From: a virus
Length of the DNA stretch: 64,000 nt
IMG/VR virus record: IMGVR_UViG_3300045918_000131
Coordinates: 1 to 64,000 of that record
Strand: one strand, 5' to 3'
The translations under genes were made by a program, and so were the position numbers. Below are positions 1 through 64,000 of the stretch, one piece after another (position 1 is the stretch's first letter; every line of letters starts with the position of its first letter). The notes beneath the pieces were generated by a model. That model saw only the letters and a list, made by a program, of their open reading frames with translations. It did not search any database and was not told the origin of the DNA.

Positions 1-378
1 TGTAACAATGGTGTTTGTTGCATTCTGCGACGGCAAATTGTAATAATTACTAAAAGTGTTTAAATCGGTAACTATTTGAGCAAATGTAGACGACCCAGGT
101 GCATCAACAATTGCAATTACTTGCCCCGCGCCTGTTAACGATGCCGGCATATTATAGTGTTTTGTTACATCCAACGGACTAAGAGTATTGCCTCTGCCGG
201 TACCAACCTTTGCAAAGGATGTCATCATTGGTTCGGCATCAGCAGCGGGCGCGACTGTTGGTGCTGCTAAAGGAATACTATTTGGATTTGCGGCCGTGCT
301 GGTTGTTCCGCCGCCACCGCCACATCCACCAAAGACCAATGCGATTGCTGCGACTAATATAAGATTACGAGTTTTCAT
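1..378 (-). CDS. S53 (sedolisin-like) lipoprotein peptidase, 5' part only
   Basis: The gene starts at ATG 378 behind a GGAGG ribosome site (386-390) and runs off the left edge, so about 126 residues are visible. Residues 1-20 are a lipoprotein signal with a lipobox-like GGCGGGG. After a short linker comes a match to the start of the S53 catalytic domain: LSPLDVTKHYNMPASLTGAG followed by QVIAIVDAPGS. The large propeptide of most S53 enzymes is absent. The catalytic Ser-Glu-Asp residues lie outside the window. The family comprises secreted endopeptidases, so an envelope-attached or exported protease is expected. It is preceded by a c-di-GMP riboswitch and a late promoter. Family call fairly sure; role inferred. 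Confidence 0.75.
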   Translation of the reverse strand, partial: MKTRNLILVAAIALVFGGCGGGGGTTSTAANPNSIPLAAPTVAPAADAEPMMTSFAKVGTGRGNTLSPLDVTKHYNMPASLTGAGQVIAIVDAPGSSTFAQIVTDLNTFSNYYNLPSQNATNTIVT

Positions 379-382
379 TTTA

Positions 383-411
383 TTACCTCCATTAAGTTTA
401 AATAAAGGTAA
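383..411 (-). promoter_or_regulatory. Shine-Dalgarno-sequestering stem (riboswitch expression platform)
   Basis: In the transcript UUACCU (from 411-406) is perfectly complementary to AGGUAA (from 388-383), which contains most of the ribosome site of the peptidase gene. Folding would hide the SD. It sits between the c-di-GMP aptamer and the start codon, as expected for translational control. Inferred by hand pairing only. Confidence 0.5.
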
Positions 412-440
412 AAATGGGTAACGATCAAAACAGTTGAACT

Positions 441-525
441 TCCTGATTTGCAGCTGGCTGGCATGACTTGCGTCGTAGCCCCTCTAGCATTGCGTCACCG
501 ATTTTCACCGGTTTTGCCAAAATTA
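441..525 (-). promoter_or_regulatory. c-di-GMP-I (GEMM-I) riboswitch aptamer
   Basis: Reading the minus strand: GGCAAAACC (518-510), a short CCG/CGG stem capped by a GAAA loop (506-503), the hallmark GACGCAA (496-490), then a second stem (about 484-455) closed by GCAA and flanked by CUAC...CAUGCC, a tetraloop-receptor-like element, and finally AGCCAGCUGC. Order and spacing match the GEMM-I consensus (GGCAAACC, GAAA loop, GACGCAAAGC, receptor, GGYAGC-like 3' side). I could not fold or score it, and the closing P1 helix is not obvious. It lies in the 5' UTR of the S53 lipoprotein. Confidence 0.75.
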
Positions 526-540
526 CATTTGCTTCATTTG

Positions 541-549
541 TATTTATCC
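541..549 (-). promoter_or_regulatory. late promoter box GGATAAATA
   Basis: GGATAAATA on the minus strand ends about 20 nt before the riboswitch core. The same box or TATAAATA precedes most virion genes here and resembles the T4 late promoter TATAAATA. It would give a late transcript that begins just upstream of the aptamer. Confidence 0.5.
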
Positions 550-614
550 ACTTATTCAATTAAGTGCGAATTTACACATTTGATCTTTTGCGCTTTTCTT
601 TAGCGTATGTGTAT

Positions 615-643
615 ATAATAACACCTTTTTGAGTAAATGTCAA
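615..643 (-). promoter_or_regulatory. sigma70-type promoter
   Basis: TTGACA (643-638), 17-nt spacer, TATTAT (620-615) on the minus strand, downstream of the small-gene array and upstream of the riboswitch. This gives the peptidase gene a second, host-polymerase-type promoter. Confidence 0.6.
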
Positions 644-677
644 GAACTTTATTCAATTTTGGTTGAAATATCTGTTG

Positions 678-935
678 CTAACCCCATCTTAATACAAATA
701 ACATAGCATCTTTGTTGTTTTTAAAGATAAACTCCCAGTTTTGACTCTTAACCGAATCAACGCAGTTATCTTCTAGCCATCCTTGTATAGAGAGGCAATC
801 GGCTGCATTTTTGATAGGCTTAATCTTAATCCTAGTCCACCCAGACGTAACCATATAATCTGAGAAAATGCTCCAATCAATGGTTGCACTTATCTTTTCT
901 GATAAAGCATTAGTTATGTCTTCTTCTAAACCCAT
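678..935 (-). CDS. array member 1, small protein of WC/DA-LF-W family
   Basis: 85 aa, the promoter-distal end of the array. It has the helix GWLEDN in place of WC and ends NNKDAMLFVLRWG. Start ATG 935 follows GGAC at about 10 nt. The stop is TAG. It is followed by 300 nt holding the promoter and riboswitch of the peptidase gene. Function unknown. Confidence 0.75.
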   Translation of the reverse strand: MGLEEDITNALSEKISATIDWSIFSDYMVTSGWTRIKIKPIKNAADCLSIQGWLEDNCVDSVKSQNWEFIFKNNKDAMLFVLRWG

Positions 936-967
936 TATATCACATGTCCATTTTAACTAGCTGTAGT

Positions 968-1369
968 TTACGCATATTTCAATAATAACATCATAGCATC
1001 TTCTTCACTATTAGTTGCAACAAAAAGCTCGTCTGTCCCGAATTCCGTGAAATGAAATCTATGATCATGTTGATTCCATTCTCCTCGAAATATATTATAA
1101 TAACAATGGTTACCTAATGGTCTTTTTGGCCACATATAACTTAAGAAATCTGCATTAGGACACAACCCCCATATATCTGCTTCTGTGAATACTTTTGCGT
1201 AATCCGTCGTGAAAACAAACTTATACCCATAAAAATAATTATTAGCATCGCCTGCATTCTGTACTATATTTCGGTCTTTCCAATATACATAATCGCGATC
1301 TGCTTTTGGTAATCCCGTTTTCCAAGTTAAATACTTGTCTTCAACAATATCTAATATAGTTATGAGCAT
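968..1369 (-). CDS. array member 2, longest copy
   Basis: 133 aa from ATG 1369. A GTG at 1381 in the same frame is less likely. It is about twice the usual length, with an extra aromatic middle segment (YFYGYKFVFTTDYAKV), and ends EEDAMMLLLKYA with the terminal Trp replaced by Tyr. It overlaps member 3 by 10 nt. Function unknown. Confidence 0.7.
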   Translation of the reverse strand: MLITILDIVEDKYLTWKTGLPKADRDYVYWKDRNIVQNAGDANNYFYGYKFVFTTDYAKVFTEADIWGLCPNADFLSYMWPKRPLGNHCYYNIFRGEWNQHDHRFHFTEFGTDELFVATNSEEDAMMLLLKYA

Positions 1370-1608
1370 AATAGAAACCACATTAGATCTTCTTCTGTGT
1401 CAAACTCTATAGATGGGCCGTATGCATCATTATATGCAGTATGTTGATCTTTTACCATCTTCGCATTAAACGTATGAAGATAAGGTTGAGACATTTCCAT
1501 AATGCCCCTCCCGTTAGATATAGCTATCCATTCTCTTTGCCATTTAAGGAATAGAGAACGCCAGACTCTTGTATGTACCTTATTACCGGGTATTATTTTT
1601 ATAGCCAT
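1360..1608 (-). CDS. array member 3
   Basis: 82 aa. The ATG (1608) lies inside the AAATGG that encodes the terminal Lys-Trp of member 4, an arrangement repeated at several junctions. The C-terminus EEDLMWFLLCS keeps the acidic/hydrophobic motif but has lost the basic-Trp ending. Function unknown. Confidence 0.7.
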   Translation of the reverse strand: MAIKIIPGNKVHTRVWRSLFLKWQREWIAISNGRGIMEMSQPYLHTFNAKMVKDQHTAYNDAYGPSIEFDTEEDLMWFLLCS

Positions 1609-1895
1609 TTCAAACTTACCAATGTACCAACCATATCTTCTAATAACGGACGATAGACTACGTTAGGGTCATTTGTCTCAACATCCACTTTATTTCCGTC
1701 TGGTGCTGTATGTATCGTATGCCAACCATGTTTTGGCCACTTTACATGTATCTTATAACCAGGTATTAAATACCAAAATATTTGCGATACGATGCTTATA
1801 TTTTTCAAATACGAGTTCTTTTCATACCTGGCTACTTCAGCACAATGGTTAAGCATAAATTTAATTTGCTTATTATTAATAATATCTTCTATCAT
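1599..1895 (-). CDS. array member 4
   Basis: 98 aa from ATG 1895, which overlaps the stop of member 5 as ATGA and follows AGGTGG, the Arg-Trp codons of member 5. It has HCAEVARY in the helix position and ends VSLKWL. The DA motif is degenerate. Function unknown. Confidence 0.7.
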   Translation of the reverse strand: MIEDIINNKQIKFMLNHCAEVARYEKNSYLKNISIVSQIFWYLIPGYKIHVKWPKHGWHTIHTAPDGNKVDVETNDPNVVYRPLLEDMVGTLVSLKWL

Positions 1896-2098
1896 GTCCA
1901 CCTCAATGTAAATATTAGCGCATCGCACTCATTCTGAAACCACCAAACAGTATCGTTGGTTGCTGCTCTAAAAGTGAATTTGTGAATAGAATCAAAGTCA
2001 ACGCACCATTCTCTTATTTCAGTAATGTTACATTTGTCAATTGCTACTCGTGTCCACGAAGTGCCGGAATTATCCCACCAATCATCATAGAACAACAT
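1892..2098 (-). CDS. array member 5
   Basis: 68 aa from ATG 2098, which shares a base with the TAA of member 6 (TAATG). The ribosome site is AGGTGG within the Leu-Arg-Trp codons of member 6. Contains IREWCVDF and ends ECDALIFTLRWT. Function unknown. Confidence 0.78.
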   Translation of the reverse strand: MLFYDDWWDNSGTSWTRVAIDKCNITEIREWCVDFDSIHKFTFRAATNDTVWWFQNECDALIFTLRWT

Positions 2099-2292
2099 TA
2101 TGACCACCTCAATGCAAATAACATAGCATCTTTCTTGTACTTAAACTCATAAGTAACTCCATCCTCGCTAACTTTTCCGGAACATCTAAACCATGTATTA
2201 CTATAAAAGTCAACGCCAAAATGAGTTATGCACCATAAAAATCGTTCTTGTCCGTTGTTAGGTAAAAAAGGAACGACTATCTTGTATCTCAT
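2098..2292 (-). CDS. array member 6
   Basis: 64 aa from ATG 2292 (ATGA overlap with member 7). Contains RFLWCITHFG and ends KKDAMLFALRWS, close to the family consensus. Function unknown. Confidence 0.8.
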   Translation of the reverse strand: MRYKIVVPFLPNNGQERFLWCITHFGVDFYSNTWFRCSGKVSEDGVTYEFKYKKDAMLFALRWS

Positions 2293-2489
2293 ACTACCCA
2301 CTTTATCTTAAACCACATTGCATCCTTAGCATCTCTAAATGTATATGTTTGATAACCAAACATCTCTGTTACAGACCAACGTTCACAATCCTTAATAGTA
2401 TAATTATATTCTCCGAATTGTTCACCGCACCACTTCCGAATCTCGGTTTGTAATTGATAAGAATCACGGCCTAACATTATTGTTATCAT
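2289..2489 (-). CDS. array member 7
   Basis: 66 aa. ATG 2489 or ATG 2477 could be the start, and no strong ribosome site is seen for either. Contains IRKWCGEQFG and ends AKDAMWFKIKWVV. It is separated from the next unit upstream by the membrane protein. Function unknown. Confidence 0.75.
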   Translation of the reverse strand: MITIMLGRDSYQLQTEIRKWCGEQFGEYNYTIKDCERWSVTEMFGYQTYTFRDAKDAMWFKIKWVV

Positions 2490-2501
2490 TAGCGTCGTCG
2501 A

Positions 2502-2678
2502 CTAATAAATTAATATGTAATACATAGATATTACAGCTAATATTAATATAATTATTAGTATTGGTACATACTCAACAGCTAGGTAAACTTCTTGTTTTTT
2601 GCAACGCAACGTTGAATCTAAATCAGGTTTTAATCTCTTCATATATTTTTTGTCTCCTGTGCTGCTATATTTACCCAT
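2502..2678 (-). CDS. small single-span membrane protein inside the array
   Basis: 58 aa from ATG 2678, which lies in the CGATGG of the decayed member 8. A start at ATG 2642 behind AGGAGAC would give 46 aa. The basic N-terminal half contains no family motif. Residues about 36-58 form a hydrophobic Ile/Leu-rich membrane segment. Not related to the array family. Function unknown. Confidence 0.55.
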   Translation of the reverse strand: MGKYSSTGDKKYMKRLKPDLDSTLRCKKQEVYLAVEYVPILIIILILAVISMYYILIY

Positions 2679-2868
2679 CGAAGTGTAAACCACATGGCGT
2701 CTTTTTCGGACTTAGAACAGTAAGTCATATACTCATGACTTCTAAAAAATAACAATTTTTTGATTGTAAATATCCGTTATTCGATAGCCATTGATTAATA
2801 GTTGATATTTCGTTCTGTATTAAAACTGTAAATTGTACTGGTCAAATTTTCTTATTTAATATTCTCAT
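2639..2868 (-). pseudogene. array member 8, interrupted (in-frame TGA and minus-1 shift)
   Basis: From ATG 2868 the frame hits TGA at codon 9, then continues through INQWLSNNG, and stops at TGA before the C-terminal motif. The motif SEKDAMWFTLRW lies in the minus-1 frame. At 2749-2743 there is TTTTTTA in the phase T TTT TTA, the classic minus-1 slippery heptamer. Decay is the simplest reading because of the early TGA. See the frameshift finding. Confidence 0.65.
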
Positions 2869-2873
2869 AGTTA

Positions 2874-3065
2874 TTAACCTCCCCATTTCAAAATAAATAC
2901 CACTTCGTCTTTCTCGTCGTAAAATGAAAAAGATCTAAACGGAAGCAGGTTCACGCCTACCCATTCTGTGTAATTACCATATCCAATATTATCTATTAAC
3001 CATTGATCTATAGATTCACCTGTCTGAGTCAACCTCTCATTACTAATACGTATTTTTCTAATCAT
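2874..3065 (-). CDS. array member 9
   Basis: 63 aa from ATG 3065. Contains IDQWLIDNIG (WL in place of WC), then a variable region with WVGVN, and ends EKDEVVFILKWGG. No clear ribosome site. It probably relies on coupling to member 10, which ends 10 nt upstream. Function unknown. Confidence 0.72.
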   Translation of the reverse strand: MIRKIRISNERLTQTGESIDQWLIDNIGYGNYTEWVGVNLLPFRSFSFYDEKDEVVFILKWGG

Positions 3066-3074
3066 ATAATAACA

Positions 3075-3233
3075 CTATGACCATTTTAATGCAAATAGTA
3101 CAGCATCTTTCTCGTCAACAAAAGAAAAGATACTATTGAAGTCAAATCCATTATCAACACGTTTACGGTCGATAGTATACTTGTATTCAAGGCCTATTCT
3201 ATTATTAGGATGTTGTATAGTATATGCGTTCAT
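3075..3233 (-). CDS. array member 10, short copy
   Basis: 52 aa, ATG 3233 to TAG 3075. It lacks the WC helix (the N-terminus is only MNAYTIQHPNN) but keeps FSFVDEKDAVLFALKWS. It may be a truncated but still coding copy. Function unknown. Confidence 0.6.
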   Translation of the reverse strand: MNAYTIQHPNNRIGLEYKYTIDRKRVDNGFDFNSIFSFVDEKDAVLFALKWS

Positions 3234-3239
3234 TGGTTT

Positions 3240-3455
3240 TTAACTATATTTTAGAATGAATAGTAAATAATCGTTGTTTGTTCTAAATTCAAATTCAACA
3301 CGTATAGCTGTATAGTCGGATGTATATAACGTTAATACGTAATTCCCGGGGTAAGTTAAATATACATAGTTGGCGATAGCTTGTTCGGTTTCGGAATCAT
3401 ATATTTCAAACCCCCATATTTCTGCTATTTCGGCTTCGATTCTTTTTAGGACCAT
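3240..3455 (-). CDS. array member 11
   Basis: 71 aa. ATG 3455 is inside the AAATGG (Lys-Trp) of member 12. The WC position is degenerate (IAEIWGFE). Ends NNDYLLFILKYS. Function unknown. Confidence 0.72.
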   Translation of the reverse strand: MVLKRIEAEIAEIWGFEIYDSETEQAIANYVYLTYPGNYVLTLYTSDYTAIRVEFEFRTNNDYLLFILKYS

Positions 3456-3643
3456 TTTATCAAAAACATTAGAGCGTCAGTGTTATTACGAAAAAAGAAG
3501 TATCCTCTACTATTAAATCCCCATCTGTTATCCTGGAAAGTATGTTCGCAGTAATTCATCAAGTCTGATAATCCATGCTTAAATACGTTATATTTTCTAG
3601 GTGTTATTTCTATCCACCCATAAGGAGTTGTTTCTAAATACAT
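3446..3643 (-). CDS. array member 12
   Basis: 65 aa from ATG 3643, 1 nt after the stop of member 13. Contains LMNYCEHTF at the helix position and ends NNTDALMFLIKWS. Function unknown. Confidence 0.75.
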   Translation of the reverse strand: MYLETTPYGWIEITPRKYNVFKHGLSDLMNYCEHTFQDNRWGFNSRGYFFFRNNTDALMFLIKWS

Positions 3644-3644
3644 A

Positions 3645-3857
3645 TTAAGCCCATTTTAATAGGAACATTAACGCATCCGACGAGTTCACAAACCCGTATG
3701 GTACCATGCTATCAACAGCGTTTCCTCGAATCCATTGAATACCACATACTCCAACATATTCTTCGCACCAAAGATATCTTTCTGCTCCTTTTGATATACT
3801 AATGCCAAGCAACGGTACCTTAACCCAGATCCAATTATTTTTGGTATCTACGTCCAT
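3645..3857 (-). CDS. array member 13
   Basis: 70 aa. ATG 3857 lies in the AAATGG of member 14. Contains RYLWCEEYVG and ends SSDALMFLLKWA, a good match to the consensus. Function unknown. Confidence 0.78.
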   Translation of the reverse strand: MDVDTKNNWIWVKVPLLGISISKGAERYLWCEEYVGVCGIQWIRGNAVDSMVPYGFVNSSDALMFLLKWA

Positions 3858-4063
3858 TTTAATGTAAAGAATACCGTATCTTCCTCTCGTTTAAACCAAA
3901 AGTATATATTTTGTCCTATTGTCCAGTCTCGTCCTATATACCATAGCTTAGAGTCATTGTTGTCATCATCCATGTACATAGACATAGGACCTATGTGTTG
4001 CTCGCACCAATCTATTGCTTGTTGCAGTTCATCAAACATTAAATTAACAGGCACTCTTGACAT
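3848..4063 (-). CDS. array member 14
   Basis: 71 aa from ATG 4063. Contains AIDWCEQHIG, an acidic insert DDDNND, and ends EEDTVFFTLKWT. Starts 4 nt after the minus-1-frame stop of member 15, which suggests that the longer product of member 15 is (or was) the real one. Function unknown. Confidence 0.78.
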   Translation of the reverse strand: MSRVPVNLMFDELQQAIDWCEQHIGPMSMYMDDDNNDSKLWYIGRDWTIGQNIYFWFKREEDTVFFTLKWT

Positions 4064-4067
4064 ATAA

Positions 4068-4276
4068 TTAACGCCATTTTAAACAAAACAACATCATATC
4101 GTCCTCTCTTTTAAAAAAGAAAATTTTCCATTTTGATACCAACGCATATCAGTCCACTTACAATTTTTATCGCGTTTCTTACCTTGGAATGGTGCTCCAA
4201 ACGTTTCAACACACCACGCATAATATGAGGCAGTCAATTCGCATGTATCTGCTAATTTAACCTTATGATAGTTCAC
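4068..4276 (-). CDS. array member 15, possible minus-1 frameshift product
   Basis: GTG 4276 forms a GTGA overlap with member 16 behind AGGTGG. The zero frame contains YAWCVETFG and stops at 4094 without the C-terminal motif. At 4118-4112 the heptamer T TTT TTA is in zero-frame phase, and the minus-1 frame after it reads FFKREDDMMLFCLKWR and stops at 4068, at the usual family length. It is either a programmed minus-1 frameshift (same heptamer as HIV-1 gag-pol) or a one-base loss in a T-run. Confidence 0.55.
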
Positions 4277-4488
4277 AACCACCTCAATGTGAATAACATT
4301 GCATCTTTTTCGTCAAGAAAGATAAATTCAGGTTGACTAAAAGTAACTGTTGAGTACCAACGTATTGACGTTTCAGTAGTAATAGATGTTTTAGACAGAC
4401 TAGGTCCAAATTGTGTCACACACCAAGCATATATCTCGTCATACTTAACGTAGTGAGATTTAGATAGTAATATAATAGTATTACTCAT
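4273..4488 (-). CDS. array member 16
   Basis: 71 aa from ATG 4488. The GGAG inside the Trp-Ser codons of member 17 serves as ribosome site. Contains IYAWCVTQFG and ends DEKDAMLFTLRWL. Function unknown. Confidence 0.78.
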   Translation of the reverse strand: MSNTIILLSKSHYVKYDEIYAWCVTQFGPSLSKTSITTETSIRWYSTVTFSQPEFIFLDEKDAMLFTLRWL

Positions 4489-4489
4489 A

Positions 4490-4690
4490 CTAACTCCACT
4501 TTAATGCAAATAATACAGCATCTCGTTCATCTTCAAACATAAAGCCTCCACCGCAGGCATAACAATACCCATCAGTACCGTTATTTGCACACCATTGTTC
4601 TAATAGGTTAATATAATATATACTAACCCATGTAACGTTAATCATTACCCATTTAGATGTATATAACACGCTGGTTTTAATAACTTTCAT
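4490..4690 (-). CDS. array member 17
   Basis: 66 aa. ATG 4690 follows AAGTGGAGT of member 18. Contains LEQWCANNG, a Cys-rich YCYACGGG, and ends ERDAVLFALKWS. Function unknown. Confidence 0.78.
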   Translation of the reverse strand: MKVIKTSVLYTSKWVMINVTWVSIYYINLLEQWCANNGTDGYCYACGGGFMFEDERDAVLFALKWS

Positions 4691-4696
4691 CTTACG

Positions 4697-4878
4697 TTAA
4701 CTCCACTTCAATGCAAAAAACACTGCATCTTTTTAAATCGAAATCGATAATGGCCACGAAGCGGATATTTAACAGTCTTCCATACAATTCCATATTTACC
4801 AATATTCTCACGGCACCAGGTACTTATTTCTAGTGCTAACACTGAGTTACAATTATTAACGCAGATTTTATGTTTCAT
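4697..4878 (-). pseudogene. array member 18, frameshifted
   Basis: ATG 4878 opens a 56-codon frame with ISTWCRENIG and RFRFKK that stops at 4708. The expected ending (DAVFFALKWS, stop 4697) is in the minus-1 frame after an A-run in TTTAAAAAG. The run is not a canonical slippery heptamer, so a one-base deletion is likelier here than recoding. Confidence 0.6.
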
Positions 4879-4879
4879 A

Positions 4880-5080
4880 CTAACTCCACTTTAATGCAAA
4901 TAATACAGCATCTCGTTCATGTATAAAGCAGTAATTTATACAACCATTCTGGTATTGAGTAATTTTCCAACGATAATTATACAGCCCTAAATTCTCATTG
5001 CACCATTTTGATATTTCTAACTTTAGATGGAACTGTTTAATGTAAACAATTGAGACTTTATAGTCGTATGTTACAGCCAT
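4880..5080 (-). CDS. array member 19 (promoter-proximal)
   Basis: 66 aa. ATG 5080 overlaps the stop of the RNase H gene (TAATG). Contains ISKWCNENLG and YCFIHERDAVLFALKWS, the family consensus. It is the first array gene of the operon. Function unknown. Confidence 0.78.
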   Translation of the reverse strand: MAVTYDYKVSIVYIKQFHLKLEISKWCNENLGLYNYRWKITQYQNGCINYCFIHERDAVLFALKWS

Positions 5081-5679
5081 TAAATTGATCGCACAAACGG
5101 TAGATATGTATGAATAGTTTGTTCTAAGCTTTCATCCCAAACACTGTACCCTGATTTAATCCAATCCCAAAAAGATACTGGCTTTTTGTTAGCCGTAGCA
5201 CTACGAGCTAAGTAGTCTGCACGATTGTTGTTAGTATCTAAACAATGACCTTTAACCCAATGTAATTGTGCATACATCATCCAACGTACTATACGCATTA
5301 CAGCAAAGTTGTCATTTGGACAAAATCGTTGCCGAAAACCGCGTAATCTTTTCAGAATTGCTTTTTTCTTAGGGCTACAATGTGAAGGAACTAAATCAAA
5401 ACCGCTATATGCAATCCAAGCATCGTCTGTATAAATACTTACTTCTTTTGGGATTAATTCTTGCTGTTCTGCGTAAGTAATCGCATTGTAAAACGCAAGC
5501 AACTCGTAATATCCGCGCTGATCGTATGTAGTGTCTATTGCTCCGTGTATTTCTTTTGTGTTTCCATTAGTATGATATGCTACTATACCCCAGCCTTGCG
5601 ACACAGTACAATATTCTGTTCTTTTATGTATACCCTTGGTAACTTCAGAACCGTCGCAATATATAGTTAGTTTAGACAT
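5080..5679 (-). CDS. rnhA: ribonuclease HI
   Basis: 199 aa. Cleaves RNA in RNA:DNA hybrids, for example primers or R-loops during phage replication. The catalytic set is visible: Asp in IYCDGS (residues 7-12), Glu in YYELLAFYNAI (about 57), Asp in IYTDDAW (about 84), and HWVKGH...NNRADYLAR (about 140-156) with the last Asp. It is longer than E. coli RNase HI (155 aa) because of an insertion before the last motif and a C-terminal tail. AGAGGA precedes ATG 5679. It is the first gene of the operon that runs into the small-gene array. Confidence 0.88.
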   Translation of the reverse strand: MSKLTIYCDGSEVTKGIHKRTEYCTVSQGWGIVAYHTNGNTKEIHGAIDTTYDQRGYYELLAFYNAITYAEQQELIPKEVSIYTDDAWIAYSGFDLVPSHCSPKKKAILKRLRGFRQRFCPNDNFAVMRIVRWMMYAQLHWVKGHCLDTNNNRADYLARSATANKKPVSFWDWIKSGYSVWDESLEQTIHTYLPFVRSI

Positions 5680-5784
5680 ATATTATCCTCTTAACGTAAG
5701 TTATTATGTTCTAAGTATTTCTTAAAATTAGCGCATATCTTTCACTAACTGTAATACGCTCATTTGTAATTATTTAATACAGCT

Positions 5785-5812
5785 ATTATACACTAATTAA
5801 TCAAAAAGTCAA
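5785..5812 (-). promoter_or_regulatory. sigma70-type promoter of the RNase H / array operon
   Basis: TTGACT (5812-5807), 16-nt spacer, TATAAT (5790-5785). The surrounding bases (AAGATC upstream, AGCTNTATTAAATA downstream) match the promoters at 33.4, 34.1 and 34.8 kb, so the phage reuses one promoter cassette. It should read the whole 5-kb array. Confidence 0.8.
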
Positions 5813-5817
5813 GATCT

Positions 5818-6207
5818 TTAATCAAAAGGTTTCACGGGTACACCATTCAAATACCAATACTTTGATCCATCTGCATCTTCAATGGCAGGACCATCTTCCC
5901 TATGCCGTTTACCATTCAAATACCAATACTTTGATCCATCTGCATCTTCAATGGCAGGACCATCTTCCCTATGACATTTATCATTCAAATACCAATGTTT
6001 TGATCCATCTGCATGTTCAATGGCAGGACCATCTTCCCTATGCCGTTTACCATTCAAATACCAATGTTTTGATCCATCTGCATATTCAATGGCAGGACCA
6101 TCTTCCCTATGCCGTTTACCATTCAAATACCATTCTTTTGATCCATCTGCATCTGTGGTAATAGTATAACGAAGTAAATCCCACATTAGTTGTTCTTCAG
6201 TATTCAT
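5818..6207 (-). CDS. MORN-like tandem repeat protein
   Basis: 129 aa. Residues about 21-129 are four and a half near-identical 23-aa units of the type DGSKHWYLNGKRHREDGPA plus IE(Y/H/D)A, encoded by 69-bp direct repeats. Such W-Y-x-N-G repeats resemble MORN-type or YwqK-like beta-hairpin repeats and serve as binding surfaces. The first 14 residues (NTEEQLMWDLLRY) resemble the C-terminal motif of the small-gene array. Copy number is likely to vary by slippage. Partner unknown. Confidence 0.75.
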   Translation of the reverse strand: MNTEEQLMWDLLRYTITTDADGSKEWYLNGKRHREDGPAIEYADGSKHWYLNGKRHREDGPAIEHADGSKHWYLNDKCHREDGPAIEDADGSKYWYLNGKRHREDGPAIEDADGSKYWYLNGVPVKPFD

Positions 6208-6264
6208 CTTCTGATTTGCCGTAATTATTCTAAAAAGTCAAGTAGTTCACACAAAAAAACGAGT

Positions 6265-6543
6265 CTAATGATACATTGTTTTACGTTTTTTTAATCGATT
6301 AGATACTGCTGTGATATCAGCAAGTTGCTCGTATGGTAAACTCTTTTTTGATGTCGAAGTAATTACCTTGACTAATAGATCTTCTGCAAATTCAAGGATT
6401 TCTCCGCAGTAATAACATACGGTAATATCGAAAGGTTCAGGGCTTATATCTTCGCCAGATATACTGCTAGCTGCATTTAACTTGCTATTACATGTTGGAC
6501 ACGTTGATTCTAAAAGATGTGACACCTTGTTATTATTAAGCAT
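6265..6543 (-). CDS. small zinc-ribbon protein
   Basis: 92 aa. CPTCNSKL (about 15-22) and CYYCGEIL (about 43-50) form a two-knuckle zinc ribbon, followed by a helical basic tail. GGAG at 9 nt precedes ATG 6543. Lies just downstream of the AAA+ ATPase in the same direction. A nucleic-acid or protein adaptor role is possible; function unknown. Confidence 0.65.
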   Translation of the reverse strand: MLNNNKVSHLLESTCPTCNSKLNAASSISGEDISPEPFDITVCYYCGEILEFAEDLLVKVITSTSKKSLPYEQLADITAVSNRLKKRKTMYH

Positions 6544-6561
6544 ATAGGTTACTCCTTATAT

Positions 6562-7731
6562 TTAGAAAGCGTAGTAATTAAAATCTGATTTAATTTTTGT
6601 AAATCTTACAGTAGCTCCATTATCATTTAAGTAAGTATAAGAATTTGTTACTGAATCAACTGTTTTTAAGTTTAGGTACGAAAAGTAAAATTTACCTTTA
6701 GAAAGATCTAATTCTTTGGAAGCATGGCCTAGTATCGTGTCTAGTTGTTCGATTGATTTAGAAATAACACGTAGTGGTGGAGCACACGCATCATCTGCAC
6801 AACAATCATCGTCATCATCGGCGCCAGTAGGGTTATATGCAATAGTGAATTTCTCGGTTGCAAGAGGGTTACCTCTCCAAACTTTGGGATAGATGTGTTC
6901 TAATGGAATAATATTATTTCCAATTTTAAATTCGATATTATAACGAGCATTACCATCATCGAATTGTGGTTTTGCATTTAACATTTTAATTGCTTCTTGT
7001 GCTGTCTCGTTATAACGATTCATTTCTTCAACTAACGCTTTTAGCAAGTCAAAGTTAAATTCAGCAAACATAGAACTTACGCGACATACGTTCTCAATTT
7101 GATCTTTATTATTTAAATTTTCTTCACAATATTCAGTGATAAATTCTATAGCTAACCCCTTAAAGTCAAGCATATAAAATATACGCCCTGGGCGATTACG
7201 CATGTGTTCGTCGATGCGCCACTTATCGTTACACGTTAATACAAATAATTTCTTACTTGGAAAGACTCCGTCTAGCAGAGTTAATACCGCTGTTTGTTGT
7301 TGATTATCGTAAACCTTTTCAAATTCGTCAAAGCAGATCAAGCATGGCTGTGTGATAGATTGCATTAAAGTATTAAATTTATCACCGTGCCACGGGGTGT
7401 TGATAATAATAGTGGGAATATTTTGTTCAGCACATTTGACAGAAAGCGCCTTTGCCATTAGTGTTTTGCCAGACCCTTTTTCCCCAGTGAACATTACGCC
7501 AGTTGAATTTGGACGATTATTAAAAGTGTTAATAATCCTATCAATTTTTTGTGTAGTATCTCCGTATATTTTATTTCCAATAACAAAACTTTCTACGAGT
7601 TCAAAGTAAAAATTTTCATACTGGTCCATTTTAATAACATAGTTTCCTACAGGTAACAATGAGTGTAGATCAAGATTCTGTTCAGCTACAGCACGGTAAG
7701 TATTACCTTGTTTCATGTACGTTGTTGTCAT
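6562..7731 (-). CDS. AAA+ ATPase
   Basis: 389 aa from ATG 7731. A longer frame to 7782 would run into the -10 box, so it is rejected. The single AAA+ module has Walker A GEKGSGKT (about 84-91), Walker B LICFDEF (about 130), sensor-1-like LTCND and an arginine-finger region RNRPGR. This resembles ClpX/FtsH-type ATPases more than helicases. The C-terminal third has an acidic Cys-containing patch (DDDDDCCADDACAPP). No protease domain is present. It could be a remodelling or replication ATPase; substrate unknown. Confidence 0.7.
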   Translation of the reverse strand: MTTTYMKQGNTYRAVAEQNLDLHSLLPVGNYVIKMDQYENFYFELVESFVIGNKIYGDTTQKIDRIINTFNNRPNSTGVMFTGEKGSGKTLMAKALSVKCAEQNIPTIIINTPWHGDKFNTLMQSITQPCLICFDEFEKVYDNQQQTAVLTLLDGVFPSKKLFVLTCNDKWRIDEHMRNRPGRIFYMLDFKGLAIEFITEYCEENLNNKDQIENVCRVSSMFAEFNFDLLKALVEEMNRYNETAQEAIKMLNAKPQFDDGNARYNIEFKIGNNIIPLEHIYPKVWRGNPLATEKFTIAYNPTGADDDDDCCADDACAPPLRVISKSIEQLDTILGHASKELDLSKGKFYFSYLNLKTVDSVTNSYTYLNDNGATVRFTKIKSDFNYYAF

Positions 7732-7753
7732 AGTATTCTTTCTATAAATATAT

Positions 7754-7782
7754 ATTACAGCATGGTTAGGTAAATTTGTCAA
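7754..7782 (-). promoter_or_regulatory. sigma70-type promoter of the AAA+ gene
   Basis: TTGACA (7782-7777), 17-nt spacer, TGTAAT (7759-7754), starting right after the dnaK terminator and ending 22 nt before the start codon. Confidence 0.7.
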
Positions 7783-7785
7783 GTA

Positions 7786-7813
7786 GAAACCACGTTATTA
7801 CTAACGTGGTTTC
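7786..7813 (-). terminator. hairpin terminator after dnaK
   Basis: An 11-bp stem GAAACCACGTT / AACGTGGTTTC with a 6-nt loop lies 17 nt after the dnaK stop. The following T-tract is weak, and the next promoter begins at once. Confidence 0.6.
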
Positions 7814-7829
7814 AACCATTTGGATCTAA

Positions 7830-9728
7830 TTACTTAACTTCAGAAAACTCTGCGTCAACTACTGTTCCAGCATCTTTAGGTGCATCTGTTGGAGCCTCTT
7901 GTGCCTTAGCCTGTTCAGCTGCATACATTTTTTCTCCCAACTTTTGTGCTGCTGTAGCAAGTGCTTCGGTTTTTGCAACAATATCATCCTTAACATCGCT
8001 AGTTACTACTGTTTCTGCATCTTTCATAGCAGTTTCAATAGCTTCCTTTTCGCTAATATCTAACTGACTTCCGTACTCTTCTAATGATTTCTTAGTAGAG
8101 TGGATTAAACCATCTAGATTGTTACGAGCCATAATAAGTTCGATTGCTTTCTTATCTTCTTCAGCGTTAGCTTCTGCATCCTGAACCATACGATTAATAT
8201 CTTCCTCAGATAAACCGCTATTAGCTTTAATAGTAATCTTATTTTCTTTACCAGTAGCTTTATCTTTAGCACTAACTTTTAAAATACCGCTTGCGTCAAT
8301 ATCTAAAGTAATTTCAATTTGTGGTACGCCTCTACGTGCAGGAGCAATACCCTCGAGATTAAATTGACCAAGCACTTTATTATGTTTTGCTAATTCGCGT
8401 TCCCCTTGACATACAATAACTGATACAGCTGGTTGATTATCATCGGCTGTACTAAACACCTGTGTTGCTTTAGTTGGGATAGTAGTATTTTTCTTAATGA
8501 GTTTAGTCATCACACCACCCATCGTTTCAATACCGAACGATAAAGGAACAACGTCAAGTAACAATACATCTGTAACATCTCCCTGTAATACACCACCCTG
8601 GATAGCTGCGCCTGCTGCAACTGCTTCGTCTGGGTTGACGTCTTTACGCGGTTCCTTACCGAAATATTCTTCTAATTTCTTTTGAACTAACGGAATACGT
8701 GTAGAACCACCTACTAATAAAACTTCGTCAATGTCTGTTACAGACAAACCTGCATCTTTTACTGATACTTTACAACAATCAATAACTTTATTAATCAAGT
8801 GTTCAACAAGAGATTCAAATTTTGAACGTGTAATCTTTATTGCGAGATGTTTAGGCCCAGATGCATCAGCTGTAACATACGGAATATTAATCTCTGTTTG
8901 TTGTGTAGAAGAAAGTTCAATTTTAGCCTTCTCTGACGTCTCTTTAATACGCTGCATTGCAAGAGGATCTTTACTTAAATCAATACCACTTTCTTTCTTA
9001 AATTCTGAGATTACATAGTCCATTAACGCATGATCGATATCTTCCCCGCCCAAGAAGACGTTGCCATGTGTTGACAACACCTCAAATTGCGATTCTCCAT
9101 CAATGTAACTAATATCAATTATTGATAAATCCGTCGTCCCCCCGCCGAAATCCGCGACGGCGATCTTACGATCCTTTTTATCTTTTGAATCAACGCCAAA
9201 TACCATTGCGGCGGCTGTAGGCTCATTTATGATTCGTTTTACTTCAAGTCCTGCAATTTTACCAGCAGCTTTTGTAGCTTCTCGTTGATCATTATCAAAA
9301 TACGCCGGTACTGTGATTACTGCTTCGGTAACAGCGTACCCTAAGTAATCTTCGGCTGTTTTTTTCATCTTACTTAGCACTTGTGCAGAAATTTCTTGTG
9401 GAGACAAATCTTTACCATTTGCTCTTACCCAGGCATCTCCATTGGTGCTTTTATAAATCTCGTAAGGGACGATTTCTGCTGTATGTTTTGTTTCTGCACT
9501 ATCGTAACGTTGACCCATTAAACGCTTAACAGCGTAAATTGTATTTTTGGGGTTAGTTACTGCTTGACGTTTAGCGGAAGCACCAACTAAAGTTTCTTCT
9601 CCGTAAGCAACGATACTAGGTGTGGTTCTAGCTCCTTCTGAGTTTTCAATAATCTTGTATTTACCGTTTTCCATAACAGCAACACACGAATTCACCGTTC
9701 CTAAGTCAATTCCAATAATTTTAGACAT
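7830..9728 (-). CDS. dnaK: Hsp70 chaperone DnaK
   Basis: 632 aa from ATG 9728 (AGGAGA upstream). This is a complete bacterial-type DnaK: ATPase start [26 protein letters not shown], the linker [18 protein letters not shown], substrate domain and helical lid, ending [10 protein letters not shown], close to the bacterial EEVK tail. It folds client proteins by ATP-driven binding with DnaJ and GrpE, neither of which is seen here, so host co-chaperones must serve. A full DnaK is unusual in a phage. The leader folds into a hairpin shared with the hsp20 gene. Confidence 0.95.
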
Positions 9729-9793
9729 AATATTTCTCCTTTTAATAAGCAAGTTTTAAAATATAGTAATCCGACCATCGGCATTACTATATG
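9729..9793 (-). promoter_or_regulatory. ROSE-like RNA thermometer leader of dnaK
   Basis: The transcript has a 14-bp hairpin (9792-9761; CCGA-UGG-UCGG apex, one bulged G) followed by UUGCUU (9752-9747), which can pair with the SD AAGGAG (9741-9736) leaving a G-G mismatch. UYGCU paired to the SD with G opposite G is the ROSE thermometer signature. Two other leaders in the window share it. Confidence 0.6.
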
Positions 9794-9869
9794 TACTACA
9801 TATTTTACTCGTGATTATAAGCATATTTTAAGAAACCAATTAAGGTCTCTTAAAACGCTTAAATGGCTT

Positions 9870-10118
9870 TCAAGCAGTTACCGTGCCGGTTGTTGTATAA
9901 TGATTATATTGATTAGCAAATTCTCGAATTGCATTATCGTAATAAATAGCACAAGTTTCGGCTAAATCAAATTGCAAACTCGTAATAGGTTCAACGAAAG
10001 ATTTAATTTCTTTATTTTGCAAAGTATTTAACGTAGCTTCTGTAGCTTTACGTGTACTTTTAACTGCTGAGATTGTTGATGGAATTTTTGATACTTCGAT
10101 ATGTGGTAATTTAAACAT
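9870..10118 (-). CDS. 82-aa protein with thermometer leader, phasin-like
   Basis: 82 aa from ATG 10118 with GGAG. Begins MFKLPHIEVSKIP and is amphipathic and helical, with a low-complexity Thr-rich tail. Length and pattern recall small phasin-like proteins, but the match is weak. It shares the hairpin leader of dnaK and hsp20 and lies directly upstream of dnaK, so a stress or granule-surface role is possible (inference). Confidence 0.6.
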   Translation of the reverse strand: MFKLPHIEVSKIPSTISAVKSTRKATEATLNTLQNKEIKSFVEPITSLQFDLAETCAIYYDNAIREFANQYNHYTTTGTVTA

Positions 10119-10183
10119 TGTGATTCTCCTTTTTAAGTAAAGCAAGATATAATATGTAATCCCGACCATCGGCAACTACATAT
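10119..10183 (-). promoter_or_regulatory. ROSE-like RNA thermometer leader
   Basis: Hairpin 10183-10152 has the same CCGA-UGG-UCGG apex and bulged G. The lower stem differs in sequence from dnaK but keeps pairing (ATATGTA/TACATAT). UUGCUU (10145-10140) lies opposite the SD AAGGAG (10131-10126). The late box TATAAATA is at 10194-10187, so the hairpin is close to the expected 5' end. Confidence 0.6.
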
Positions 10184-10186
10184 ACT

Positions 10187-10194
10187 TATTTATA
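10187..10194 (-). promoter_or_regulatory. late promoter box TATAAATA
   Basis: Exact T4-type late box on the minus strand just upstream of the hairpin leader of the 82-aa protein gene. Confidence 0.55.
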
Positions 10195-10377
10195 GCATTT
10201 TTCAAGGAGAAATACTAGGTTATTATATAGAAATTCAACCAATTGACACTATGTTATTAGTCAATTAAGGGTTTGATAACAAGTCTTTGTACATAGTGAG
10301 TACTTTCACGGGGTCTTCTAGTTTAACAGTACATAATAGAAAAACACCAAATCAATCTCGTTACGAAATACTACTTT

Positions 10378-10488
10378 TCACTTAAATTTCCAACGATTAT
10401 TCTCCAAGCCAAATAGTTTTTCGCATAACAGCATAGCCTTGTATCTGTTATTGTAATACGTATCTTTTGTTTTGTACCAGGTAGTCAT
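10378..10488 (-). CDS. truncated member of the WC/DA-LF-W small family
   Basis: 36 aa from ATG 10488 (ATGA overlap, SD AGGTGG in the Arg-Trp codons of the unit upstream). Contains LLCEKLFGLENNRW like the helix region of the array proteins, then stops before the DA-LF-W motif. The 250 nt after its stop hold only the thermometer leader and late box of the next gene. Probably a decaying copy. Confidence 0.45.
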   Translation of the reverse strand: MTTWYKTKDTYYNNRYKAMLLCEKLFGLENNRWKFK

Positions 10489-10666
10489 AGTTGCCACCTC
10501 AATACGAATAACACTGCGTCTGATTCGCTCTCGAATCGCCAATAATCATAGTCTTCAGAATACTTGTATTGCCAGTACAATTATTGTGGCACCATAGTAC
10601 CATATCTGTCAATTGAATATACCATGATTTACCGTGCCAACTACTTATGTTGACTACTGTTGACAT
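10485..10666 (-). pseudogene. frameshifted member of the WC/DA-LF-W family
   Basis: ATG 10666 opens DMVLWCHNN, and the family ending FESESDAVLFVLRW is in the minus-1 frame with its stop at 10485. It shows that members exist outside the main array and carry the same kind of shift. Confidence 0.55.
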
Positions 10667-10675
10667 GTAATGATA

Positions 10676-10909
10676 TTATATAGATTTTTTAAGTTGCCAG
10701 ACGTGGTATCTGTTGAATAAACGACGAATAGCATAAGAACGTAGTACAGAAGGAACAGTGAACATCAACCCCATAGTTAAGTTTTGTTCTAAGTGTATCT
10801 GTATTCCATATAACGGAAATATTAATAACTGTAATAGGATAGCAAGTACATATCCTGAACCAATATTAATGATAGTTTCAACGGCTGATTGTGTTTTGCT
10901 TTGACTCAA
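10676..10909 (-). CDS. two-span membrane protein (DUF7220-like)
   Basis: 77 aa. The start is TTG 10909 (TTGA overlap with the preceding gene), supported by GGAG 7 nt upstream. Contains SAVETIINIGSGYVLAILLQ and PLYGIQ, then a second hydrophobic segment and a basic RSYAIRRLFNRYHVW tail, as in small phage inner-membrane proteins of the DUF7220 type. Function unknown. Confidence 0.7.
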   Translation of the reverse strand: MSQSKTQSAVETIINIGSGYVLAILLQLLIFPLYGIQIHLEQNLTMGLMFTVPSVLRSYAIRRLFNRYHVWQLKKSI

Positions 10910-11985
10910 GATATTACTCCTACGTTAGCCCAACGTGCTCCACCTAAAGAAACCCAGAATAACGGCTGACCTATTGTTGGGTTTTCGTTAACTACAATTA
11001 TTCCAGCTTTGACATCATGCGTTGGACATATAGGAGAACTAGAAAAGTGTACTTTACCGATAGTTAGATTTTCAATTGTTACTTTTCCTGATGGTTCAAG
11101 TATTAAATTTTCTTTATTATTTGAACTCAGTATCACTTGTTGGTTACGAGTAGCACCTATAATGGATACATCTTTCTTTAACTTACGTACAGAAAACTCG
11201 CATTCTTCATCCCACACGGTTAATGCACCGGTAGGTTCTTCAGTATTAATTCCTACACGCTTATTACGTATGAATATGGTGTTAGTTAAGTCTGTTTCCC
11301 CATTAACACGTAAAGATTTTAGTTCGCCTAATTTTTGAATGTTTGTGTCAGTTACAAAGTATCCTAGTCTATTACCGGATAAAATTTCATTACCATTTAG
11401 CGTTAGCTTGTTTAAATCAATTCCGTCAATTTTAATTTTATCAAATAGTTGAGTTGAGTACTGTAGGAAAAACTCGCTATTCATGGATAGTTTAAGTAAG
11501 CCCGCTGCATGTTGTACCATGTCTTTATAAAAAGGAGAATCTGCTGGAATCTCCCCTGTTAGATGTATATCTCCATCTATATATAGATCACCTTCTATAT
11601 TAGCTTGTCCCTTTACATCTAACTCTTTGGATATTAATTTATTCTCAATAACAGTAGCGTCGTCTAGTATAGTTACTTGACATTGGCTAGCCGAGTCTTG
11701 TATTCCTGTGCTTCCGAAACCTTTAATAATTCCGCCAACAACGTTATCACCAGACATGATTAAATCGTGTATATTAATAGCAGACGAGTTGATACTATTG
11801 TCCGGAAAACTATAGTTAGATATTAGCGAGGCAATAGATGTATTAACACATTCGCGAACGATTTGTTTTACATCAATATGAGATAACTTATCTGTTATAT
11901 CATCTTTGATTTGTTTTGCTATTTGTTTTTGAGCATCTTGAACAAGAGTATTAGCTAACTCTGCTACAAGTTCAGTTGGGTTCAA
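10906..11985 (-). CDS. fibre-like virion protein
   Basis: 359 aa. A TTG start (11985) overlaps the upstream TGA as TTGA, with GGAG about 10 nt before it. It has a helical N-terminus (residues 1-60), then beta-rich repeats of the tail-fibre kind (VKGQANIEGDLYIDGDIHL, VTIENLTIGKVHFSS) and a C-terminal FWVSLGGARWANVGV. It is probably a trimeric fibre or baseplate-associated protein. Confidence 0.55.
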   Translation of the reverse strand: MNPTELVAELANTLVQDAQKQIAKQIKDDITDKLSHIDVKQIVRECVNTSIASLISNYSFPDNSINSSAINIHDLIMSGDNVVGGIIKGFGSTGIQDSASQCQVTILDDATVIENKLISKELDVKGQANIEGDLYIDGDIHLTGEIPADSPFYKDMVQHAAGLLKLSMNSEFFLQYSTQLFDKIKIDGIDLNKLTLNGNEILSGNRLGYFVTDTNIQKLGELKSLRVNGETDLTNTIFIRNKRVGINTEEPTGALTVWDEECEFSVRKLKKDVSIIGATRNQQVILSSNNKENLILEPSGKVTIENLTIGKVHFSSSPICPTHDVKAGIIVVNENPTIGQPLFWVSLGGARWANVGVIS

Positions 11986-12305
11986 AGTGCGGTTACTCCT
12001 AATTTGTTAATACGTGATGCTAGCTCGTCATAAAAGCTATCAACACTACCACCAAACTTACCACGTAATACGTTAATATTCGTACTTGCTATTTCGTAGT
12101 TTTTGTTATTCCAATTAGTAATTAGCTCGGAATGTAAGCTGATTGATGTGTTTATATCTGCCATCTCTGTTAATATCGATTCAGGCATTACTACACAGTA
12201 AGCAGTAACTTCATCCTTACCCACTGGTCGAAAAGTTTCTAATTGTAAGACTATATGTTTTTTACTAATCTCTTCTGCTACATCATCGCCAAATATAATA
12301 TGCAT
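11982..12305 (-). CDS. unknown protein, 107 aa
   Basis: ATG 12305 with GAGGAG. A soluble alpha/beta pattern without a recognisable motif. Coupled to the fibre-like gene downstream by TTGA overlap, so possibly its chaperone or a baseplate component (inference). Confidence 0.6.
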   Translation of the reverse strand: MHIIFGDDVAEEISKKHIVLQLETFRPVGKDEVTAYCVVMPESILTEMADINTSISLHSELITNWNNKNYEIASTNINVLRGKFGGSVDSFYDELASRINKLGVTAL

Positions 12306-12325
12306 ATATAATTCTCCTCTATTAT

Positions 12326-12913
12326 TTACTCTTTTGTATGCAAGGAGTTAAATTTTTCCATAAACAATTTATACGATGTTAGTGAATCCATCGGAGCACT
12401 AAATTGTTGTAAACGCTCAAGCGATACATCAGGTAATCCTTCCCAATGTTTTCCCCTTGAGGGCATAAATTGGTAGGACTCTATCCGTTGTGCAATAAGA
12501 TCTGCCTTCTTTATTATTAACTCTTCGTCGTCTGTTGGTGGTATAATACCTAATGATTTATAAATAGCTAACATTAAATTATGTTCTATCTGTTTTATAA
12601 TAGGTCGTAATGTAGGTATTTGTTTCACGGGGCTAGGTAAATCTCCTGTGAAAATTTCACAGGAATCGTGTAATAGTGCAAGTAACCCTAACCGTTTACA
12701 TGTAACAATATCTTTAACATCTATAAGACTTGTTACTTCGTCAGCAACGAATACCGAATGAAGAGCTATATTATATGGAACAGCAGTTACCGTTTGTCCA
12801 CAGAATCTTGATATTCTAGATAATCCCCAAGCAATATCTTCAATGTCTATAGTGGAGGGATCTGGGTTTTCTACATCAACTAATTGTCCGGTTACTGTTT
12901 CAAGTTTTCTCAT
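12326..12913 (-). CDS. HD-domain phosphohydrolase (YfbR-like)
   Basis: 195 aa. The HD metal set is visible: His in NIALHSVFVADE (about 50), HD in LALLHDSCEIF (about 83), and Asp in KKADLIAQR (about 150). Length and the FTGDLPSPVK motif resemble YfbR 5'-deoxynucleotidases, which dephosphorylate dNMPs. It would feed nucleotide turnover beside the phage ribonucleotide reductase. Overlaps the next gene by 14 nt. Confidence 0.8.
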   Translation of the reverse strand: MRKLETVTGQLVDVENPDPSTIDIEDIAWGLSRISRFCGQTVTAVPYNIALHSVFVADEVTSLIDVKDIVTCKRLGLLALLHDSCEIFTGDLPSPVKQIPTLRPIIKQIEHNLMLAIYKSLGIIPPTDDEELIIKKADLIAQRIESYQFMPSRGKHWEGLPDVSLERLQQFSAPMDSLTSYKLFMEKFNSLHTKE

Positions 12914-13196
12914 TTTTAAGAATATCCATTAAGTAATCTTTTGAGTATTTGCTATAATCTCGTTCAGTATGACATTCGCACATACTATGTTTCCAGTCGG
13001 TGAACGTAATACTAGGATATAATTCAGGACATGTGCAACCGTAACCAATACATTGTGTAATTGGTCCTTTGGTAAGTATATTCTTATTCCGCGGATGCCC
13101 AACGATTGGTCTTTGCCACTCGCAGTTGCAGCAACAGGCGCCTTCTCTATTGTGTTCTATGTCATTCCATCCTTCAAAACATGGATTTGATAACAT
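12900..13196 (-). CDS. cysteine-rich small protein
   Basis: 98 aa with CCCNCEW, CIGYGCTC and CECHTE clusters and an NPCFEGW opening, so probably metal-binding. Function unknown. Lies between the exonuclease and HD genes with overlaps or minimal gaps, hence co-translated. Confidence 0.65.
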   Translation of the reverse strand: MLSNPCFEGWNDIEHNREGACCCNCEWQRPIVGHPRNKNILTKGPITQCIGYGCTCPELYPSITFTDWKHSMCECHTERDYSKYSKDYLMDILKNEKT

Positions 13197-13742
13197 TTAA
13201 TAACCCTTCTTTTTAATTCCTAAATCTTTGAAGATTTGTTGGACTGATTTAGCTTGTGAATATGCATCGGCGAGAGCATTATGTTTAGCTGTATTATTCT
13301 GTTTAGCTGAATCGTCTCCTAAATCAAATATAGTTCTAGAGTCGCGTATCTGCCAATAATTCCAAGGAATTGGCTTATTTATCATACGATATAAGTTTTC
13401 TAAAATAGTAATATCAAATATAGTACCATGAGTGTATATATGTTCGGCACCGACAATATACCTATTTAGTTGCGTGGTGAATTCTTCAATACTAACACGT
13501 TCTTCATCTCCCATAGCTTCGTCTTGAGCTTCTGCAGATTGTTTGCTCCACCATTCCAGAGTAGACTCGTCAACTGTTCTGCCAAGTAATGTTTGCTCGT
13601 CAACATTAATACGTAAATATAAAGGTCCGGCAGGTTCGCTATTATAGTTATATGGGTCAAACCGAATTGCACCCATTGTTAATATAACAGCACTAGGGGT
13701 AATATCTAGTGTTTCAAGGTCAAGCATTATACTTTTACTCAT
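13197..13742 (-). CDS. DEDD 3'-5' exonuclease
   Basis: 181 aa. MLDLETLD (residues 6-13) gives Asp and Glu, THGTIFDITIL (about 107-117) gives Asp, and HNALADAYSQA (about 160-170) gives His and Asp: the DEDDh/RNase T fold seen in small phage 3'-5' exonucleases. AAGGAA precedes ATG 13742. Substrate (RNA or ssDNA ends) not decidable. Confidence 0.8.
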   Translation of the reverse strand: MSKSIMLDLETLDITPSAVILTMGAIRFDPYNYNSEPAGPLYLRINVDEQTLLGRTVDESTLEWWSKQSAEAQDEAMGDEERVSIEEFTTQLNRYIVGAEHIYTHGTIFDITILENLYRMINKPIPWNYWQIRDSRTIFDLGDDSAKQNNTAKHNALADAYSQAKSVQQIFKDLGIKKKGY

Positions 13743-13768
13743 GTTATTTCCTTATACTGTTACAGAAG

Positions 13769-14344
13769 TTAATATAATTCGCATTTCTTTCCTAATCGAC
13801 GAAGTTTTTCGCGCGATTTCTTTTGTAAAGTACCTGCGCTTATGTCGTCATGTATGTCATATACCTTAGTTGAGACTGGTTCAAATACTTGACTTAGGTA
13901 ACCAATAACAATACCGTTTGTATCATGTACAGGAATTTTACTAGGTTTGAAATCAGATTGTTCTCTACACCTAGTTTTTTTAATATGAGATACTTTGCGA
14001 GATCTACGTATAGCACTCTTAATATCGCCAGTAATAATATTCACCATTAGATTAACGGACAACTCATCAGGTAACATAGTATCTTCATAATCTGCGTCAC
14101 CATAAAGCATTGTTTCTCTAGCAGAATTTAGTTTACCATCAAGCATAGACAGCATACTACATAATGTTTGTATAGATAAATTACCAGTATCATGTGCAGT
14201 TATTAAGTCGTCAAGTGTTGTTCTAAAACTTATAATACATTTTGATATTTTTCGAGTAAATTTTTTATTATCGTGTTTATTCAATTGACTAACCAGATAT
14301 AAACTAGCAGGTGTCGCACCAAAGGTATTTGGATGTAAATTCAT
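13769..14344 (-). CDS. unknown protein, 191 aa
   Basis: ATG 14344 with a strong AGGAGG. Basic at both ends (KKSREKLRRLGKK at the C-terminus), with an IHDDISAGTLQKKS region. It follows clpS in the same direction. No family recognised. Confidence 0.6.
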   Translation of the reverse strand: MNLHPNTFGATPASLYLVSQLNKHDNKKFTRKISKCIISFRTTLDDLITAHDTGNLSIQTLCSMLSMLDGKLNSARETMLYGDADYEDTMLPDELSVNLMVNIITGDIKSAIRRSRKVSHIKKTRCREQSDFKPSKIPVHDTNGIVIGYLSQVFEPVSTKVYDIHDDISAGTLQKKSREKLRRLGKKCELY

Positions 14345-14359
14345 CTTAATCCTCCTATA

Positions 14360-14680
14360 TTACGCTTCTGGTTCTAGTCTAACCATCAACGGATAACCGT
14401 TATTACGAGCTAAAACGGTTGCTTCTACTCCTTTTTGTTCGGCGAGTTCATAAGGTAACACTGCAACAACGGCAGAACCTTCTTCGTGAACTTTCATTGT
14501 GAGTGCATGTGCGTCTTCTTTGCTATGGTCAAATATAACAATAAGACTCTCGATAACAAATTCCATTGAAGTGGTTGAATCATTTAAGTAAAGAACTTGA
14601 TACAAAGGAGGAGGTTGTAGATCCATTTTAGGTTTAATCTTAGTTCTAGTCTTATTATCGGTCATTGTATCTGTTGGCAT
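14360..14680 (-). CDS. clpS: ClpS-like protease adaptor
   Basis: 106 aa. The core PPLYQVLYLNDSTTSMEFV, the HSKEDAHALTMKVHEEGSAV helix and ending PLMVRLEPEA match ClpS: the NDxxTxMEFV hydrophobic pocket for N-end-rule residues and the tail with L-E-P. ClpS brings N-degron substrates to ClpAP. Here it would redirect the host protease. It has its own strong promoter behind the hsp20 terminator. Confidence 0.88.
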   Translation of the reverse strand: MPTDTMTDNKTRTKIKPKMDLQPPPLYQVLYLNDSTTSMEFVIESLIVIFDHSKEDAHALTMKVHEEGSAVVAVLPYELAEQKGVEATVLARNNGYPLMVRLEPEA

Positions 14681-14711
14681 AATCAGTATTCCTTAGTAAG
14701 TTAACATAATA

Positions 14712-14740
14712 AGTATATTTGAATTTGTCATGCTAGTCAA
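14712..14740 (-). promoter_or_regulatory. sigma70-type promoter of clpS
   Basis: TTGACT (14740-14735), 17-nt spacer, TATACT (14717-14712), about 30 nt upstream of the clpS start. Confidence 0.7.
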
Positions 14741-14751
14741 GTAGATTGGTT

Positions 14752-14782
14752 GCGAATAGACAAGCTAAACTTGTCTATTCGC
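14752..14782 (-). terminator. hairpin terminator after hsp20
   Basis: A 13-bp stem GCGAATAGACAAG / CTTGTCTATTCGC with a 5-nt loop, 7 nt after the hsp20 stop. No strong T-run follows. Confidence 0.65.
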
Positions 14783-14788
14783 GATTTG

Positions 14789-15283
14789 TTACTTGAGTTT
14801 TGGCATACTTTCAGATACGTGCCCAACTACTGTAGTCTTAATGCCGATCTTACGTGGTTTTAATGCTTCAGGAACCTCAATTTCTATTCCTATAATTAGT
14901 AGGCCATTTTCATACTTTGCATCTTTAACTGTAGCATGTTCCGCAAGATTAAATACTTTATTAAACCCTCGTGTTGATATCCCTTGATGGATATACTCAA
15001 TTGGACTTCGATTTGCACTTTTACTACCGGAGATAGATAGAATATTATTTTCTATAGTAATATCAAGTTCTTCTTCACTAAATCCAGCAACAGCTAAGTT
15101 AATAGAGTAGTTATTATCGTCGTACTTAATAATGTCGTGCGGAGGGTATTTGTCGGATGTTTGAGATAAATTAGTTGAACGATGTAAGTCTTCAAACATG
15201 CGATCAAATCCAACAGCATTTCTATGAAGATGTGCCAACATTGTTGGTAGGTCTACTGCGGCGAGGTGTGTGAATTGTGTCAT
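14789..15283 (-). CDS. small heat-shock protein Hsp20
   Basis: 164 aa. The alpha-crystallin domain (about 50-145) has YSINLAVAGFSEEELDITIE and NGLLIIGIEIEVPE, followed by a C-terminal PRKIGI of the I-x-I type. It acts as an ATP-independent holdase that passes unfolded proteins to DnaK, which the same phage encodes. Hsp20 genes occur in cyanophages and other T4-like phages. Expressed from a late box with a ROSE-like leader. Confidence 0.9.
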   Translation of the reverse strand: MTQFTHLAAVDLPTMLAHLHRNAVGFDRMFEDLHRSTNLSQTSDKYPPHDIIKYDDNNYSINLAVAGFSEEELDITIENNILSISGSKSANRSPIEYIHQGISTRGFNKVFNLAEHATVKDAKYENGLLIIGIEIEVPEALKPRKIGIKTTVVGHVSESMPKLK

Positions 15284-15348
15284 TGTGATTCTCCTTTAAA
15301 ATAAGCAAGATTATATTATGTAAGTCCCAACCATCGGCAACTTACATA
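15284..15348 (-). promoter_or_regulatory. ROSE-like RNA thermometer leader of hsp20
   Basis: Hairpin 15348-15317: lower stem TATGTAAGT/ACTTACATA, apex CCGA-UGG-UUGG (G-U replacing G-C relative to dnaK, a compensatory-type change). UUGCUU (15308-15303) can pair with the SD AAGGAG (15296-15291) with a G-G mismatch. Same layout as the dnaK and 82-aa gene leaders. Confidence 0.65.
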
Positions 15349-15350
15349 TA

Positions 15351-15358
15351 TATTTATA
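15351..15358 (-). promoter_or_regulatory. late promoter box TATAAATA
   Basis: Exact late box on the minus strand 2 nt upstream of the hsp20 hairpin. Confidence 0.55.
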
Positions 15359-15478
15359 GCATTTTTCGAGGGGAAATACTAGGTTATTTTAACTTAATTC
15401 AACCGAAACTTAAATTATTTGTGGAGAATTAAAGTTTAACGATGTTTGACATATCCTTGCGGAGATAAGTTAACAGTA

Positions 15479-15595
15479 CTAAACCTCCCCATGTCTAAAG
15501 CGAGGGGATTCTCGCGGAGCCGGGTTGATATCTCGGTCAGTATCGTTAAATTTTAAAAATTCTTTAAGCTCAGACTCATTCAATGAGTATTCCAT
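15479..15595 (-). CDS. 38-aa ORF ending in an IS200/IS605-like hairpin
   Basis: ATG 15595 with GGAAG at 5 nt, stop TAG 15479. Starts MEYSLNESELKEFLKF and ends PAPRESPRFRHGEV. The 3' part of the DNA (GAATCCCCTCGCTTTAG then ACATGGGGAGG) looks like the right-end hairpin of IS200/IS605 elements, with an imperfect stem. No transposase or TnpB is nearby. Coding status uncertain. Confidence 0.35.
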   Translation of the reverse strand: MEYSLNESELKEFLKFNDTDRDINPAPRESPRFRHGEV

Positions 15596-15615
15596 CTATC
15601 TTCCGGGTCATTAAA

Positions 15616-15649
15616 TTTGTCGTCTATATTTTTGAGAATAGACGACAAA
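15616..15649 (-). terminator. hairpin terminator after bS21
   Basis: A 12-bp stem TTTGTCGTCTAT / ATAGACGACAAA with a 10-nt loop, 7 nt after the bS21 stop. Confidence 0.6.
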
Positions 15650-15655
15650 CATGCA

Positions 15656-15910
15656 TCAAAACAACTTTTTAGGCATTGTGTCATTTAATAAGGTTCTTTT
15701 CCATCGTTTTTTAGCAGACGCTAATTTTACTTTCCTGCGTGTAGTTGGTTTAATGTAACTTTCTCGATCTCGCAAATCAAGTAATAACCCAGAGTCGCGT
15801 ACTTTATTTCTAAATTTGCGCATTCCGGCCTCAAACTTGCCATCTCTAATTTCTACTGTATTACCAGTACATATGATTGGTTCACTATTACTATTTCTAT
15901 TATATGCCAT
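15656..15910 (-). CDS. rpsU: ribosomal protein bS21 homologue
   Basis: 84 aa. Residues about 18-75 follow bS21: VEIRDGKFEAGMRKFRNKV, GLLLDLRDRESYIKPTTRRK, then a basic helix. bS21 sits at the anti-Shine-Dalgarno end of 16S rRNA and affects initiation. Phage copies are known in pelagic and jumbo phages and are thought to bias ribosomes toward phage mRNA. Its terminator follows at once. Confidence 0.88.
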   Translation of the reverse strand: MAYNRNSNSEPIICTGNTVEIRDGKFEAGMRKFRNKVRDSGLLLDLRDRESYIKPTTRRKVKLASAKKRWKRTLLNDTMPKKLF

Positions 15911-15991
15911 TTGTATCCCTATATTGGTTAATTAACTACTAATATTATTTAGCTATCTGCGAATGTATATGCAAATTATTTAATCAAACTA

Positions 15992-18694
15992 TTATTTTAT
16001 TTCATTTTCTAAATACTGAGATATTTGTTCTCTTTCGGATTCGCTAAGATCATCTGCATTATACTCTCCAGATTCTAAACGTGCAATTAGTAGTTTGATA
16101 TATTCAACATCAAATGAGAATATAGAAGTTGAAGCATTAGATATCTCAATCCATCTATCTCCCACATGTTTAAATAACTTACTAGGCATATAGTCAACAC
16201 GCAAAAATAAGTCTCCAGGCACCGGTTTAGGTGGGAAAGCAACCCCAAAGCTTGCATTTCCTCCTAAAGGAAAATTATCTGCAACTGCATTAAAATTAGG
16301 AATTGAAATTTTAGATTTAACTGGCAATACTAAACCAACTGGTATGTCTACTTTAGGTAATTCAACTTTAGATAGTTCGTTTTCTTGATCGGTTTGAACA
16401 TCTTCTGCATGTAATGACATTACATCTGCAGATTGAATTGACTCGACTGTATTATTACTTAATATAAAATCGTCTTCCACTTTGGATAGTAGTGCGTTAA
16501 GACGTTCCTCTTTAGGTAATATTAATATATCAGAGAATACAGAACTAAATGCTTCCGTTGCTATTTCTTCTTTTCTTTCTTCGGTTACTACGTGCATTGG
16601 TTCTTCGATTACCTGGATCTTAGTTAATAGTGTATTAGTATCAGACAACGCTCTCGTAATATATTGCGATTCGTAATTATTAATTTCTTCAATTATGGAA
16701 TTATCGTTAAGATCTAATGGCTCAAAATATACTTGGTCTATGGGTAACTTCGAAGTCGATGACGACTTTATAAAGTCGTCAAATTGTTCGTCGGTCATAG
16801 GCTCATTGGATAATAAAACATCATCATTAAAAGTAAAAGGGGCAATAACGTGTCTATTAGACACCTCAAGAGTCAAGCTTTCTATAGTAGAATCTTTATT
16901 ATCGATTAATAGCTGTAGAGTCTTTAGATGATCAGCATAGATGTTATCTTTGTCTCTTAATGCTTTATGCAATATCTGTAATTGTTCTTCATATGTAGTA
17001 GGTATAGTATGTAACTTATCTTTATAAGTTTTTAACTCTAAATCCAAGGATTGTATTATGTTATCTTTTTTAACAATAGTGTCTTTTAACGAATTGACAA
17101 TTAACTCTTGATCTACATTTTTTTCATCAACGATTTCATTTAATGTCTTTGTGAGCAGTGCTTGATCTGCTTCTTTTTCGTTGATAATTTTATGTAATGT
17201 TTGCACTAGTAGTACTTGTTCGTTCTTTTCTATAATAGCTTCTTCCAAAGATTTAACAAGGTCTAACTGTTCAGACTCTTTTATTTCAAGCGTTAATTTT
17301 AAGTCTTTTATTTGATCATTAAGTGTGACTGGAATTACATCAACTGTTTGTTGTAACTCATCTAAAGAACTATTTAACTCCTGTATTATTGAATTTTTAG
17401 TAGTTAATTCTTTCTGTAACCTTTGAACTTGACTAATAAAGTCTTCAACAACCTCCATACGAACCCTATTATCTTCTAACACTTCTTCTAATTGATCTTT
17501 CTCGATTAATAAAGTGTCATAATCTTGTAAGCGGGTACTAATCTCAGCGCGTAATAAGTCGGCAGTGGTTACTAATTCGGCGCATTCTTCTTCTAGTCCA
17601 GTGATAGTAGGTCCAACGTCGTCCATACTTTCTAATATGGTAGATAACTTATTAGTTACTTCAACTAATTCTTCTTCATATTCTACTTGTTCCCTGGACT
17701 TATTTGCTAATTCCTCTTGTGCTAAAGGTAGCTCTTTCTCTAAATGCATTAAACAATCATTACATTCGGTGAGCATATTCTGTTCAAATTGTGCAGATAA
17801 TTCAGCATGTTTTAGTACTTTTGTTTCTTCTATAACACGTTGTAGATGTTCTTCTGTATATAAGTTATCGTGGATTACATTGAGTTTGAGTTCTTCTTTA
17901 GCCGCAACTAGATCTTCGTGTATCTTTTTACGTTTATCTAATTTTGACCAATCAATCGACGTCGTTGCTGCAAGCAATAATACTATAGCTAAGGGGTCAA
18001 ATACTAAAACTATCATAATTATAACCCATCTTACTGCCGCTTCCAACATGTCTTCGTTTGTTTTATTGCCGTATATAAGTGCAGCTACGTATTTGATAGG
18101 ACCTACGTCAGCCTCTACTTTACGTAATTGGCTTGCAATAGGTGCTCGTTGTTCTTGTAACGTTTGAATCTTCTTCTGTGTTTGGTCTATATTAGCTAGT
18201 AGTGTGATTCTTTCTTTTGCTTGCGTTTTACGAAGAGCTACTGCTTTATCGGCACCATGTTCGTCTGTAGTTCTGCCCATTAATTGATCAACAGCGGCGT
18301 CCATTTGTGTAAGAGCTTTACGATAACTATCAATATCGTCGCGTTGAGATTTAATCTTTTCGTCAAATAATAATACTTGTGCTTGTATATTGCCCGATGG
18401 TATTGCTTGATCTTGGTGCGCTTTGGAGAGTCCACCAAAAATACCAAGTGAGGTTATTATCATTAATACTATTACGGCAGAAGATAAGTAAGATCTTATT
18501 AATACTTTTGCACGGTCCCAATTATAGTGTAACCATAGTACGCTGACACATTTCCCTACTTCAAGTACTATACCCATTAGTATAATTTGAAACTCGGCAG
18601 CAGGGAATATCGCTACCAATCCTAATATACTATAATAGGCAGCAGTTAGTGAGATTGATAATGCAGATAAAATAGCAAATATTGAAAATATCAT
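15992..18694 (-). CDS. 900-aa membrane-anchored coiled-coil protein
   Basis: Hydrophobic N-terminus with about three membrane spans (residues 1-95), a first coiled coil (100-200), a fourth span (about 222-245, RWVIIMIVLVFDPLAIVLLL), then about 350 residues of heptad-rich coiled coil with repeats of the LLVQTLHKIINEKEADQ kind, an acidic linker, and a C-terminal globular part with PVPGDLFLRVDYMPSKLF seen in phage virion proteins. It may span the envelope or organise an intracellular structure. Late box CATAAATA (18730-18723) lies 30 nt upstream. Function unknown. Confidence 0.65.
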   Translation of the reverse strand: MIFSIFAILSALSISLTAAYYSILGLVAIFPAAEFQIILMGIVLEVGKCVSVLWLHYNWDRAKVLIRSYLSSAVIVLMIITSLGIFGGLSKAHQDQAIPSGNIQAQVLLFDEKIKSQRDDIDSYRKALTQMDAAVDQLMGRTTDEHGADKAVALRKTQAKERITLLANIDQTQKKIQTLQEQRAPIASQLRKVEADVGPIKYVAALIYGNKTNEDMLEAAVRWVIIMIVLVFDPLAIVLLLAATTSIDWSKLDKRKKIHEDLVAAKEELKLNVIHDNLYTEEHLQRVIEETKVLKHAELSAQFEQNMLTECNDCLMHLEKELPLAQEELANKSREQVEYEEELVEVTNKLSTILESMDDVGPTITGLEEECAELVTTADLLRAEISTRLQDYDTLLIEKDQLEEVLEDNRVRMEVVEDFISQVQRLQKELTTKNSIIQELNSSLDELQQTVDVIPVTLNDQIKDLKLTLEIKESEQLDLVKSLEEAIIEKNEQVLLVQTLHKIINEKEADQALLTKTLNEIVDEKNVDQELIVNSLKDTIVKKDNIIQSLDLELKTYKDKLHTIPTTYEEQLQILHKALRDKDNIYADHLKTLQLLIDNKDSTIESLTLEVSNRHVIAPFTFNDDVLLSNEPMTDEQFDDFIKSSSTSKLPIDQVYFEPLDLNDNSIIEEINNYESQYITRALSDTNTLLTKIQVIEEPMHVVTEERKEEIATEAFSSVFSDILILPKEERLNALLSKVEDDFILSNNTVESIQSADVMSLHAEDVQTDQENELSKVELPKVDIPVGLVLPVKSKISIPNFNAVADNFPLGGNASFGVAFPPKPVPGDLFLRVDYMPSKLFKHVGDRWIEISNASTSIFSFDVEYIKLLIARLESGEYNADDLSESEREQISQYLENEIK

Positions 18695-18787
18695 AGGTTC
18701 TCTTTAAATTAAATACATCTTATATTTATGCTTGACGTAATAGAGCATAACCTAAAATTATGCCAAAAGTCAATAGTATTGAAGTAA

Positions 18788-18982
18788 TTACGGATTTGTA
18801 GACCAAGGGTGTCCAACTACCGGAGAAACAGCAACGGTATACTGGTTCAATATTCGATATGACGGAGTACCAACCTGCTGTCTATCTTTGGCAGCAATGT
18901 TAGCTAATTTGTATGCTTTTCTTGCAGATTTAGGTAGAGCGTTAATTGTAGCATTAAATACTTGTTTATACGAATAAGACAT
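18788..18982 (-). CDS. 64-aa basic protein, strongly translated
   Basis: ATG 18982 with a near-perfect AAAGGAGG and late box GGATAAATA (19023-19015), so probably an abundant late product. N-terminal SARKAYKLANIAAKDRQQVG helix and a Pro-rich C-terminus. No family recognised; a small virion protein is plausible. Confidence 0.6.
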   Translation of the reverse strand: MSYSYKQVFNATINALPKSARKAYKLANIAAKDRQQVGTPSYRILNQYTVAVSPVVGHPWSTNP

Positions 18983-19014
18983 TATTAGTAACCTCCTTTA
19001 AGAGTGGTTACTAA

Positions 19015-19023
19015 TATTTATCC
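19015..19023 (-). promoter_or_regulatory. late promoter box GGATAAATA
   Basis: On the minus strand 32 nt upstream of the 64-aa protein start. Confidence 0.5.
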
Positions 19024-19071
19024 TTTCTGTGAAAGAAAACCTTGAAATATCTAGACTTACGTCTGTTGCTG

Positions 19072-19362
19072 TTATTTTGGTATATGCATTTCGTCTAGAC
19101 ATTTTTTGATATATGCATCTTTGTTTGTTAATTCAACCTTACCATTCTTAGCATTTTGCTCACATATCGCCGAATTATGCATTTTTTCTATAGATGCTAC
19201 GTTAGACGGACCTGCGGATTCTCGTAGACAGTTTGTTAGTGCAGTTACCTTAGTCGTTGATTCTTTTAATCTGAGTGCTTCAATTGTGCATTGGTCTGCA
19301 AAGGAATTACTAGCAAGTGATAACACTGTAACAAATAATTTAATTTGGTATTTTAATTTCAT
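19072..19362 (-). CDS. secreted small protein
   Basis: 96 aa. A Sec signal peptide (about 1-22, cleavage near SFA-D) and four Cys in the mature part (Cys at about 25, 44, 67 and 88), so a disulfide-bonded periplasmic protein is expected. Some similarity in style to lysozyme-inhibitor-like proteins, but no family assigned. AAGGAA precedes ATG 19362. Confidence 0.6.
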   Translation of the reverse strand: MKLKYQIKLFVTVLSLASNSFADQCTIEALRLKESTTKVTALTNCLRESAGPSNVASIEKMHNSAICEQNAKNGKVELTNKDAYIKKCLDEMHIPK

Positions 19363-19434
19363 TCAGTTTCCTTATGTGATTTCTAACTTAACTATTTAAT
19401 ATATGCCACATTGCATCTTTCTTACTGACATATT

Positions 19435-19611
19435 CTAATTGTTTATTGGTTTTTCAATAACTATGCGTAGGTTAATTGTAGATTCGTCAGCGTCGATAGG
19501 CTTAATGGTTATATAACCGTGCTCATTAACCGCTGTTATAATGCTAATTCTTTTAAACCATAGAACATAATCTCTTAGCCGTAATTTCCTACCATTAACA
19601 TCAAAGCACAT
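19435..19611 (-). CDS. 58-aa beta-rich protein coupled to thg1
   Basis: ATG 19611 overlaps the Thg1-like gene stop (TAATG); ends TAG 19435. Reads like a small beta-barrel (RKLRLRDYVLWFKRISIITA). Directly after it, in the minus-1 frame, comes VSKKDAMWHILNS (stop 19388), the tail motif of the small-gene array, so it may be the remnant of a fused or frameshifted family member. Function unknown. Confidence 0.5.
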   Translation of the reverse strand: MCFDVNGRKLRLRDYVLWFKRISIITAVNEHGYITIKPIDADESTINLRIVIEKPINN

Positions 19612-20420
19612 TATTTGCTCATCAATTCTGGATCAGCACCATAAAAGATAACAGCTTCTCTATTTAGAATTGATCCCAGTGGAGGTAAGTCCAATACCTT
19701 AACAACCGAACGTGTAACTTTTAATTCTGGGTTCACCCGCGCAGTATGTTTTTCTGGCAATTTAGAAAGTTCTTCTGTACTAAATGGAATTTCTTCTGTC
19801 CTACGCTGAACATAGGTGCCGCGTTTAAAATAGGTAGGATAGTCGTTCCAGTTAATCCCTTTTTGAAATAACAGTTCTTGCTTTTCTGACCCGGTCTTCT
19901 CGTGTAATGTTTTATGACTATAGTAATGAGAAGCCGCCATACTAATACTATTCTTAGTAGCATCCCATTCTCTCCATAGAAACACGTTAGCTCCTTCTGA
20001 CGTATTAGGTACGTTCCATACGCGAGCATCAAATGTTGGCATACGACTAGCATACGTTGGCATACGTTGTAGTACTTCTCGATAAAAGAACAAAGTTGCT
20101 TGAGCACCAAGTTGAGAAGTCATTTTCTGAATCTTTCCGTCAAACCATACTTGTTGCTTTGGATTTGTTACATGCCAGCATAACGAAATTTCGTCTGATT
20201 GTGTGTACGACATCGAGGCACCGGTTTCCTTCACTAATTCAATAGCAGTAGTAATCATACACTGTGTAAAAATTTCGTCAAAAGGTCTATCCATTCCCTT
20301 TGTAAAGTTATGAAATGATCTACCATCAATCCTAGCCATAATAGGCAAACCTGGCATTAACTTGCGGCCACATTCCATTCCTTCATACAATTTCATTCTA
20401 TCGCCAAAATCATCTCTCAT
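19611..20420 (-). CDS. tRNA-His guanylyltransferase-like (Thg1/TLP) enzyme
   Basis: 269 aa. Conserved metal/GTP sites: MARIDGRSFHNFTKG (about 27-41) and SYTQSDEISL (about 71-80), with the Asp and Asp-Glu of Thg1. Thg1-like proteins add nucleotides 3'-5' to tRNA ends. The bacterial and phage TLPs repair truncated 5' ends. It could restore tRNAs damaged by host nucleases during infection (inference). Length matches the family. Confidence 0.88.
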   Translation of the reverse strand: MRDDFGDRMKLYEGMECGRKLMPGLPIMARIDGRSFHNFTKGMDRPFDEIFTQCMITTAIELVKETGASMSYTQSDEISLCWHVTNPKQQVWFDGKIQKMTSQLGAQATLFFYREVLQRMPTYASRMPTFDARVWNVPNTSEGANVFLWREWDATKNSISMAASHYYSHKTLHEKTGSEKQELLFQKGINWNDYPTYFKRGTYVQRRTEEIPFSTEELSKLPEKHTARVNPELKVTRSVVKVLDLPPLGSILNREAVIFYGADPELMSK

Positions 20421-20473
20421 ATTGTTTTCTCACTTAAAGTTAATGTAATTGTTAATATATCTAACTAATATTA

Positions 20474-20662
20474 TTAGTTAGGGTATGGTTGATGATGTTC
20501 TACGTATGTAGCTCCGCGTAATGTAATAGCCTCTTCGATAAGAGTATCAAATGGGTTTTGGAATATAAACTGTAAGTCTTCAAATAACTCGGCTATTTCG
20601 TCATCTGACACATTTGCTGCTGTTAACTGATTAAAGAGTTTATGTTTTTTTGCGTTTTCCAT
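20474..20662 (-). CDS. 62-aa acidic helical protein
   Basis: ATG 20662 with AGGAAA. MENAKKHKLFNQLTAANVSD then DDEIAELFEDLQF, so it is acidic and helical. No family recognised. Confidence 0.55.
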   Translation of the reverse strand: MENAKKHKLFNQLTAANVSDDEIAELFEDLQFIFQNPFDTLIEEAITLRGATYVEHHQPYPN

Positions 20663-20688
20663 GATTATGTTTTCCTAAAGATTATATG

Positions 20689-20991
20689 CTAATTGTATTT
20701 ATATTCATTTTGATAGAAATACTGCTGTACCATCTGTTCTGCATCAACTTTAGCTTTAGCACGCTTTGACCTACGAGTTTTAATTTTCATATCTGATTCG
20801 TAATCACGTTTATTACCGTGTCGGGTAGCACCACGATTAACTTCGTGGTTTAATTTCATTAGATCGTGAGAGCTCATATCTTCAATTGTGTAGCCAAGCT
20901 TCGTGCTTGACGTACTCTCGAGTTCTTTCTTTAAAGAAAGAATTTCGCGTTTTAACTTACATTGATGTTTTGTGCTGTTGGTATTTGACAT
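20689..20991 (-). CDS. 100-aa basic protein
   Basis: A short coiled coil (CKLKREILSLKKELES) followed by a strongly basic RRSKRAKAKVDAEQ region, so a nucleic-acid-binding role is possible. Follows the small membrane protein gene with only 2 nt between frames. Function unknown. Confidence 0.55.
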   Translation of the reverse strand: MSNTNSTKHQCKLKREILSLKKELESTSSTKLGYTIEDMSSHDLMKLNHEVNRGATRHGNKRDYESDMKIKTRRSKRAKAKVDAEQMVQQYFYQNEYKYN

Positions 20992-20993
20992 TA

Positions 20994-21164
20994 TTAATCC
21001 TTAAAGTCTCCATCGGCATCACAATGTTCAGGAGGATATCCATGTTTATGGATTGTAACGGTGCGTATCAAACGAACTACAATAGATTGAATTAATTGTG
21101 CAATAATTAAGAATAGAAATATTGTTAGTATAGGGTTGTTAGATGCAAATTCATAAATATTCAT
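20994..21164 (-). CDS. 56-aa single-span membrane protein
   Basis: ATG 21164 to TAA 20994. One hydrophobic span (residues 12-32), a basic RLIRTVTIHKHG, and the C-terminal GYPPEHCDADGDF seen in many small phage membrane proteins. Function unknown. Confidence 0.6.
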   Translation of the reverse strand: MNIYEFASNNPILTIFLFLIIAQLIQSIVVRLIRTVTIHKHGYPPEHCDADGDFKD

Positions 21165-21178
21165 GTTGTTATTTTCAC

Positions 21179-21364
21179 TTAAATGTTGGAAGAGAAAGGC
21201 TTATCACGAAGAATGTATAGTATAATAACAACACAAAATCCCCAGAAACTCATAATAAAGTTATCTTTTTGCATATTATTAAACGCTGTTATTAAAATAG
21301 AGCCAATCAAAAACCAAGTTATCTGAGTATTATTTTCGTTTAGCTAATATGTTAGTTTCTTCAT
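21179..21364 (-). pseudogene. two-span membrane protein interrupted by TAG at codon 7
   Basis: ATG 21364 with AAGG at 8 nt reads MKKLTY, TAG, then an intact frame LNENNTQITWFLIGSILI through a second hydrophobic stretch to TAA 21179. Without the TAG it would be a normal 61-codon gene. It may be an amber-suppressed gene or a recent pseudogene. Confidence 0.45.
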
Positions 21365-21369
21365 ATCGA

Positions 21370-21678
21370 TTACCTTATTTTATTTGCAAGAATCGCAAAA
21401 CAAAGACTTTGCTCTACACAATCGTAGAAATCAGGGCATATTTTAAATAATTCTATTTGATTTACTTTGGTATACGTCTTTTCTTTTTTACGTTGTACGT
21501 CATTGAGAGTCCAACGACTATCATGCTTTTTAAAGCTAACAGATTTCCCTCTCGCACCCCAAGCACAATAAAAAGCATTTCCAACCTTAAAACTTGTCCA
21601 AATTTTATCGGAATACCCACCTGTTTTAGTAGGCTCAGTACTATGACCAACCCATATAAATTCAAGTGTATTTGACAT
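21370..21678 (-). CDS. WGR-like domain protein
   Basis: 102 aa from ATG 21678 (GGAG). The segment KIWTSFKVGNAFYCAWGARG plus SVSFKKH resembles the Trp-Gly-Arg domain of nucleic-acid end-binding proteins (as in PARP-like WGR). The match is suggestive only. It is the first gene of a host-promoter transcript diverging from the late fibre genes. Confidence 0.5.
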   Translation of the reverse strand: MSNTLEFIWVGHSTEPTKTGGYSDKIWTSFKVGNAFYCAWGARGKSVSFKKHDSRWTLNDVQRKKEKTYTKVNQIELFKICPDFYDCVEQSLCFAILANKIR

Positions 21679-21712
21679 ATATTTAACTCCTTTGTTTGTA
21701 TTTAATAAAGCT

Positions 21713-21741
21713 ATTATACGCAGGTTGTAACAAAAAGTCAA
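21713..21741 (-). promoter_or_regulatory. sigma70-type promoter with upstream direct repeat
   Basis: TTGACT (21741-21736), 17-nt spacer, TATAAT (21718-21713). Just upstream the motif TTTTGACGT occurs twice in tandem (about 21771-21754), a possible operator. The region 21742-21878 holds only this and the divergent late box. Confidence 0.65.
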
Positions 21742-21840
21742 GCTTTTTGTTACGTCAAAACGTCAAAATTAACGTAACTTATTGTTTTTGGGGTCAACTA
21801 CTACACGAATGTAAAGATCCTATGGTTTTCTGCTCTAAAT

Positions 21841-21849
21841 GGATAAATA
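21841..21849 (+). promoter_or_regulatory. late promoter box GGATAAATA
   Basis: 30 nt upstream of the first plus-strand fibre gene. Confidence 0.55.
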
Positions 21850-21878
21850 AAGTATAAAGACGTAAAGGGGACATTAGT

Positions 21879-22661
21879 ATGACACTTCAATTAGTCAATG
21901 TGGGTAAAAAACCAGGCGATGGTAGTGGTGATCCGTTAAGGGTTTCATTTGAGAAAATTAATGAGAATTTTACAGAGTTATATACTAATTTAAGTATCAG
22001 AGGTAATACCAATGTAACAGTATCAAATGGCACTGTTACGTCTATTTGTGGAAAAGATGGTGATGTGCTATTAGACGTAAATGACATAGCGGGTGCAGTA
22101 TCTCGCGGGTACGTAGAGAATCAAATTCAATTAGCATTAACCTTATCTAGATTGGGTGCTTTTTCATCAAACGCAGATGTAGCAACGGTGTTAACTATCT
22201 TAAATAATATTAGTTTATCTCTTAATACTAAAGCTAACGAATACGATTTTGCATCGTTTACTTCTTCGATATATACAAAACCCGAAATAGATTTAATGTT
22301 ACAAAATATTACAACACAATCTAAAGATTACGGGCTATTGGGGGCTACAGATCACGGGTTAATAACAGAAATAACAAGTAAAACAATAGATTATGGTGTA
22401 TTACCAACATTACCAAAGCCTATATCGTTCACCGGAATTATCAATGACATGGGTTATGTAGCACAGTCAGTGACTAAAATAGTAGATTTTGGAGTAATAA
22501 CACATCCTATAACGCAAATCATTGACTATGGAATACTTCCGATATTAATACTTGATATGATCAAAGATTTTGGTGATATAGTACATGCTGTGTCAAACAT
22601 AATAGACTTTGGGAATATAACTGACTCTACTATCCAAATTAAAGACTATGGCATTGTTTAA
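21879..22661 (+). CDS. fibre-related virion protein
   Basis: 260 aa. The N-terminal VNVGKKPGDGSGDPLRVSFE plus KINENFTELY is a module also found at the start of the 623-aa protein (NTGTGDTLLRAFTITDQNF) and, more loosely, the 322-aa protein, likely a shared attachment domain. The C-terminal half has about seven degenerate repeats with D-(Y/F)-G-(V/I/N) such as IIDYGILP and IVDFGVIT. First gene of the late plus-strand block. Confidence 0.65.
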   Translation: MTLQLVNVGKKPGDGSGDPLRVSFEKINENFTELYTNLSIRGNTNVTVSNGTVTSICGKDGDVLLDVNDIAGAVSRGYVENQIQLALTLSRLGAFSSNADVATVLTILNNISLSLNTKANEYDFASFTSSIYTKPEIDLMLQNITTQSKDYGLLGATDHGLITEITSKTIDYGVLPTLPKPISFTGIINDMGYVAQSVTKIVDFGVITHPITQIIDYGILPILILDMIKDFGDIVHAVSNIIDFGNITDSTIQIKDYGIV

Positions 22662-22708
22662 TGATAGAATTAAATGCGTGAATAAATAAATATATTAAAG
22701 GAGTTTTT

Positions 22709-23533
22709 ATGGCAGACCAAGTACAAATTCGCCGCGGAACAACGGCACAAAATGCATCATTTGTGGGAGCTCAAGGAGAGCTAACCATGGATATAGATCA
22801 GAATGTTTTAATCTTACATGACGGAGTATTAGCAGGGGGGCATAAGCAAGCTAATGTTGCATTTGTTACATCTAATATCGGCAGTGGTGGAGGATCAATA
22901 GGCCCCACCGGACCAGCTGGGATCTCGGGTACTACCGGATCTGCAGGAGCAGTAGGTCCTACTGGACCAACAGGAATCGCAGGACCAACAGGTGCTAACG
23001 GAGTTAATGGATCAGTATGGTATCAAGGTAATGTTGCTCCTAACTCGTTAGTGGGTGTAAATGGAGATATGTATTTAAATACTATTACTGGCAACGTATA
23101 TACTAATATCAACACTGTGTGGACATTAAGTAGTAACTTGACAGGTCCCCAAGGTTTAGTAGGTCCAACAGGTCCTTCTGGAATAAATGGTACTACCGGA
23201 ATTAATGGAACAATAGGTCCCCAAGGTTTAGTAGGTCCAACAGGTCCTTCTGGAATAAATGGTACTACCGGAATTAATGGAACAATAGGTCCCCAAGGTT
23301 TAGTAGGTCCAACAGGTCCAGCTGGTGCAGATTCAACGGTTATAGGTCCAACAGGTCCAACAGGTATAGGCTTTGTTTTAGTACCATCTACTACCAATGG
23401 CAATAGTGGGGATACAGTTGGAATGATGGCAGTTGATGCAATTAATGGATACCTATATTATTGTATTGCTACATATACAGACGGGTCAACAGCAATTTGG
23501 TATAGACAAACACTCGCAGGCACTACTTGGTAA
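22709..23533 (+). CDS. collagen-like tail fibre protein
   Basis: 274 aa with AAAGGAG. The N-terminus VQIRRGTTAQNASFVGAQGE is a known phage fibre attachment module (also in the 542-aa spike). Gly-x-y collagen repeats (GPTGPTGIAGPTG) occupy about 60-100 and 145-215, including a perfect 72-bp duplication at 23144-23215 and 23216-23287 with a partial third copy. The C-terminal tip holds NSGDTVGMMAVDAINGYLYYC. Confidence 0.8.
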   Translation: MADQVQIRRGTTAQNASFVGAQGELTMDIDQNVLILHDGVLAGGHKQANVAFVTSNIGSGGGSIGPTGPAGISGTTGSAGAVGPTGPTGIAGPTGANGVNGSVWYQGNVAPNSLVGVNGDMYLNTITGNVYTNINTVWTLSSNLTGPQGLVGPTGPSGINGTTGINGTIGPQGLVGPTGPSGINGTTGINGTIGPQGLVGPTGPAGADSTVIGPTGPTGIGFVLVPSTTNGNSGDTVGMMAVDAINGYLYYCIATYTDGSTAIWYRQTLAGTTW

Positions 23534-23550
23534 TAGATTCATTATGGTAA

Positions 23551-23573
23551 TAGGTAGATTATTTATCTACCTA
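23551..23573 (+). terminator. hairpin after the collagen-like fibre gene
   Basis: Palindromic TAGGTAGAT / ATCTACCTA stem, 17 nt after the stop. A second 10-bp stem (AATGGTAAAG / CTTTACCATT, 23581-23609) follows. Both precede the next late box. Confidence 0.5.
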
Positions 23574-23625
23574 AATAGTAAATGGTAAAGGAATTATTAC
23601 TTTACCATTTCAATTCCTGCTGGCA

Positions 23626-23634
23626 GGATAAATA
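23626..23634 (+). promoter_or_regulatory. late promoter box GGATAAATA
   Basis: 38 nt upstream of the 623-aa fibre gene. Confidence 0.55.
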
Positions 23635-23671
23635 CTAATATTACACAAGTAAGTTAAAAAGGGTAGTAAGT

Positions 23672-25543
23672 ATGACACAAATATCTCTGCAACAAGTTAA
23701 TACAGGAACCGGAGCAAATACAGGTACTGGCGATACACTATTAAGAGCATTCACTATTACTGATCAGAATTTCAACAATATCGAAATAGCTATCAATAGT
23801 TTAATATCAAGTTCTGCATTAACGATATCGTCTTTTAGTCAAAATATCGCTTTTAATTCTGGAACAATTAGCACTAACCCAAGTACTGGATCATTAGTAG
23901 TTAATGGCGGCGCCGGAGTTACAGGAAACGTTAATGTAGGCGGAGATATTTCTGGAAAACAAATTACAGTAAACGATACATATACAGGAACATTAATAGT
24001 TAATGGCGGTGCTGGAGTTACAGGAAACGTTAATGTAGGCGGAGATATTTCTATTAATGGGTCATTAACTGTATTCGGCAATACTACCACAATCAGTACA
24101 TCAGAGTACATAGTTCAGCATCCTACTATACAGTTAGGGGGAGCCAACTTATTAAATGGTCCAAGTGTCACACTTTCAAGTAATGATGGGTATGATAGAG
24201 GTATTGATTTTTATTGGTATAATATCTCTCAACATCAAGGGTTTTTTGGTTTACAGAATTCAACCGGTAGATTTACATTTATTCCGTCTATAACATCCGG
24301 ATCAGATAATCACCCAGTTTTTTCAGGGTCGCCAGGAGATGCAGTATTTAATACTGTCTATGCTAATGTTAATGCTATTGGATCAAGCACATTTAATTCT
24401 ATCAACGTAACAAATGGGATTACTGGGACATTATTTACGGCTGCACAACCTAATATTACTAGTGTTGGTCACTTATCGTCCTTAATAGTAAATGGAGACA
24501 TAAACACTGGGACAATACATGCATCTGAGATTTTAATTGGCGGTAGTCCTGTTGTAACAAGTGCGACTACTTTTCGTGGTGGAATAGTAGCATTAGACAC
24601 TGAATTTTCTAGCAATGTTATAATTGATAAAAGTCTAACTGTAAATGGTAACTTAACTTTATCAAACTTCTATGCCACTAACATAGGTGGTACATTAACA
24701 ACAGCTTCGCAACCTAATATTACTTCTGTTGGAGACTTAATTAATTTAAAAGTAAATAATAATATCACTGTTAGTGGTAACGTGTCTGCAACATATTTAT
24801 CTGGTACACTAACAACAGGTACTCAAACACTCACTAAGTTAACAGTCACTACCCCTATTACTGGAAATATAACAGGTAGTTCGGTAACGGTTACGGGTGC
24901 TAATCAAGGTGCAATAAAACAAGTAGGTTTATTAAACAATCTCTCAGTAAGTGGAACTATAGATGCAGCATCAGATATTCATTTTTCTAATAGTGCTGGC
25001 ATTAGATTTACAGATAATACTTACTTAACTACCACTAACGGGTTAGGTGGAGTAACACCTGGCCCAACAGGTCCTCAAGGACCAACAGGCCCTGCATCAA
25101 CGGTGGTTGGCCCTACAGGTCCTGCCGGAGCAAATTCTACGGTTATTGGCCCAACTGGTCCTCAGGGTGCTATCGGTCCAACAGGTCCTGCAGGAGCATC
25201 TACGACAAACCTAACTTATTTGGGTTCGTATACTTCGGTGTACATAGGAGATATGTCATCTGGAAATAGAACATTTTCGTTACTAGTTTCATCTTATAGT
25301 TTCTTATCTAATTTAAAAATACCCGTAGTGACACTCGAATATGATTATTGGGTGTGGTATGGTGGTTATGGGGGTACAGGTACTATTAGCTTAGTCAGTG
25401 TATCTAACCGAACACCTGGTATAAACAGTACTACTGGTCAAAATGTCTCTGGAGATTACTTGGATATAGTAGTTTACTTAGGTCCAGGGGGCGGGTACTA
25501 TTCCGCATGGCCAAATACTATCACACTAAAATTCTGGAGATAA
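23672..25543 (+). CDS. large tail fibre with collagen-like segment
   Basis: 623 aa. The shared N-terminal module (residues 3-45) is followed by two near-identical repeats of VNGGAGVTGNVNVGGDIS, then beta-helix-like repeats (TLTTASQPNITSVGDL type), a collagen-like stretch (GPTGPQGPTGPAS, about 465-515) and a C-terminal globular tip of about 105 aa with aromatic-rich YDYWVWYGGYGGTG. The organisation is typical of a long tail fibre with a receptor-binding tip. Confidence 0.75.
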   Translation: MTQISLQQVNTGTGANTGTGDTLLRAFTITDQNFNNIEIAINSLISSSALTISSFSQNIAFNSGTISTNPSTGSLVVNGGAGVTGNVNVGGDISGKQITVNDTYTGTLIVNGGAGVTGNVNVGGDISINGSLTVFGNTTTISTSEYIVQHPTIQLGGANLLNGPSVTLSSNDGYDRGIDFYWYNISQHQGFFGLQNSTGRFTFIPSITSGSDNHPVFSGSPGDAVFNTVYANVNAIGSSTFNSINVTNGITGTLFTAAQPNITSVGHLSSLIVNGDINTGTIHASEILIGGSPVVTSATTFRGGIVALDTEFSSNVIIDKSLTVNGNLTLSNFYATNIGGTLTTASQPNITSVGDLINLKVNNNITVSGNVSATYLSGTLTTGTQTLTKLTVTTPITGNITGSSVTVTGANQGAIKQVGLLNNLSVSGTIDAASDIHFSNSAGIRFTDNTYLTTTNGLGGVTPGPTGPQGPTGPASTVVGPTGPAGANSTVIGPTGPQGAIGPTGPAGASTTNLTYLGSYTSVYIGDMSSGNRTFSLLVSSYSFLSNLKIPVVTLEYDYWVWYGGYGGTGTISLVSVSNRTPGINSTTGQNVSGDYLDIVVYLGPGGGYYSAWPNTITLKFWR

Positions 25544-25545
25544 TA

Positions 25546-25887
25546 ATGTACTCAATTAATATAAATGGAGTAGTTAAAACACCTTCTTATCCCACTAGAG
25601 AAGAAGCTGTAATAGCAATAGAGCAACTAATTTCTCAAGGAGTAACTGGCGTTGGGTTACAAATTAACGTACTTCCAACATCAACCCTACTATCTCAAGC
25701 TTTAATAGACACAGCAAAACAAGCTCTAACAAAAACAGATATGGTTGTAATTAGATGTAGTATTGCAGGTATATCATTCCCAGTGGAATGGAAAAATTAT
25801 GTATTAGCATTAAGAGCTATAGTAAACGGCACAGATACAACTAGTACAGAATTACCAGCACAACCCTCATATCCAAGTGGTACGTAA
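25546..25887 (+). CDS. small fibre-linked protein
   Basis: 113 aa from ATG 25546 (GGAGATAATA). Reads like the small proteins often encoded after fibres (residues IDTAKQALTKTDMVVIRCSI), a possible fibre assembly chaperone or tip. Function not established. Confidence 0.55.
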   Translation: MYSININGVVKTPSYPTREEAVIAIEQLISQGVTGVGLQINVLPTSTLLSQALIDTAKQALTKTDMVVIRCSIAGISFPVEWKNYVLALRAIVNGTDTTSTELPAQPSYPSGT

Positions 25888-25890
25888 TTA

Positions 25891-28128
25891 ATGTCACAAC
25901 TTACATGGCATACTGAACCAGGGTCTATTGACACAATAGCAGAAAGTGAGTACTTTACTTATACATTATCTGCTAGTAGCAATACTGGACAAAGTTTGAA
26001 GTATGCTATTATTGCGGGGAAATTAAGTAATGGTTTAACATTAACAGATACTGGTATCATTTCTGGTACTCCGCAAATTACAGGTTCTTCGTCTACTAGT
26101 TTAAGTGAGACACATTCTTTTACTGTTAGAGTAACAAATAATATACAACTATTAGATAGAACATTTAATCTAACTATAAATGCAATAGCTCAACCAGAAA
26201 TTATAGCATCTCAACGTAGCTTCTTAACAGAGTTTTCTTTAGGAACATTCTATGACGGTTCAGATGTTAATATAGCATTAAGCGCAACCGATCCAAATAA
26301 ATTTAATACGTTAGAATGGAAACTAGTTAATGGCGATTTACCGGTAGGTTTAACATTATCTACAACAGGTAAAATAACAGGATATATTTCGCCGCTGAAC
26401 TATAGTAGTACAGCAGACGCGTCACTTGGATGGAGTACATCGCCTTGGGATTATATACCGTTAGATGCTACTTCTTCTATACCAAAGTTTAATGTATATC
26501 ATTTTACTATACGTGTATTTGATGGTTCTAAGTACGACGAATCAAATTATACTCTAACAGTTGTTCCAAAGAACGTAATAACTGTAGACTCAACTGCCGT
26601 AACGATTAATAATGACATTACTGTTGATACAGATAACTCACATAATCCAATTATAGTTACACCTACAGGAAAATTACCAACTCAAAGAGCAGGAAGTCAA
26701 TTTGATTTTCATTTTGAAGGTAAGAATTTTGATTATAGTAATATACTATACCCTATACAATATGCGATTGCTAACTTAACAGGAGCATCGTTTGATCAAG
26801 GATCAAACACACATAATCCGTTAGAGACAACTATTGGATTTGATCAGAGTTCATTTGATCAAAGATCTGCTATTGCGGACCTCGGACTAACATTGGATCC
26901 TAATACCGGGTGGCTACATGGAATATTATCTCCACAATCTGAAGAAACACAGACTTATACTTTCGAGGTTTACTGTTTTAAGACTGCCGAACCGTCGATT
27001 ATGAGTAGAGCTGTAACTTATAGCTTAACAGTGTTGGGTGCTGTAGATAATACTATTACCTGGGTATCACCGACAGATTTAGGTACAGTAGATAATGGTG
27101 ATATTAGCGAGTTTGCAATTATAGCTACTACACCTGCAAATAAAACGTTGTATTATCAACTTATATTACCATATCAACTACCAGTTGGACTTGAATTATT
27201 ACCCAACGGATTATTAATCGGGAGAGTATCATTTGAGCCAAATAATGCTATCGCCGGAGTTTATATAGATGGCGTTTTTAATCAAACATATACATTTACC
27301 GTTAAAGTAGCAAATAATGCTAAAGTAGATGTGGCAACAATTACCGCAATCAAGACATTCACTGTTATAATTAATTACTATAATAAAGTACCATATCATA
27401 ATATATATTTAAAAGCGTTGCCTGATTATTCACAACGTATAAAATTCCTATCTATTATTAATACAAATAATTACTTTCCTGACGAATTAATATACAGGAG
27501 TAATGATCCATGGTTTGGAAAAGCGACAGATATTAAGTTCTTATTTGCAGCTGGTTTAAACCCAAGCACCGCAAGTGATTACAATGTTGCTATGCAATCT
27601 AATCATTATAGAAAAAAGATCAATCTAGGTAAAGTAAAGACAGCAGTTGCATTAGATTTAAAATTTAACGTTAAATATGAAGTAGTGTATGTTGAAGTTT
27701 TAGATTCTGGAACAAATAATAGTAAATCACAATATAGTAATACCTCTTTAAATATAAGTCACAATAGTTTAGATGACATGGAAACATCTATTACGTCGGT
27801 TGGCTTAGCCAACCAAGGGGCATTGCCTAATTGGATGACCGCGTCTCAACCAAATGGTAAAGTACTTGGTTTTACACGAGGTGTTGTTTTAGCATATACG
27901 TTGCCTGGTAAGAGTGCGTTAATTGAATATAGGTTACAACAAAGTGGTATTATGTTTGACGAATTTGATTTTGTTGTAGATAGGTATCAACTTGATCAAT
28001 ATCTAAGTCAAAACTGGGACATAACAGCAAAAACCTTTATTCAAACGCCTAATACGTTTATCTCTCCGATATTACCACAAGACGGAGATAGATATTTAGG
28101 ATTTCCTAAAGGGAATATATATTCCTAA
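25891..28128 (+). CDS. Ig-like (He_PIG) repeat virion protein
   Basis: 745 aa. At least four putative-Ig units with the signature (L/V)P-x-GL-x-(L/F)-x(4)-G-x-I-x-G, for example LSNGLTLTDTGIISGTP and LPVGLTLSTTGKITGY. The C-terminal 230 residues are different (a possible distal domain). No ribosome site apart from the tight 3-nt spacing after the previous gene. Probably a large tail or baseplate adhesin. Confidence 0.7.
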   Translation: MSQLTWHTEPGSIDTIAESEYFTYTLSASSNTGQSLKYAIIAGKLSNGLTLTDTGIISGTPQITGSSSTSLSETHSFTVRVTNNIQLLDRTFNLTINAIAQPEIIASQRSFLTEFSLGTFYDGSDVNIALSATDPNKFNTLEWKLVNGDLPVGLTLSTTGKITGYISPLNYSSTADASLGWSTSPWDYIPLDATSSIPKFNVYHFTIRVFDGSKYDESNYTLTVVPKNVITVDSTAVTINNDITVDTDNSHNPIIVTPTGKLPTQRAGSQFDFHFEGKNFDYSNILYPIQYAIANLTGASFDQGSNTHNPLETTIGFDQSSFDQRSAIADLGLTLDPNTGWLHGILSPQSEETQTYTFEVYCFKTAEPSIMSRAVTYSLTVLGAVDNTITWVSPTDLGTVDNGDISEFAIIATTPANKTLYYQLILPYQLPVGLELLPNGLLIGRVSFEPNNAIAGVYIDGVFNQTYTFTVKVANNAKVDVATITAIKTFTVIINYYNKVPYHNIYLKALPDYSQRIKFLSIINTNNYFPDELIYRSNDPWFGKATDIKFLFAAGLNPSTASDYNVAMQSNHYRKKINLGKVKTAVALDLKFNVKYEVVYVEVLDSGTNNSKSQYSNTSLNISHNSLDDMETSITSVGLANQGALPNWMTASQPNGKVLGFTRGVVLAYTLPGKSALIEYRLQQSGIMFDEFDFVVDRYQLDQYLSQNWDITAKTFIQTPNTFISPILPQDGDRYLGFPKGNIYS

Positions 28129-28143
28129 ATAGGAATTTATTGT

Positions 28144-28160
28144 CGTCTATAATATAGACG
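28144..28160 (+). terminator. hairpin after the Ig-like protein gene
   Basis: 7-bp stem CGTCTAT / ATAGACG with a 3-nt loop, merging into the next late box GGATAAATA (28160-28168). Confidence 0.45.
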
Positions 28161-28168
28161 GATAAATA
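28160..28168 (+). promoter_or_regulatory. late promoter box GGATAAATA
   Basis: 25 nt upstream of the 322-aa virion protein gene. Confidence 0.55.
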
Positions 28169-28192
28169 ACTAACATTAATAGGGAATATTTT

Positions 28193-29161
28193 ATGACGTC
28201 AAACATAAAGTTAGGTAATATAAATACAGCTTTTCCGATAGCTGGTCGAGATAACGACTCTCAGGGATTTAGAGATAATTTCTCAAACATACTTAATAAC
28301 TTTGAAACTACTGCTTCTGAGATCACACAATTACAAACAACTTCGGTTGTATGGAACTCAACTGCTAATATTACTACTACTTTTCAAAACTCGGTGAGAT
28401 TAGTAGGAGCTCAAACAAAACAATTTACAGAATCAGTAAATACCAATGTTACAATAAACGGTACAAATGTAACGTTGGATTACACTACTGGCGACTTACA
28501 AGTTATTAATCCTACTAGCTCTGTTTCATTAGCATTTGCACCAACATGGCCAACAGCTTCTTCTTTTGGTGCCGTATTTGCTAAAATGCGTCTTAAGATT
28601 AATGTAACTGATGTATTACATACTATATCGTTTACCACAGCTAACTTTATTGGATTAAGTGGAATTACAGGGATGTCTGGTAATACCTGGACGCCGCCGA
28701 GTATTGGAATTTACTATTTTGAAATAAGTACCTATACTGGGGGTGTTGACTTAGCTGTTGAGCAATGTATTAGTCCTGTTAGTTCAGCCTCCGGCAACGT
28801 TTCTATCATTAATAGTTCATTATTAGAAACTTCCTCACACATTTCTTCAATTAGAAATGTAACTACTATAGATTGTACGAACGGTAATATACAATATTTC
28901 ACGTTAAACGAAAATACCGCGTTAACTTTTATTAACTGGTCTACAACTATAAATGTTTATTCTAAGGTACGTGTAGCTATTAGAGCAGAGGCGGTTTATA
29001 GTATATTGTTTCCTTTTTCAGTCTCTGTTGGGTTAAATAAAATAACATCGGGTAGTTTAGTGGGTCAAGAACTTACTCCTGCCTTAGGAACCTACTTACT
29101 TGAATTTAGCTCATATGACAATGGTAGTAGTATTTTTGTAATACCTCTTATTCAACCATAA
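28193..29161 (+). CDS. virion protein with shared N-terminal module
   Basis: 322 aa. The N-terminus IKLGNINTAFPIAGRDNDSQ plus GFRDNFSNILNNF parallels the modules of the other fibre proteins in this block. The rest is beta-rich with two related halves (each having an ALTFINW/SLAFAP-type core). Probably a fibre or baseplate appendage component. Confidence 0.6.
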   Translation: MTSNIKLGNINTAFPIAGRDNDSQGFRDNFSNILNNFETTASEITQLQTTSVVWNSTANITTTFQNSVRLVGAQTKQFTESVNTNVTINGTNVTLDYTTGDLQVINPTSSVSLAFAPTWPTASSFGAVFAKMRLKINVTDVLHTISFTTANFIGLSGITGMSGNTWTPPSIGIYYFEISTYTGGVDLAVEQCISPVSSASGNVSIINSSLLETSSHISSIRNVTTIDCTNGNIQYFTLNENTALTFINWSTTINVYSKVRVAIRAEAVYSILFPFSVSVGLNKITSGSLVGQELTPALGTYLLEFSSYDNGSSIFVIPLIQP

Positions 29162-29212
29162 GTATATATTATATGGTGATATCTTGTTATAATACGTAAA
29201 AGGAGAATGAAT

Positions 29213-29452
29213 ATGACACACCCTCTTATTGGAGATTTAAGTACTTTAAGTACAGACGAGTTAAATAATAGAGTAAACAATTTATCTAAAAAACTAAGTC
29301 AGGCCCATAGAATGGGATCGTATGATGCTATTCAGCAAATACGTATGTTTATGGATGATTATCAATTCGAAATTCAAAATAGACATTCGAAACTATTAGA
29401 CGAGACAACCGCTAAACATCCAGAGTTTTCAGGTATTATCAATATTGGGTAA
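29213..29452 (+). CDS. small conserved phage protein, 79 aa
   Basis: Start ATG 29213 chosen over 29207 because AGGAG (29201) is then 7 nt away. MTHPLIGDLSTLSTDELNNR then a helical pair and NRHSKLLDE. Resembles small conserved proteins of T4-like marine phages. Function unknown. Confidence 0.6.
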   Translation: MTHPLIGDLSTLSTDELNNRVNNLSKKLSQAHRMGSYDAIQQIRMFMDDYQFEIQNRHSKLLDETTAKHPEFSGIINIG

Positions 29453-29496
29453 TATATCTATTGTATTAGATTTACCGTAATGTTAATATTAATATT

Positions 29497-30009
29497 ATGC
29501 ATATAGATCAATATGGCCAAAAACACCAGTCTACAGACGAGTTATGCTCGCTGTTATATTTTAATCCGGATGTGAACCTACACGAACTACAAGTAGATGA
29601 TCCCTACGAGTTTAATCACAGTATTAAGGAATTATATTATGAAATAAACCCGTTAAATAAATATAAACGGTTGGATATTCCAATTGAAGAGTTTGACTCT
29701 AACAATCAAATAGATTGGTTTATGCCAATAGAGTACAAAGAACTTGACATAGTAAAATGGGTTCTAGAACAGTGTAAAGAAGATTATGAGTTACAACGTG
29801 TAGGCGAAGAATTACTACTCTATCAAGATAGAAATCTATTAGATTTATTACGATTTCTTAAATACTTTGTAGACACTATGAGGAAACATAAGGTTGTATG
29901 GGGTGTGGGCAGAGGTAGCTCAACAGCATCGTATGTGTTATTTCTTCTTCAAGTTCATCGTATCAACTCAATATATTATGGGCTAGAAATAACGGAGTTT
30001 CTAAAGTAG
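29497..30009 (+). CDS. DnaE/PolC-like fragment
   Basis: 170 aa. The last third, VVWGVGRGSSTASYVLFLL, matches the GPGRGSSAGSLVAYLL nucleotide-binding stretch of bacterial DNA polymerase III alpha, followed by YYGLEITEFL (as in ...YGLLFERFL). The catalytic Asp motifs and the PHP domain are absent, so it is not a polymerase on its own. It ends TAG TAA (tandem stops). Lies upstream of clamp-loader genes, so a replication link is plausible. Confidence 0.55.
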   Translation: MHIDQYGQKHQSTDELCSLLYFNPDVNLHELQVDDPYEFNHSIKELYYEINPLNKYKRLDIPIEEFDSNNQIDWFMPIEYKELDIVKWVLEQCKEDYELQRVGEELLLYQDRNLLDLLRFLKYFVDTMRKHKVVWGVGRGSSTASYVLFLLQVHRINSIYYGLEITEFLK

Positions 30010-30054
30010 TAACAAATTGATAGTCAACTACTATATTAGGTAAAGGAAATTAAA

Positions 30055-30603
30055 ATGGCAAGAACACACAGAACCGCGCAAGGCAAGCAAATAGACATGG
30101 AGAATATACGTGCAAAAAATGAGCTCGTAATTGCTGTAGGTAATACTAAACAAAACGGTCGAGGAGATTTACTTGGTGCTGGAGGAAAAATTGTAAAGAC
30201 GCGTGATCAAGTAATGAGAGAATATTATACGATGAATTCCCCAGTTGCTGCCGATCCAAGTAGGACTGTTACTGCTGATATAGTACCTCAAGCACTAATA
30301 GATACCGGAGCAATTAATCCAGAATCTGGTCTCGACGAAATGGATAATTTAGATACACTTGAAGATCCAATACAAAATCTAAATGTTACTTATGTGTCTA
30401 CTCCAACAATGGCAGAACCCGTAGTAACACCTGTAGTAACACCGCCTATTGCGTCAACTCCAGTAGATACTATAGCTCAACAACCCAAGAAACACGAACG
30501 TCTAGCACGAGGTGCTTTAGCAGGTGCTGTGGCTAAGAGTACAACCGTAACACAAAAAGCAGTATTACCGCCCAATAAAGCTGGCGGAATTAAACGATTC
30601 TAA
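30055..30603 (+). CDS. unknown protein, 182 aa
   Basis: Basic N-terminus with RTHRTAQGKQIDMENIR and GRGDLLGAGGKIVKTRDQVM, then a Pro/Thr-rich low-complexity middle and a basic C-terminus. AAAGGAAAT precedes the ATG. It looks like a structural or nucleic-acid-associated protein with a flexible linker. No family assigned. Confidence 0.55.
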   Translation: MARTHRTAQGKQIDMENIRAKNELVIAVGNTKQNGRGDLLGAGGKIVKTRDQVMREYYTMNSPVAADPSRTVTADIVPQALIDTGAINPESGLDEMDNLDTLEDPIQNLNVTYVSTPTMAEPVVTPVVTPPIASTPVDTIAQQPKKHERLARGALAGAVAKSTTVTQKAVLPPNKAGGIKRF

Positions 30604-30617
30604 AAGGAGTAATAAAA

Positions 30618-31007
30618 GTGGAGAGTTTTATACAACCAGTACTACTGAAAAAACTAACACCTATCAGAGATAAAGTTATTGTATCTGAAATGAGGTTCAA
30701 AGAACGTTATACCAAGAGTGGTATTTTTATTCCTTCAGACGACATGCAGATTCACGGCGTACACCCTAGGTGGGGTAAGGTTTATGCAGTTGGCCCCGAA
30801 CAAACCGACGTTAAAGTTGGACAGTGGGTATTAGTATCTCATGGAAGATGGACAAGAGGTGTTGAAGTTACAGATGCCAACGGAGAGCATACAATACGTA
30901 TGGTTGATAATAACGATATTCTTCTAGTATCAGACGAAGAAATGGTTGACGAAAATATGGGTATTCCGTTGACACAGGAACAACAAAATGGGGCACCTAG
31001 ATATTAA
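30618..31007 (+). CDS. GroES-like co-chaperonin (gp31 type)
   Basis: 129 aa from GTG 30618 (AAAGGAG). LTPIRDKVIVSEM and the KSGIFIPSDD mobile-loop region followed by WGKVYAVGPEQTDVKVGQWV and NDILLVSDE follow the GroES fold. Phage gp31-type proteins replace host GroES so that GroEL can fold the major capsid protein. It belongs to the phage proteostasis set with DnaK, Hsp20 and ClpS. Confidence 0.85.
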   Translation: MESFIQPVLLKKLTPIRDKVIVSEMRFKERYTKSGIFIPSDDMQIHGVHPRWGKVYAVGPEQTDVKVGQWVLVSHGRWTRGVEVTDANGEHTIRMVDNNDILLVSDEEMVDENMGIPLTQEQQNGAPRY

Positions 31008-31074
31008 CCAAAATAATTGATATAGAGGTCTATAGACAACTATAATTAACTATAATTATTAAGAAAGGTAACAA

Positions 31075-32001
31075 ATGGCACTACATAATATATGGACAGA
31101 GAAGTATCGTCCAAGCACGTTAGATGGTTATGTATTTAAAGATGCGGCTCAAAAACAACAAATTGAATCGTGGATAAAAGATCAGGAGATCCCAAATCTC
31201 CTGTTCTCCGGTCAGGCCGGGATTGGTAAGACAACACTTGCTAAAATTCTCATTAAAGCATTAAACATTGACGAATATGATATTAAAGAGATTAATGCCT
31301 CTCGAGAAAATAGTGTTGATCATATGCGCGATGTAATTATTGGGTTTGTAGGTACAATGCCGTTTGGTAAATTTAAAGTAATATTACTTGATGAATCTGA
31401 TTACCTAAGTCCAAATGCACAGGCAATATTGCGCGGAGTTATGGAAACATATCACGAGACAGCACGTTTTATTCTAACCTGTAATTATCCTAATAAGATT
31501 ATACCAGCATTACATAGTAGATGTCAAGGATTTCACTTTGAAAAAATAGATCATACAGAATTCACAGCACGCATTGCAACCGTATTAGTTACTGAAAATA
31601 TCGAATTTGATATAGATACGTTAGATGATTTTGTACGAACAACATATCCAGATCTTCGTAAATGTTTAAATACTTGTCAGATGCATAGTTCAAGTGGCAA
31701 ACTTATTGCTGTAACAAGTTCGGATGGATCGACGGATTATAAATTAGCAATGGTCGATTTGTTTAAAAAGGGCAAGATACGAGAAGCACGTCAACTTATT
31801 TGTGCTCAAGCAAGACCAGATGAGATGGAAGATTTATTTAGGTTTTGTTATGATAACCTAGATTTATGGAGTAAAACACCCGAAGGACAAGACGAAGCAA
31901 TACTAATTATTAGGCAAGGGTTAGTGAATCATGCGCTATGCGCTGATTCAGAAGTGAATCTTAGTGCCACTATTACAGAATTAGCCGCAATTACTATTTA
32001 A
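31075..32001 (+). CDS. sliding-clamp loader large subunit (gp44/RFC-like)
   Basis: 308 aa. AAA+ with WTEKYRPSTLDGYVF opening, Walker A SGQAGIGKTT (about 45-54), Walker B VILLDESDYL (about 103-112) and SRC motif ALHSRCQ (about 152-158), the RFC-box set of T4 gp44. It loads the sliding clamp on primer-template DNA. AAAGGTAAC precedes the ATG. The partner small subunit gp62 is not recognised. Confidence 0.9.
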   Translation: MALHNIWTEKYRPSTLDGYVFKDAAQKQQIESWIKDQEIPNLLFSGQAGIGKTTLAKILIKALNIDEYDIKEINASRENSVDHMRDVIIGFVGTMPFGKFKVILLDESDYLSPNAQAILRGVMETYHETARFILTCNYPNKIIPALHSRCQGFHFEKIDHTEFTARIATVLVTENIEFDIDTLDDFVRTTYPDLRKCLNTCQMHSSSGKLIAVTSSDGSTDYKLAMVDLFKKGKIREARQLICAQARPDEMEDLFRFCYDNLDLWSKTPEGQDEAILIIRQGLVNHALCADSEVNLSATITELAAITI

Positions 32002-32017
32002 TTAAAGGAGTAACACA

Positions 32018-32434
32018 ATGTCAAAAGATGTATATATTACCGCAAAATATTATGCTAAACCACGTAACCCTAGACAAACATATAAGGTGGGTTATATGAA
32101 AGATGATGCAAATATCCAACATGACGAAACCATAGATGTTACACTTGGGTTAAAGAATAAGGATTTGGAGTCTGCACGTATTATCCTCAATGTATCAAAA
32201 CAAGTTATTACTAAAAATAGCTTTGGTGGAGATAAAACATTCCATGATTTGTTTTCTTACTTTTACCTAAATAATCGAGAAGAAATCGGAGACGCATTGG
32301 CAAGAGCTGGTATTACTATTACACAGCCTGAAATGCCCGTAGTAGAGGTTGATTCTAATATTATTGACGCAGAAGTAGTTTCTGTTACTGAAACTAATCC
32401 AGAAGTATCTATTACAGCAGATCCCGTTGTATAA
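32018..32434 (+). CDS. unknown protein after clamp loader, 138 aa
   Basis: AAAGGAG at 8 nt. MSKDVYITAKYYAKPRNPRQ then beta-rich VGYMKDDANIQHDETIDVTLG and an acidic Val-rich tail. The position after gp44 recalls gp62 in T4, but I see no sequence support for that. Confidence 0.55.
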   Translation: MSKDVYITAKYYAKPRNPRQTYKVGYMKDDANIQHDETIDVTLGLKNKDLESARIILNVSKQVITKNSFGGDKTFHDLFSYFYLNNREEIGDALARAGITITQPEMPVVEVDSNIIDAEVVSVTETNPEVSITADPVV

Positions 32435-32458
32435 TACGTCAGAAGAGTAAATACATAT

Positions 32459-32710
32459 ATGACGAATATGTATAAAAAAATGTATGCTAAAAAACCGAAG
32501 AAGGTGCCAGATCCGCTGGCACCGCCTAGGCCTACCTTACTTGGTCAAGTTAAAGATTTAAGGTTAACTAAGGAAGAAAGTGCTGTAACAAAAAACATAG
32601 TGCAACAGCAACAACACGAGATTGATTATTTAAAAGAAAAGGTTGGACGTTTAACGCAACGTTTAGAACAACTTACGATATTCGTAAAGAGTATGACGAA
32701 GCAACAATGA
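32459..32710 (+). CDS. 83-aa coiled-coil protein
   Basis: Basic Pro-rich start (YKKMYAKKPKKVPDPLAPPR) and a C-terminal coiled coil HEIDYLKEKVGRLTQRLEQL. Convergent with the following minus-strand genes. Function unknown. Confidence 0.55.
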   Translation: MTNMYKKMYAKKPKKVPDPLAPPRPTLLGQVKDLRLTKEESAVTKNIVQQQQHEIDYLKEKVGRLTQRLEQLTIFVKSMTKQQ

Positions 32711-32726
32711 CAAGTCACACAGATTG

Positions 32727-32903
32727 TTAAAGTAACCACTGAAGTGTGATAAATCCAGCGATACATGCAGACATAATATATATTTGATAGCTATGTATAG
32801 TTTGACCATATGCAATTCTACCTATATTGCCAAATAGGTGCGAAAAACCAAAAACCATAAGAATATATTTTGCAATTAGCAATGTACTGTGAGTATCTAG
32901 CAT
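32727..32903 (-). CDS. 58-aa two-span membrane protein
   Basis: ATG 32903 to TAA 32727. Hydrophobic spans at about 8-28 and 40-58 with GFSHLFGNIGRIAYGQTIHS between them, a pattern of small phage inner-membrane proteins. Third gene of a minus-strand trio. Confidence 0.55.
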   Translation of the reverse strand: MLDTHSTLLIAKYILMVFGFSHLFGNIGRIAYGQTIHSYQIYIMSACIAGFITLQWLL

Positions 32904-32905
32904 AT

Positions 32906-33025
32906 CTAAGTTGTCTTTCTATTCTGATTGAAGTATGTTAAACCATAGTTACCAACTATTTTACCATCTAATTTAACTATTACCCACTTAACTTCAACAG
33001 GATAATTTCGTTTTATGATATCCAT
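32906..33025 (-). CDS. 39-aa ORF
   Basis: ATG 33025 to TAG 32906. MDIIKRNYPVEVKWVIVKLD then GKIVGNYGLTYF, which looks like a small beta sheet. Tightly packed between its neighbours. Function unknown. Confidence 0.45.
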   Translation of the reverse strand: MDIIKRNYPVEVKWVIVKLDGKIVGNYGLTYFNQNRKTT

Positions 33026-33028
33026 AAT

Positions 33029-33208
33029 CTATGGCCTAAATGACATTTGATGAGAAGCTAAGTGATTGGTGCCTGAATATTCTTCGTCGACGTAAACTGG
33101 CTTCCATTGACTGTATAGATTAGTCGACTTAGTATTCAGGTTAACAAAGTCACCTTTCTCAGTTAACCAGCCGATGTGTTTCATCGATTTCTTATCTTTG
33201 ATTTCCAT
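33029..33208 (-). CDS. 59-aa ORF
   Basis: ATG 33208 to TAG 33029. Basic start MEIKDKKSMKHIGWLTEKGD, then SQWKPVYVDEEYSG. No family recognised. Same strand and transcript as the 62-aa protein upstream. Confidence 0.5.
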   Translation of the reverse strand: MEIKDKKSMKHIGWLTEKGDFVNLNTKSTNLYSQWKPVYVDEEYSGTNHLASHQMSFRP

Positions 33209-33227
33209 TATTCGCCTAATATAATTT

Positions 33228-33416
33228 TTAATGACCGCGTGCAGTAACTAACTTAGGAGCCGGTGAGGGTTTGCACATAGTAATCTTAACACCGTCGGAA
33301 TTAACAAACGTGTTCTCTGTCTGTGTTGCAACTTTTGAGGTCACTTTGGGCAACCCGGTCTTAGTTGAAATTGTAACACCATTCTTTGTACGTTTCACAC
33401 ATTTCATTTGGGCCAT
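33228..33416 (-). CDS. 62-aa basic protein under the reused promoter
   Basis: ATG 33416 with AAAGGAG (the longer frame to 33497 runs through the promoter and is rejected). MAQMKCVKRTKNGVTISTKT, basic, with TKTGLPKV and TVNSDGVKI-like beta pieces. Driven by the promoter at 33457-33484. Function unknown. Confidence 0.55.
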   Translation of the reverse strand: MAQMKCVKRTKNGVTISTKTGLPKVTSKVATQTENTFVNSDGVKITMCKPSPAPKLVTARGH

Positions 33417-33456
33417 TTTGTTACTCCTTTGTTGTGTTGCGTTATTTAATAAAGCT

Positions 33457-33484
33457 ATTATACAGTAATTAGCCAAAAGGTCAA
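33457..33484 (-). promoter_or_regulatory. reused sigma70-type promoter, copy 1
   Basis: TTGACC (33484-33479), 16-nt spacer, TATAAT (33462-33457), in a block about 55 bp long almost identical to the copies at 34089-34116 and 34759-34786. Confidence 0.75.
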
Positions 33485-33507
33485 GATCTTTATTCAAAGA
33501 GTTATAG

Positions 33508-33870
33508 TTAGAATCCCATATTATTCAAGCGTTTAGCAAAAGACTTTGAATTTTTGGGTTTACGTGGTGTTCCAGTGCCTGTCTCGTCGTGAGTACAAAA
33601 ACAATAAAGATATAGGATTGTTGGATTGGCTCCACTTATACGATAAACAATGCGCAAATCGCTACGTATTTTGGCATGTCTGCACTTAGTATCTTTTAAC
33701 GGGCCGTGAACATAACTACTATCGTGTCCTTTAGAATAAGCTCCTAACGGGTTAGAAACCTTTTCTTTAACAAAATGTTCTAGTTCTTCTTTTGTTACTT
33801 GATATTTTGTAATACTATCAACAAGTGCATTACTTTTTTGTATTAGTACATTAACCACGGTGAAATACAT
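33508..33870 (-). CDS. RelE/HigB-like toxin candidate
   Basis: 120 aa. The C-terminal 60 residues (CRHAKIRSDLRIVYRISGAN then ILYLYCFCTHDETGTG) have the LRIVYR core and HDE-type ending of RelE/YafQ-family mRNA interferases. The first 50 residues are an extra helical part. It overlaps the upstream 68-aa gene by 20 nt, the usual antitoxin-then-toxin order. Activity is inferred. Confidence 0.55.
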   Translation of the reverse strand: MYFTVVNVLIQKSNALVDSITKYQVTKEELEHFVKEKVSNPLGAYSKGHDSSYVHGPLKDTKCRHAKIRSDLRIVYRISGANPTILYLYCFCTHDETGTGTPRKPKNSKSFAKRLNNMGF

Positions 33871-34057
33871 CTTCCAGACTTGCCATTAATTGTTCTGTTG
33901 TTAATGCTTCTCCAAACTGCATATTATTCAAATAGTTAGCGGCGACGGTAGCATCAGCAGTTGTTACACCGGTTTGTTGTGCAACGTGTTCGCATAAACC
34001 AATTACTGCATTGTTATTATCTTCAACAATTTTAATACCTTTTGTAATTGCACTCAT
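33851..34057 (-). CDS. antitoxin candidate
   Basis: 68 aa from ATG 34057 (GGGAGT). Small, acidic, helical (AIVEDNNNA-like start, TTEQLMASLEDVFHRG end), overlapping the RelE-like gene and expressed from the strong promoter at 34089-34116. No DNA-binding motif is obvious. Called from context. Confidence 0.45.
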   Translation of the reverse strand: MSAITKGIKIVEDNNNAVIGLCEHVAQQTGVTTADATVAANYLNNMQFGEALTTEQLMASLEDVFHRG

Positions 34058-34069
34058 TTATAACTCCCG

Positions 34070-34140
34070 TTGCTTATTTAATAAAGCTATTATACAGTAT
34101 TTAGCCAAAAGGTCAAGATCTTTATTCAAAGTGTTAATCT
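34070..34140. repeat. 71-bp inverted repeat, left arm (carries a minus-strand promoter)
   Basis: This 71-bp block is, on the minus strand, identical base for base to 34735-34805 on the plus strand. It contains TTGACC - 16 nt - TATAAT and ends AAATAAGCAA. The two arms flank a 594-bp segment holding one gene. Confidence 0.85.
34089..34116 (-). promoter_or_regulatory. reused sigma70-type promoter, copy 2
   Basis: TTGACC (34116-34111), 16-nt spacer, TATAAT (34094-34089). Drives the antitoxin/toxin-like pair. Confidence 0.75.
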
Positions 34141-34205
34141 AAATTAAACAAGAAGTTACAATTTTAACCAAAATAGTAAATATATAATAATTAAGGAGTT
34201 ATATT

Positions 34206-34736
34206 ATGTCTAAAAACATAGAAGAGATTATAAAAGCTGCTGAAATGGTCGAAGCAGTAGAGATTATAGAAAAAGGTACAGTACCTATAAAAACTATTAA
34301 GCAAGTTGCCGCTGTTATTGGTGCATGTGGTGTTATTATTGGCGCTATACTGACAGTGGATAATAGGTACGCTAAGCCTGCAGATATCGAACATGCCACA
34401 CTAACATTACAAGAATCTATAGACGAGTTACATAAAGATTTACTTGAAAATGAACAATTACGTCTAGAACTTGGCAATGATGTAAAGTCAACTAAGATAT
34501 TACTAGATAAAAATAAGCAAGAATTAATAGATGTAAAACAACGTTTGATGGGGCAACGCTTAGAGTTATCGCACCGTACAATGTCAGTTGAAAGTGCGGC
34601 TATTAGGGAAGTACGATCAGAAACACCTCCAGAAATATCACCTATATTTGTGATGCCAGCGGCATCTCCTGTAGAGCCACACGAAGTACAATTAGTCCCT
34701 GAGAAAGAGACAGTAGAAACTACGGTTGGCAAATAG
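34206..34736 (+). CDS. membrane-anchored coiled-coil protein between inverted repeats
   Basis: 176 aa with AAGGAG. One membrane span (about 36-56, VAAVIGACGVIIGAILTV), then a coiled coil (about 65-135) and a Pro-rich acidic tail. The layout would fit an inner-membrane spanin-like or anchoring protein, but no family is recognised. Enclosed by the 71-bp inverted repeat. Confidence 0.6.
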   Translation: MSKNIEEIIKAAEMVEAVEIIEKGTVPIKTIKQVAAVIGACGVIIGAILTVDNRYAKPADIEHATLTLQESIDELHKDLLENEQLRLELGNDVKSTKILLDKNKQELIDVKQRLMGQRLELSHRTMSVESAAIREVRSETPPEISPIFVMPAASPVEPHEVQLVPEKETVETTVGK

Positions 34737-34805
34737 ATTAACACTTTGAATAAAGATCTTGACCTTTTGGCTAAATACTGTATAATAGCTTTATTAAATA
34801 AGCAA
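34735..34805. repeat. 71-bp inverted repeat, right arm (carries a plus-strand promoter)
   Basis: Perfect inverted copy of 34070-34140. It begins inside the last codons of the 176-aa gene, so that gene's stop is just within the repeat edge. Confidence 0.85.
34759..34786 (+). promoter_or_regulatory. reused sigma70-type promoter, copy 3
   Basis: TTGACC (34759-34764), 16-nt spacer, TATAAT (34781-34786). Fires outward over the small plus-strand genes at 34.8-35.4 kb. Confidence 0.75.
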
Positions 34806-34815
34806 TGAGGTTACT

Positions 34816-35009
34816 ATGGTTAGAAGTCAATTAGAGCAAGAATACAAAGAGCTTCGCGAGTTCACAGATAATATGACTCTAGGACAACTTTACTCTAATG
34901 AAGGTCAAGAAAATTAGAGCGAGAATATGAAGTATTACAAATTCTAGCAACATTTGAGGGTATTGATACTTTTGAATACTGTTCGCGTTTCAACAAAGGA
35001 GAAATGTAA
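34816..35009 (+). pseudogene. small gene split by a minus-1 shift
   Basis: ATG 34816 (GAGG) encodes 33 aa starting MVRSQLEQEYKELREF and stops at 34917. In the minus-1 frame the next 30 codons read KLEREYEVLQILATFEG to stop 35009, just before the next ATG. The two halves start alike (QLEQEYKEL / KLEREYEVL), so this may be a tandem duplication or one 64-aa gene with a one-base loss in AAAA. Confidence 0.45.
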
Positions 35010-35195
35010 ATGTGCTTATGTTATATAGTAGGTGGGCCTTGGGTTGCTGAAGACCCCGATTGTCCACAACATGGTATTCAAGCACAACGCCAAGAAAGTC
35101 GTAGAGATCAGTTACGTCATCGAATTACTCAAGCAACTACTGTTGAAGAGTTACGTGAACTGTTATTACACGTTCTTGACAGTTTGGAGAATTAG
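35010..35195 (+). CDS. 61-aa Cys-containing conserved phage protein
   Basis: Begins MCLCYIVGGPWVAEDPDCPQ H-G, a motif I recognise as common in small proteins of unrelated phages (Cys pairs plus EDPDC-xxHG, probably metal-binding), followed by an Arg-rich helix. AAAGGAG upstream. Function unknown. Confidence 0.6.
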   Translation: MCLCYIVGGPWVAEDPDCPQHGIQAQRQESRRDQLRHRITQATTVEELRELLLHVLDSLEN

Positions 35196-35196
35196 T

Positions 35197-35355
35197 ATGA
35201 ATATCATAGGACGTATATTATTTGTATTGCTTACTTGGCCTGCAGTAGCGTTTATTGATGTTCCAAATATAGGATGGAGCCTATTTCTAATAGAGATGTT
35301 AGATTTCGTTAGATATGGCGACAAAGAGCTTCCGGAAGAATTTCTGGATAAATAA
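35197..35355 (+). CDS. 52-aa membrane protein
   Basis: ATG 35197 with GGAG at 7 nt. Hydrophobic residues 3-35 (IIGRILFVLLTWPAVAFIDV), soluble acidic tail ending ELPEEFLDK. The late box of the receiver gene lies in its last codons. Function unknown. Confidence 0.55.
   Translation: MNIIGRILFVLLTWPAVAFIDVPNIGWSLFLIEMLDFVRYGDKELPEEFLDK
35346..35354 (+). promoter_or_regulatory. late promoter box GGATAAATA
   Basis: 24 nt before the receiver-domain gene start, overlapping the end of the preceding gene. Confidence 0.5.
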
Positions 35356-35377
35356 CTATATTAAATGGGTTAAAATT

Positions 35378-35764
35378 ATGCTAAAGGTATTAGTAATCGA
35401 TGACGACAACGCAATATGCTTAATGGTTAGAACTGCATTTTCAGACGAAGATAACTATACTGTCATCGAAGCAAACACGGCTGCACAGGGTCTATTAGAC
35501 ATAATTAAATATGTACCAGATGTCATTATACTTGATGTTCATTTACACGATTGTATTACAGGCATAGACATTCTTAATGCAATAGAGCAGAACAAGACAC
35601 TAAATCACATACATATATTCACAGTTACCTCGTCCGAATATGAATTAGTGTCAAAATCTATTACTTTGGGTGCAGATGATTACTTTATCAAGCCATTTAA
35701 TATCAAAGATCTAGTGTCTGCTGTAAAACGCAAATTTAATCCTAAGTTATTAGATCGAGCATAA
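35378..35764 (+). CDS. stand-alone response-regulator receiver (CheY-like)
   Basis: 128 aa from ATG 35378. MLKVLVIDDDNAICLMV supplies the acidic pair, VIILDVHLHD the phospho-acceptor Asp (about residue 53), TVTSSEY the Thr/Ser switch and YFIKPFN the Lys. All CheY active-site residues are present and there is no output domain. It could be phosphorylated by host histidine kinases and alter signalling or motility (inference). A T4-like late box precedes it. Confidence 0.85.
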   Translation: MLKVLVIDDDNAICLMVRTAFSDEDNYTVIEANTAAQGLLDIIKYVPDVIILDVHLHDCITGIDILNAIEQNKTLNHIHIFTVTSSEYELVSKSITLGADDYFIKPFNIKDLVSAVKRKFNPKLLDRA

Positions 35765-35771
35765 ATACTCG

Positions 35772-36887
35772 ATGAACGAAAAAGAACTTCAACCACAATT
35801 TCTAATAGTATTAGGTGGTGCTGGTAGTGGTAAGAACCACTTCATAGAGCACACTTATCCTTACCAAGCATATAAGTTAATTGATGTAGATCAAATTAAA
35901 AAAGATGTAGCTTTATCTACGGCCATATCGTCAATTAAACCTATGTTGGAAAAAGCTTTTAAACAAGGTAAAAATATTGCTCATCCTACTACAGGATCAA
36001 ATCTTAAAGGATTACAAAATAAGATTCTGCTAGCTAAACAATTTAACTATACTATTACAGTAGTATTAATTGATACTGAGCCTCACAATGCTATAAACCA
36101 AGTTAGAAACCGTGTTAGATCTGGCGGCCATAATGTAGAAATAGCTAATATTATATCTAGTAATAAAAAAGCTCAAGAGAACTTTAATTTAGTTAAAGAT
36201 ACTGTAGACTATACTAAGATTATTAAAAACACGATTAACGAAGCCGCTCCGGTTGAGGCTCCTAAAGGTCAAATAATTTATCAAATTAATACGCCATTGA
36301 ACTTCACACACAACGAGTTACTAAGTATTTTAGAACTAATTAAATCAGAAACACAAGTTTCGTCGGCCGGATTAATGGACAGGATTCATCGTGCTAAGTT
36401 AATAGCTGTTGCTAGAGATGCTAATATGGCAGGTAAAATAGTTGCCGTATCTATTATAAAGGTTCCAGACGCCAATTATAAAAGTAAACTGTTTAAGAAT
36501 GCACAAGTGCCAGAATTAGATAAACAGTATCCCTTTGAAATGGGTTATAAAGTAGTATTACCTGAATACAGGAATAACAACTTAGGTGCCATTTTATCGC
36601 AGAAATTACTACAATTAGTGTCTAAAAATGAGATATTTGCTACTATTCGTGAATCAAACACAATAGCACTAGTCTCAATATTTAAGCTAGGGTTTACTCC
36701 TATAGGTAAACCTTTTATGGGGGCAAGCGGAAATAGAATTTTGTTGTTAGTTGTTAAAAATTCAACAACTGCTAAGAAAACAACAGTCAACAACAGTACC
36801 CTTAATGAAGGTACTCTACTTTACGTGGATAATAAGTTACAAGAAAGGTACCTTACATCATTAAGAGATATGTTAGATGCTACTTAG
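35772..36887 (+). CDS. zeta-toxin-like P-loop kinase fused to GNAT acetyltransferase
   Basis: 371 aa. Residues about 8-160 form a P-loop kinase of the zeta-toxin/PNK type: Walker A LGGAGSGKNHF, DVDQIKKD, then HPTTGSNLKG and VLIDTEPHNAINQVRNRVRS. Residues about 185-340 form a GNAT domain (EMGYKVVLPEYRNNNLGAIL acetyl-CoA loop, IFKLGFTPIGKP). Two transferase folds in one chain. Ends TAG TGA (tandem stops). Substrates unknown. No capsid-targeting N-terminus. Confidence 0.7.
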   Translation: MNEKELQPQFLIVLGGAGSGKNHFIEHTYPYQAYKLIDVDQIKKDVALSTAISSIKPMLEKAFKQGKNIAHPTTGSNLKGLQNKILLAKQFNYTITVVLIDTEPHNAINQVRNRVRSGGHNVEIANIISSNKKAQENFNLVKDTVDYTKIIKNTINEAAPVEAPKGQIIYQINTPLNFTHNELLSILELIKSETQVSSAGLMDRIHRAKLIAVARDANMAGKIVAVSIIKVPDANYKSKLFKNAQVPELDKQYPFEMGYKVVLPEYRNNNLGAILSQKLLQLVSKNEIFATIRESNTIALVSIFKLGFTPIGKPFMGASGNRILLLVVKNSTTAKKTTVNNSTLNEGTLLYVDNKLQERYLTSLRDMLDAT

Positions 36888-36918
36888 TGAACTACCGCAA
36901 CAGTAAGACTACTTAGTT

Positions 36919-37554
36919 TTAACTGTTAATAATAGTTAAGTAGTAGTTAATTGCTCGCTGTTTGAATTGTTTTACTATAATATGATCACTACCAAACGCG
37001 GCTACATACATTTTATATAGACTTGATTTTCTACAATAATTATATGTTAATTCTAACGGATTATATTTTAAATGTATCTCTGTAGCTAACGAATATGAAT
37101 AAGCGTCAATCTCATCCAAACTACCCAAATATTCTTGGTCTAACTTCTTAGACTGATCTGTTGACATACTCACAAAAACACTATTACACACGTCAAATTT
37201 ACGTTTTCTATATTGACGTTGATGTACTTTTTCGTGCTCAACACATTCTATTAATTCAACACATAATCTAGGCCAATCGATAACGGATATTGCAATTTTA
37301 ATTTGGGATGGATTGAAATTAACATATATAGTTATTGATGAAAAATTTGATTGATCTTCTCCCGGGTCATAACATCCGCCGATAATAACTTGGTTATCAT
37401 CTACGTGTATATCTCGATTTGTTTTGATCTTAATATCAGTTGTCCCAACAAATCTTCGTAAGATTTTAGTAATTTCTACTGGTGTAAGTTCTCGCTCTTT
37501 AATTTTATTGCCATATGCAAGCATACGGTTATATAAATGCAATACTTCACTCAT
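36919..37554 (-). CDS. putative zinc metallopeptidase-like protein
   Basis: 211 aa. ECVEHEKVHQRQYRKRKFD (about 108) contains HEKVH, an HExxH zinc motif, with a following Glu/Asp-rich SLDEIDAYSY that could give the third ligand. Overlaps the SleB-like gene by 8 nt, suggesting joint late expression. Peptidase activity not proven. Confidence 0.55.
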   Translation of the reverse strand: MSEVLHLYNRMLAYGNKIKERELTPVEITKILRRFVGTTDIKIKTNRDIHVDDNQVIIGGCYDPGEDQSNFSSITIYVNFNPSQIKIAISVIDWPRLCVELIECVEHEKVHQRQYRKRKFDVCNSVFVSMSTDQSKKLDQEYLGSLDEIDAYSYSLATEIHLKYNPLELTYNYCRKSSLYKMYVAAFGSDHIIVKQFKQRAINYYLTIINS

Positions 37555-38173
37555 ATATCGGACTTGTATGTTTCTTACGATAAAAGAGATGATTATCTAT
37601 TTGAGTAACAAATTGCAAGCTTTTAGACCAATCAGGGTTTACATAGTCTGCATGATATGACACTGCACCTTCTGTTATGTCAATCATATCTTTTCTAGTA
37701 AGTAATTCTTTTGCAGCCAATAAACTTTGTGACCAGTAAAAACTAGATTTATCTATAGCTTTATGTGGTAATACAGTCCATGAAAATTGAGCTACAGTAG
37801 TATGTATACTTTGACTACCTTCGTAAATTACTTTACATACCGTATCAGGAAAACCAGAAGCTTTAGTACGGTTTAACACTACTTGCCCTACAGCTATTTT
37901 ACCTGCGTAACTTTGTGTTGCGGCTTCATAATAAATGTTTTCGGCCATGCACTGCAGGTCATTTTTTAGTATATCTGGTTTAACTAATGGATCGGTTGGG
38001 AATACTATATTAATTGTCGCAGATCTAATATCTTGATATGTTGGCAGGAATGGCACTGTGAATACACGACTAAATGGTTGAAATGCGATATTTGCTATAA
38101 TAAAACTACTCATCGCTAACCATATGAGCATAATCGTTGAAAACTTGCTTAGGAAAAGTTTACTTTCCGTCAT
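37547..38173 (-). CDS. SleB/CwlJ-type cell wall hydrolase
   Basis: 208 aa from ATG 38173 (AGGAGAGACCCA). An N-terminal membrane anchor (about 12-32), then the Hydrolase_2 domain: CMAENIYYEAATQSYAGKIA, VGQVVLNRTKASGFPDTVC, VIYEG, then QFSWT and GAVSYHADYVNPDW. Acts on peptidoglycan. The signal anchor means export to the periplasm, so it is a lysis candidate. Its 5' region has a late-like box GAATAAATA (38225-38217). Confidence 0.82.
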   Translation of the reverse strand: MTESKLFLSKFSTIMLIWLAMSSFIIANIAFQPFSRVFTVPFLPTYQDIRSATINIVFPTDPLVKPDILKNDLQCMAENIYYEAATQSYAGKIAVGQVVLNRTKASGFPDTVCKVIYEGSQSIHTTVAQFSWTVLPHKAIDKSSFYWSQSLLAAKELLTRKDMIDITEGAVSYHADYVNPDWSKSLQFVTQIDNHLFYRKKHTSPIYE

Positions 38174-38290
38174 TGGGTCTCTCCTTTTTGCGTTACAGAA
38201 CTTTCGGTCTGTTATATATTTATTCTTCAACCTCTAGTAGTAATAATAACATACAATTATGCCTATTTCAAGGCTTTTTCTACATCAAAA

Positions 38291-39304
38291 CTAAGCTAAT
38301 ATTTGAGAAAAGTTACTTGCAGTTAATATAGATCCAGTAATACCTCCGTGAGAATAAGGTTCTCCGCCAGTTAAAGTCCACATTATTCTTGCCTCGCCTT
38401 TAGGGCCAGAACCATTATAAGAGATATGTACCCATGCTGAGTTATGTTTTTCAAATATACATTGAGAAAATCCTAAAGTAGATTGATTTTTTACTATCCA
38501 TTTGAACATTTCTACTGTTTCTGCATATGATCCTAAAGATATATCAGCCGCACAACCTATTCCGTGATCTGTCATACCTAAACCACTCTCAACTGTCCTA
38601 AACCCGCTGTTAAAGCTAAATTTAAATTGATCATATATAGGATCTAAAATATTCTGGCATAACGCTAGCCAATTACATGCTATTTGGCTAGCAGTTAATC
38701 CACGTTGATCTTTAATCATACCGCTCGATGCACTATTAGCTAATTTAAAATATTTACTAACAGGAGTAGACATATCGGACATTGTTATTATCTTAGGAAA
38801 CTTATTACAATCTATATATGCGTGATTAATTTGATTAGGGGATTGAGGAGGTGCCGAATCAACACTCTCTGACTTAGATAACCCAGTATCAAAAGAGTCC
38901 TCATCTCTACGTGCTGCAGATTGACCGTTATCAGTATTATCATATACCCTTGCTCCACATATTAAAGTAACGCCTGGCTCAACTACCATCATCATTGAAA
39001 ATGAGCCACTACCTGCCATTACATTTGGGCTTCCTGCAGCAGATATATCTGCTCCTCCGCAACCTCCTACAATCGGGTCTCCAATCCTAAATGCTTTTAA
39101 ACCGTTAATAATAACTGTAGGAGAACCATCGCCTGCATTACCGTCATGTGATGATCTTCCACATGTATGTGTTGGATAGTGATCTGTAGTACGCATGGCT
39201 GGGCTACCGTTAACTATAACGTTGCTTGATCCAGAATCTGATGGTCTTGGGCTAAAGCAGTGTCCGGAACTTGCATCTACGCCTTTTCTTGTTAAACCTG
39301 GCAT
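38291..39304 (-). CDS. PAAR spike fused to M15-type peptidase
   Basis: 337 aa. Residues 1-110 form a PAAR-type cone (MPGLTRKGVDASSGHCFSPR, VIVNGSPAMRTTDHYPTHTC, then SPTVIINGLKAFRIGD). Residues about 175-325 look like a D-Ala-D-Ala peptidase fold: NSGFRTVESG, MTDHGIGCAADISLG (H-x6-D) and AWVHISY (H). It would form the pointed tip of the baseplate with a peptidoglycan-cutting domain attached. Confidence 0.75.
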   Translation of the reverse strand: MPGLTRKGVDASSGHCFSPRPSDSGSSNVIVNGSPAMRTTDHYPTHTCGRSSHDGNAGDGSPTVIINGLKAFRIGDPIVGGCGGADISAAGSPNVMAGSGSFSMMMVVEPGVTLICGARVYDNTDNGQSAARRDEDSFDTGLSKSESVDSAPPQSPNQINHAYIDCNKFPKIITMSDMSTPVSKYFKLANSASSGMIKDQRGLTASQIACNWLALCQNILDPIYDQFKFSFNSGFRTVESGLGMTDHGIGCAADISLGSYAETVEMFKWIVKNQSTLGFSQCIFEKHNSAWVHISYNGSGPKGEARIMWTLTGGEPYSHGGITGSILTASNFSQILA

Positions 39305-39305
39305 A

Positions 39306-39776
39306 TTAGAATTTGCTCCGTGTTGATATTATGGATCGTAATGCGTTATTTGCCGTAACGAAGTCGTTCCTAACTATTATTTCATACTGTGCCGATGAAT
39401 GGTCTGACAGCGTAATGTTAACATAGACATTAATAAAAGCTTCCGTTGGTGCAATATATTGATGTAATGTTGCAAATCCTGTTGGTAACGCCGCAAATGA
39501 TGTAACTACGTGCTCATTTAAATTATTATCTAAGTATGATATATTACGTTTAAATGCGGCTAGAAATTTACCACTTACTGTAAACGTTAATCCAGAAAAC
39601 GATAAAGAAATTCCTGGATCTAATGGAGTAACATTTGCAGAAGTGATAACAGGTATAATTACATTCCCTATGTCAGTTACTGATCCTGTATCGGAAATAG
39701 GAGGAACATAACTTACAACTAACGAAAATTGTGTTCCTTCATTTACTTGATAATTTGCAGGACTGAACGTTCCCAT
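39306..39776 (-). CDS. baseplate/tail-associated protein, 156 aa
   Basis: Beta-rich protein (NEGTQFSLVVSYVPPISDTG, FINVYVNITLSDHSSAQYEI) located directly upstream of the PAAR protein in the same transcript, so likely a baseplate component. No family recognised. Confidence 0.5.
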   Translation of the reverse strand: MGTFSPANYQVNEGTQFSLVVSYVPPISDTGSVTDIGNVIIPVITSANVTPLDPGISLSFSGLTFTVSGKFLAAFKRNISYLDNNLNEHVVTSFAALPTGFATLHQYIAPTEAFINVYVNITLSDHSSAQYEIIVRNDFVTANNALRSIISTRSKF

Positions 39777-39780
39777 AATA

Positions 39781-40095
39781 TTAGATTATAATACTACCTT
39801 TTGTTACGGGTTGAATACCTGTAGTCTTTTCTATATAGTGCGACTTTAATTCATCTAATGTTGGACCTGTCATCATAATATGATTTTTTGATATTGGAAC
39901 CTCCTTGCCTGCTTCAACAGTAAATAATGCAGGCACTAGACGTACACCTGATTGTGTAGGAACAACAGCCGCTGGATTAGTAACAATATATGCATCTTCT
40001 GTCTCACTAATTAACTTAGCAACTAATTCGTCTCCATTTGCTAATTTAATTGTGAAGATATCATTTGATTCAAATTTACTTTTGGTTTTTAACAT
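39781..40095 (-). CDS. Sm/LSm-like small protein, 104 aa
   Basis: FTIKLANGDELVAKLISETE followed by DAYIVTNPAAVV has the two-strand Sm1-like signature seen in small T4-like phage proteins. AAGGAA precedes the ATG. Binding partner (RNA or protein) unknown. Confidence 0.55.
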   Translation of the reverse strand: MLKTKSKFESNDIFTIKLANGDELVAKLISETEDAYIVTNPAAVVPTQSGVRLVPALFTVEAGKEVPISKNHIMMTGPTLDELKSHYIEKTTGIQPVTKGSIII

Positions 40096-40237
40096 TTTTT
40101 TCCTTTAGAGTTTGATTAAGCTGAGTGATTACATTTTGTTGAAGAGTTATTCTTTTATCTTCAATATTTAGATTCAGTTTACCTATTGTTTCTAAATTTA
40201 CTTCTTTTTTCTTTTTAGAATAATACATGGGGTCCAT
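40076..40237 (-). CDS. 53-aa basic coiled-coil ORF
   Basis: ATG 40237 with a good AGGAG, stop TAA 40076, overlapping the start of the next gene. MDPMYYSKKKKEVNLETIGK then a helical LQQNVITQLNQTLKEK. Function unknown. Confidence 0.5.
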   Translation of the reverse strand: MDPMYYSKKKKEVNLETIGKLNLNIEDKRITLQQNVITQLNQTLKEKNVKNQK

Positions 40238-40275
40238 TTTACTATCTCCTAAAAGGGTAATTTAATACTGATTCA

Positions 40276-40464
40276 CTATTTAAAATACTTATGTCGATAA
40301 GTGGTATCTTGTTTATTTTCTAATCGTTTTAAAATAGCGGTTCTTTGTTCATCTGTATAACTAGCCCATTCCTTTATCTCGATTATTAATCTACCACAAC
40401 CTATACATATATCTTGTTCGGATAATGTACATAATCTAATACATGGATTATTAATTTTACTCAT
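40276..40464 (-). CDS. DUF1289-type Fe-S/zinc small protein
   Basis: 62 aa from ATG 40464. NNPCIRLCTLSEQDICIGCG followed by RLIIEIKEWASYTDEQR matches DUF1289 (P-C-x3-C...C-x2-C-G-R-x3-E-I-x2-W). These small proteins occur widely in proteobacteria. Role unknown. Confidence 0.7.
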   Translation of the reverse strand: MSKINNPCIRLCTLSEQDICIGCGRLIIEIKEWASYTDEQRTAILKRLENKQDTTYRHKYFK

Positions 40465-40465
40465 T

Positions 40466-40660
40466 CTAATAGGCGCCTGTATTTTTAAACCACTTTCCCT
40501 TGAGCTCAAAAGAGGTATTAGAAGCATCAAAAATTCTATGTTCTATACCAGTTAGACATTTATCGCATTTAATAGAAATATGACTCTCTTCTACTTTTCG
40601 AATATGTGTATTTTTTGAATTGCAAATATTGCATTGGTAAGTATATAGAGGAATGATCAT
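40466..40660 (-). CDS. FmdB-like zinc-ribbon protein
   Basis: 64 aa. PLYTYQCNICNSKNTH (CxxC), IKCDKC (CxxC) and the typical end FELKGKWFKNTGAY agree with the FmdB regulatory zinc-ribbon family. Overlaps the glycosyltransferase stop by 4 nt. Function unknown. Confidence 0.7.
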   Translation of the reverse strand: MIIPLYTYQCNICNSKNTHIRKVEESHISIKCDKCLTGIEHRIFDASNTSFELKGKWFKNTGAY

Positions 40661-41703
40661 TCTCCTTTAAATATGATAAGATTGTTTTTTAATCTATCGT
40701 TGTTTGGATTCAACTTTATTGCTTCTTTTACTAATGTAATTGCATCATTCTTTAAACCCATATTCCATGCTGCTATAGAAGCATAATCATACGGGACTTC
40801 GTTCCAAGAGTCAACTTCTGTTATATAATGAATCTCTTTTTCTGTGATAGCTAATGCTTGCATCATAGCATAATATGTACCTACCCAGTTTTGTAAGTTA
40901 TAATATACTTTACCTAATTTAATCCAAGGTTCGCGGTCTATTTGATGTTCCGAACATGCTTTTAAAGCCCATACTAATGCAGTGTTGTTATCATTTTTCT
41001 TACAATAACATCTAGCAATAAATCTCATTGATGCACAACGCTCAGCAGTCCACTTAGCTGTTGGTAGAGACAAATGACGTTGGAGCTCTATAATTGCTTT
41101 GTCCCAATGCCCATAATACATATATTCCCTACCAAGATAATGCGAGTTACGGTCATTATTTTGATCTTCTTGACACGATAACTCAAGCAACGGTAAATAT
41201 GAACTACGCGATTTAGTATTGTCTGGATAATGGTGTACTGTAAAGTTATTACAATAAGTTTGTACCTCTAATCCCTCATATACTAATACTTCGTGAACTG
41301 GATTAACCCATTTATACCCCTTACGTAAGTGAATCTTATCGTACCAAAATTCTGTACCAGGACCCCATATATACTTATATCTTAACCTAGTAGTTGTATT
41401 AAGCCAACTTTTCTCTATTTCTCCCCTCCATCCAGGAGTTATAACTTCATCTAAATCAATACATAAACAAACATCAACATCTTCAGGTACATTGTCTAAT
41501 GAAATATTTCGTGCAATATCAAACCTCCATGGATTAATATTGGTTTCGTGTACTATTGCACCGTGTTCTTTAAGCAACGAAATAGTATTATCTGTAGAAC
41601 CTGTATCGGTAACGACTACTACATCGGCTTCTTTTAAATTTTCCATAAACCTAGTTACGAATTGTTCTTCATTTTTACATATTGCGTATACTGCTATTTT
41701 CAC
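40657..41703 (-). CDS. GT2 glycosyltransferase with TPR-like C-terminus
   Basis: 348 aa. GT-A fold: MKIAVYAICKNEEQFVTRFM, VVTDTGSTDNT (nucleotide-sugar site), DVCLCIDLDEVITPGW with a DxD-like DLDE. C-terminal TPR-like helices (about 190-345). Similar to SunS-type and other phage GT2 enzymes that glycosylate proteins or glycans. Target (phage DNA, virion protein or host) unknown. Confidence 0.75.
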   Translation of the reverse strand: MKIAVYAICKNEEQFVTRFMENLKEADVVVVTDTGSTDNTISLLKEHGAIVHETNINPWRFDIARNISLDNVPEDVDVCLCIDLDEVITPGWRGEIEKSWLNTTTRLRYKYIWGPGTEFWYDKIHLRKGYKWVNPVHEVLVYEGLEVQTYCNNFTVHHYPDNTKSRSSYLPLLELSCQEDQNNDRNSHYLGREYMYYGHWDKAIIELQRHLSLPTAKWTAERCASMRFIARCYCKKNDNNTALVWALKACSEHQIDREPWIKLGKVYYNLQNWVGTYYAMMQALAITEKEIHYITEVDSWNEVPYDYASIAAWNMGLKNDAITLVKEAIKLNPNNDRLKNNLIIFKGE

Positions 41704-41791
41704 TTATGTGATCCTTTGTTCTATCAATCTGATAATGTTTGTAAATACTGTTCAAACATTGTGTATACAACTTTTCTCTTTAAATCCATTA

Positions 41792-42889
41792 TCAAAAATC
41801 AGAATCAAAATCAATATTAGTATCGTCGCGTACTATTGTTCCGACTTTATATGCATTGTTATCTTGTTCTTGTGGTGCTGCTTGTGTATTACCGATATTA
41901 ATCCAATCTTCCATATGAGGCATAGGATTATGCTTAGGGAATTTATAATCTCCATCCAAATTTAAAAATTTATGTACTGGCGCTGCATTAAACATAACCC
42001 AAGATTTAATAATATTAGCATTAGCTCCTACTAATTCACGTCCCTCACTGAATAAGTAATCAGCCCATGCTAATTCAGCATTTACTACTTCGTCGAACAA
42101 TTTCTGTATTCTTGGTTTTAACCGGTTATATGTTGACTGACCCCTTTCAGTTTGTAGTTCTATACGTAATACTTCTTTATCAAGCTCTACGTGTATCTCT
42201 AACTCGTCTTGTGCGATTTTTTGTACTGCTTTACCCACTGGTTGGAACCAATTAATGCTACAGATAGTAAATGTAATAGCAAAACTTGCCATAAACTGTA
42301 CACGTTCGAGTAATAATAACGCAACTATACCCATAAATAATGAGTCATATGCTTCGTCGGATTTGATCAACCCTAATGCATACTTATGTGATGCTTGATA
42401 TAAGTCGTCAAATACTTCTTTAATATTAGTTAATCGTATTAAACTTTCTTTGACTGCTAATATTTCTTTAAGTACATGCTCTGGATTATCAAAGCTCATA
42501 CGCACAATTTCGGAATATGTTGATGCATGAAGTACTTCGTTATCCGATACACGTTGCCAAGCTGCCCACAGAGAACTATCTGTAATAAAAGGAGCTAATA
42601 CAGGGGCAATACTACGAGATGCAACACTATCGGCTTCCCATTGCCATGCTAACGTTCTTATCATCATCTCGTACACCGGCTTGGGGCAATTTTTAAAATC
42701 TAGATTACATTGCGAATAATCAAACTCGTCTTCTGACCAGTCTAAAGATTTCATCTCTTTATATAATTGCCAGATTCTAGGATAATGTTTATTTACTGTA
42801 TCGAACAAGCCAGGGTCTTCTCCAAAGAATAACGGGGATTGTATACGATACTGTTCTGGTGTTTTTTCTGTATTAAATGTTTTTGTCAT
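41792..42889 (-). CDS. nrdB: class I ribonucleotide reductase small subunit
   Basis: 365 aa from ATG 42889 (a longer frame to 42922 lacks support). Carries the diiron/tyrosyl radical set: WQWEADSVAS (Asp/Glu), NEVLHASTYSEIVR (Glu-His and Tyr, E. coli Y122 region), LLERVQFM (Glu), and AQDELEIHVELDK (Glu, His). Supplies the radical to NrdA. Sits 20 nt after the C-terminal NrdA half, as a co-transcribed unit. Confidence 0.93.
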   Translation of the reverse strand: MTKTFNTEKTPEQYRIQSPLFFGEDPGLFDTVNKHYPRIWQLYKEMKSLDWSEDEFDYSQCNLDFKNCPKPVYEMMIRTLAWQWEADSVASRSIAPVLAPFITDSSLWAAWQRVSDNEVLHASTYSEIVRMSFDNPEHVLKEILAVKESLIRLTNIKEVFDDLYQASHKYALGLIKSDEAYDSLFMGIVALLLLERVQFMASFAITFTICSINWFQPVGKAVQKIAQDELEIHVELDKEVLRIELQTERGQSTYNRLKPRIQKLFDEVVNAELAWADYLFSEGRELVGANANIIKSWVMFNAAPVHKFLNLDGDYKFPKHNPMPHMEDWINIGNTQAAPQEQDNNAYKVGTIVRDDTNIDFDSDF

Positions 42890-42909
42890 AATTAACTTTC
42901 TATATAAGG

Positions 42910-44037
42910 TTACAGTGAGCAAGCGCCGCTTGAACAGCCTCGGTCATCTGAGTTATTGTTCTCTATTAGTCCATTTTGACTAATAGTTGCATCTTCGTCT
43001 GCTGATAAGTCTACTCCATTACTAGTAAGACTATTTACATAATACCTCGATTTCATTCCATATTTAACCATTGTTAAATAATCTTGTATCATGTCTGTAC
43101 TAGATACTTTTTGATCTCCTTGTATCTTTACAAATAAGTCAGCACTAATTGCTTGATCGCACCATTTCTGAAAAATAGAATATACTTTAATCATATCATT
43201 AGTGCTAATATCCCATGCTAATTGATACTTATTTTTTAACTTAGTACCGTCCGGCGCGGACCAATGGTTTACTCCGGTATCATTGGTTTTCATTAAATTA
43301 AATTCTCTAATAGGATAGGACCCATTGGTAGTTCCGCTTGAAATGGTCGATGACTCCCCCGGAGCATTTGCCACTATCACTGAATTACGTATGCCGCCAT
43401 TGGCAATTATCTCTTTACGTAACATATCCCAATCACGCTTACATTCGACTGTAACTAATTCATCTACACGTTGTTCATAAGTATCCAATGGTAACCATCC
43501 TTCAGGCCATCTAGTTTTATGCATCCAGGGCGCATTGCCAAGTTCTTTACCTAAGCGAAGACTTGCATTTAATACATGCCAGTAATGCGTTTCTGCTAAT
43601 TCGTGTATAAAATTTCGTCCTTCAATAGTATTATATTTTTTATCTTTCTTTGCCATTAAATGTGCTAAACCTAATATACCAACACCAGCACTTAATCTTG
43701 ACTTTGCTGTATGCTCTAAGTTAGGAAACACATAATCAGACTTATGTATACATTTATCTATCATTTTTAATGCATAATATGCTACTTCTGCATATTGCTC
43801 ATCTGACTCAATATTACCTACAACTATTCCCGCAAGACTACATAACCCGATTTCGCCGTCTCCTTCTTCATAATATTGTTTATATAATTCGGCAACGCTA
43901 GAATACCCTTTGGAAATTAGGGCTATCTCCTGACAGTTATGCACTAATACATCATTAGCGAAAAACGATTCTGTTTCTGGCACAGTAATATCATATACTG
44001 GCGTTGGATCTACTTTAATCTTTCTAATCTTAATCAT
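42910..44037 (-). CDS. nrdA: NrdA C-terminal half with split-intein C-fragment
   Basis: 375 aa. Residues 1-34 are an intein C-fragment: block F VYDITVPETESFFANDVLV and block G HN, followed by Cys +1. The C-extein begins CQEIALISKGY, carries GEIGLCSLAG (redox Cys) and ends CSSGACSL with the tail Cys pair used for re-reduction. ATG 44037 has its own AGGAAG site. Ligation to the upstream half would restore NrdA. Confidence 0.9.
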   Translation of the reverse strand: MIKIRKIKVDPTPVYDITVPETESFFANDVLVHNCQEIALISKGYSSVAELYKQYYEEGDGEIGLCSLAGIVVGNIESDEQYAEVAYYALKMIDKCIHKSDYVFPNLEHTAKSRLSAGVGILGLAHLMAKKDKKYNTIEGRNFIHELAETHYWHVLNASLRLGKELGNAPWMHKTRWPEGWLPLDTYEQRVDELVTVECKRDWDMLRKEIIANGGIRNSVIVANAPGESSTISSGTTNGSYPIREFNLMKTNDTGVNHWSAPDGTKLKNKYQLAWDISTNDMIKVYSIFQKWCDQAISADLFVKIQGDQKVSSTDMIQDYLTMVKYGMKSRYYVNSLTSNGVDLSADEDATISQNGLIENNNSDDRGCSSGACSL

Positions 44038-44114
44038 ATGGTTCTTCCTGGGTAATACCCGTCTGGTGATTGTTGTGATGCTTTAACTTTAATATTTTTT
44101 CGTTTGTAAACCAT
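44034..44114 (-). CDS. 26-aa ORF between the nrdA halves
   Basis: ATG 44114 to TGA 44034, overlapping the ATG of the intein C-fragment as ATGA. MVYKRKNIKVKASQQSPDGY then YPGRTI. No ribosome site is visible. It may couple translation of the C-half, or be a leftover of a lost homing-endonuclease insert. Coding status uncertain. Confidence 0.3.
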   Translation of the reverse strand: MVYKRKNIKVKASQQSPDGYYPGRTI

Positions 44115-44141
44115 TTATGTGAGTAGCGCAATTTCTTTACA

Positions 44142-45740
44142 TTAAGTTTCGAGTAATTCGTCACGTTCGGTTAAATCTTTTGCGGGTACAAATCCTCGAT
44201 TTTTAGTATAAATCATATGGTCGGCGGTGCATCTTATTATCTTACCGTTAGGACTTTCAATCTCATATAAATCTGTCGAAACCCCTGTTTGCGCTGCGGC
44301 TGATACTTTACTCCATACTACCTCTTCGCCGTTAAATGATTTAACATAAACTTCCGTATAATATCCTAACTCATACTTGGCAATAAAGTCGTCTAATCTG
44401 ACTATTTCGGCAAAATTTCCGGCGTTGTTAGACGCAATTTCAATGTTAGTATTGCCAGTCAAACAGAGATTCGACGAATAAATCTTTTCTTTAAAAGGAG
44501 TATGTTTATTCATCGTATCAAACTGATGTAAGTAATGTACTCCGGTTTCGTAACTTTGTGTTAATGCACCTAATAATAATTCACGAGCATTAACTTTAAC
44601 CTTTACTTTATCTGAATTTGCGTAAAGTGTATATAATTCTTCAAATTTATTAGGGTCTTTATTATATTGTGCTTCGTATAACTCCGGCACATCCCCGTAC
44701 GAAAATAAGTAAATATCTTCATTCTTAGCTACTTTACGTGCAAAAAATTTATTACTACCAAAACTATAATGACATCCTCCTATTTTTTTATTAAGCGGAG
44801 TCATCGGGTGTCTCAATTTTTGTATCACTTCGACTTCGGGGTCAAATGCAGTGTAATGTACTGTGCTCGCGCCCCCACGCCCATTTTGTAAATTAGCTTG
44901 TATTGCACCTACCATTGCTCTATAGTATGGCAACTTACCTTGATGTTGAATAATTCCGTTACGAATCGAGTCACCTAGAGATCTAGTCTTAATATGAGTT
45001 CCTATACCAGCACTCATACATGTCATCATATATGCAATATGATCTCCGGCCGCCAAACTGGCAGCTGAATCCTGTGTAGTATAAACACAACATGAAGCAT
45101 AACCGTTTAACTGTGTACCTAAATTAACAAAATTTGGTGTTGGACAGTTAATCCTATTGAAACTAAAATGATCATACCATGCTTTTACATGTACTAAACG
45201 TTCTGCTGATGGCTCATCTTCTGCTAACGCCATAGCCATACGCATGTATACAAATTGAGGAGATTCATACTCTTTACCTGTTACTTTGTTGCGTAATGCA
45301 TACTTATAACGAATTTGATTTAATTGATAATGAGGATATTTTAAATCTCGTTTGTGGTCTATAATTTTTTCTATTGCTGTATATTCGTCAGTTGAATAAT
45401 GCATGTCTACCATTAAACCAGCAGTCTGTAATTCTTCATGTAAACTTTGTACTGATGGTCTACCATATGGATAAATTACACGTTCAAGTAAGTAAGTATA
45501 TAACCTACCTGCCATTCTATTATACTCCCAGGTTTTTCTACTTAAACAAGTACTAATTAAGGTCTCTTGTAATTGTTGACTAGTACAAGTTTCAGGACAT
45601 TGTACTACTGCATCTATTACTATGATAGACCAATCTACCTGTGATCCTAATGTTTTTGCAGCCCATGTTCCCCAACCATTTACTTTTGATGGAGAAAAAT
45701 CTTCAACTCTCCCGTCGCGTTTTACGATCTTTTTTATCAT
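44142..45740 (-). CDS. nrdA: NrdA N-terminal half with split-intein N-fragment
   Basis: 532 aa. Residues 1-425 are class I RNR large subunit: ATP-cone start KKIVKRDGRVEDFSPSKVNG, NGYASCCVY (redox Cys), GIGTHIKTRSLG. At IYSSNL the intein begins: CLTGNTNIEI (block A), then CTADHMIYT (block B with T-x-x-H), ending at LLET. The 107-aa intein N-fragment precedes the stop. The junction SNL/CQEI is directly before the radical cysteine (E. coli C439). Confidence 0.92.
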   Translation of the reverse strand: MIKKIVKRDGRVEDFSPSKVNGWGTWAAKTLGSQVDWSIIVIDAVVQCPETCTSQQLQETLISTCLSRKTWEYNRMAGRLYTYLLERVIYPYGRPSVQSLHEELQTAGLMVDMHYSTDEYTAIEKIIDHKRDLKYPHYQLNQIRYKYALRNKVTGKEYESPQFVYMRMAMALAEDEPSAERLVHVKAWYDHFSFNRINCPTPNFVNLGTQLNGYASCCVYTTQDSAASLAAGDHIAYMMTCMSAGIGTHIKTRSLGDSIRNGIIQHQGKLPYYRAMVGAIQANLQNGRGGASTVHYTAFDPEVEVIQKLRHPMTPLNKKIGGCHYSFGSNKFFARKVAKNEDIYLFSYGDVPELYEAQYNKDPNKFEELYTLYANSDKVKVKVNARELLLGALTQSYETGVHYLHQFDTMNKHTPFKEKIYSSNLCLTGNTNIEIASNNAGNFAEIVRLDDFIAKYELGYYTEVYVKSFNGEEVVWSKVSAAAQTGVSTDLYEIESPNGKIIRCTADHMIYTKNRGFVPAKDLTERDELLET

Positions 45741-45787
45741 TATTACCTTCTATTGTGTTGTGTGTTAATATTTACCGAGTCTAAAAA

Positions 45788-45808
45788 GGACACAGAAATT
45801 CTGTGTCC
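45788..45808 (-). terminator. intrinsic terminator after the tailspike gene
   Basis: Stem GGACACAG / CTGTGTCC with a 5-nt loop followed by TTTTT on the minus strand, 28 nt after the tailspike stop and just before nrdA. Confidence 0.75.
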
Positions 45809-45836
45809 AAAATTAAATTTTAATATTTAAGTTAAA

Positions 45837-47465
45837 TTACATTAAGGACCTGCTAGTGGTGCTGAGTTGAACTACAACATTACTATCTGTATTAATAGAT
45901 GTATACTGTAATACTATCTGTCCGTTACTTACAGTTGGATATAAAGTAACACCAACACCAGTATTTGATTCAATATATTCATCATCGTAAACAATTGATG
46001 ATCCATTAGTTGATATCTTCAATGCACCAGAACGACGTTCTAACCCAGCTGTAATAGAATATTCAACTATTGTAGGACTAAGGTTATAACCTACAATTAA
46101 GTTGTCGTCTTGATTAGTAACATTATTAGATAAAATAACAGTGTTTCCACCAATGCTAAGTTGCCTACCTAACATTACTTGTCCATTAGGTAACGTAGCA
46201 AAGCTTCCGCCAGTGTCATTTAATACAATACCCGGTGTAGCACCTTGATATGATACATCAAACATATCTCCAATACTATAACAATTTTTTCCTGCTAAAG
46301 ACACAGCAGGGCCATTTCCTCCTACATTCTTAAACGTATTAAATGAACTAACAATGTTGGTAACATCTAAACTTGGAGAATTTATTGCTATGTTTGTTAT
46401 GTTATCAAAGGTAACACCTGTTACTTTAACACCTGTAATATTAGTGTTGGGTAATGTTATTCCTGCACTTAGGCAAATACCTTGATATAACGTATCTTGT
46501 GTTCCGCCAATAATATTAACATTTGATAGATTTTTATCGCAGAATACAGAATATGTATTATACCCAAAGTCGCAATTTAAAAAAGTTATATTACTTGATA
46601 AAGTTTGACTTCCGGCTACTGTGCCGCCTGTCCCAATCTTAACACATGCTGAGATATTATTCGATGAAGGTGCTACAGGAATTGCACCTGTTGTATAAGA
46701 TCCTTTCATTGCCACTCTATTAAAATATACATCGGTTACCGAATCAAGATATACTAGCTCGTTAGAAACCTTATTTTGTATAGTTAAATCTTCTATCTCA
46801 AAATATCCAGGGGCTGTTACTGAAGAACTCGATGTCGCAATAGTTCCAGTAATACCAGTTATACCGTTTGAGTCGCAAGAACTTAATGCATAAGGTTGTG
46901 TTGGATCTGTTTGAATTATAAACGTTGAATTTTTACCATCGCCCTTAAGTTTTACATAAGGCAATAGACGAATAAAGTCACCAGATAAATTATACACTCC
47001 TGCAGGCAAGTGAATAGTTCTACGTACCATTGGTTGGTTTGTTAAGTTAATTCCCTGTCTATTAAACAAGTGTTGAATTGCATGATTTAGTGCTGTAACT
47101 TCATTTGCAACTCCGTCGCCGATACCGCCAACATCTCTAAAATTAACAAAATCATCTAATTTATCTTGTAATAATCTAGGGACAGAAATCGGAGAAGTAA
47201 GTGTATATAATGCTTCCCCAGCACCCCAAACTAAAGAGGTTTCAGCACCACTGAATTGATACATTCCGGCAATTTTAAAAATATCACTGTATTGTGTTAA
47301 TATTTCGGTATTACCGAGTACGGGTGTACCTTCGGTTAGTGTACCGTTACCGATGAATAGTTGTCTAGTATCATTTGCCCAACCTAACTCGGCACTTGAG
47401 AGTTGAGGTAAGTCTTCTTGGAGACCACGTCTTACTTGAATGCGACTAATTTGAAGTACTGCCAT
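45837..47465 (-). CDS. tailspike-like beta-helix protein
   Basis: 542 aa. The N-terminal module IQVRRGLQEDLPQLSSAELG is the fibre/spike attachment repeat also in the collagen-like fibre. Then a pectate-lyase-like right-handed beta-helix (about 100-440; FVNFRDVGGIGDGVANEVTA opening as in tailspikes). A polysaccharide-binding or -cleaving spike is likely. Catalytic residues cannot be assigned. Late-like box CATAAATA at 47499-47492. Confidence 0.7.
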   Translation of the reverse strand: MAVLQISRIQVRRGLQEDLPQLSSAELGWANDTRQLFIGNGTLTEGTPVLGNTEILTQYSDIFKIAGMYQFSGAETSLVWGAGEALYTLTSPISVPRLLQDKLDDFVNFRDVGGIGDGVANEVTALNHAIQHLFNRQGINLTNQPMVRRTIHLPAGVYNLSGDFIRLLPYVKLKGDGKNSTFIIQTDPTQPYALSSCDSNGITGITGTIATSSSSVTAPGYFEIEDLTIQNKVSNELVYLDSVTDVYFNRVAMKGSYTTGAIPVAPSSNNISACVKIGTGGTVAGSQTLSSNITFLNCDFGYNTYSVFCDKNLSNVNIIGGTQDTLYQGICLSAGITLPNTNITGVKVTGVTFDNITNIAINSPSLDVTNIVSSFNTFKNVGGNGPAVSLAGKNCYSIGDMFDVSYQGATPGIVLNDTGGSFATLPNGQVMLGRQLSIGGNTVILSNNVTNQDDNLIVGYNLSPTIVEYSITAGLERRSGALKISTNGSSIVYDDEYIESNTGVGVTLYPTVSNGQIVLQYTSINTDSNVVVQLSTTSRSLM

Positions 47466-47532
47466 ATATTATAATCCTTACATGTATCTTATATTTATGC
47501 TTTATCCATCTGGATTGATCTTTTATTTGACA

Positions 47533-48234
47533 TCAAACTAACATTTCATAATATTTTTCAACACGGCGCCACATAATGTCTACGTACTTTGACCATTCTG
47601 CACCTTCTATTACCCATTGTTGGTATTCGCAAGCTCGACTACACATTAAAATAACACCGGTTTGTATATTAGTACCATATAACTTATTATGTGCTTCGCC
47701 GTACATAACTATTTGGATTTTATAATCCTCTACATATTCGTCTTTTTTGGGTTTATTTGTTTGTTTAAAGTCAAATATAGCTTCTTTACCTTTCCAACTT
47801 CCTGCTCCGTCGGTTGACCCAGCATATATTTCCGGATAATATAACGATATTTCATTACCCCAAATCTCATCAAAGTGAGCTAATCCTTCTTTAATAACTG
47901 TTTGCGCCATCGGGTGTGCTATTTGTTGTACTTGATTTGTACCAGGAGGTTTAACTATACCTTGACAGTAATTCTCAAGTATTTTATGCATGGCCGTTCC
48001 AACCCCCGCGGCTTCTGTTGTAATCTGTTGTGCTTTAGAATGACCAACCCAATCGCGCCATTTCTGCAGTGCAGCTTTAGACTCTTCAGATTTGGTTCTA
48101 TCGAGTATAGACGTTACACTTGGAAGATTTCCGGTTCCGGTTTGATAATGTCTTTTACCGTCAATATTAATCCTTGATAATGGTTGGTAATCGAATTTAT
48201 CTATTAAGTTAGGTGAATTATTAATTGTTATCAT
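47533..48234 (-). CDS. PD-(D/E)XK nuclease (RecB/Cas4-like)
   Basis: 233 aa. LPSVTSILDRTKSEESKAAL opening, GTAMHKILENY (His of motif I), GSTDGAG and EAIFDFKQTNKPK (D...D-x-K) as in MGME1/RecB-type exonucleases. Typical of phage DNA-recombination nucleases. Confidence 0.75.
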   Translation of the reverse strand: MITINNSPNLIDKFDYQPLSRINIDGKRHYQTGTGNLPSVTSILDRTKSEESKAALQKWRDWVGHSKAQQITTEAAGVGTAMHKILENYCQGIVKPPGTNQVQQIAHPMAQTVIKEGLAHFDEIWGNEISLYYPEIYAGSTDGAGSWKGKEAIFDFKQTNKPKKDEYVEDYKIQIVMYGEAHNKLYGTNIQTGVILMCSRACEYQQWVIEGAEWSKYVDIMWRRVEKYYEMLV

Positions 48235-48312
48235 GTTATTATTATATCATAATGACAGATAATAAAGCAACATTAATATTAACCTTATTGACAAACTGTA
48301 ATCCAGTCTATA

Positions 48313-48732
48313 TTAATGCTGTCTTTTCTTCAATGCTCTTTTACCCATATTGTTTACAGTCTCTTCTGGGCTCAGGGGTGGGAATTGATTAGTAGCTTGA
48401 TCTGTAGTTTTACTCTCAACATCACTACTGCCTGCTTTTCCGGGGTCTGAAGATAATGTCACTTCATCCTCATTATAATTAGCAATCAATTCTTTGACTA
48501 CCTCATTATTTTCATAAGCTGTACATAGAGTAGAGTAATCAAATGTATTATCGCCTGCATTTTGCACCATTTGAATTAAACTTTTAGTATGAATTTTGGG
48601 TGTCAACTCTTTTTCTTCGCTTCTCTTTTTAAGAAACATCAACACAGGTAACAGATTTACACTTAAAGAATTCTCATCTGATAACTGTTCAGAAGCACTA
48701 ACGTCTTCACTGATAATATCTTTTATTTTCAT
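48313..48732 (-). CDS. head-associated protein with capsid-targeting start
   Basis: 139 aa beginning MKIKDIISED, identical at DNA level over about 30 nt with the start of the next gene upstream. The I-S-E would be a prohead-protease site. The remainder is acidic and low complexity, ending NNMGKRALKKRQH, similar to the end of the 157-aa gene (GGMAKHALNNRK), so the two are paralogues. Start overlaps the upstream stop (ATGA). Confidence 0.6.
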   Translation of the reverse strand: MKIKDIISEDVSASEQLSDENSLSVNLLPVLMFLKKRSEEKELTPKIHTKSLIQMVQNAGDNTFDYSTLCTAYENNEVVKELIANYNEDEVTLSSDPGKAGSSDVESKTTDQATNQFPPLSPEETVNNMGKRALKKRQH

Positions 48733-49202
48733 TTTCGGTTATTTAATGCGTGTTTAGCCATACCACCAACAGTTCTGACTGTATTTTCTTCGGCTTTTTG
48801 TTGTTGTTTTTCAGGGTCTTCGTTCTTTGCTGTTAATAACCCATCAGTCTTAAACTTAACTTTCTTTAAATCTATAGTATCGATATAATGTTGAATTTTA
48901 GGCGAAGCATTATTTATCTTAACTAGGTCAATATGTGTGAACGGAATCTTTAACTTTGATACTACAGAGTTAATAATAACAGGGGTTTCAATTTCGGTAA
49001 TGGTTTGTGCAATAAGTTTTCTAACGATATTAACGATAGCTTGTTCAACCCTAGGATCTACTTTAGTAGCTGTAGCAACTTCGAGGTCTTCATCTTCAAA
49101 TTCGTTCGTTTCTGGTTCAAGATCTAAAGTATTGGAATCCGGCATTGCAAGATCAAATTCTCTTCTATGCATGTCTTCACTGATAATATCTTTTATTTTC
49201 AT
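48729..49202 (-). CDS. head-associated protein with capsid-targeting start, paralogue
   Basis: 157 aa from ATG 49202 (GAGGGA). Starts MKIKDIISED and ends TVGGMAKHALNNRK. The middle contains a helical VEQAIVNIVRKLIAQTITEI. By position (near the scaffold-like gene) and N-terminus it is probably a prohead core or internal head protein. Confidence 0.6.
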   Translation of the reverse strand: MKIKDIISEDMHRREFDLAMPDSNTLDLEPETNEFEDEDLEVATATKVDPRVEQAIVNIVRKLIAQTITEIETPVIINSVVSKLKIPFTHIDLVKINNASPKIQHYIDTIDLKKVKFKTDGLLTAKNEDPEKQQQKAEENTVRTVGGMAKHALNNRK

Positions 49203-49253
49203 ACTTATTTCCCTCAACTTATTAATTGGTATTTCTATTATTGATGCTATAAC

Positions 49254-49964
49254 TTAACGTCTTTCGCGTCCTACTGGAGCACCCATGGATGGATCTTCTG
49301 ATGTTGCCATATCCGCCGATGGTTCTTCTGCGGTTGCTACATCTCCGTCGGTTGCTATATCCGCAGTTTGTGCATCTCCTGGCATACCCATTGGAGCAGT
49401 CTCTCCTTCGCCCGACAGTGTGCGTGTTGAATTATCTAGTTGATCACGTGCTTGACTTAATTGTTGCAATAGTGTGCCTAATAACTGTCCCACTGAGATC
49501 TTGAATGTGTCGCCCTCAACAGCGCCGATTTGATCTCTGATAGAGTCGATTAACGCTGGTAATTGCTCATTTTGCATTTTACCTACTTTTTCTATCATAT
49601 CCTGAACTGAATCTACCATATCTTTAGCGGCTAACATTACTTCTGCTTGTCCTAGTTCGCCCTCATATATCTTACGTCTTTGCTCTTGTAATTTACGCGA
49701 TTCTTGTAATTTGTAAGCGTCAACCCAACGAGATAAACCTTCGTATACTATTAACATCTCAAGATACTGTGGATCTTGTTCAGCTGTATGTACAGCACTT
49801 GATTTGCGTATTGAATTAACTGTTTCCATAATTTTACCACGCATCGTTTCTGCTTTGCGTAAAGTAATATTATTGTAATTGATTGAGAACCCAAATCTAG
49901 ACTCGATAACTTTGTTAAGTTGCTTTGCTGTAGGGGTTTTTGGGATAAATTGATCTAGTTTCAT
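49254..49964 (-). CDS. prohead core / structural protein candidate
   Basis: 236 aa. MKLDQFIPKTPTAKQLNKVI start, a long helical region with GQAEVMLAAKDMVDSVQDMI and LPALIDSIRDQIG, and an acidic Ala/Thr/Asp-rich tail. This resembles structural head proteins of T4-like cyanophages and pelagic phages that I recall as prohead-core-associated. Confidence 0.6.
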   Translation of the reverse strand: MKLDQFIPKTPTAKQLNKVIESRFGFSINYNNITLRKAETMRGKIMETVNSIRKSSAVHTAEQDPQYLEMLIVYEGLSRWVDAYKLQESRKLQEQRRKIYEGELGQAEVMLAAKDMVDSVQDMIEKVGKMQNEQLPALIDSIRDQIGAVEGDTFKISVGQLLGTLLQQLSQARDQLDNSTRTLSGEGETAPMGMPGDAQTADIATDGDVATAEEPSADMATSEDPSMGAPVGRERR

Positions 49965-50031
49965 GTTCTTCTTTCCTTAAATATGCATATATGTTATTTA
50001 GTCAAAGTTAAAAAAATTGTAAATTTCTTAG

Positions 50032-50535
50032 TCACTTGATGATAACATACTTTTTAACAATTTCTAAATAACTTAATAGTTCTCGCCTATATAGTTTCAA
50101 ACTATCACTACATGTAGAATAACGACTACTATATAGACTTATTTTAAACTCGTCGTTGTTTATATGTGCATTGTCTAACCTTGCCCTATATAACAACTTG
50201 TCTAAATCTAATTTACTAACTATTCTATCTAATTTAAGTAATGTTTCTGCTTCGATTATTTTATTTAGATGTAATAACGCACAATAAAATATTGCACTAC
50301 GTTTTTCTGTAAAGTCATTATTATTAACATACCAACAGTGATCTGATATCTTTTCTATTAGATAGGTTGCAACTAAAAAATTACCGTTACTTAAAGCAAT
50401 ACATATTGGATATTGACTATTCTTCTGTAGGTCAGATATTTCTTGCCGAGTCCAAGATTTTACTCTAGTGAACCCATATGATTCTATTCTATCCATCGTT
50501 TTAGATGGTTTACCTAATTTTTTTCGTGTATTCAA
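50032..50535 (-). CDS. unknown protein, 167 aa
   Basis: TTG 50535 behind AGGG is taken as start. ATG 50496 is the alternative. Contains YPICIALSNGNFLVATYLIE and a helical basic C-terminus. Overlaps the 70-aa gene by 26 nt in another frame. No family recognised. Confidence 0.5.
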   Translation of the reverse strand: MNTRKKLGKPSKTMDRIESYGFTRVKSWTRQEISDLQKNSQYPICIALSNGNFLVATYLIEKISDHCWYVNNNDFTEKRSAIFYCALLHLNKIIEAETLLKLDRIVSKLDLDKLLYRARLDNAHINNDEFKISLYSSRYSTCSDSLKLYRRELLSYLEIVKKYVIIK

Positions 50536-50722
50536 TTTTACCCTGCGAATTCTTTTTTCTTTTTAACACGGATTTACTTACTAGTTGATTTGCTATAATC
50601 TGTTCTCGTTCGTCAAATTTTGATTTCAGTATTACCTGTGTATCATCGAACTTTTTCAGTAGCTCTGATTCCTCATTATTGATCATTATGTTAATTTTAG
50701 TTAATAATTCTACTATTTTCAT
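50510..50722 (-). CDS. 70-aa helical protein
   Basis: MKIVELLTKINIMINNEESE, then FDEREQIIANQLVSKSVLKR and a basic end. Resembles small conserved proteins of T4-like phages that carry a DEREQ-x(4)-LVS motif. Function unknown. Confidence 0.55.
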   Translation of the reverse strand: MKIVELLTKINIMINNEESELLKKFDDTQVILKSKFDEREQIIANQLVSKSVLKRKKNSQGKIEYTKKIR

Positions 50723-50731
50723 TTTTTGTTC

Positions 50732-51163
50732 CTAAATTCTTATAGATTCAAAGTATGTATTTGTATCTGGGCCTGATACACAAAATGCATGAGTAGGTAT
50801 AATTACAGACTCGTCTAATCCTAATATTACAGGAACGTTAGTAAAATCCTCTTCCAATGCTCCAAATAAGCTATTTGAATTAGAATATACCGCAGCTTGT
50901 TCAACCCCAAATTTAAAAGTCCATACAGCTTGACTACCTGTAAAATTACTGCCAAATCTAGAGTTAGTAATATTTAATTGTAACACTTCAGGTACACTCA
51001 TTGTTAATAACTGTGTTCGTAATCCTAAACATTGTAATACTGCTTCAAAATTTCGTTGTTGATTACGCTGTTTTGAATTGCCAGCTACTACATTTGTTTG
51101 TGTGATATCTACTAAAGTCCATCCTACAGCTAAGTGCAATAAAATACTATCGTCATTATTCAT
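50732..51163 (-). CDS. virion-associated protein candidate, 143 aa
   Basis: Beta-rich (GWTLVDITQTNVVAGNSKQR, WTFKFGVEQAAVYSNSNS). Lies between a putative decoration protein and head genes, which suggests a virion component. No family recognised. Ribosome site weak. Confidence 0.5.
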   Translation of the reverse strand: MNNDDSILLHLAVGWTLVDITQTNVVAGNSKQRNQQRNFEAVLQCLGLRTQLLTMSVPEVLQLNITNSRFGSNFTGSQAVWTFKFGVEQAAVYSNSNSLFGALEEDFTNVPVILGLDESVIIPTHAFCVSGPDTNTYFESIRI

Positions 51164-51214
51164 ATTATGAAAATCCTATTAATAGTATTTATTGTCAAAA
51201 ATTTTAGTCAAAAT

Positions 51215-51242
51215 AAAACCCTAATTTTTCAACTAGGGTTTT
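51215..51242 (-). terminator. intrinsic terminator after the 112-aa late gene
   Basis: 9-bp stem AAAACCCTA / TAGGGTTTT with a 10-nt loop followed by ATTTT on the minus strand. Confidence 0.75.
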
Positions 51243-51267
51243 ATAGATCTTCTACGTTATGGTGATA

Positions 51268-51606
51268 TTAAGCAAACATCATTCCGCCAGTACTTGTTAC
51301 TACAGCACCAGTTAAACCAGCAGCAACTACGGCAGCAGTAGCAGCAGCATCACTTGCAAAACCATGTGATTCCATCAATACGCTTAATTGATCAGCATCT
51401 GCTTGATAAGCAATAACTGTACCACCAATGCATAATGCACGGATTGCTGTTTCTACTTGACCGTCAACACCTGTGCCAGCACCAATGCCAGTTAATACTA
51501 CTTTGAAAGCTGTTGGGTGCTTTCCAATACCAGTAGATACAATCTTGCCTGAATCTACGTTTACTACACCCCTTGAATCGCCATGAACGCGTGATAAAAT
51601 AGCCAT
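51268..51606 (-). CDS. abundant late virion protein candidate, 112 aa
   Basis: Gly/Ala/Val-rich, compact (MAILSRVHGDSRGVVNVDSG ... GMMFA). It has an exact late box, a 5' hairpin leader, a strong AGGAGA and an intrinsic terminator, a monocistronic layout typical of a highly expressed structural protein such as a head decoration protein (inference). Confidence 0.6.
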   Translation of the reverse strand: MAILSRVHGDSRGVVNVDSGKIVSTGIGKHPTAFKVVLTGIGAGTGVDGQVETAIRALCIGGTVIAYQADADQLSVLMESHGFASDAAATAAVVAAGLTGAVVTSTGGMMFA

Positions 51607-51648
51607 TTTTTTCTCCTAATTAAATTGTAGTTAAAAACTACATACACT

Positions 51649-51656
51649 TATTTATA
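51649..51656 (-). promoter_or_regulatory. late promoter box TATAAATA with 5' hairpin
   Basis: Exact late box on the minus strand. The predicted leader then forms TGTAGTT / AACTACA (51642-51626) close to its 5' end, before the ribosome site. Confidence 0.55.
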
Positions 51657-51702
51657 CCGATTGGCATTTAATTAAGTACTATGTTAATTATTACCAAAAT
51701 TA

Positions 51703-52377
51703 TTAGCCAATAACCCAAGGGTCAACGATAACGGGAGTATTATTTCTTAGCATGTAATTACCTTGATGTAAGTCAAAATTCCAACCGTAATCGTATCCTA
51801 TTCTGTCTATATCAAACACTGTTTGAACTAGTAACTCTAAATGTTTTCCTGCTATCTTTTTGAGTTGTTTGTAGTATATTACATTATCAAAAGAACTATC
51901 AAACATATATTCGTAATAACCTTCATGGATGTTCGATCTAGAGTAGTATGCACTATTCTCCGTAATATATTCTGACAGTGATAATAAGGCTTCGCCATAC
52001 TGTCCGGCTTCTGTTAAACGTTCCATACGTATCTGTAGGTACATACGTTCGTCAAATATAAACTTCTCAAAACCATCAAACCTTGGCAAAAAAGGATTGT
52101 TACTATTTTTACAGTAGTTAGCCCAAAATACAAACATCTCTTGATCGCTGCTTAATTGTGAACTACTTTCACCAAACGTGTTGGTTTCTTTTGTTCCAAA
52201 TATTTTAAGTACCTTACCTGTTCCAGGCTCTAAAAAAGCTGTTTGATCGGCTCCAGCAAAACCAAGTTGTTTATATCCTTTTTGACGTAGTACTTTGTAT
52301 ATATCAGAATGTGTGGAAGACTATTCTTCTAGATTTTCTTCCTCAATTATTGATACCTTTAGATCTTGTATTCTCAT
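51703..52377 (-). pseudogene. kinase-like protein with capsid-targeting start, amber codon 19
   Basis: ATG 52377 (ATGA overlap with the GGDEF-EAL gene) reads MRIQDLKVSIIEEENLEE, TAG at 52323-52321, then continues open for 205 codons: a paralogue of the 216-aa protein at 59193 with LKIFGTKE, YLQIRMERLT, WNFDLHQGNYMLR and VIVDPWV. Without readthrough only an internal start (such as ATG 52137) would give a 144-aa C-terminal part. It is either an inactivated copy or amber readthrough. Confidence 0.65.
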
Positions 52378-54587
52378 TTAACTACTCCTTTTGCAACAAA
52401 CATTGTAAAATCTTCTATAGATAACGGTTTACTAAAAAGATATCCTTGATAATACTTACAACCGTAATCAAACAATGTTTGTCTTTGTTCTTCGGTCTCG
52501 ACACCTTCGGCAATAACTTCTAACCCCAAGCCCTGTGCCATTGCTATAATAGTTTTAACTATAGCTTTATCGTTGTTACTGAATTGTAAATCTCTAACAA
52601 AAGATTTATCTATTTTGAGCTGATTTAATGGTAATATTTTTAAATATTGTAAGGAAGAAAATCCGGTTCCAAAGTCATCTAATGAAAAGTGTATACCTAG
52701 TTTCCTTAATTGATTAATGACAGATATTGATGTATCTACATTTTCTAATAATATACTCTCTGTAGGTTCTAATTTAAGCAATGTTGTGTCGAATTGATAT
52801 TTATGTATTAATTTATGTACATTAGATACAAAATTAGGATCTAAGAATTGTTTTGCACTTACGTTAACAGATATAGTTAATTTTTGCGTAGTAACGTCAT
52901 CTTTCCATAGCGTTAGTTGCTTACAGGCAGCTTCTAATACCCAATATCCTATGGGAATAATTAACCCTGTATCTTCTGCTACGGGAATAAAAACTATCGG
53001 AGATATTTCTAATTCTTGTTTATTAGAATTCCATCTAAGTAATGCTTCTGCACCAATTATATTATAATTTTCGTCGACTTGCGCCTGGTAGTGTAATGTA
53101 AACTCATTATTGTCAATAGCTGTTCTAAGTTTACTTTCTATATAAACCCTAGATGTAATATATGCTTGCATTTTTGGATCAAAAAATCGAATTGTGTTTT
53201 TACCTGCCTTTTTAGCTTGGTACATGGCAATATCTGCCTGTCTTAATATATCATCTACTTCACTAGTTTCTTGATTAAACAATGTGGCACCTATACTTGC
53301 AGTTATATTATAACTGCAATTTGGTAATATAATTTCGTCAATTAAAGACGTTAAAATTTTATTACTATATAGTTCTACTTGTGCGGCTGCTACTTGTAAG
53401 TTAACATCTAAATCGTGTAACATAACTACAAACTCGTCGCCGCCAAAACGGGCGACAGTATGTCCTACACGTAAACATTTCTCAATACGCCATGCTACTT
53501 GTTGTAACATAGTGTCCCCAATAACATATCCAAGCGACTCGTTCAAATATTTAAAGTTATCTAAATCTATGAATAATACTGCTCCGTACTTATTATTTAA
53601 CGACGTGTTAGATAAGGCTACCTGTAATCTATCTAATAACAATCTTTTATTAGGTAAACGTGTAAGCGTATCATAAAAGGCTAATAATTGTATTTCATCA
53701 GCAGCATCTTTATTGATTTTAATATCGGTTACTGTAGCGATGTAATTAGTTATAGTACCAAAAGAATTTTTAACAGCGGAAATATGTAAATGTTCTGGAT
53801 ATAACTCTCCGTTCTTACGTTTATTCCATATTTCCCCGCTCCAAAATCCTAGTTTATTAATTTCTGCCCATAGTCTAGTGTAAAATTCTTTCGTGTGTCT
53901 ACCAGAACTAAAGATTCTAGGGTTCTTACCTAATAGCTCGTGTTCTGAAAATCCTGTGATATTACAAAAAGATTGATTTACACGTAATATATTAGCTTGA
54001 GCATCTGTTACTATCATACCAACTTGCGAATTAAAAATCACAGCGGATATCTTCTCTTCTAAGAATCTTTTATTACGATCCGTAATATCATCTAACATCA
54101 TGCATAAAGTTGTACCATTTAACGTAGTCTTTAAACGACAGTTAACTTTACCATGCCTGATTGATTCGTTTAAAATAAAGTCTATATCAATTGAATGTTT
54201 TTGTGTATTATTTTTATCTATCATTATACTATCAAAGAAGTGTATCCATAGATCTTTATCTGCTATATGTTGTTTAAAACAACACCCAATGGCTGTATTC
54301 TTAGTAATTCCCAAAAGTTCGCACCCTGCATTATTGATATCTTGAATTTCACCACTGATCGACAATGAAAGGTAAGCTATAGGAGCAGTTTCAAACATAG
54401 TAACATAATCATCATGCGATTGAATTAATTTTACATGAGATAGCTTTAATTCTTCTAGTTGATTTTTTAACTCAAATTGACATTTTTCGCTTTCACGTAA
54501 AAGACGCTTGTAATTAACGGTTACTGGGTTAGTATCGTTATCTAAGGGGTCACATTTGTTTGTATTTGTGTTGTGGATTTTATTCAT
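52374..54587 (-). CDS. PAS-PAS-GGDEF-EAL c-di-GMP enzyme
   Basis: 737 aa. Coiled start, PAS (about 65-175), PAS-PAC (about 180-300), GGDEF (about 305-465) with intact RFGGDEF and no RxxD inhibitory site, EAL (about 480-735) with EALLRW, NVSAKQF, LEPTES, LDDFGTG, KIDKSFV and AEGVETEEQ, so both active sites look complete. It can make and/or cleave cyclic di-GMP. No membrane segment. Behind late box GGATAAATA (54622-54614). Confidence 0.93.
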   Translation of the reverse strand: MNKIHNTNTNKCDPLDNDTNPVTVNYKRLLRESEKCQFELKNQLEELKLSHVKLIQSHDDYVTMFETAPIAYLSLSISGEIQDINNAGCELLGITKNTAIGCCFKQHIADKDLWIHFFDSIMIDKNNTQKHSIDIDFILNESIRHGKVNCRLKTTLNGTTLCMMLDDITDRNKRFLEEKISAVIFNSQVGMIVTDAQANILRVNQSFCNITGFSEHELLGKNPRIFSSGRHTKEFYTRLWAEINKLGFWSGEIWNKRKNGELYPEHLHISAVKNSFGTITNYIATVTDIKINKDAADEIQLLAFYDTLTRLPNKRLLLDRLQVALSNTSLNNKYGAVLFIDLDNFKYLNESLGYVIGDTMLQQVAWRIEKCLRVGHTVARFGGDEFVVMLHDLDVNLQVAAAQVELYSNKILTSLIDEIILPNCSYNITASIGATLFNQETSEVDDILRQADIAMYQAKKAGKNTIRFFDPKMQAYITSRVYIESKLRTAIDNNEFTLHYQAQVDENYNIIGAEALLRWNSNKQELEISPIVFIPVAEDTGLIIPIGYWVLEAACKQLTLWKDDVTTQKLTISVNVSAKQFLDPNFVSNVHKLIHKYQFDTTLLKLEPTESILLENVDTSISVINQLRKLGIHFSLDDFGTGFSSLQYLKILPLNQLKIDKSFVRDLQFSNNDKAIVKTIIAMAQGLGLEVIAEGVETEEQRQTLFDYGCKYYQGYLFSKPLSIEDFTMFVAKGVVK

Positions 54588-54613
54588 TCTATCTAATCAC
54601 TCAATATATTAGT

Positions 54614-54622
54614 TATTTATCC
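54614..54622 (-). promoter_or_regulatory. late promoter box GGATAAATA
   Basis: 26 nt before the GGDEF-EAL start on the minus strand, in the 71-nt gap after the S11 peptidase gene. Confidence 0.5.
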
Positions 54623-54658
54623 ATTGCGATCAGGATAAGATTACTATATTTGTTAATA

Positions 54659-55522
54659 TTAATAGTTTGTGGACACAGAATCAAGTGTTTTGAGTTTAAT
54701 GACATCATCGCCGTCGGTTGTGTCTGATGTCATCAGGTTCAACGTATTACGTTTGGAATTCTCAGCTAAGTATTCTAATTCAGGTACACGAGTATGAGTA
54801 TTATGCGATCCCAATACTACAACGACACGCTTACCAACAGACGTTATTAGCATTGAAGCAATACAACCACCAGAAGCTCGGATATAACCCGTTTTACTTA
54901 CAATGAATTTACCAGTACCTACATTGTGATTAGTGTTATTAAATACTAACGTTCTAGCATGTATTGACGTCCGATGTCTATGTTTAACATAAATTGCTCT
55001 ACTAATAGTAATAGAAAAAGAAGAAGTAATAGCAGCTTGTTGAACTTCTGGATAACTCTGAGCAGCTATTATCGCTAATACTAAGTCGTTAGCTGTTGAT
55101 ACATTCATTATACTCAATCCTGAAGGTTCAACCAATCTAGAATGTATCATACCTAAATTCTGTACTTTTGTATTTAACGCCCTAATACATGCTTGTCTAC
55201 CTCCAGGATAATAATTACATAACATATCAGCTGCTGGATTATTTGAGCTAACTAACGCCATTTGTATTAATTGACGTCTAGTATAATTTTTAGATACTTT
55301 ATCGTCTAGATCCTGTTTAGCATCTAATACAATCATAACTGTAATTAATTTGCTAATACTTGCTATTGAACGAACTTGATCTGAATTTTCTGATTGAATA
55401 ACTTTTCCAGAATCATCTGTTACTACCCAGGATTTGGCAGTAATAGGTATAGCATAAGCTTGAGCTACTATTGACGACGACAACAACAATAATATAGCAC
55501 TTGCGGTAAGAATTCTAAACAT
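54659..55522 (-). CDS. S11 D-Ala-D-Ala peptidase (PBP7/DacA-like)
   Basis: 287 aa from ATG 55522. A Sec signal (about 1-25), then the penicillin-binding fold: SISKLIT (SxxK nucleophile, about 57), SSNNPAADML (SxN, about 95) and SKTGYI (KTG, about 210). Trims or cleaves peptidoglycan cross-links in the periplasm. Lacks the C-terminal anchor domain of DacA, like PBP7/PbpG endopeptidases. Confidence 0.87.
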   Translation of the reverse strand: MFRILTASAILLLLSSSIVAQAYAIPITAKSWVVTDDSGKVIQSENSDQVRSIASISKLITVMIVLDAKQDLDDKVSKNYTRRQLIQMALVSSNNPAADMLCNYYPGGRQACIRALNTKVQNLGMIHSRLVEPSGLSIMNVSTANDLVLAIIAAQSYPEVQQAAITSSFSITISRAIYVKHRHRTSIHARTLVFNNTNHNVGTGKFIVSKTGYIRASGGCIASMLITSVGKRVVVVLGSHNTHTRVPELEYLAENSKRNTLNLMTSDTTDGDDVIKLKTLDSVSTNY

Positions 55523-55526
55523 CACG

Positions 55527-55649
55527 TTACTTTCTATTTGGGTTATACCATAAACCTGTATATGGCATTATTAAACTATTTTCTGGAATCATTGATGAGT
55601 ATCTATCATTTTTCCAATATCCACATATACCGTGTTCTAAATGTGTCAT
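55527..55649 (-). CDS. 40-aa ORF before the S11 peptidase
   Basis: ATG 55649 (AGAAG) to TAA 55527. MTHLEHGICGYWKNDRYSSM then IPENSLIMPYTGLWYNPNRK. A second 28-aa frame (MSSDITVYPEFPTEDD) overlaps upstream, so the pair could be one broken gene. Coding status uncertain. Confidence 0.35.
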   Translation of the reverse strand: MTHLEHGICGYWKNDRYSSMIPENSLIMPYTGLWYNPNRK

Positions 55650-55718
55650 CTTCTGTTGGGAACTCTGGATACACAGTTATATCAGATGACATTGGATTAA
55701 TTACACGCTCTGTCTCGG

Positions 55719-56657
55719 TTACTGTTCTTCTTTCAATGGAGACCACAACATAGATTTACTACCTTTTTTGATAGCATTGAACCCGTTCTTCCGGTAGAAT
55801 CTGGTCAACGCCGCCTGGCTCACTCTACCTTTATCCCAAGGAAATAAGGTTAACACAATACTATCATTATGTGCTAATTGCTTTAATATAGTTAATGCTT
55901 TTTCACCAACCCCTTGTCTTTGCGGATCAGCCATAATCCATTTAATCTCAACTGCATCTTTCTTCGTCATACTTGGCTCTAATTCAAATACTGCAAACTG
56001 CGATGCTTGTTTTTCATCTTCTGGCCTGATATATTTACCAGTTTCATCCCATGCCATTACACGTTGGTTATCAGCATATGGCCATTCTTGAAACTGTGCA
56101 TAGATCTTTTTAATCCACTCTTTAGCTTTATTATTGCCACCAATTTTAATACGTATTGGCTCATCAGGTGTATTATCTACATATGGTTCATATTCTTCAT
56201 CTAATTCCTCATAATCATATTCGCCATTAATTAAATATCCCTTACCACCACAACGAAGACATGTTTCTTCATACTCTATGCCAGATCCATAACACATCGG
56301 GCATTGTTCTTCATCGGCATCTTCGTCTAATTTGTGACAATATCCCGCACCATCTTCATCTAACTCTGTATATTCATCTCGGGCACGGCTTACGTCATTC
56401 ATCTTACGCATTAACGCTAACCCAAGTTCCTCACTTCCATTTGTGTATTCCATAACTGCTTTTGATAAGCGTCTAAACGACATAGTAGCTCTACGTTTTA
56501 ATTCACCAGTTGTTGGGCATTGACCATTAGCATCCATTGGGGAATTTCTGGGACGTAGTGCATCGTTTGCAGCACGTTCTTTTTCGTGTAATACCCAGAT
56601 GTATTCAGGCACAAAACTTGGTGCTATTGTTTCGTTTATTATTTCAGATATCTTCAT
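55719..56657 (-). CDS. packaged GNAT acetyltransferase with DnaJ-like zinc finger
   Basis: 312 aa from ATG 56657. Capsid-targeting-like MKISEIINE. The middle contains CPMCYGSGIEYEETCLRCGG (two DnaJ-type CxxCxGxG knuckles, about 120-140). The C-terminus is a GNAT domain with WIMADPQRQGVGEKAL and LTRFYRKNGFNAI. Probably injected with DNA and acetylates a host target or small molecule (inference). Confidence 0.7.
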   Translation of the reverse strand: MKISEIINETIAPSFVPEYIWVLHEKERAANDALRPRNSPMDANGQCPTTGELKRRATMSFRRLSKAVMEYTNGSEELGLALMRKMNDVSRARDEYTELDEDGAGYCHKLDEDADEEQCPMCYGSGIEYEETCLRCGGKGYLINGEYDYEELDEEYEPYVDNTPDEPIRIKIGGNNKAKEWIKKIYAQFQEWPYADNQRVMAWDETGKYIRPEDEKQASQFAVFELEPSMTKKDAVEIKWIMADPQRQGVGEKALTILKQLAHNDSIVLTLFPWDKGRVSQAALTRFYRKNGFNAIKKGSKSMLWSPLKEEQ

Positions 56658-56659
56658 TC

Positions 56660-57265
56660 TCAATACCCTTCTTTCTTAGCTATTTCTTTCCACTTAGTGG
56701 TTAAAGCGGCGGCAATATCTACTGGCATTGCCCATCCATTACGTCTCATTATACTTATTAGTTTAACTGCTTGCTCTCTATCACTACTACCTGGCTTACG
56801 TGCATTCGCAAAGTCGTTCTTTAAATCATAATCATTGACATTATCGTCCCATGCACTTACCATGTTTCTACGCAGTCTATCTGCACGGTCTGTTGAATTA
56901 GTTTTACTACTCTTATATACTAATTCTAACCATGGTTCAAGGTAACTACGTCCAGAGTATGTTTTACCTGTACGTTCTATTCCAGATAAGGTTTCTCTTG
57001 GACCTGTAATTGGTACTACTTTGCGGGTATCTTGTAATTGCCAAGCTTTCTTATCTTCATAAAAGTATGTTTTAATACCATGTGTTTTAGCTACTATTAA
57101 TAGTTTTCTAACTGCTGCAGGTATTCCTTCACCCCAATTTTTACGTTCTTTTGCTGTCTCCATAGGCGTAGCATATACATGAATTGCAGTAATACCATTA
57201 CCTACTGGCATTGATGGTTTTTTACTGAAGATTCTATCCTCAAATATAAACTCATTTTCTCTCAT
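56660..57265 (-). CDS. packaged protein candidate, 201 aa
   Basis: Starts MRENEFIFED. The I-F-E fits a T4-type prohead protease site. Body: AIHVYATPMETAKERKNWGE, KTYFYEDKKAWQLQDTRK and a helical C-terminus. ATG overlaps the upstream stop (TAATG). No enzyme family recognised. Confidence 0.6.
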   Translation of the reverse strand: MRENEFIFEDRIFSKKPSMPVGNGITAIHVYATPMETAKERKNWGEGIPAAVRKLLIVAKTHGIKTYFYEDKKAWQLQDTRKVVPITGPRETLSGIERTGKTYSGRSYLEPWLELVYKSSKTNSTDRADRLRRNMVSAWDDNVNDYDLKNDFANARKPGSSDREQAVKLISIMRRNGWAMPVDIAAALTTKWKEIAKKEGY

Positions 57266-57777
57266 TAATTTGTCCTAGTAACTATAGATCCATCTGTTTG
57301 GATAATTTGAAATTCAATACTCCAATCCTGTTTTGATAACTTTAGCAATATTAACGCTAATGCAGCTTGTGATCCTTCTATACTGTCGTAAAATAAAGTG
57401 TCACCGAAAGAAAATCCAACATTTAAGTTATTTGGAAATCCTGTCTTCTTTCCAGTGATAGTAGATAAAGAATAATCATCATCGGAGTTAATGGGTAGAT
57501 CTTCTAGTTTTAACAATATATCGCTAGTTGTAATTACTACTAGTTTAGCTGCATTAACAAATACTAAACCTATTGGGGAATAAAATCTTCCAAGGCTTGG
57601 TACTACAGTATTATTTTTCTGTAATACAACAAAGTCTTTAGCATTGTTGGCATATTCTTTGTCGTTCTCAAATAAACACGATAATTGAACCTGTGCTAAA
57701 GTTAATACCCCACGACGGATTAAATCTTCATGAATTAGATCTATATGCCTAATAGTAACAAATTCATGTGCTCTCAT
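57265..57777 (-). CDS. packaged protein candidate, 170 aa
   Basis: Starts MRAHEFV, a weaker capsid-targeting match (a cleavable site could be IHED at about 15). Similar in layout to the 153-aa protein at 61608 (FGDTLFYDSIEGSQAALALI versus NTQRTILFNTEQEKNNFLVL, then SDW/QDW), so probably paralogous. Function unknown. Confidence 0.55.
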   Translation of the reverse strand: MRAHEFVTIRHIDLIHEDLIRRGVLTLAQVQLSCLFENDKEYANNAKDFVVLQKNNTVVPSLGRFYSPIGLVFVNAAKLVVITTSDILLKLEDLPINSDDDYSLSTITGKKTGFPNNLNVGFSFGDTLFYDSIEGSQAALALILLKLSKQDWSIEFQIIQTDGSIVTRTN

Positions 57778-57780
57778 ACC

Positions 57781-58623
57781 TTAATCCCAATCACTTTCGA
57801 ACGGACTTACGCCGTTTTGATTAATTTTAACTTTTCCTACTAAGGTAAGGACGGCTGGATTAAAAAACGCAGAACTTTCGACATCCCACCCATAAGTGAA
57901 TTCATTACCGCGTCCATAATCATAATGATGCACACAGTCGAAATGCATTGCTACTTGGTCCCATGGAAAATCTGAAGTCATAGACCTATACGATTCTTCT
58001 CGATCATAAAATTTAGTTGCGCCTCTGCCTAACCTATTAAATATGTCGTAAATTTCTTCTGCGTGCTGATCATTGTCCATTTCTAATACAGTTACATTAT
58101 GTGATACTTTATATAAGTACCCGGTTTCATTCATCCACGATGATTGATTTTGTGATACCCATCTGACCCAGTCTGATGTATAAGTGCCGTTGTCTAAACG
58201 TTTTGCTGTACTGGTCCATAATGCAGCATTATACGGTTTATTATTTCCTGGGGGTACATTATTTCGTGCGGCAATAACTGGCGAACCTTCGGATATATCT
58301 TTCTCTAACCCATTAGTTAGATCGTGATCTGGCGATTTATCAGCCCAATCTTGATACGATTGCGCAATTTCGTGGTTATATTCGTCGCCGTCTTTTTCGT
58401 AACGGTACCGGCTACTAATATTATCTAAATGTTTATCATATCTAGATTTTGCACCAGGATGTGGTCTAGGCATGAACAACTGATAAGAATTGGCTGGCAT
58501 TTTACCGTGCCCGTGTTCTTTCCAAAATTGTAATTCTTCATACGCCAAATCAACATCCGTCTTAACTATGGCTTGTTCTTTCTTCTTTCTAGAATATTCT
58601 GTTATAAATTCGTATGCTCTCAT
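57781..58623 (-). CDS. packaged protein candidate, ART-like features
   Basis: 280 aa from ATG 58623, starts MRAYEFITEY (I-T-E). The C-terminal half has ALWTSTAKRLDNGTYTSDWV, VTVLEMDNDQHAEEIYDIFN, and HFDCVHHYDYGRG, a pattern common to hypothetical phage proteins and reminiscent of ADP-ribosyltransferase-type folds. That link is weak. T4 packages the ART Alt, which makes the idea worth testing. Confidence 0.55.
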   Translation of the reverse strand: MRAYEFITEYSRKKKEQAIVKTDVDLAYEELQFWKEHGHGKMPANSYQLFMPRPHPGAKSRYDKHLDNISSRYRYEKDGDEYNHEIAQSYQDWADKSPDHDLTNGLEKDISEGSPVIAARNNVPPGNNKPYNAALWTSTAKRLDNGTYTSDWVRWVSQNQSSWMNETGYLYKVSHNVTVLEMDNDQHAEEIYDIFNRLGRGATKFYDREESYRSMTSDFPWDQVAMHFDCVHHYDYGRGNEFTYGWDVESSAFFNPAVLTLVGKVKINQNGVSPFESDWD

Positions 58624-58627
58624 ATAA

Positions 58628-59191
58628 TTATTCCTCAAATACTAATATATATTTATGTACGTTGTTATCTAAAAAATCAGGATTACTGCTACTTATTGCA
58701 AATAACTTTTGATTCTCTAGACTAGTTATAGGACCTTTAGTATGAACAACGTTACCGTTACCGTCTTCGATATGACATTTAGAGTAAACCGAAGCTAAAC
58801 GCATTAACATTTTATGTGCTCCATCTTTAGTATTTGTATTGTCGGATTCTAGAGATTTTCCGGATTTAAGTAACAGCAATAATACATCGGTCATTTGGAA
58901 ACTTGCGCCGGGCAATTTTCGTATAATTGATAATGCTAACCTAGAATGTTGCGTTGGCATTTTATGCTCTATATGCCCGACGGTTTCTTTTGTATTTAGA
59001 TCAGTTATAAACGTATACCCTGTGATATATGTATACTTACTTAGATACAATACAACTCTGTAACTACCTATATTACCTAATTCTTTAGGCTTCATAAAGT
59101 CATCGTGGTCAATATCGCTTTCGGTCATTCTTGCAAGAATGACGTTATTGTTTGACATCTCATACTCGTTAATGAACTCATGCGCTCTCAT
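58628..59191 (-). CDS. packaged protein candidate, 187 aa
   Basis: Starts MRAHEFINEY (I-N-E). Alpha/beta body with SYRVVLYLSKYTYITGYTFI and DVLLLLLKSGKSLESDNTNT, similar in style to small acetyltransferase-like phage proteins but without a clear acetyl-CoA motif. Function unknown. Confidence 0.58.
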   Translation of the reverse strand: MRAHEFINEYEMSNNNVILARMTESDIDHDDFMKPKELGNIGSYRVVLYLSKYTYITGYTFITDLNTKETVGHIEHKMPTQHSRLALSIIRKLPGASFQMTDVLLLLLKSGKSLESDNTNTKDGAHKMLMRLASVYSKCHIEDGNGNVVHTKGPITSLENQKLFAISSSNPDFLDNNVHKYILVFEE

Positions 59192-59192
59192 A

Positions 59193-59843
59193 TTATTTTC
59201 CTGAATGCCTAGGTACTACCCAAGGATCTAATATTACAGGAACATTACCTCTCATCATAAAATTTTTCTCATGTAAATCAAGATGCCATTTCATCTTTGT
59301 TGAAATTTTTAATAATGAATTGATAGTTGTAGCTAATTTTAATAATCTATCATTTCCTAATGCTTCGTGTAGTGTGTTATAATCCTTGGGGTATCGTACA
59401 TTAAAATAATGAACAATTTTAGGAACATCAAACCCCATCGGTTGTCCTTCTTTAAATTCATCTGCTAATGTCCATGCCGCCCATCCTAATTTGGTTGCTT
59501 GTGTTAACCGTTCCATTCTAATTTGTAAATAAGTACTTTGATCAAATACAAAACGTTCATATCCAGAGAACTTAGGTAAAAATTCATTGTCTACGTTTTT
59601 CATACAGAATTTGGCCCATATTATGAACATTTGTTGATCTCTACTTAATTGTTTACCTTCAGAACCCTTTGTATATGATTTAGTACCAAATATCTTTAAC
59701 ACGTCTTTTGAATTAGGCTCAGAATATGCACTTGCGTCAACACCTTTGCCTATTCCCTTATATCCTTGTTTTGTTAGTTCAACATCGATACTTGGATTAA
59801 AATCGCTCCATTCGTCTAAATTAAACATTTCGTTTAATAACAT
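59193..59843 (-). CDS. protein-kinase-like packaged protein
   Basis: 216 aa. After a start MLLNEMFNLDE, it has a Gly-rich GIGKGVDASAY, VLKIFGTKS (ATP-Lys-like), YLQIRMERLT (hinge), WHLDLHEKNFMMRG (catalytic loop D-L-H-x2-N) and VILDPWV (DFG-like Asp). This is a compact protein- or aminoglycoside-kinase fold. A paralogue with an amber codon is at 51703. Kinase activity inferred. Confidence 0.68.
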   Translation of the reverse strand: MLLNEMFNLDEWSDFNPSIDVELTKQGYKGIGKGVDASAYSEPNSKDVLKIFGTKSYTKGSEGKQLSRDQQMFIIWAKFCMKNVDNEFLPKFSGYERFVFDQSTYLQIRMERLTQATKLGWAAWTLADEFKEGQPMGFDVPKIVHYFNVRYPKDYNTLHEALGNDRLLKLATTINSLLKISTKMKWHLDLHEKNFMMRGNVPVILDPWVVPRHSGK

Positions 59844-59856
59844 AATAACTCACTTT

Positions 59857-60264
59857 TTAATATTTACTAATTTCGCCAGCAAATGCCATACACGATATCA
59901 ACATTATGAATGCAAATATTATCAATAATATATATTTACTTTCTGATACATCTAATACTTCTTCAACATTAATATCTACTTGTATATTGCGTTGAATTGC
60001 ATTACTAATGAATGGTGGTTCTGATATCAAATGAGTATATTCTGAATATAATAAGTCATGTTGTTCGATTAAATCTAAAATTATTTTAGCATGTGCTAAT
60101 GGAAATCCTTGTCTATCTAAACGATTATTAAATCTAGATTCGCTGTTCTGTAATATACCTAACATGTACTTTCTACAATCAGAAGACCCCCAAGTCTGAT
60201 GGATAGTAGCTGAAACATGTGGGTAACGTTTATCAAACTCTACAGGTATTATTATATTGACCAT
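59857..60264 (-). CDS. C-terminally anchored membrane protein, paralogue A
   Basis: 135 aa. The N-terminal soluble domain FDKRYPHVSATIHQTWGSSD then RQGFPLAHAKIILDLIEQHD, and a C-terminal membrane span (about 110-130). Closely related in layout to the 128-aa protein at 62088. The ATG follows the TAA of the preceding gene directly. Function unknown. Confidence 0.6.
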   Translation of the reverse strand: MVNIIIPVEFDKRYPHVSATIHQTWGSSDCRKYMLGILQNSESRFNNRLDRQGFPLAHAKIILDLIEQHDLLYSEYTHLISEPPFISNAIQRNIQVDINVEEVLDVSESKYILLIIFAFIMLISCMAFAGEISKY

Positions 60265-61611
60265 TTATTTCTTAGGATGTAACTGTTTATATTCTAACGT
60301 CGTTAGTACAGACCCGTCTTTATTAATGATTATCTCTTCGCTTACCCATCTTGCTAGCCTTTTAATTATGCTATCTTCTCTTCTAGCTTCTTGAGCTACA
60401 ACGTAAGATATTACTTTATTAATATTACGTATAGTTGGTGTTTCTTCTTGATCGCTAGCATAGTCAGAACACATGCTCTTTAGATATCTTGCTTTAATAT
60501 CAACGGCGCTAATTAGATCTTTGTACATAACTTCGGCATCTGTGTTATATGTGAAGTACGACTTACCGTCTTCAGCATAACGTTCCCAATCTGTATCTCC
60601 ATTTGCACTTATATAACCTTCTGAACGTACCCATTCAGAATAACTGTCGTCGTATGATTCCCATTCAATAACAATGTCATTGATGTAAAAGTCTAGTGCT
60701 TTTTCTGCTACTTTATCTAATATTGATTGTAAAAACTCATCATCTGCAAAAGCTATATAATCTTTAATAGCTGGTTCTCTTTCTGCGAACCAAGGTACTA
60801 AGTTACCGAATCTAGTTGATAATAAAGTAACTTCGTTCACTGGGTCGTCTCGTTCGTCCATAAATTGTCCAGATTCAAAGTGTAGTTGATACTTTTCTTC
60901 GTCGTCGTTGGGTTGTTTGGGAATTAAAATATACATTAATCCTTCTCTGTTATAATGATCAAACATGTTATTACCACTCATTGTGGCTGTACACCAATCA
61001 GGAGCACGTTCTTTTGACCTAACTAATTTACTACCATCCCACACTAAGCGAGCCGCAGTTCTACTTCCTGCAGTATCTTCTGGTACTACAATGACTACTT
61101 CTGTGGTTCTTAGAACCACAGAAAATTTACCAGGATCAGCTAATGCATCTATTTCTATTAGTGCATCGACATAATTACTATCTGTTGCTATATTTCCAAG
61201 TTGACCCATATTAAATCTATTAATGTCTCGATCCGAAACCGGTAATATATTCTTCATCTTCATATTATGGAAAGTAGTTAACCATTCTTTACCACGTGTG
61301 GTAATATCTTCAAATTTGACTTGTATGTTGTCTAGAGGAGTTGTATATACTTTAACTAACCATTGAACATATTGTTTATTTTTTGTAGGGTCTACATTCT
61401 CTAATGACATTAGAACATCAGCAATTATTCGTTGTTTAGTACCATCTGTAATTGGCACTGCGTTAGAATTAACCAATTCCCCACGTGCGGTACCTAACCC
61501 GGCAGGTAAGAATCTAGATTTATCAAAACGTAACGAGTTCAACAATTTTTCGCCAAAATTATGTGCTGTTTTAGTCTGGTTATATTCTAATATAAATTCT
61601 TTAGCTCTCAT
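60265..61611 (-). CDS. large packaged protein candidate, 448 aa
   Basis: Starts MRAKEFILEY (I-L-E). Central segment APDWCTATMSGNNMFDHYNR then GLMYILIPKQ and YQLHFESGQFMDERDDPV is a motif combination I recognise from many phage hypothetical proteins. The C-terminal third is helical. Enzymatic role unknown. Overlaps the next gene upstream as ATGA. Confidence 0.6.
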   Translation of the reverse strand: MRAKEFILEYNQTKTAHNFGEKLLNSLRFDKSRFLPAGLGTARGELVNSNAVPITDGTKQRIIADVLMSLENVDPTKNKQYVQWLVKVYTTPLDNIQVKFEDITTRGKEWLTTFHNMKMKNILPVSDRDINRFNMGQLGNIATDSNYVDALIEIDALADPGKFSVVLRTTEVVIVVPEDTAGSRTAARLVWDGSKLVRSKERAPDWCTATMSGNNMFDHYNREGLMYILIPKQPNDDEEKYQLHFESGQFMDERDDPVNEVTLLSTRFGNLVPWFAEREPAIKDYIAFADDEFLQSILDKVAEKALDFYINDIVIEWESYDDSYSEWVRSEGYISANGDTDWERYAEDGKSYFTYNTDAEVMYKDLISAVDIKARYLKSMCSDYASDQEETPTIRNINKVISYVVAQEARREDSIIKRLARWVSEEIIINKDGSVLTTLEYKQLHPKK

Positions 61612-62069
61612 TTAACTTCCTTCATAAGTCTCCAATCAGAGAATCTTAAATTAAGTAATACTAAGAAATTATTCTTTTCCTGTTCAGTATTAAATAATAT
61701 AGTTCGCTGAGTATTGTCGGTTACTGGTCCTACTAATTCTGGAAATCTCCGCAACTGACCAGACACTGTATTTTTAACTATTATTTGTCCATTGGAGTCA
61801 ACCGATATAAGAATATGATCATCTTTAATGTCTGCTATTGATAAAAACTTATGTCCTGTGATTCCGGACCACCCTAAAGTAACATAGAAATATGCATTGC
61901 TGATAATAGGATCAAGTTGATAATTAACAATAAAAGTCTGAATTTCATCACCTTCAACTGTACTTTCAATTATGAGACTGTTTTCTAATAGATATTGATT
62001 AAAACCTCGGTTAAATATTAAATTAAATTCGTTAGTAAAGTCTTCGATGATAAATTCGTTAGCTCTCAT
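61608..62069 (-). CDS. packaged protein candidate, 153 aa
   Basis: Starts MRANEFIIEDF (I-I-E). Beta-rich body with YFYVTLGWSGITGHKFLSIA. Probably paralogous to the protein at 57265. Late box GGATAAATA (62101-62093) lies 24 nt upstream. Function unknown. Confidence 0.58.
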   Translation of the reverse strand: MRANEFIIEDFTNEFNLIFNRGFNQYLLENSLIIESTVEGDEIQTFIVNYQLDPIISNAYFYVTLGWSGITGHKFLSIADIKDDHILISVDSNGQIIVKNTVSGQLRRFPELVGPVTDNTQRTILFNTEQEKNNFLVLLNLRFSDWRLMKEVK

Positions 62070-62087
62070 GCTTAAATCCTAATAATA

Positions 62088-62474
62088 TTAACTATTTATC
62101 CAGTGTAAGCTAATTACTTTAACAATTACTATGGATATAAGTACGGTTATAATAGCTGCAATCCAAAATAGTAAATTGTCGTGTTGAACTATTGTACGTT
62201 TTGGTCTAATACTTAAAAAATAAGGTTCTTCTGGAAGTATACATGTAGGGAATAAATCGTCGTGTTGATCTATGAGTTGCATGATGAATTTAGCATCCTT
62301 CATCGGAAATCCGCTTCTTGCATTTCTAAAGTCAACATCTCTACCTTTATCTTGTAACAAGTCTAATAGGTATTGTCTTCCTTCTATTGAACCCCATAAT
62401 AATTGAAGTTTTGTACCTATGTGTGGGTATTTTTCAAAAAACTCAGTTTCTTCTAATGTTGTAATATTATACAT
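62088..62474 (-). CDS. C-terminally anchored membrane protein, paralogue B
   Basis: 128 aa. FFEKYPHIGTKLQLLWGSIE, SGFPMKDAKFIMQLIDQHDD, then EEPYFLSIRPKR and a membrane span (about 103-125). It shares the YPH, WGS, GFPxxxAK and QHD positions with the 135-aa protein at 59857. Function unknown. Confidence 0.6.
   Translation of the reverse strand: MYNITTLEETEFFEKYPHIGTKLQLLWGSIEGRQYLLDLLQDKGRDVDFRNARSGFPMKDAKFIMQLIDQHDDLFPTCILPEEPYFLSIRPKRTIVQHDNLLFWIAAIITVLISIVIVKVISLHWINS
62093..62101 (-). promoter_or_regulatory. late promoter box GGATAAATA
   Basis: Overlaps the last codons of paralogue B and precedes the MRANEF gene by 24 nt. Confidence 0.45.
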
Positions 62475-62475
62475 G

Positions 62476-64000
62476 TTAAATCGTTAATACCCAATAACTT
62501 CCATCTTTAAATTTAGTATTCTTAATTTCTGTAAATCCTACTTTTCTCAACATACTTTTACTACCTATATTATTAGCTTCTACGTATGCTTTAATACTAA
62601 CGAAGTTATGCTCTTTAACTTGTGCTATAATATAAGTTAATAACTCGGTCCCAAACCCTTCGGATACAGGAGATACATCTATACGATTCAAATACGCCTC
62701 TCCTGTATTTTTATTAAAATCGACCATTGCTCCGCCTCGCAATATATTACCTCCGCGAGCTTTATGTACCCAATTCTGATGTTTTTCTTGTAAAGTAGCT
62801 TCAAAATATGCTCGTATTACCCAATCTCCAGACATTGTAATATCTAACCTATCTGTTTTGTTATCTTCGATGATAAATTCGTCACATGCATCAATCTCAT
62901 TTAATTTGTGTTCGGCCAATGATAGTTCATTGTCCTCCCTATGCTTTTTAAATTCTGCAATTTTATCAAATATACCAGAATTTCGTAATACCTTAAACGT
63001 CACATTTTCCACAGAAAATTCTCCATTTTCATCTAATCCTGATTGGCGCATCTTCTTTATCTTCGCACGCAATACATCTAAATCAGTCTCGGCAGATTCT
63101 GGGTTCTCTTTAATAATAGTGTCAATCTGATTAACAATATCCTCTACTTTGCTTAATACTGACGCATCATCAACTGTTATTTTATCGTCAAATTTAGGCC
63201 TTTTAATCCACTTATCAGTTACTAACGAGTATATTCCAGTTGCCACTAATTGACTATCTTTTTTTGCTACATCCTCAGCGTATAACTCTACAGTGTAACC
63301 CTTAATGGTAATGTCATGATTACTATTCCATAACGACTTCTTAGCTATTAAAAAAGGCTCAAGTAATGTACAATCAGATTCAAGTCTTGATTCAACAATT
63401 ACATGTAAATCAACATCGCTTTTATCGGTGTAATTAAATGCACAATTAGATCCTGTAATAATATAATCAACTATTTTTAATTGTTTAATATCTACAAACT
63501 CCGAAAATGCATTAGCAATATCGCCTAGTTTTTCTTTAACATCTGCTTTTAATTCATACCCATCCCATAATTTTGGGTTTAGTTCTTTATGTAGGGATAT
63601 ATTAGGAAGAAGCGATTCTGTTAACTCATCAGGTACACGTTTTAATATAAATTGTACTGCTGGTTCGCCAACAGATGATGTAACCTCGGCTGACCGATCA
63701 AACACGAAGCCAGGGAAATATTTGACTGCATCTTTTGCAAATCTTGCATATAATTTAATTCGGCTCGGATCCTTAGATTTGCCAGTAAAATTCATTGTTC
63801 TAAACGGAATCAATTTTCCTGTATATAAATCAGGAATATTCATAACTCGTAATACTAAATCACGCACTGTAGCAAATACACGGAAAGCGTCGCCGGTATT
63901 TTTAACGTCCGAGCTTACTGCTGTAATTTTACCATTTGTATCTCTTGCAGTAACTAAACCAAATGAAATATTGGCAGTTTTATTACCCAATTGATCTTCT
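62476..64000 (-). CDS. nucleotidyltransferase-GNAT fusion, 5' end beyond window
   Basis: The frame is open to the right edge, so at least 507 residues of the C-terminal part are seen. A nucleotidyltransferase-like site VDYIITGSNCAFNYTDKSDV then DLHVIVE (G-S...D-x-D) lies about 330 residues before the end. The last 100 residues are a GNAT domain (LNRIDVSPVSEGFGTELLTY, NIGSKSMLRKVGFTEI). Between them, CDEFIIEDN repeats the capsid-targeting/cleavage motif, suggesting processing into two enzymes. Confidence 0.6.
   Translation of the reverse strand, partial: EDQLGNKTANISFGLVTARDTNGKITAVSSDVKNTGDAFRVFATVRDLVLRVMNIPDLYTGKLIPFRTMNFTGKSKDPSRIKLYARFAKDAVKYFPGFVFDRSAEVTSSVGEPAVQFILKRVPDELTESLLPNISLHKELNPKLWDGYELKADVKEKLGDIANAFSEFVDIKQLKIVDYIITGSNCAFNYTDKSDVDLHVIVESRLESDCTLLEPFLIAKKSLWNSNHDITIKGYTVELYAEDVAKKDSQLVATGIYSLVTDKWIKRPKFDDKITVDDASVLSKVEDIVNQIDTIIKENPESAETDLDVLRAKIKKMRQSGLDENGEFSVENVTFKVLRNSGIFDKIAEFKKHREDNELSLAEHKLNEIDACDEFIIEDNKTDRLDITMSGDWVIRAYFEATLQEKHQNWVHKARGGNILRGGAMVDFNKNTGEAYLNRIDVSPVSEGFGTELLTYIIAQVKEHNFVSIKAYVEANNIGSKSMLRKVGFTEIKNTKFKDGSYWVLTI

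Follow-up and report, generated by a model that had tools for sequence, protein, structure and literature searches.

A c-di-GMP-I riboswitch, predicted to act as a translational OFF switch, before an S53-like lipoprotein gene on a jumbo-phage contig that also carries a putative c-di-GMP enzyme

The 64,000-nucleotide stretch analysed here (the window) belongs to a 94,248-base IMG/VR virus fragment, a jumbo-phage contig of 94 kb. Near position 1, on the minus strand, lie in order of transcription a T4-late-type box (548-541), a c-di-GMP-I (GEMM-I) aptamer (528-446), a hairpin over the translation start (416-376) and an ORF (378-1) that is open at the contig end, while a gene for a putative PAS-PAS-GGDEF-EAL c-di-GMP enzyme (52374-54587, minus strand) lies elsewhere in the window. 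The phage origin assumed in the preliminary description was supported by a UvsW-like helicase, a clamp loader and the T4-type late box on the contig. The helicase was closest to those of jumbo phages (Phosso, 51%; the PA5oct group, 49%; Escherichia jumbo phages, 48%). The clamp loader agreed with this affinity, as did other phage families on the contig; searching with tail proteins brought up no phage that was more closely related.

Scanning the window with cmscan against all 4227 Rfam families, we obtained RF01051 at 528-446 (minus strand) as the sole match over the cut-off, with 56.6 bits against a curated cut-off of 35 bits, an E value of 2.1e-8 and complete coverage of model positions 1-87; it was recovered again when the entire record was scanned. 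The preliminary description had proposed a GEMM-I riboswitch at this site and named a significant RF01051 match as its check, and both this match and the ordered landmarks listed there (GGCAAAACC, the GAAA loop, GACGCAA, a receptor-like P3 and AGCCAGCUGC) were found within 528-446. Judged by sequence and spacing, the ligand contacts G20, A47 and C92 of Vc2 (PMC4744006) correspond to G518, A491 and C450, and the interhelical C44/G83 pair to C494/G458, the residues having been mapped with the literature numbering (PMC4744006). The GAAA tetraloop and the P3 receptor were also kept in the covariance-model alignment. Since cGAMP-selective GEMM-Ib aptamers are marked by A at position 20, and position 20 is here G (518), which we take to confer specificity for c-di-GMP rather than cGAMP, cGAMP was rejected as the ligand. 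The conventional P1 is weak, with about three A-U pairs; P1 is essential in Vc2, yet was undetected in Cd1 (PMC9262584). The plain MFE z-score of the region was also weak (−1.07), the covariance model being the proper test as it scores sequence and structure jointly. A decayed or chance look-alike that has lost ligand binding is a very remote prospect: the bit score is lower than that of most over-cut-off phage members (51-83 bits) and P1 is poor, but the match spans the complete model (E 2e-8) and none of the contact bases has been lost. We regard it as near certain that the contig carries a c-di-GMP-I sensor, with c-di-GMP as its predicted ligand. Two other leads were discarded, namely an Rfam mir-15 match at 227-282, below its cut-off and meaningless, and a loose pattern search, which gave mostly chance matches, with a proper P2 stem in about 20 of 119 stretches.

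The first 126 aa of the controlled ORF comprise a signal peptide with a lipobox-like FGGC, a linker and the start of an S53-like catalytic domain. The product matched the first ~35 residues of mature kumamolisin (E 0.006), and with a profile built from six aligned gammaproteobacterial pro-kumamolisin-type proteins it ranked first (20.5 bits, E 2e-5) in a set of about 2,300 sequences, 2000 of which were shuffled versions of the product itself; Pfam and NCBIfam did not recognize the fragment. It shares with kumamolisin and other S53 peptidases the start of the mature catalytic domain and, unlike them, is a lipoprotein without a long pro-domain, whose Glu-Asp-Ser catalytic residues would fall beyond the contig end at position 1. 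Thus, of the S53 lipoprotein peptidase gene originally described, the S53-like start was supported by the profile, while the ORF proved incomplete, being cut at position 1, and its product is likely a member of the S53 (sedolisin) family and a putative peptidase. Neither a longer version of the lipoprotein nor a relative was found when viral contigs, bacterial genomes, phages and plasmids were searched. Weak matches in gammaproteobacterial genomes were rejected as signal-peptide or low-complexity similarity, and one RecQ-like match as chance.

Upstream of the leader, the box GATAAATA at 548-541 (minus strand) ends ~13 nt before the modelled aptamer. Among all heptamers, ATAAATA was the most enriched 12-60 nt upstream of the gene calls on the contig (our own simple calls), with 20 of 55 copies in this pre-gene zone against a base rate of 4.3% (p 5e-14), which agrees with the T4-like late box noted earlier beside the leader. 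Boxes of the late type also precede tail-type or tail-fibre-like genes at 21879, 23672 and 28193. The TATAAATA-like T4-type late box is positioned before genes, and when one mismatch was allowed TATAAATA was enriched in this position only and not window-wide. These results support the prediction that GATAAATA at 548-541 is a T4-type late promoter. In addition, a sigma-70-like promoter (TTGACA-17-TATTAT, 11 of 12 matches) precedes the leader at 643-615 (minus strand), and 13 such sites were counted on the contig versus 3-8 in shuffles, which is suggestive of a host-type promoter that may add earlier transcription, so that expression need not be late only.

The position of the feature, within 550 nt of the contig end, and the GC content of the ORF, an outlier at 45.5% compared with 34.6 ± 3.2% for the window, could be explained if the first few hundred bases were host DNA fused to the phage contig by misassembly. 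We consider such a chimera improbable: the GATAAATA box stands 13 nt upstream of the aptamer, the leader GC (34.4%) equals that of the phage, and a phage small-gene array directly precedes the leader.

Within the leader, the aptamer strand 509-493 (GGUGAAAAUCGGUGACG; minus strand), which takes in the loop and 3′ half of P2 and the conserved GACG, is complementary to the downstream strand 423-407 (CGUUACCCAUUUUUACC; minus strand) at 16 of 17 positions. The ungapped duplex scored 31, compared with 16.8 ± 2.7 for shuffled leaders, and one as good occurred in 2 of 5000 dinucleotide shuffles and in none of the 846 other 67-mers of the window; the contrast was weaker for gapped duplex energy, which 48 of 2000 shuffles equalled. 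None of the other phage aptamers in the comparison reached this complementarity score, and strong competing strands were likewise present in the phage records L150, L018 and L125. By complementarity and folding, 423-407 is common to this anti-aptamer helix and to a hairpin that sequesters the Shine-Dalgarno (SD) sequence, the two structures having nine nucleotides in common. In the MFE structure and in constrained partition functions the latter is a 16-bp hairpin at 416-376 (minus strand) covering both the SD (390-385) and the AUG (378-376). The 6-bp stem hiding the SD in the preliminary description was therefore right as to SD occlusion and too short, as it belongs to this longer hairpin. Searches for homologues of the leader gave none, so there is no covariation to show for the switching helices.

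Constrained partition functions gave a probability of 0.47 that the SD is unpaired with the anti-aptamer helix, and of 0.00 with the aptamer plus hairpin. At transcript lengths of 130-146, the anti-aptamer fold (−36 kcal/mol) was favoured over the unliganded aptamer (−27 kcal/mol) by ~9 kcal/mol, while in the full leader, once the SD had emerged, the two were within 0.3 kcal/mol of each other (−39.2 and −39.5 kcal/mol, respectively). In the ligand-free equilibrium of the full leader, the folding model still favoured the SD hairpin (SD unpaired, 0.02). As this equilibrium leans OFF, expression in the ON state would need co-transcriptional kinetics. No transcription terminator was found in the leader, and a terminator mechanism was thus rejected.

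Because the mutually exclusive helices share 423-407, a translational OFF switch is predicted. When the leader is transcribed and ligand is lacking, 423-407 would invade the aptamer, leaving the SD open for synthesis of the protein; when c-di-GMP holds the aptamer, 423-407 would be available for pairing with the SD and the AUG, and the protein would not be made. The lipoprotein would accordingly appear at low c-di-GMP, with the decision taken during transcription. We consider it probable, with binding and switching predicted from the leader, that the c-di-GMP-I riboswitch is a translational OFF switch for a secreted S53-like phage lipoprotein; this assessment concerns the OFF switch, and any circuit with the GGDEF-EAL enzyme lies outside it. 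The opposite polarity, in which ligand binding raises expression, has precedents among GEMM-I-type aptamers, including the pilM type (PMC9262584) and one C. difficile case (PMC3649979), but is unlikely here: one and the same strand occludes the SD and competes with the aptamer, so that a stable aptamer should favour the hidden SD.

An OFF switch would agree with the known members of the family. Vc2 has been described as a translational OFF switch with kinetic control assumed, a decision during transcription has been modelled from measurements for Cd1 (PMC9262584), and nearly all c-di-GMP-I switches of C. difficile are OFF switches (PMC3649979). The present element resembles Vc2 and Cd1 in family, contact bases and OFF logic, and Vc2 also in acting on translation; it differs from both in residing on a T4-like jumbo phage and in having an aptamer strand directly antisense to the arm that hides the SD.

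The second component of interest, absent from the preliminary description of the riboswitch, is the PAS-PAS-GGDEF-EAL protein encoded at 52374-54587 (minus strand), in which Pfam detected EAL with 234 bits and GGDEF with 136 bits. The EAL catalytic set (E, N, E, DD, K, E, Q) is complete (EALLRW 514, NVSA 575, LEPTES 606, DDFGTG 637, KIDKSF 658, AEGVET 693 and YQGY 713), and the GGDEF signature at residue 382 is intact. Its best match among solved structures was the motility regulator MorA, and another of the nearest, a GGDEF-EAL chain, we take to be RbdA; in NCBIfam the DibA phosphodiesterase came first, with 547 bits, a score under the cut-off for that family. MorA and RbdA, GGDEF-EAL phosphodiesterases of Pseudomonas, have the same domain order and catalytic residues, whereas the present protein is phage-encoded and putative in activity, and the RxxD inhibition site was not seen just before its GGDEF domain. 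The protein probably makes or destroys c-di-GMP. Its gene has a phage-like GC content (31.6%) and a late-type GATAAATA box at 54621-54614 (minus strand), 26 nt upstream of the start. Its closest relatives were proteins of freshwater Methylococcaceae and Methylotenera (47-53%), and none was found in viral contigs. A stand-alone response-regulator receiver domain is also encoded in the window, at 35315-35764 (plus strand).

The same type of box thus precedes both the aptamer and the GGDEF-EAL gene. Less confidently, the phage enzyme might act as a phosphodiesterase that lowers c-di-GMP and so derepresses the lipoprotein late in infection. Together they would form a closed circuit, in which the phage phosphodiesterase resets the host c-di-GMP pool and the phage riboswitch reads this pool to time the secreted protease. 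We put this forward tentatively, as possible rather than probable: enzyme and riboswitch are linked only by a common genome and a common box type, and as the GGDEF domain is also intact the enzyme could make c-di-GMP instead. If the circuit were true, degradation of matrix or envelope would begin only after the phage had pushed its host out of the sessile state.

The circuit, though not the OFF switch, competes with a simpler account, to which we give a little less than an even chance. Gene and riboswitch may have been acquired jointly from a bacterium and would merely follow the c-di-GMP of the host; the switch would be functional, and the phage enzyme would be unrelated to it, serving for example counter-signalling or motility control. 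The GC content of the ORF against that of the phage speaks for such an acquisition. GEMM-I riboswitches often control secreted proteins, and they occur in some of the Methylococcaceae and Methylotenera genomes, those of possible hosts, where several likewise precede secreted or surface proteins. The phage relatives also lacked both riboswitch and GGDEF-EAL protein: among fifty helicase relatives none carried a riboswitch or GGDEF, an absence that is weak evidence as all were fragments. On the other side, the leader has a phage-like GC content and a phage late-type box, and searches of bacteria and phages yielded no homologue that shares this leader.

Host c-di-GMP is known to affect phages, and c-di-GMP riboswitches have been described from a few prophages. 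In C. difficile, Cdi1_4 and Cdi1_5 (phiCD630, PhiCD119-like lysis module) are phage-borne c-di-GMP-I riboswitches as here (PMC3649979, PMC7699646), but they belong to temperate Firmicute phages, act through a transcription terminator, and lie upstream of an RNA antitoxin from a type I toxin-antitoxin pair, with no phage c-di-GMP enzyme reported there. The glutamine riboswitch of methylophage Melnitz likewise belongs to a T4-like phage, one that infects aquatic proteobacteria, and differs in ligand (glutamine) and in gene (tmRNA) (PMC9004378). A survey of jumbo phages treats phosphodiesterases directed against nucleotide signals, with no mention of riboswitches (PMC7824862). Searches of the open-access full-text literature turned up no phage in which a c-di-GMP enzyme and a c-di-GMP riboswitch occur together, and we did not find described a c-di-GMP sensor and a candidate enzyme for the same messenger on one T4-like jumbo phage. 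Such a phage may both read and set one lifestyle switch of its host; if this is true, its enzyme for the messenger and its RNA sensor of that messenger would mean that a virus can run second-messenger signalling of its own.

RF01051 matched 33 virus records (32 and the present one), of which only the present record had a GGDEF domain. In seven of the eight largest riboswitch phage records (at least 76 kb), the product of the following gene begins with a signal peptide or a membrane segment, as judged by eye without a predictor. In L018, L125, L132, L140, L150 and L054 (76-237 kb), c-di-GMP-I riboswitches precede proteins with signal peptides or membrane segments, including CAP-domain, Lcl-like and possibly cell-wall-anchored products, and two of these records have tandem riboswitch copies. 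The riboswitch-controlled gene of L054 (76.6 kb; 5086-6411, minus strand) stays open only when TAG is taken as a sense codon, and its product ends in a sortase-like VPQTGD tail. In several Firmicute-type phage records, L129 (114.8 kb), L057, L136, L139, L141 and L149, the riboswitch precedes small CheY-like response regulators.

Several other features were noticed in the window. An array of ~20 short paralogues with DAxLFxLKW-like motifs at their ends occupies 678-5080 (minus strand). A full-length phage DnaK (929 bits) is encoded at 7830-9752 (minus strand) and a GroES-like gene lies at 30618-31007. The large subunit of ribonucleotide reductase is split into two ORFs (42910-45740, minus strand), whose meeting ends resemble intein (HINT) pieces. 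Finally, many genes from 48313 to 62069 (minus strand), and on to ~73184 of the record, share an MRAxEFIxE-like leader at the N terminus, which looks like a mark for some joint process.
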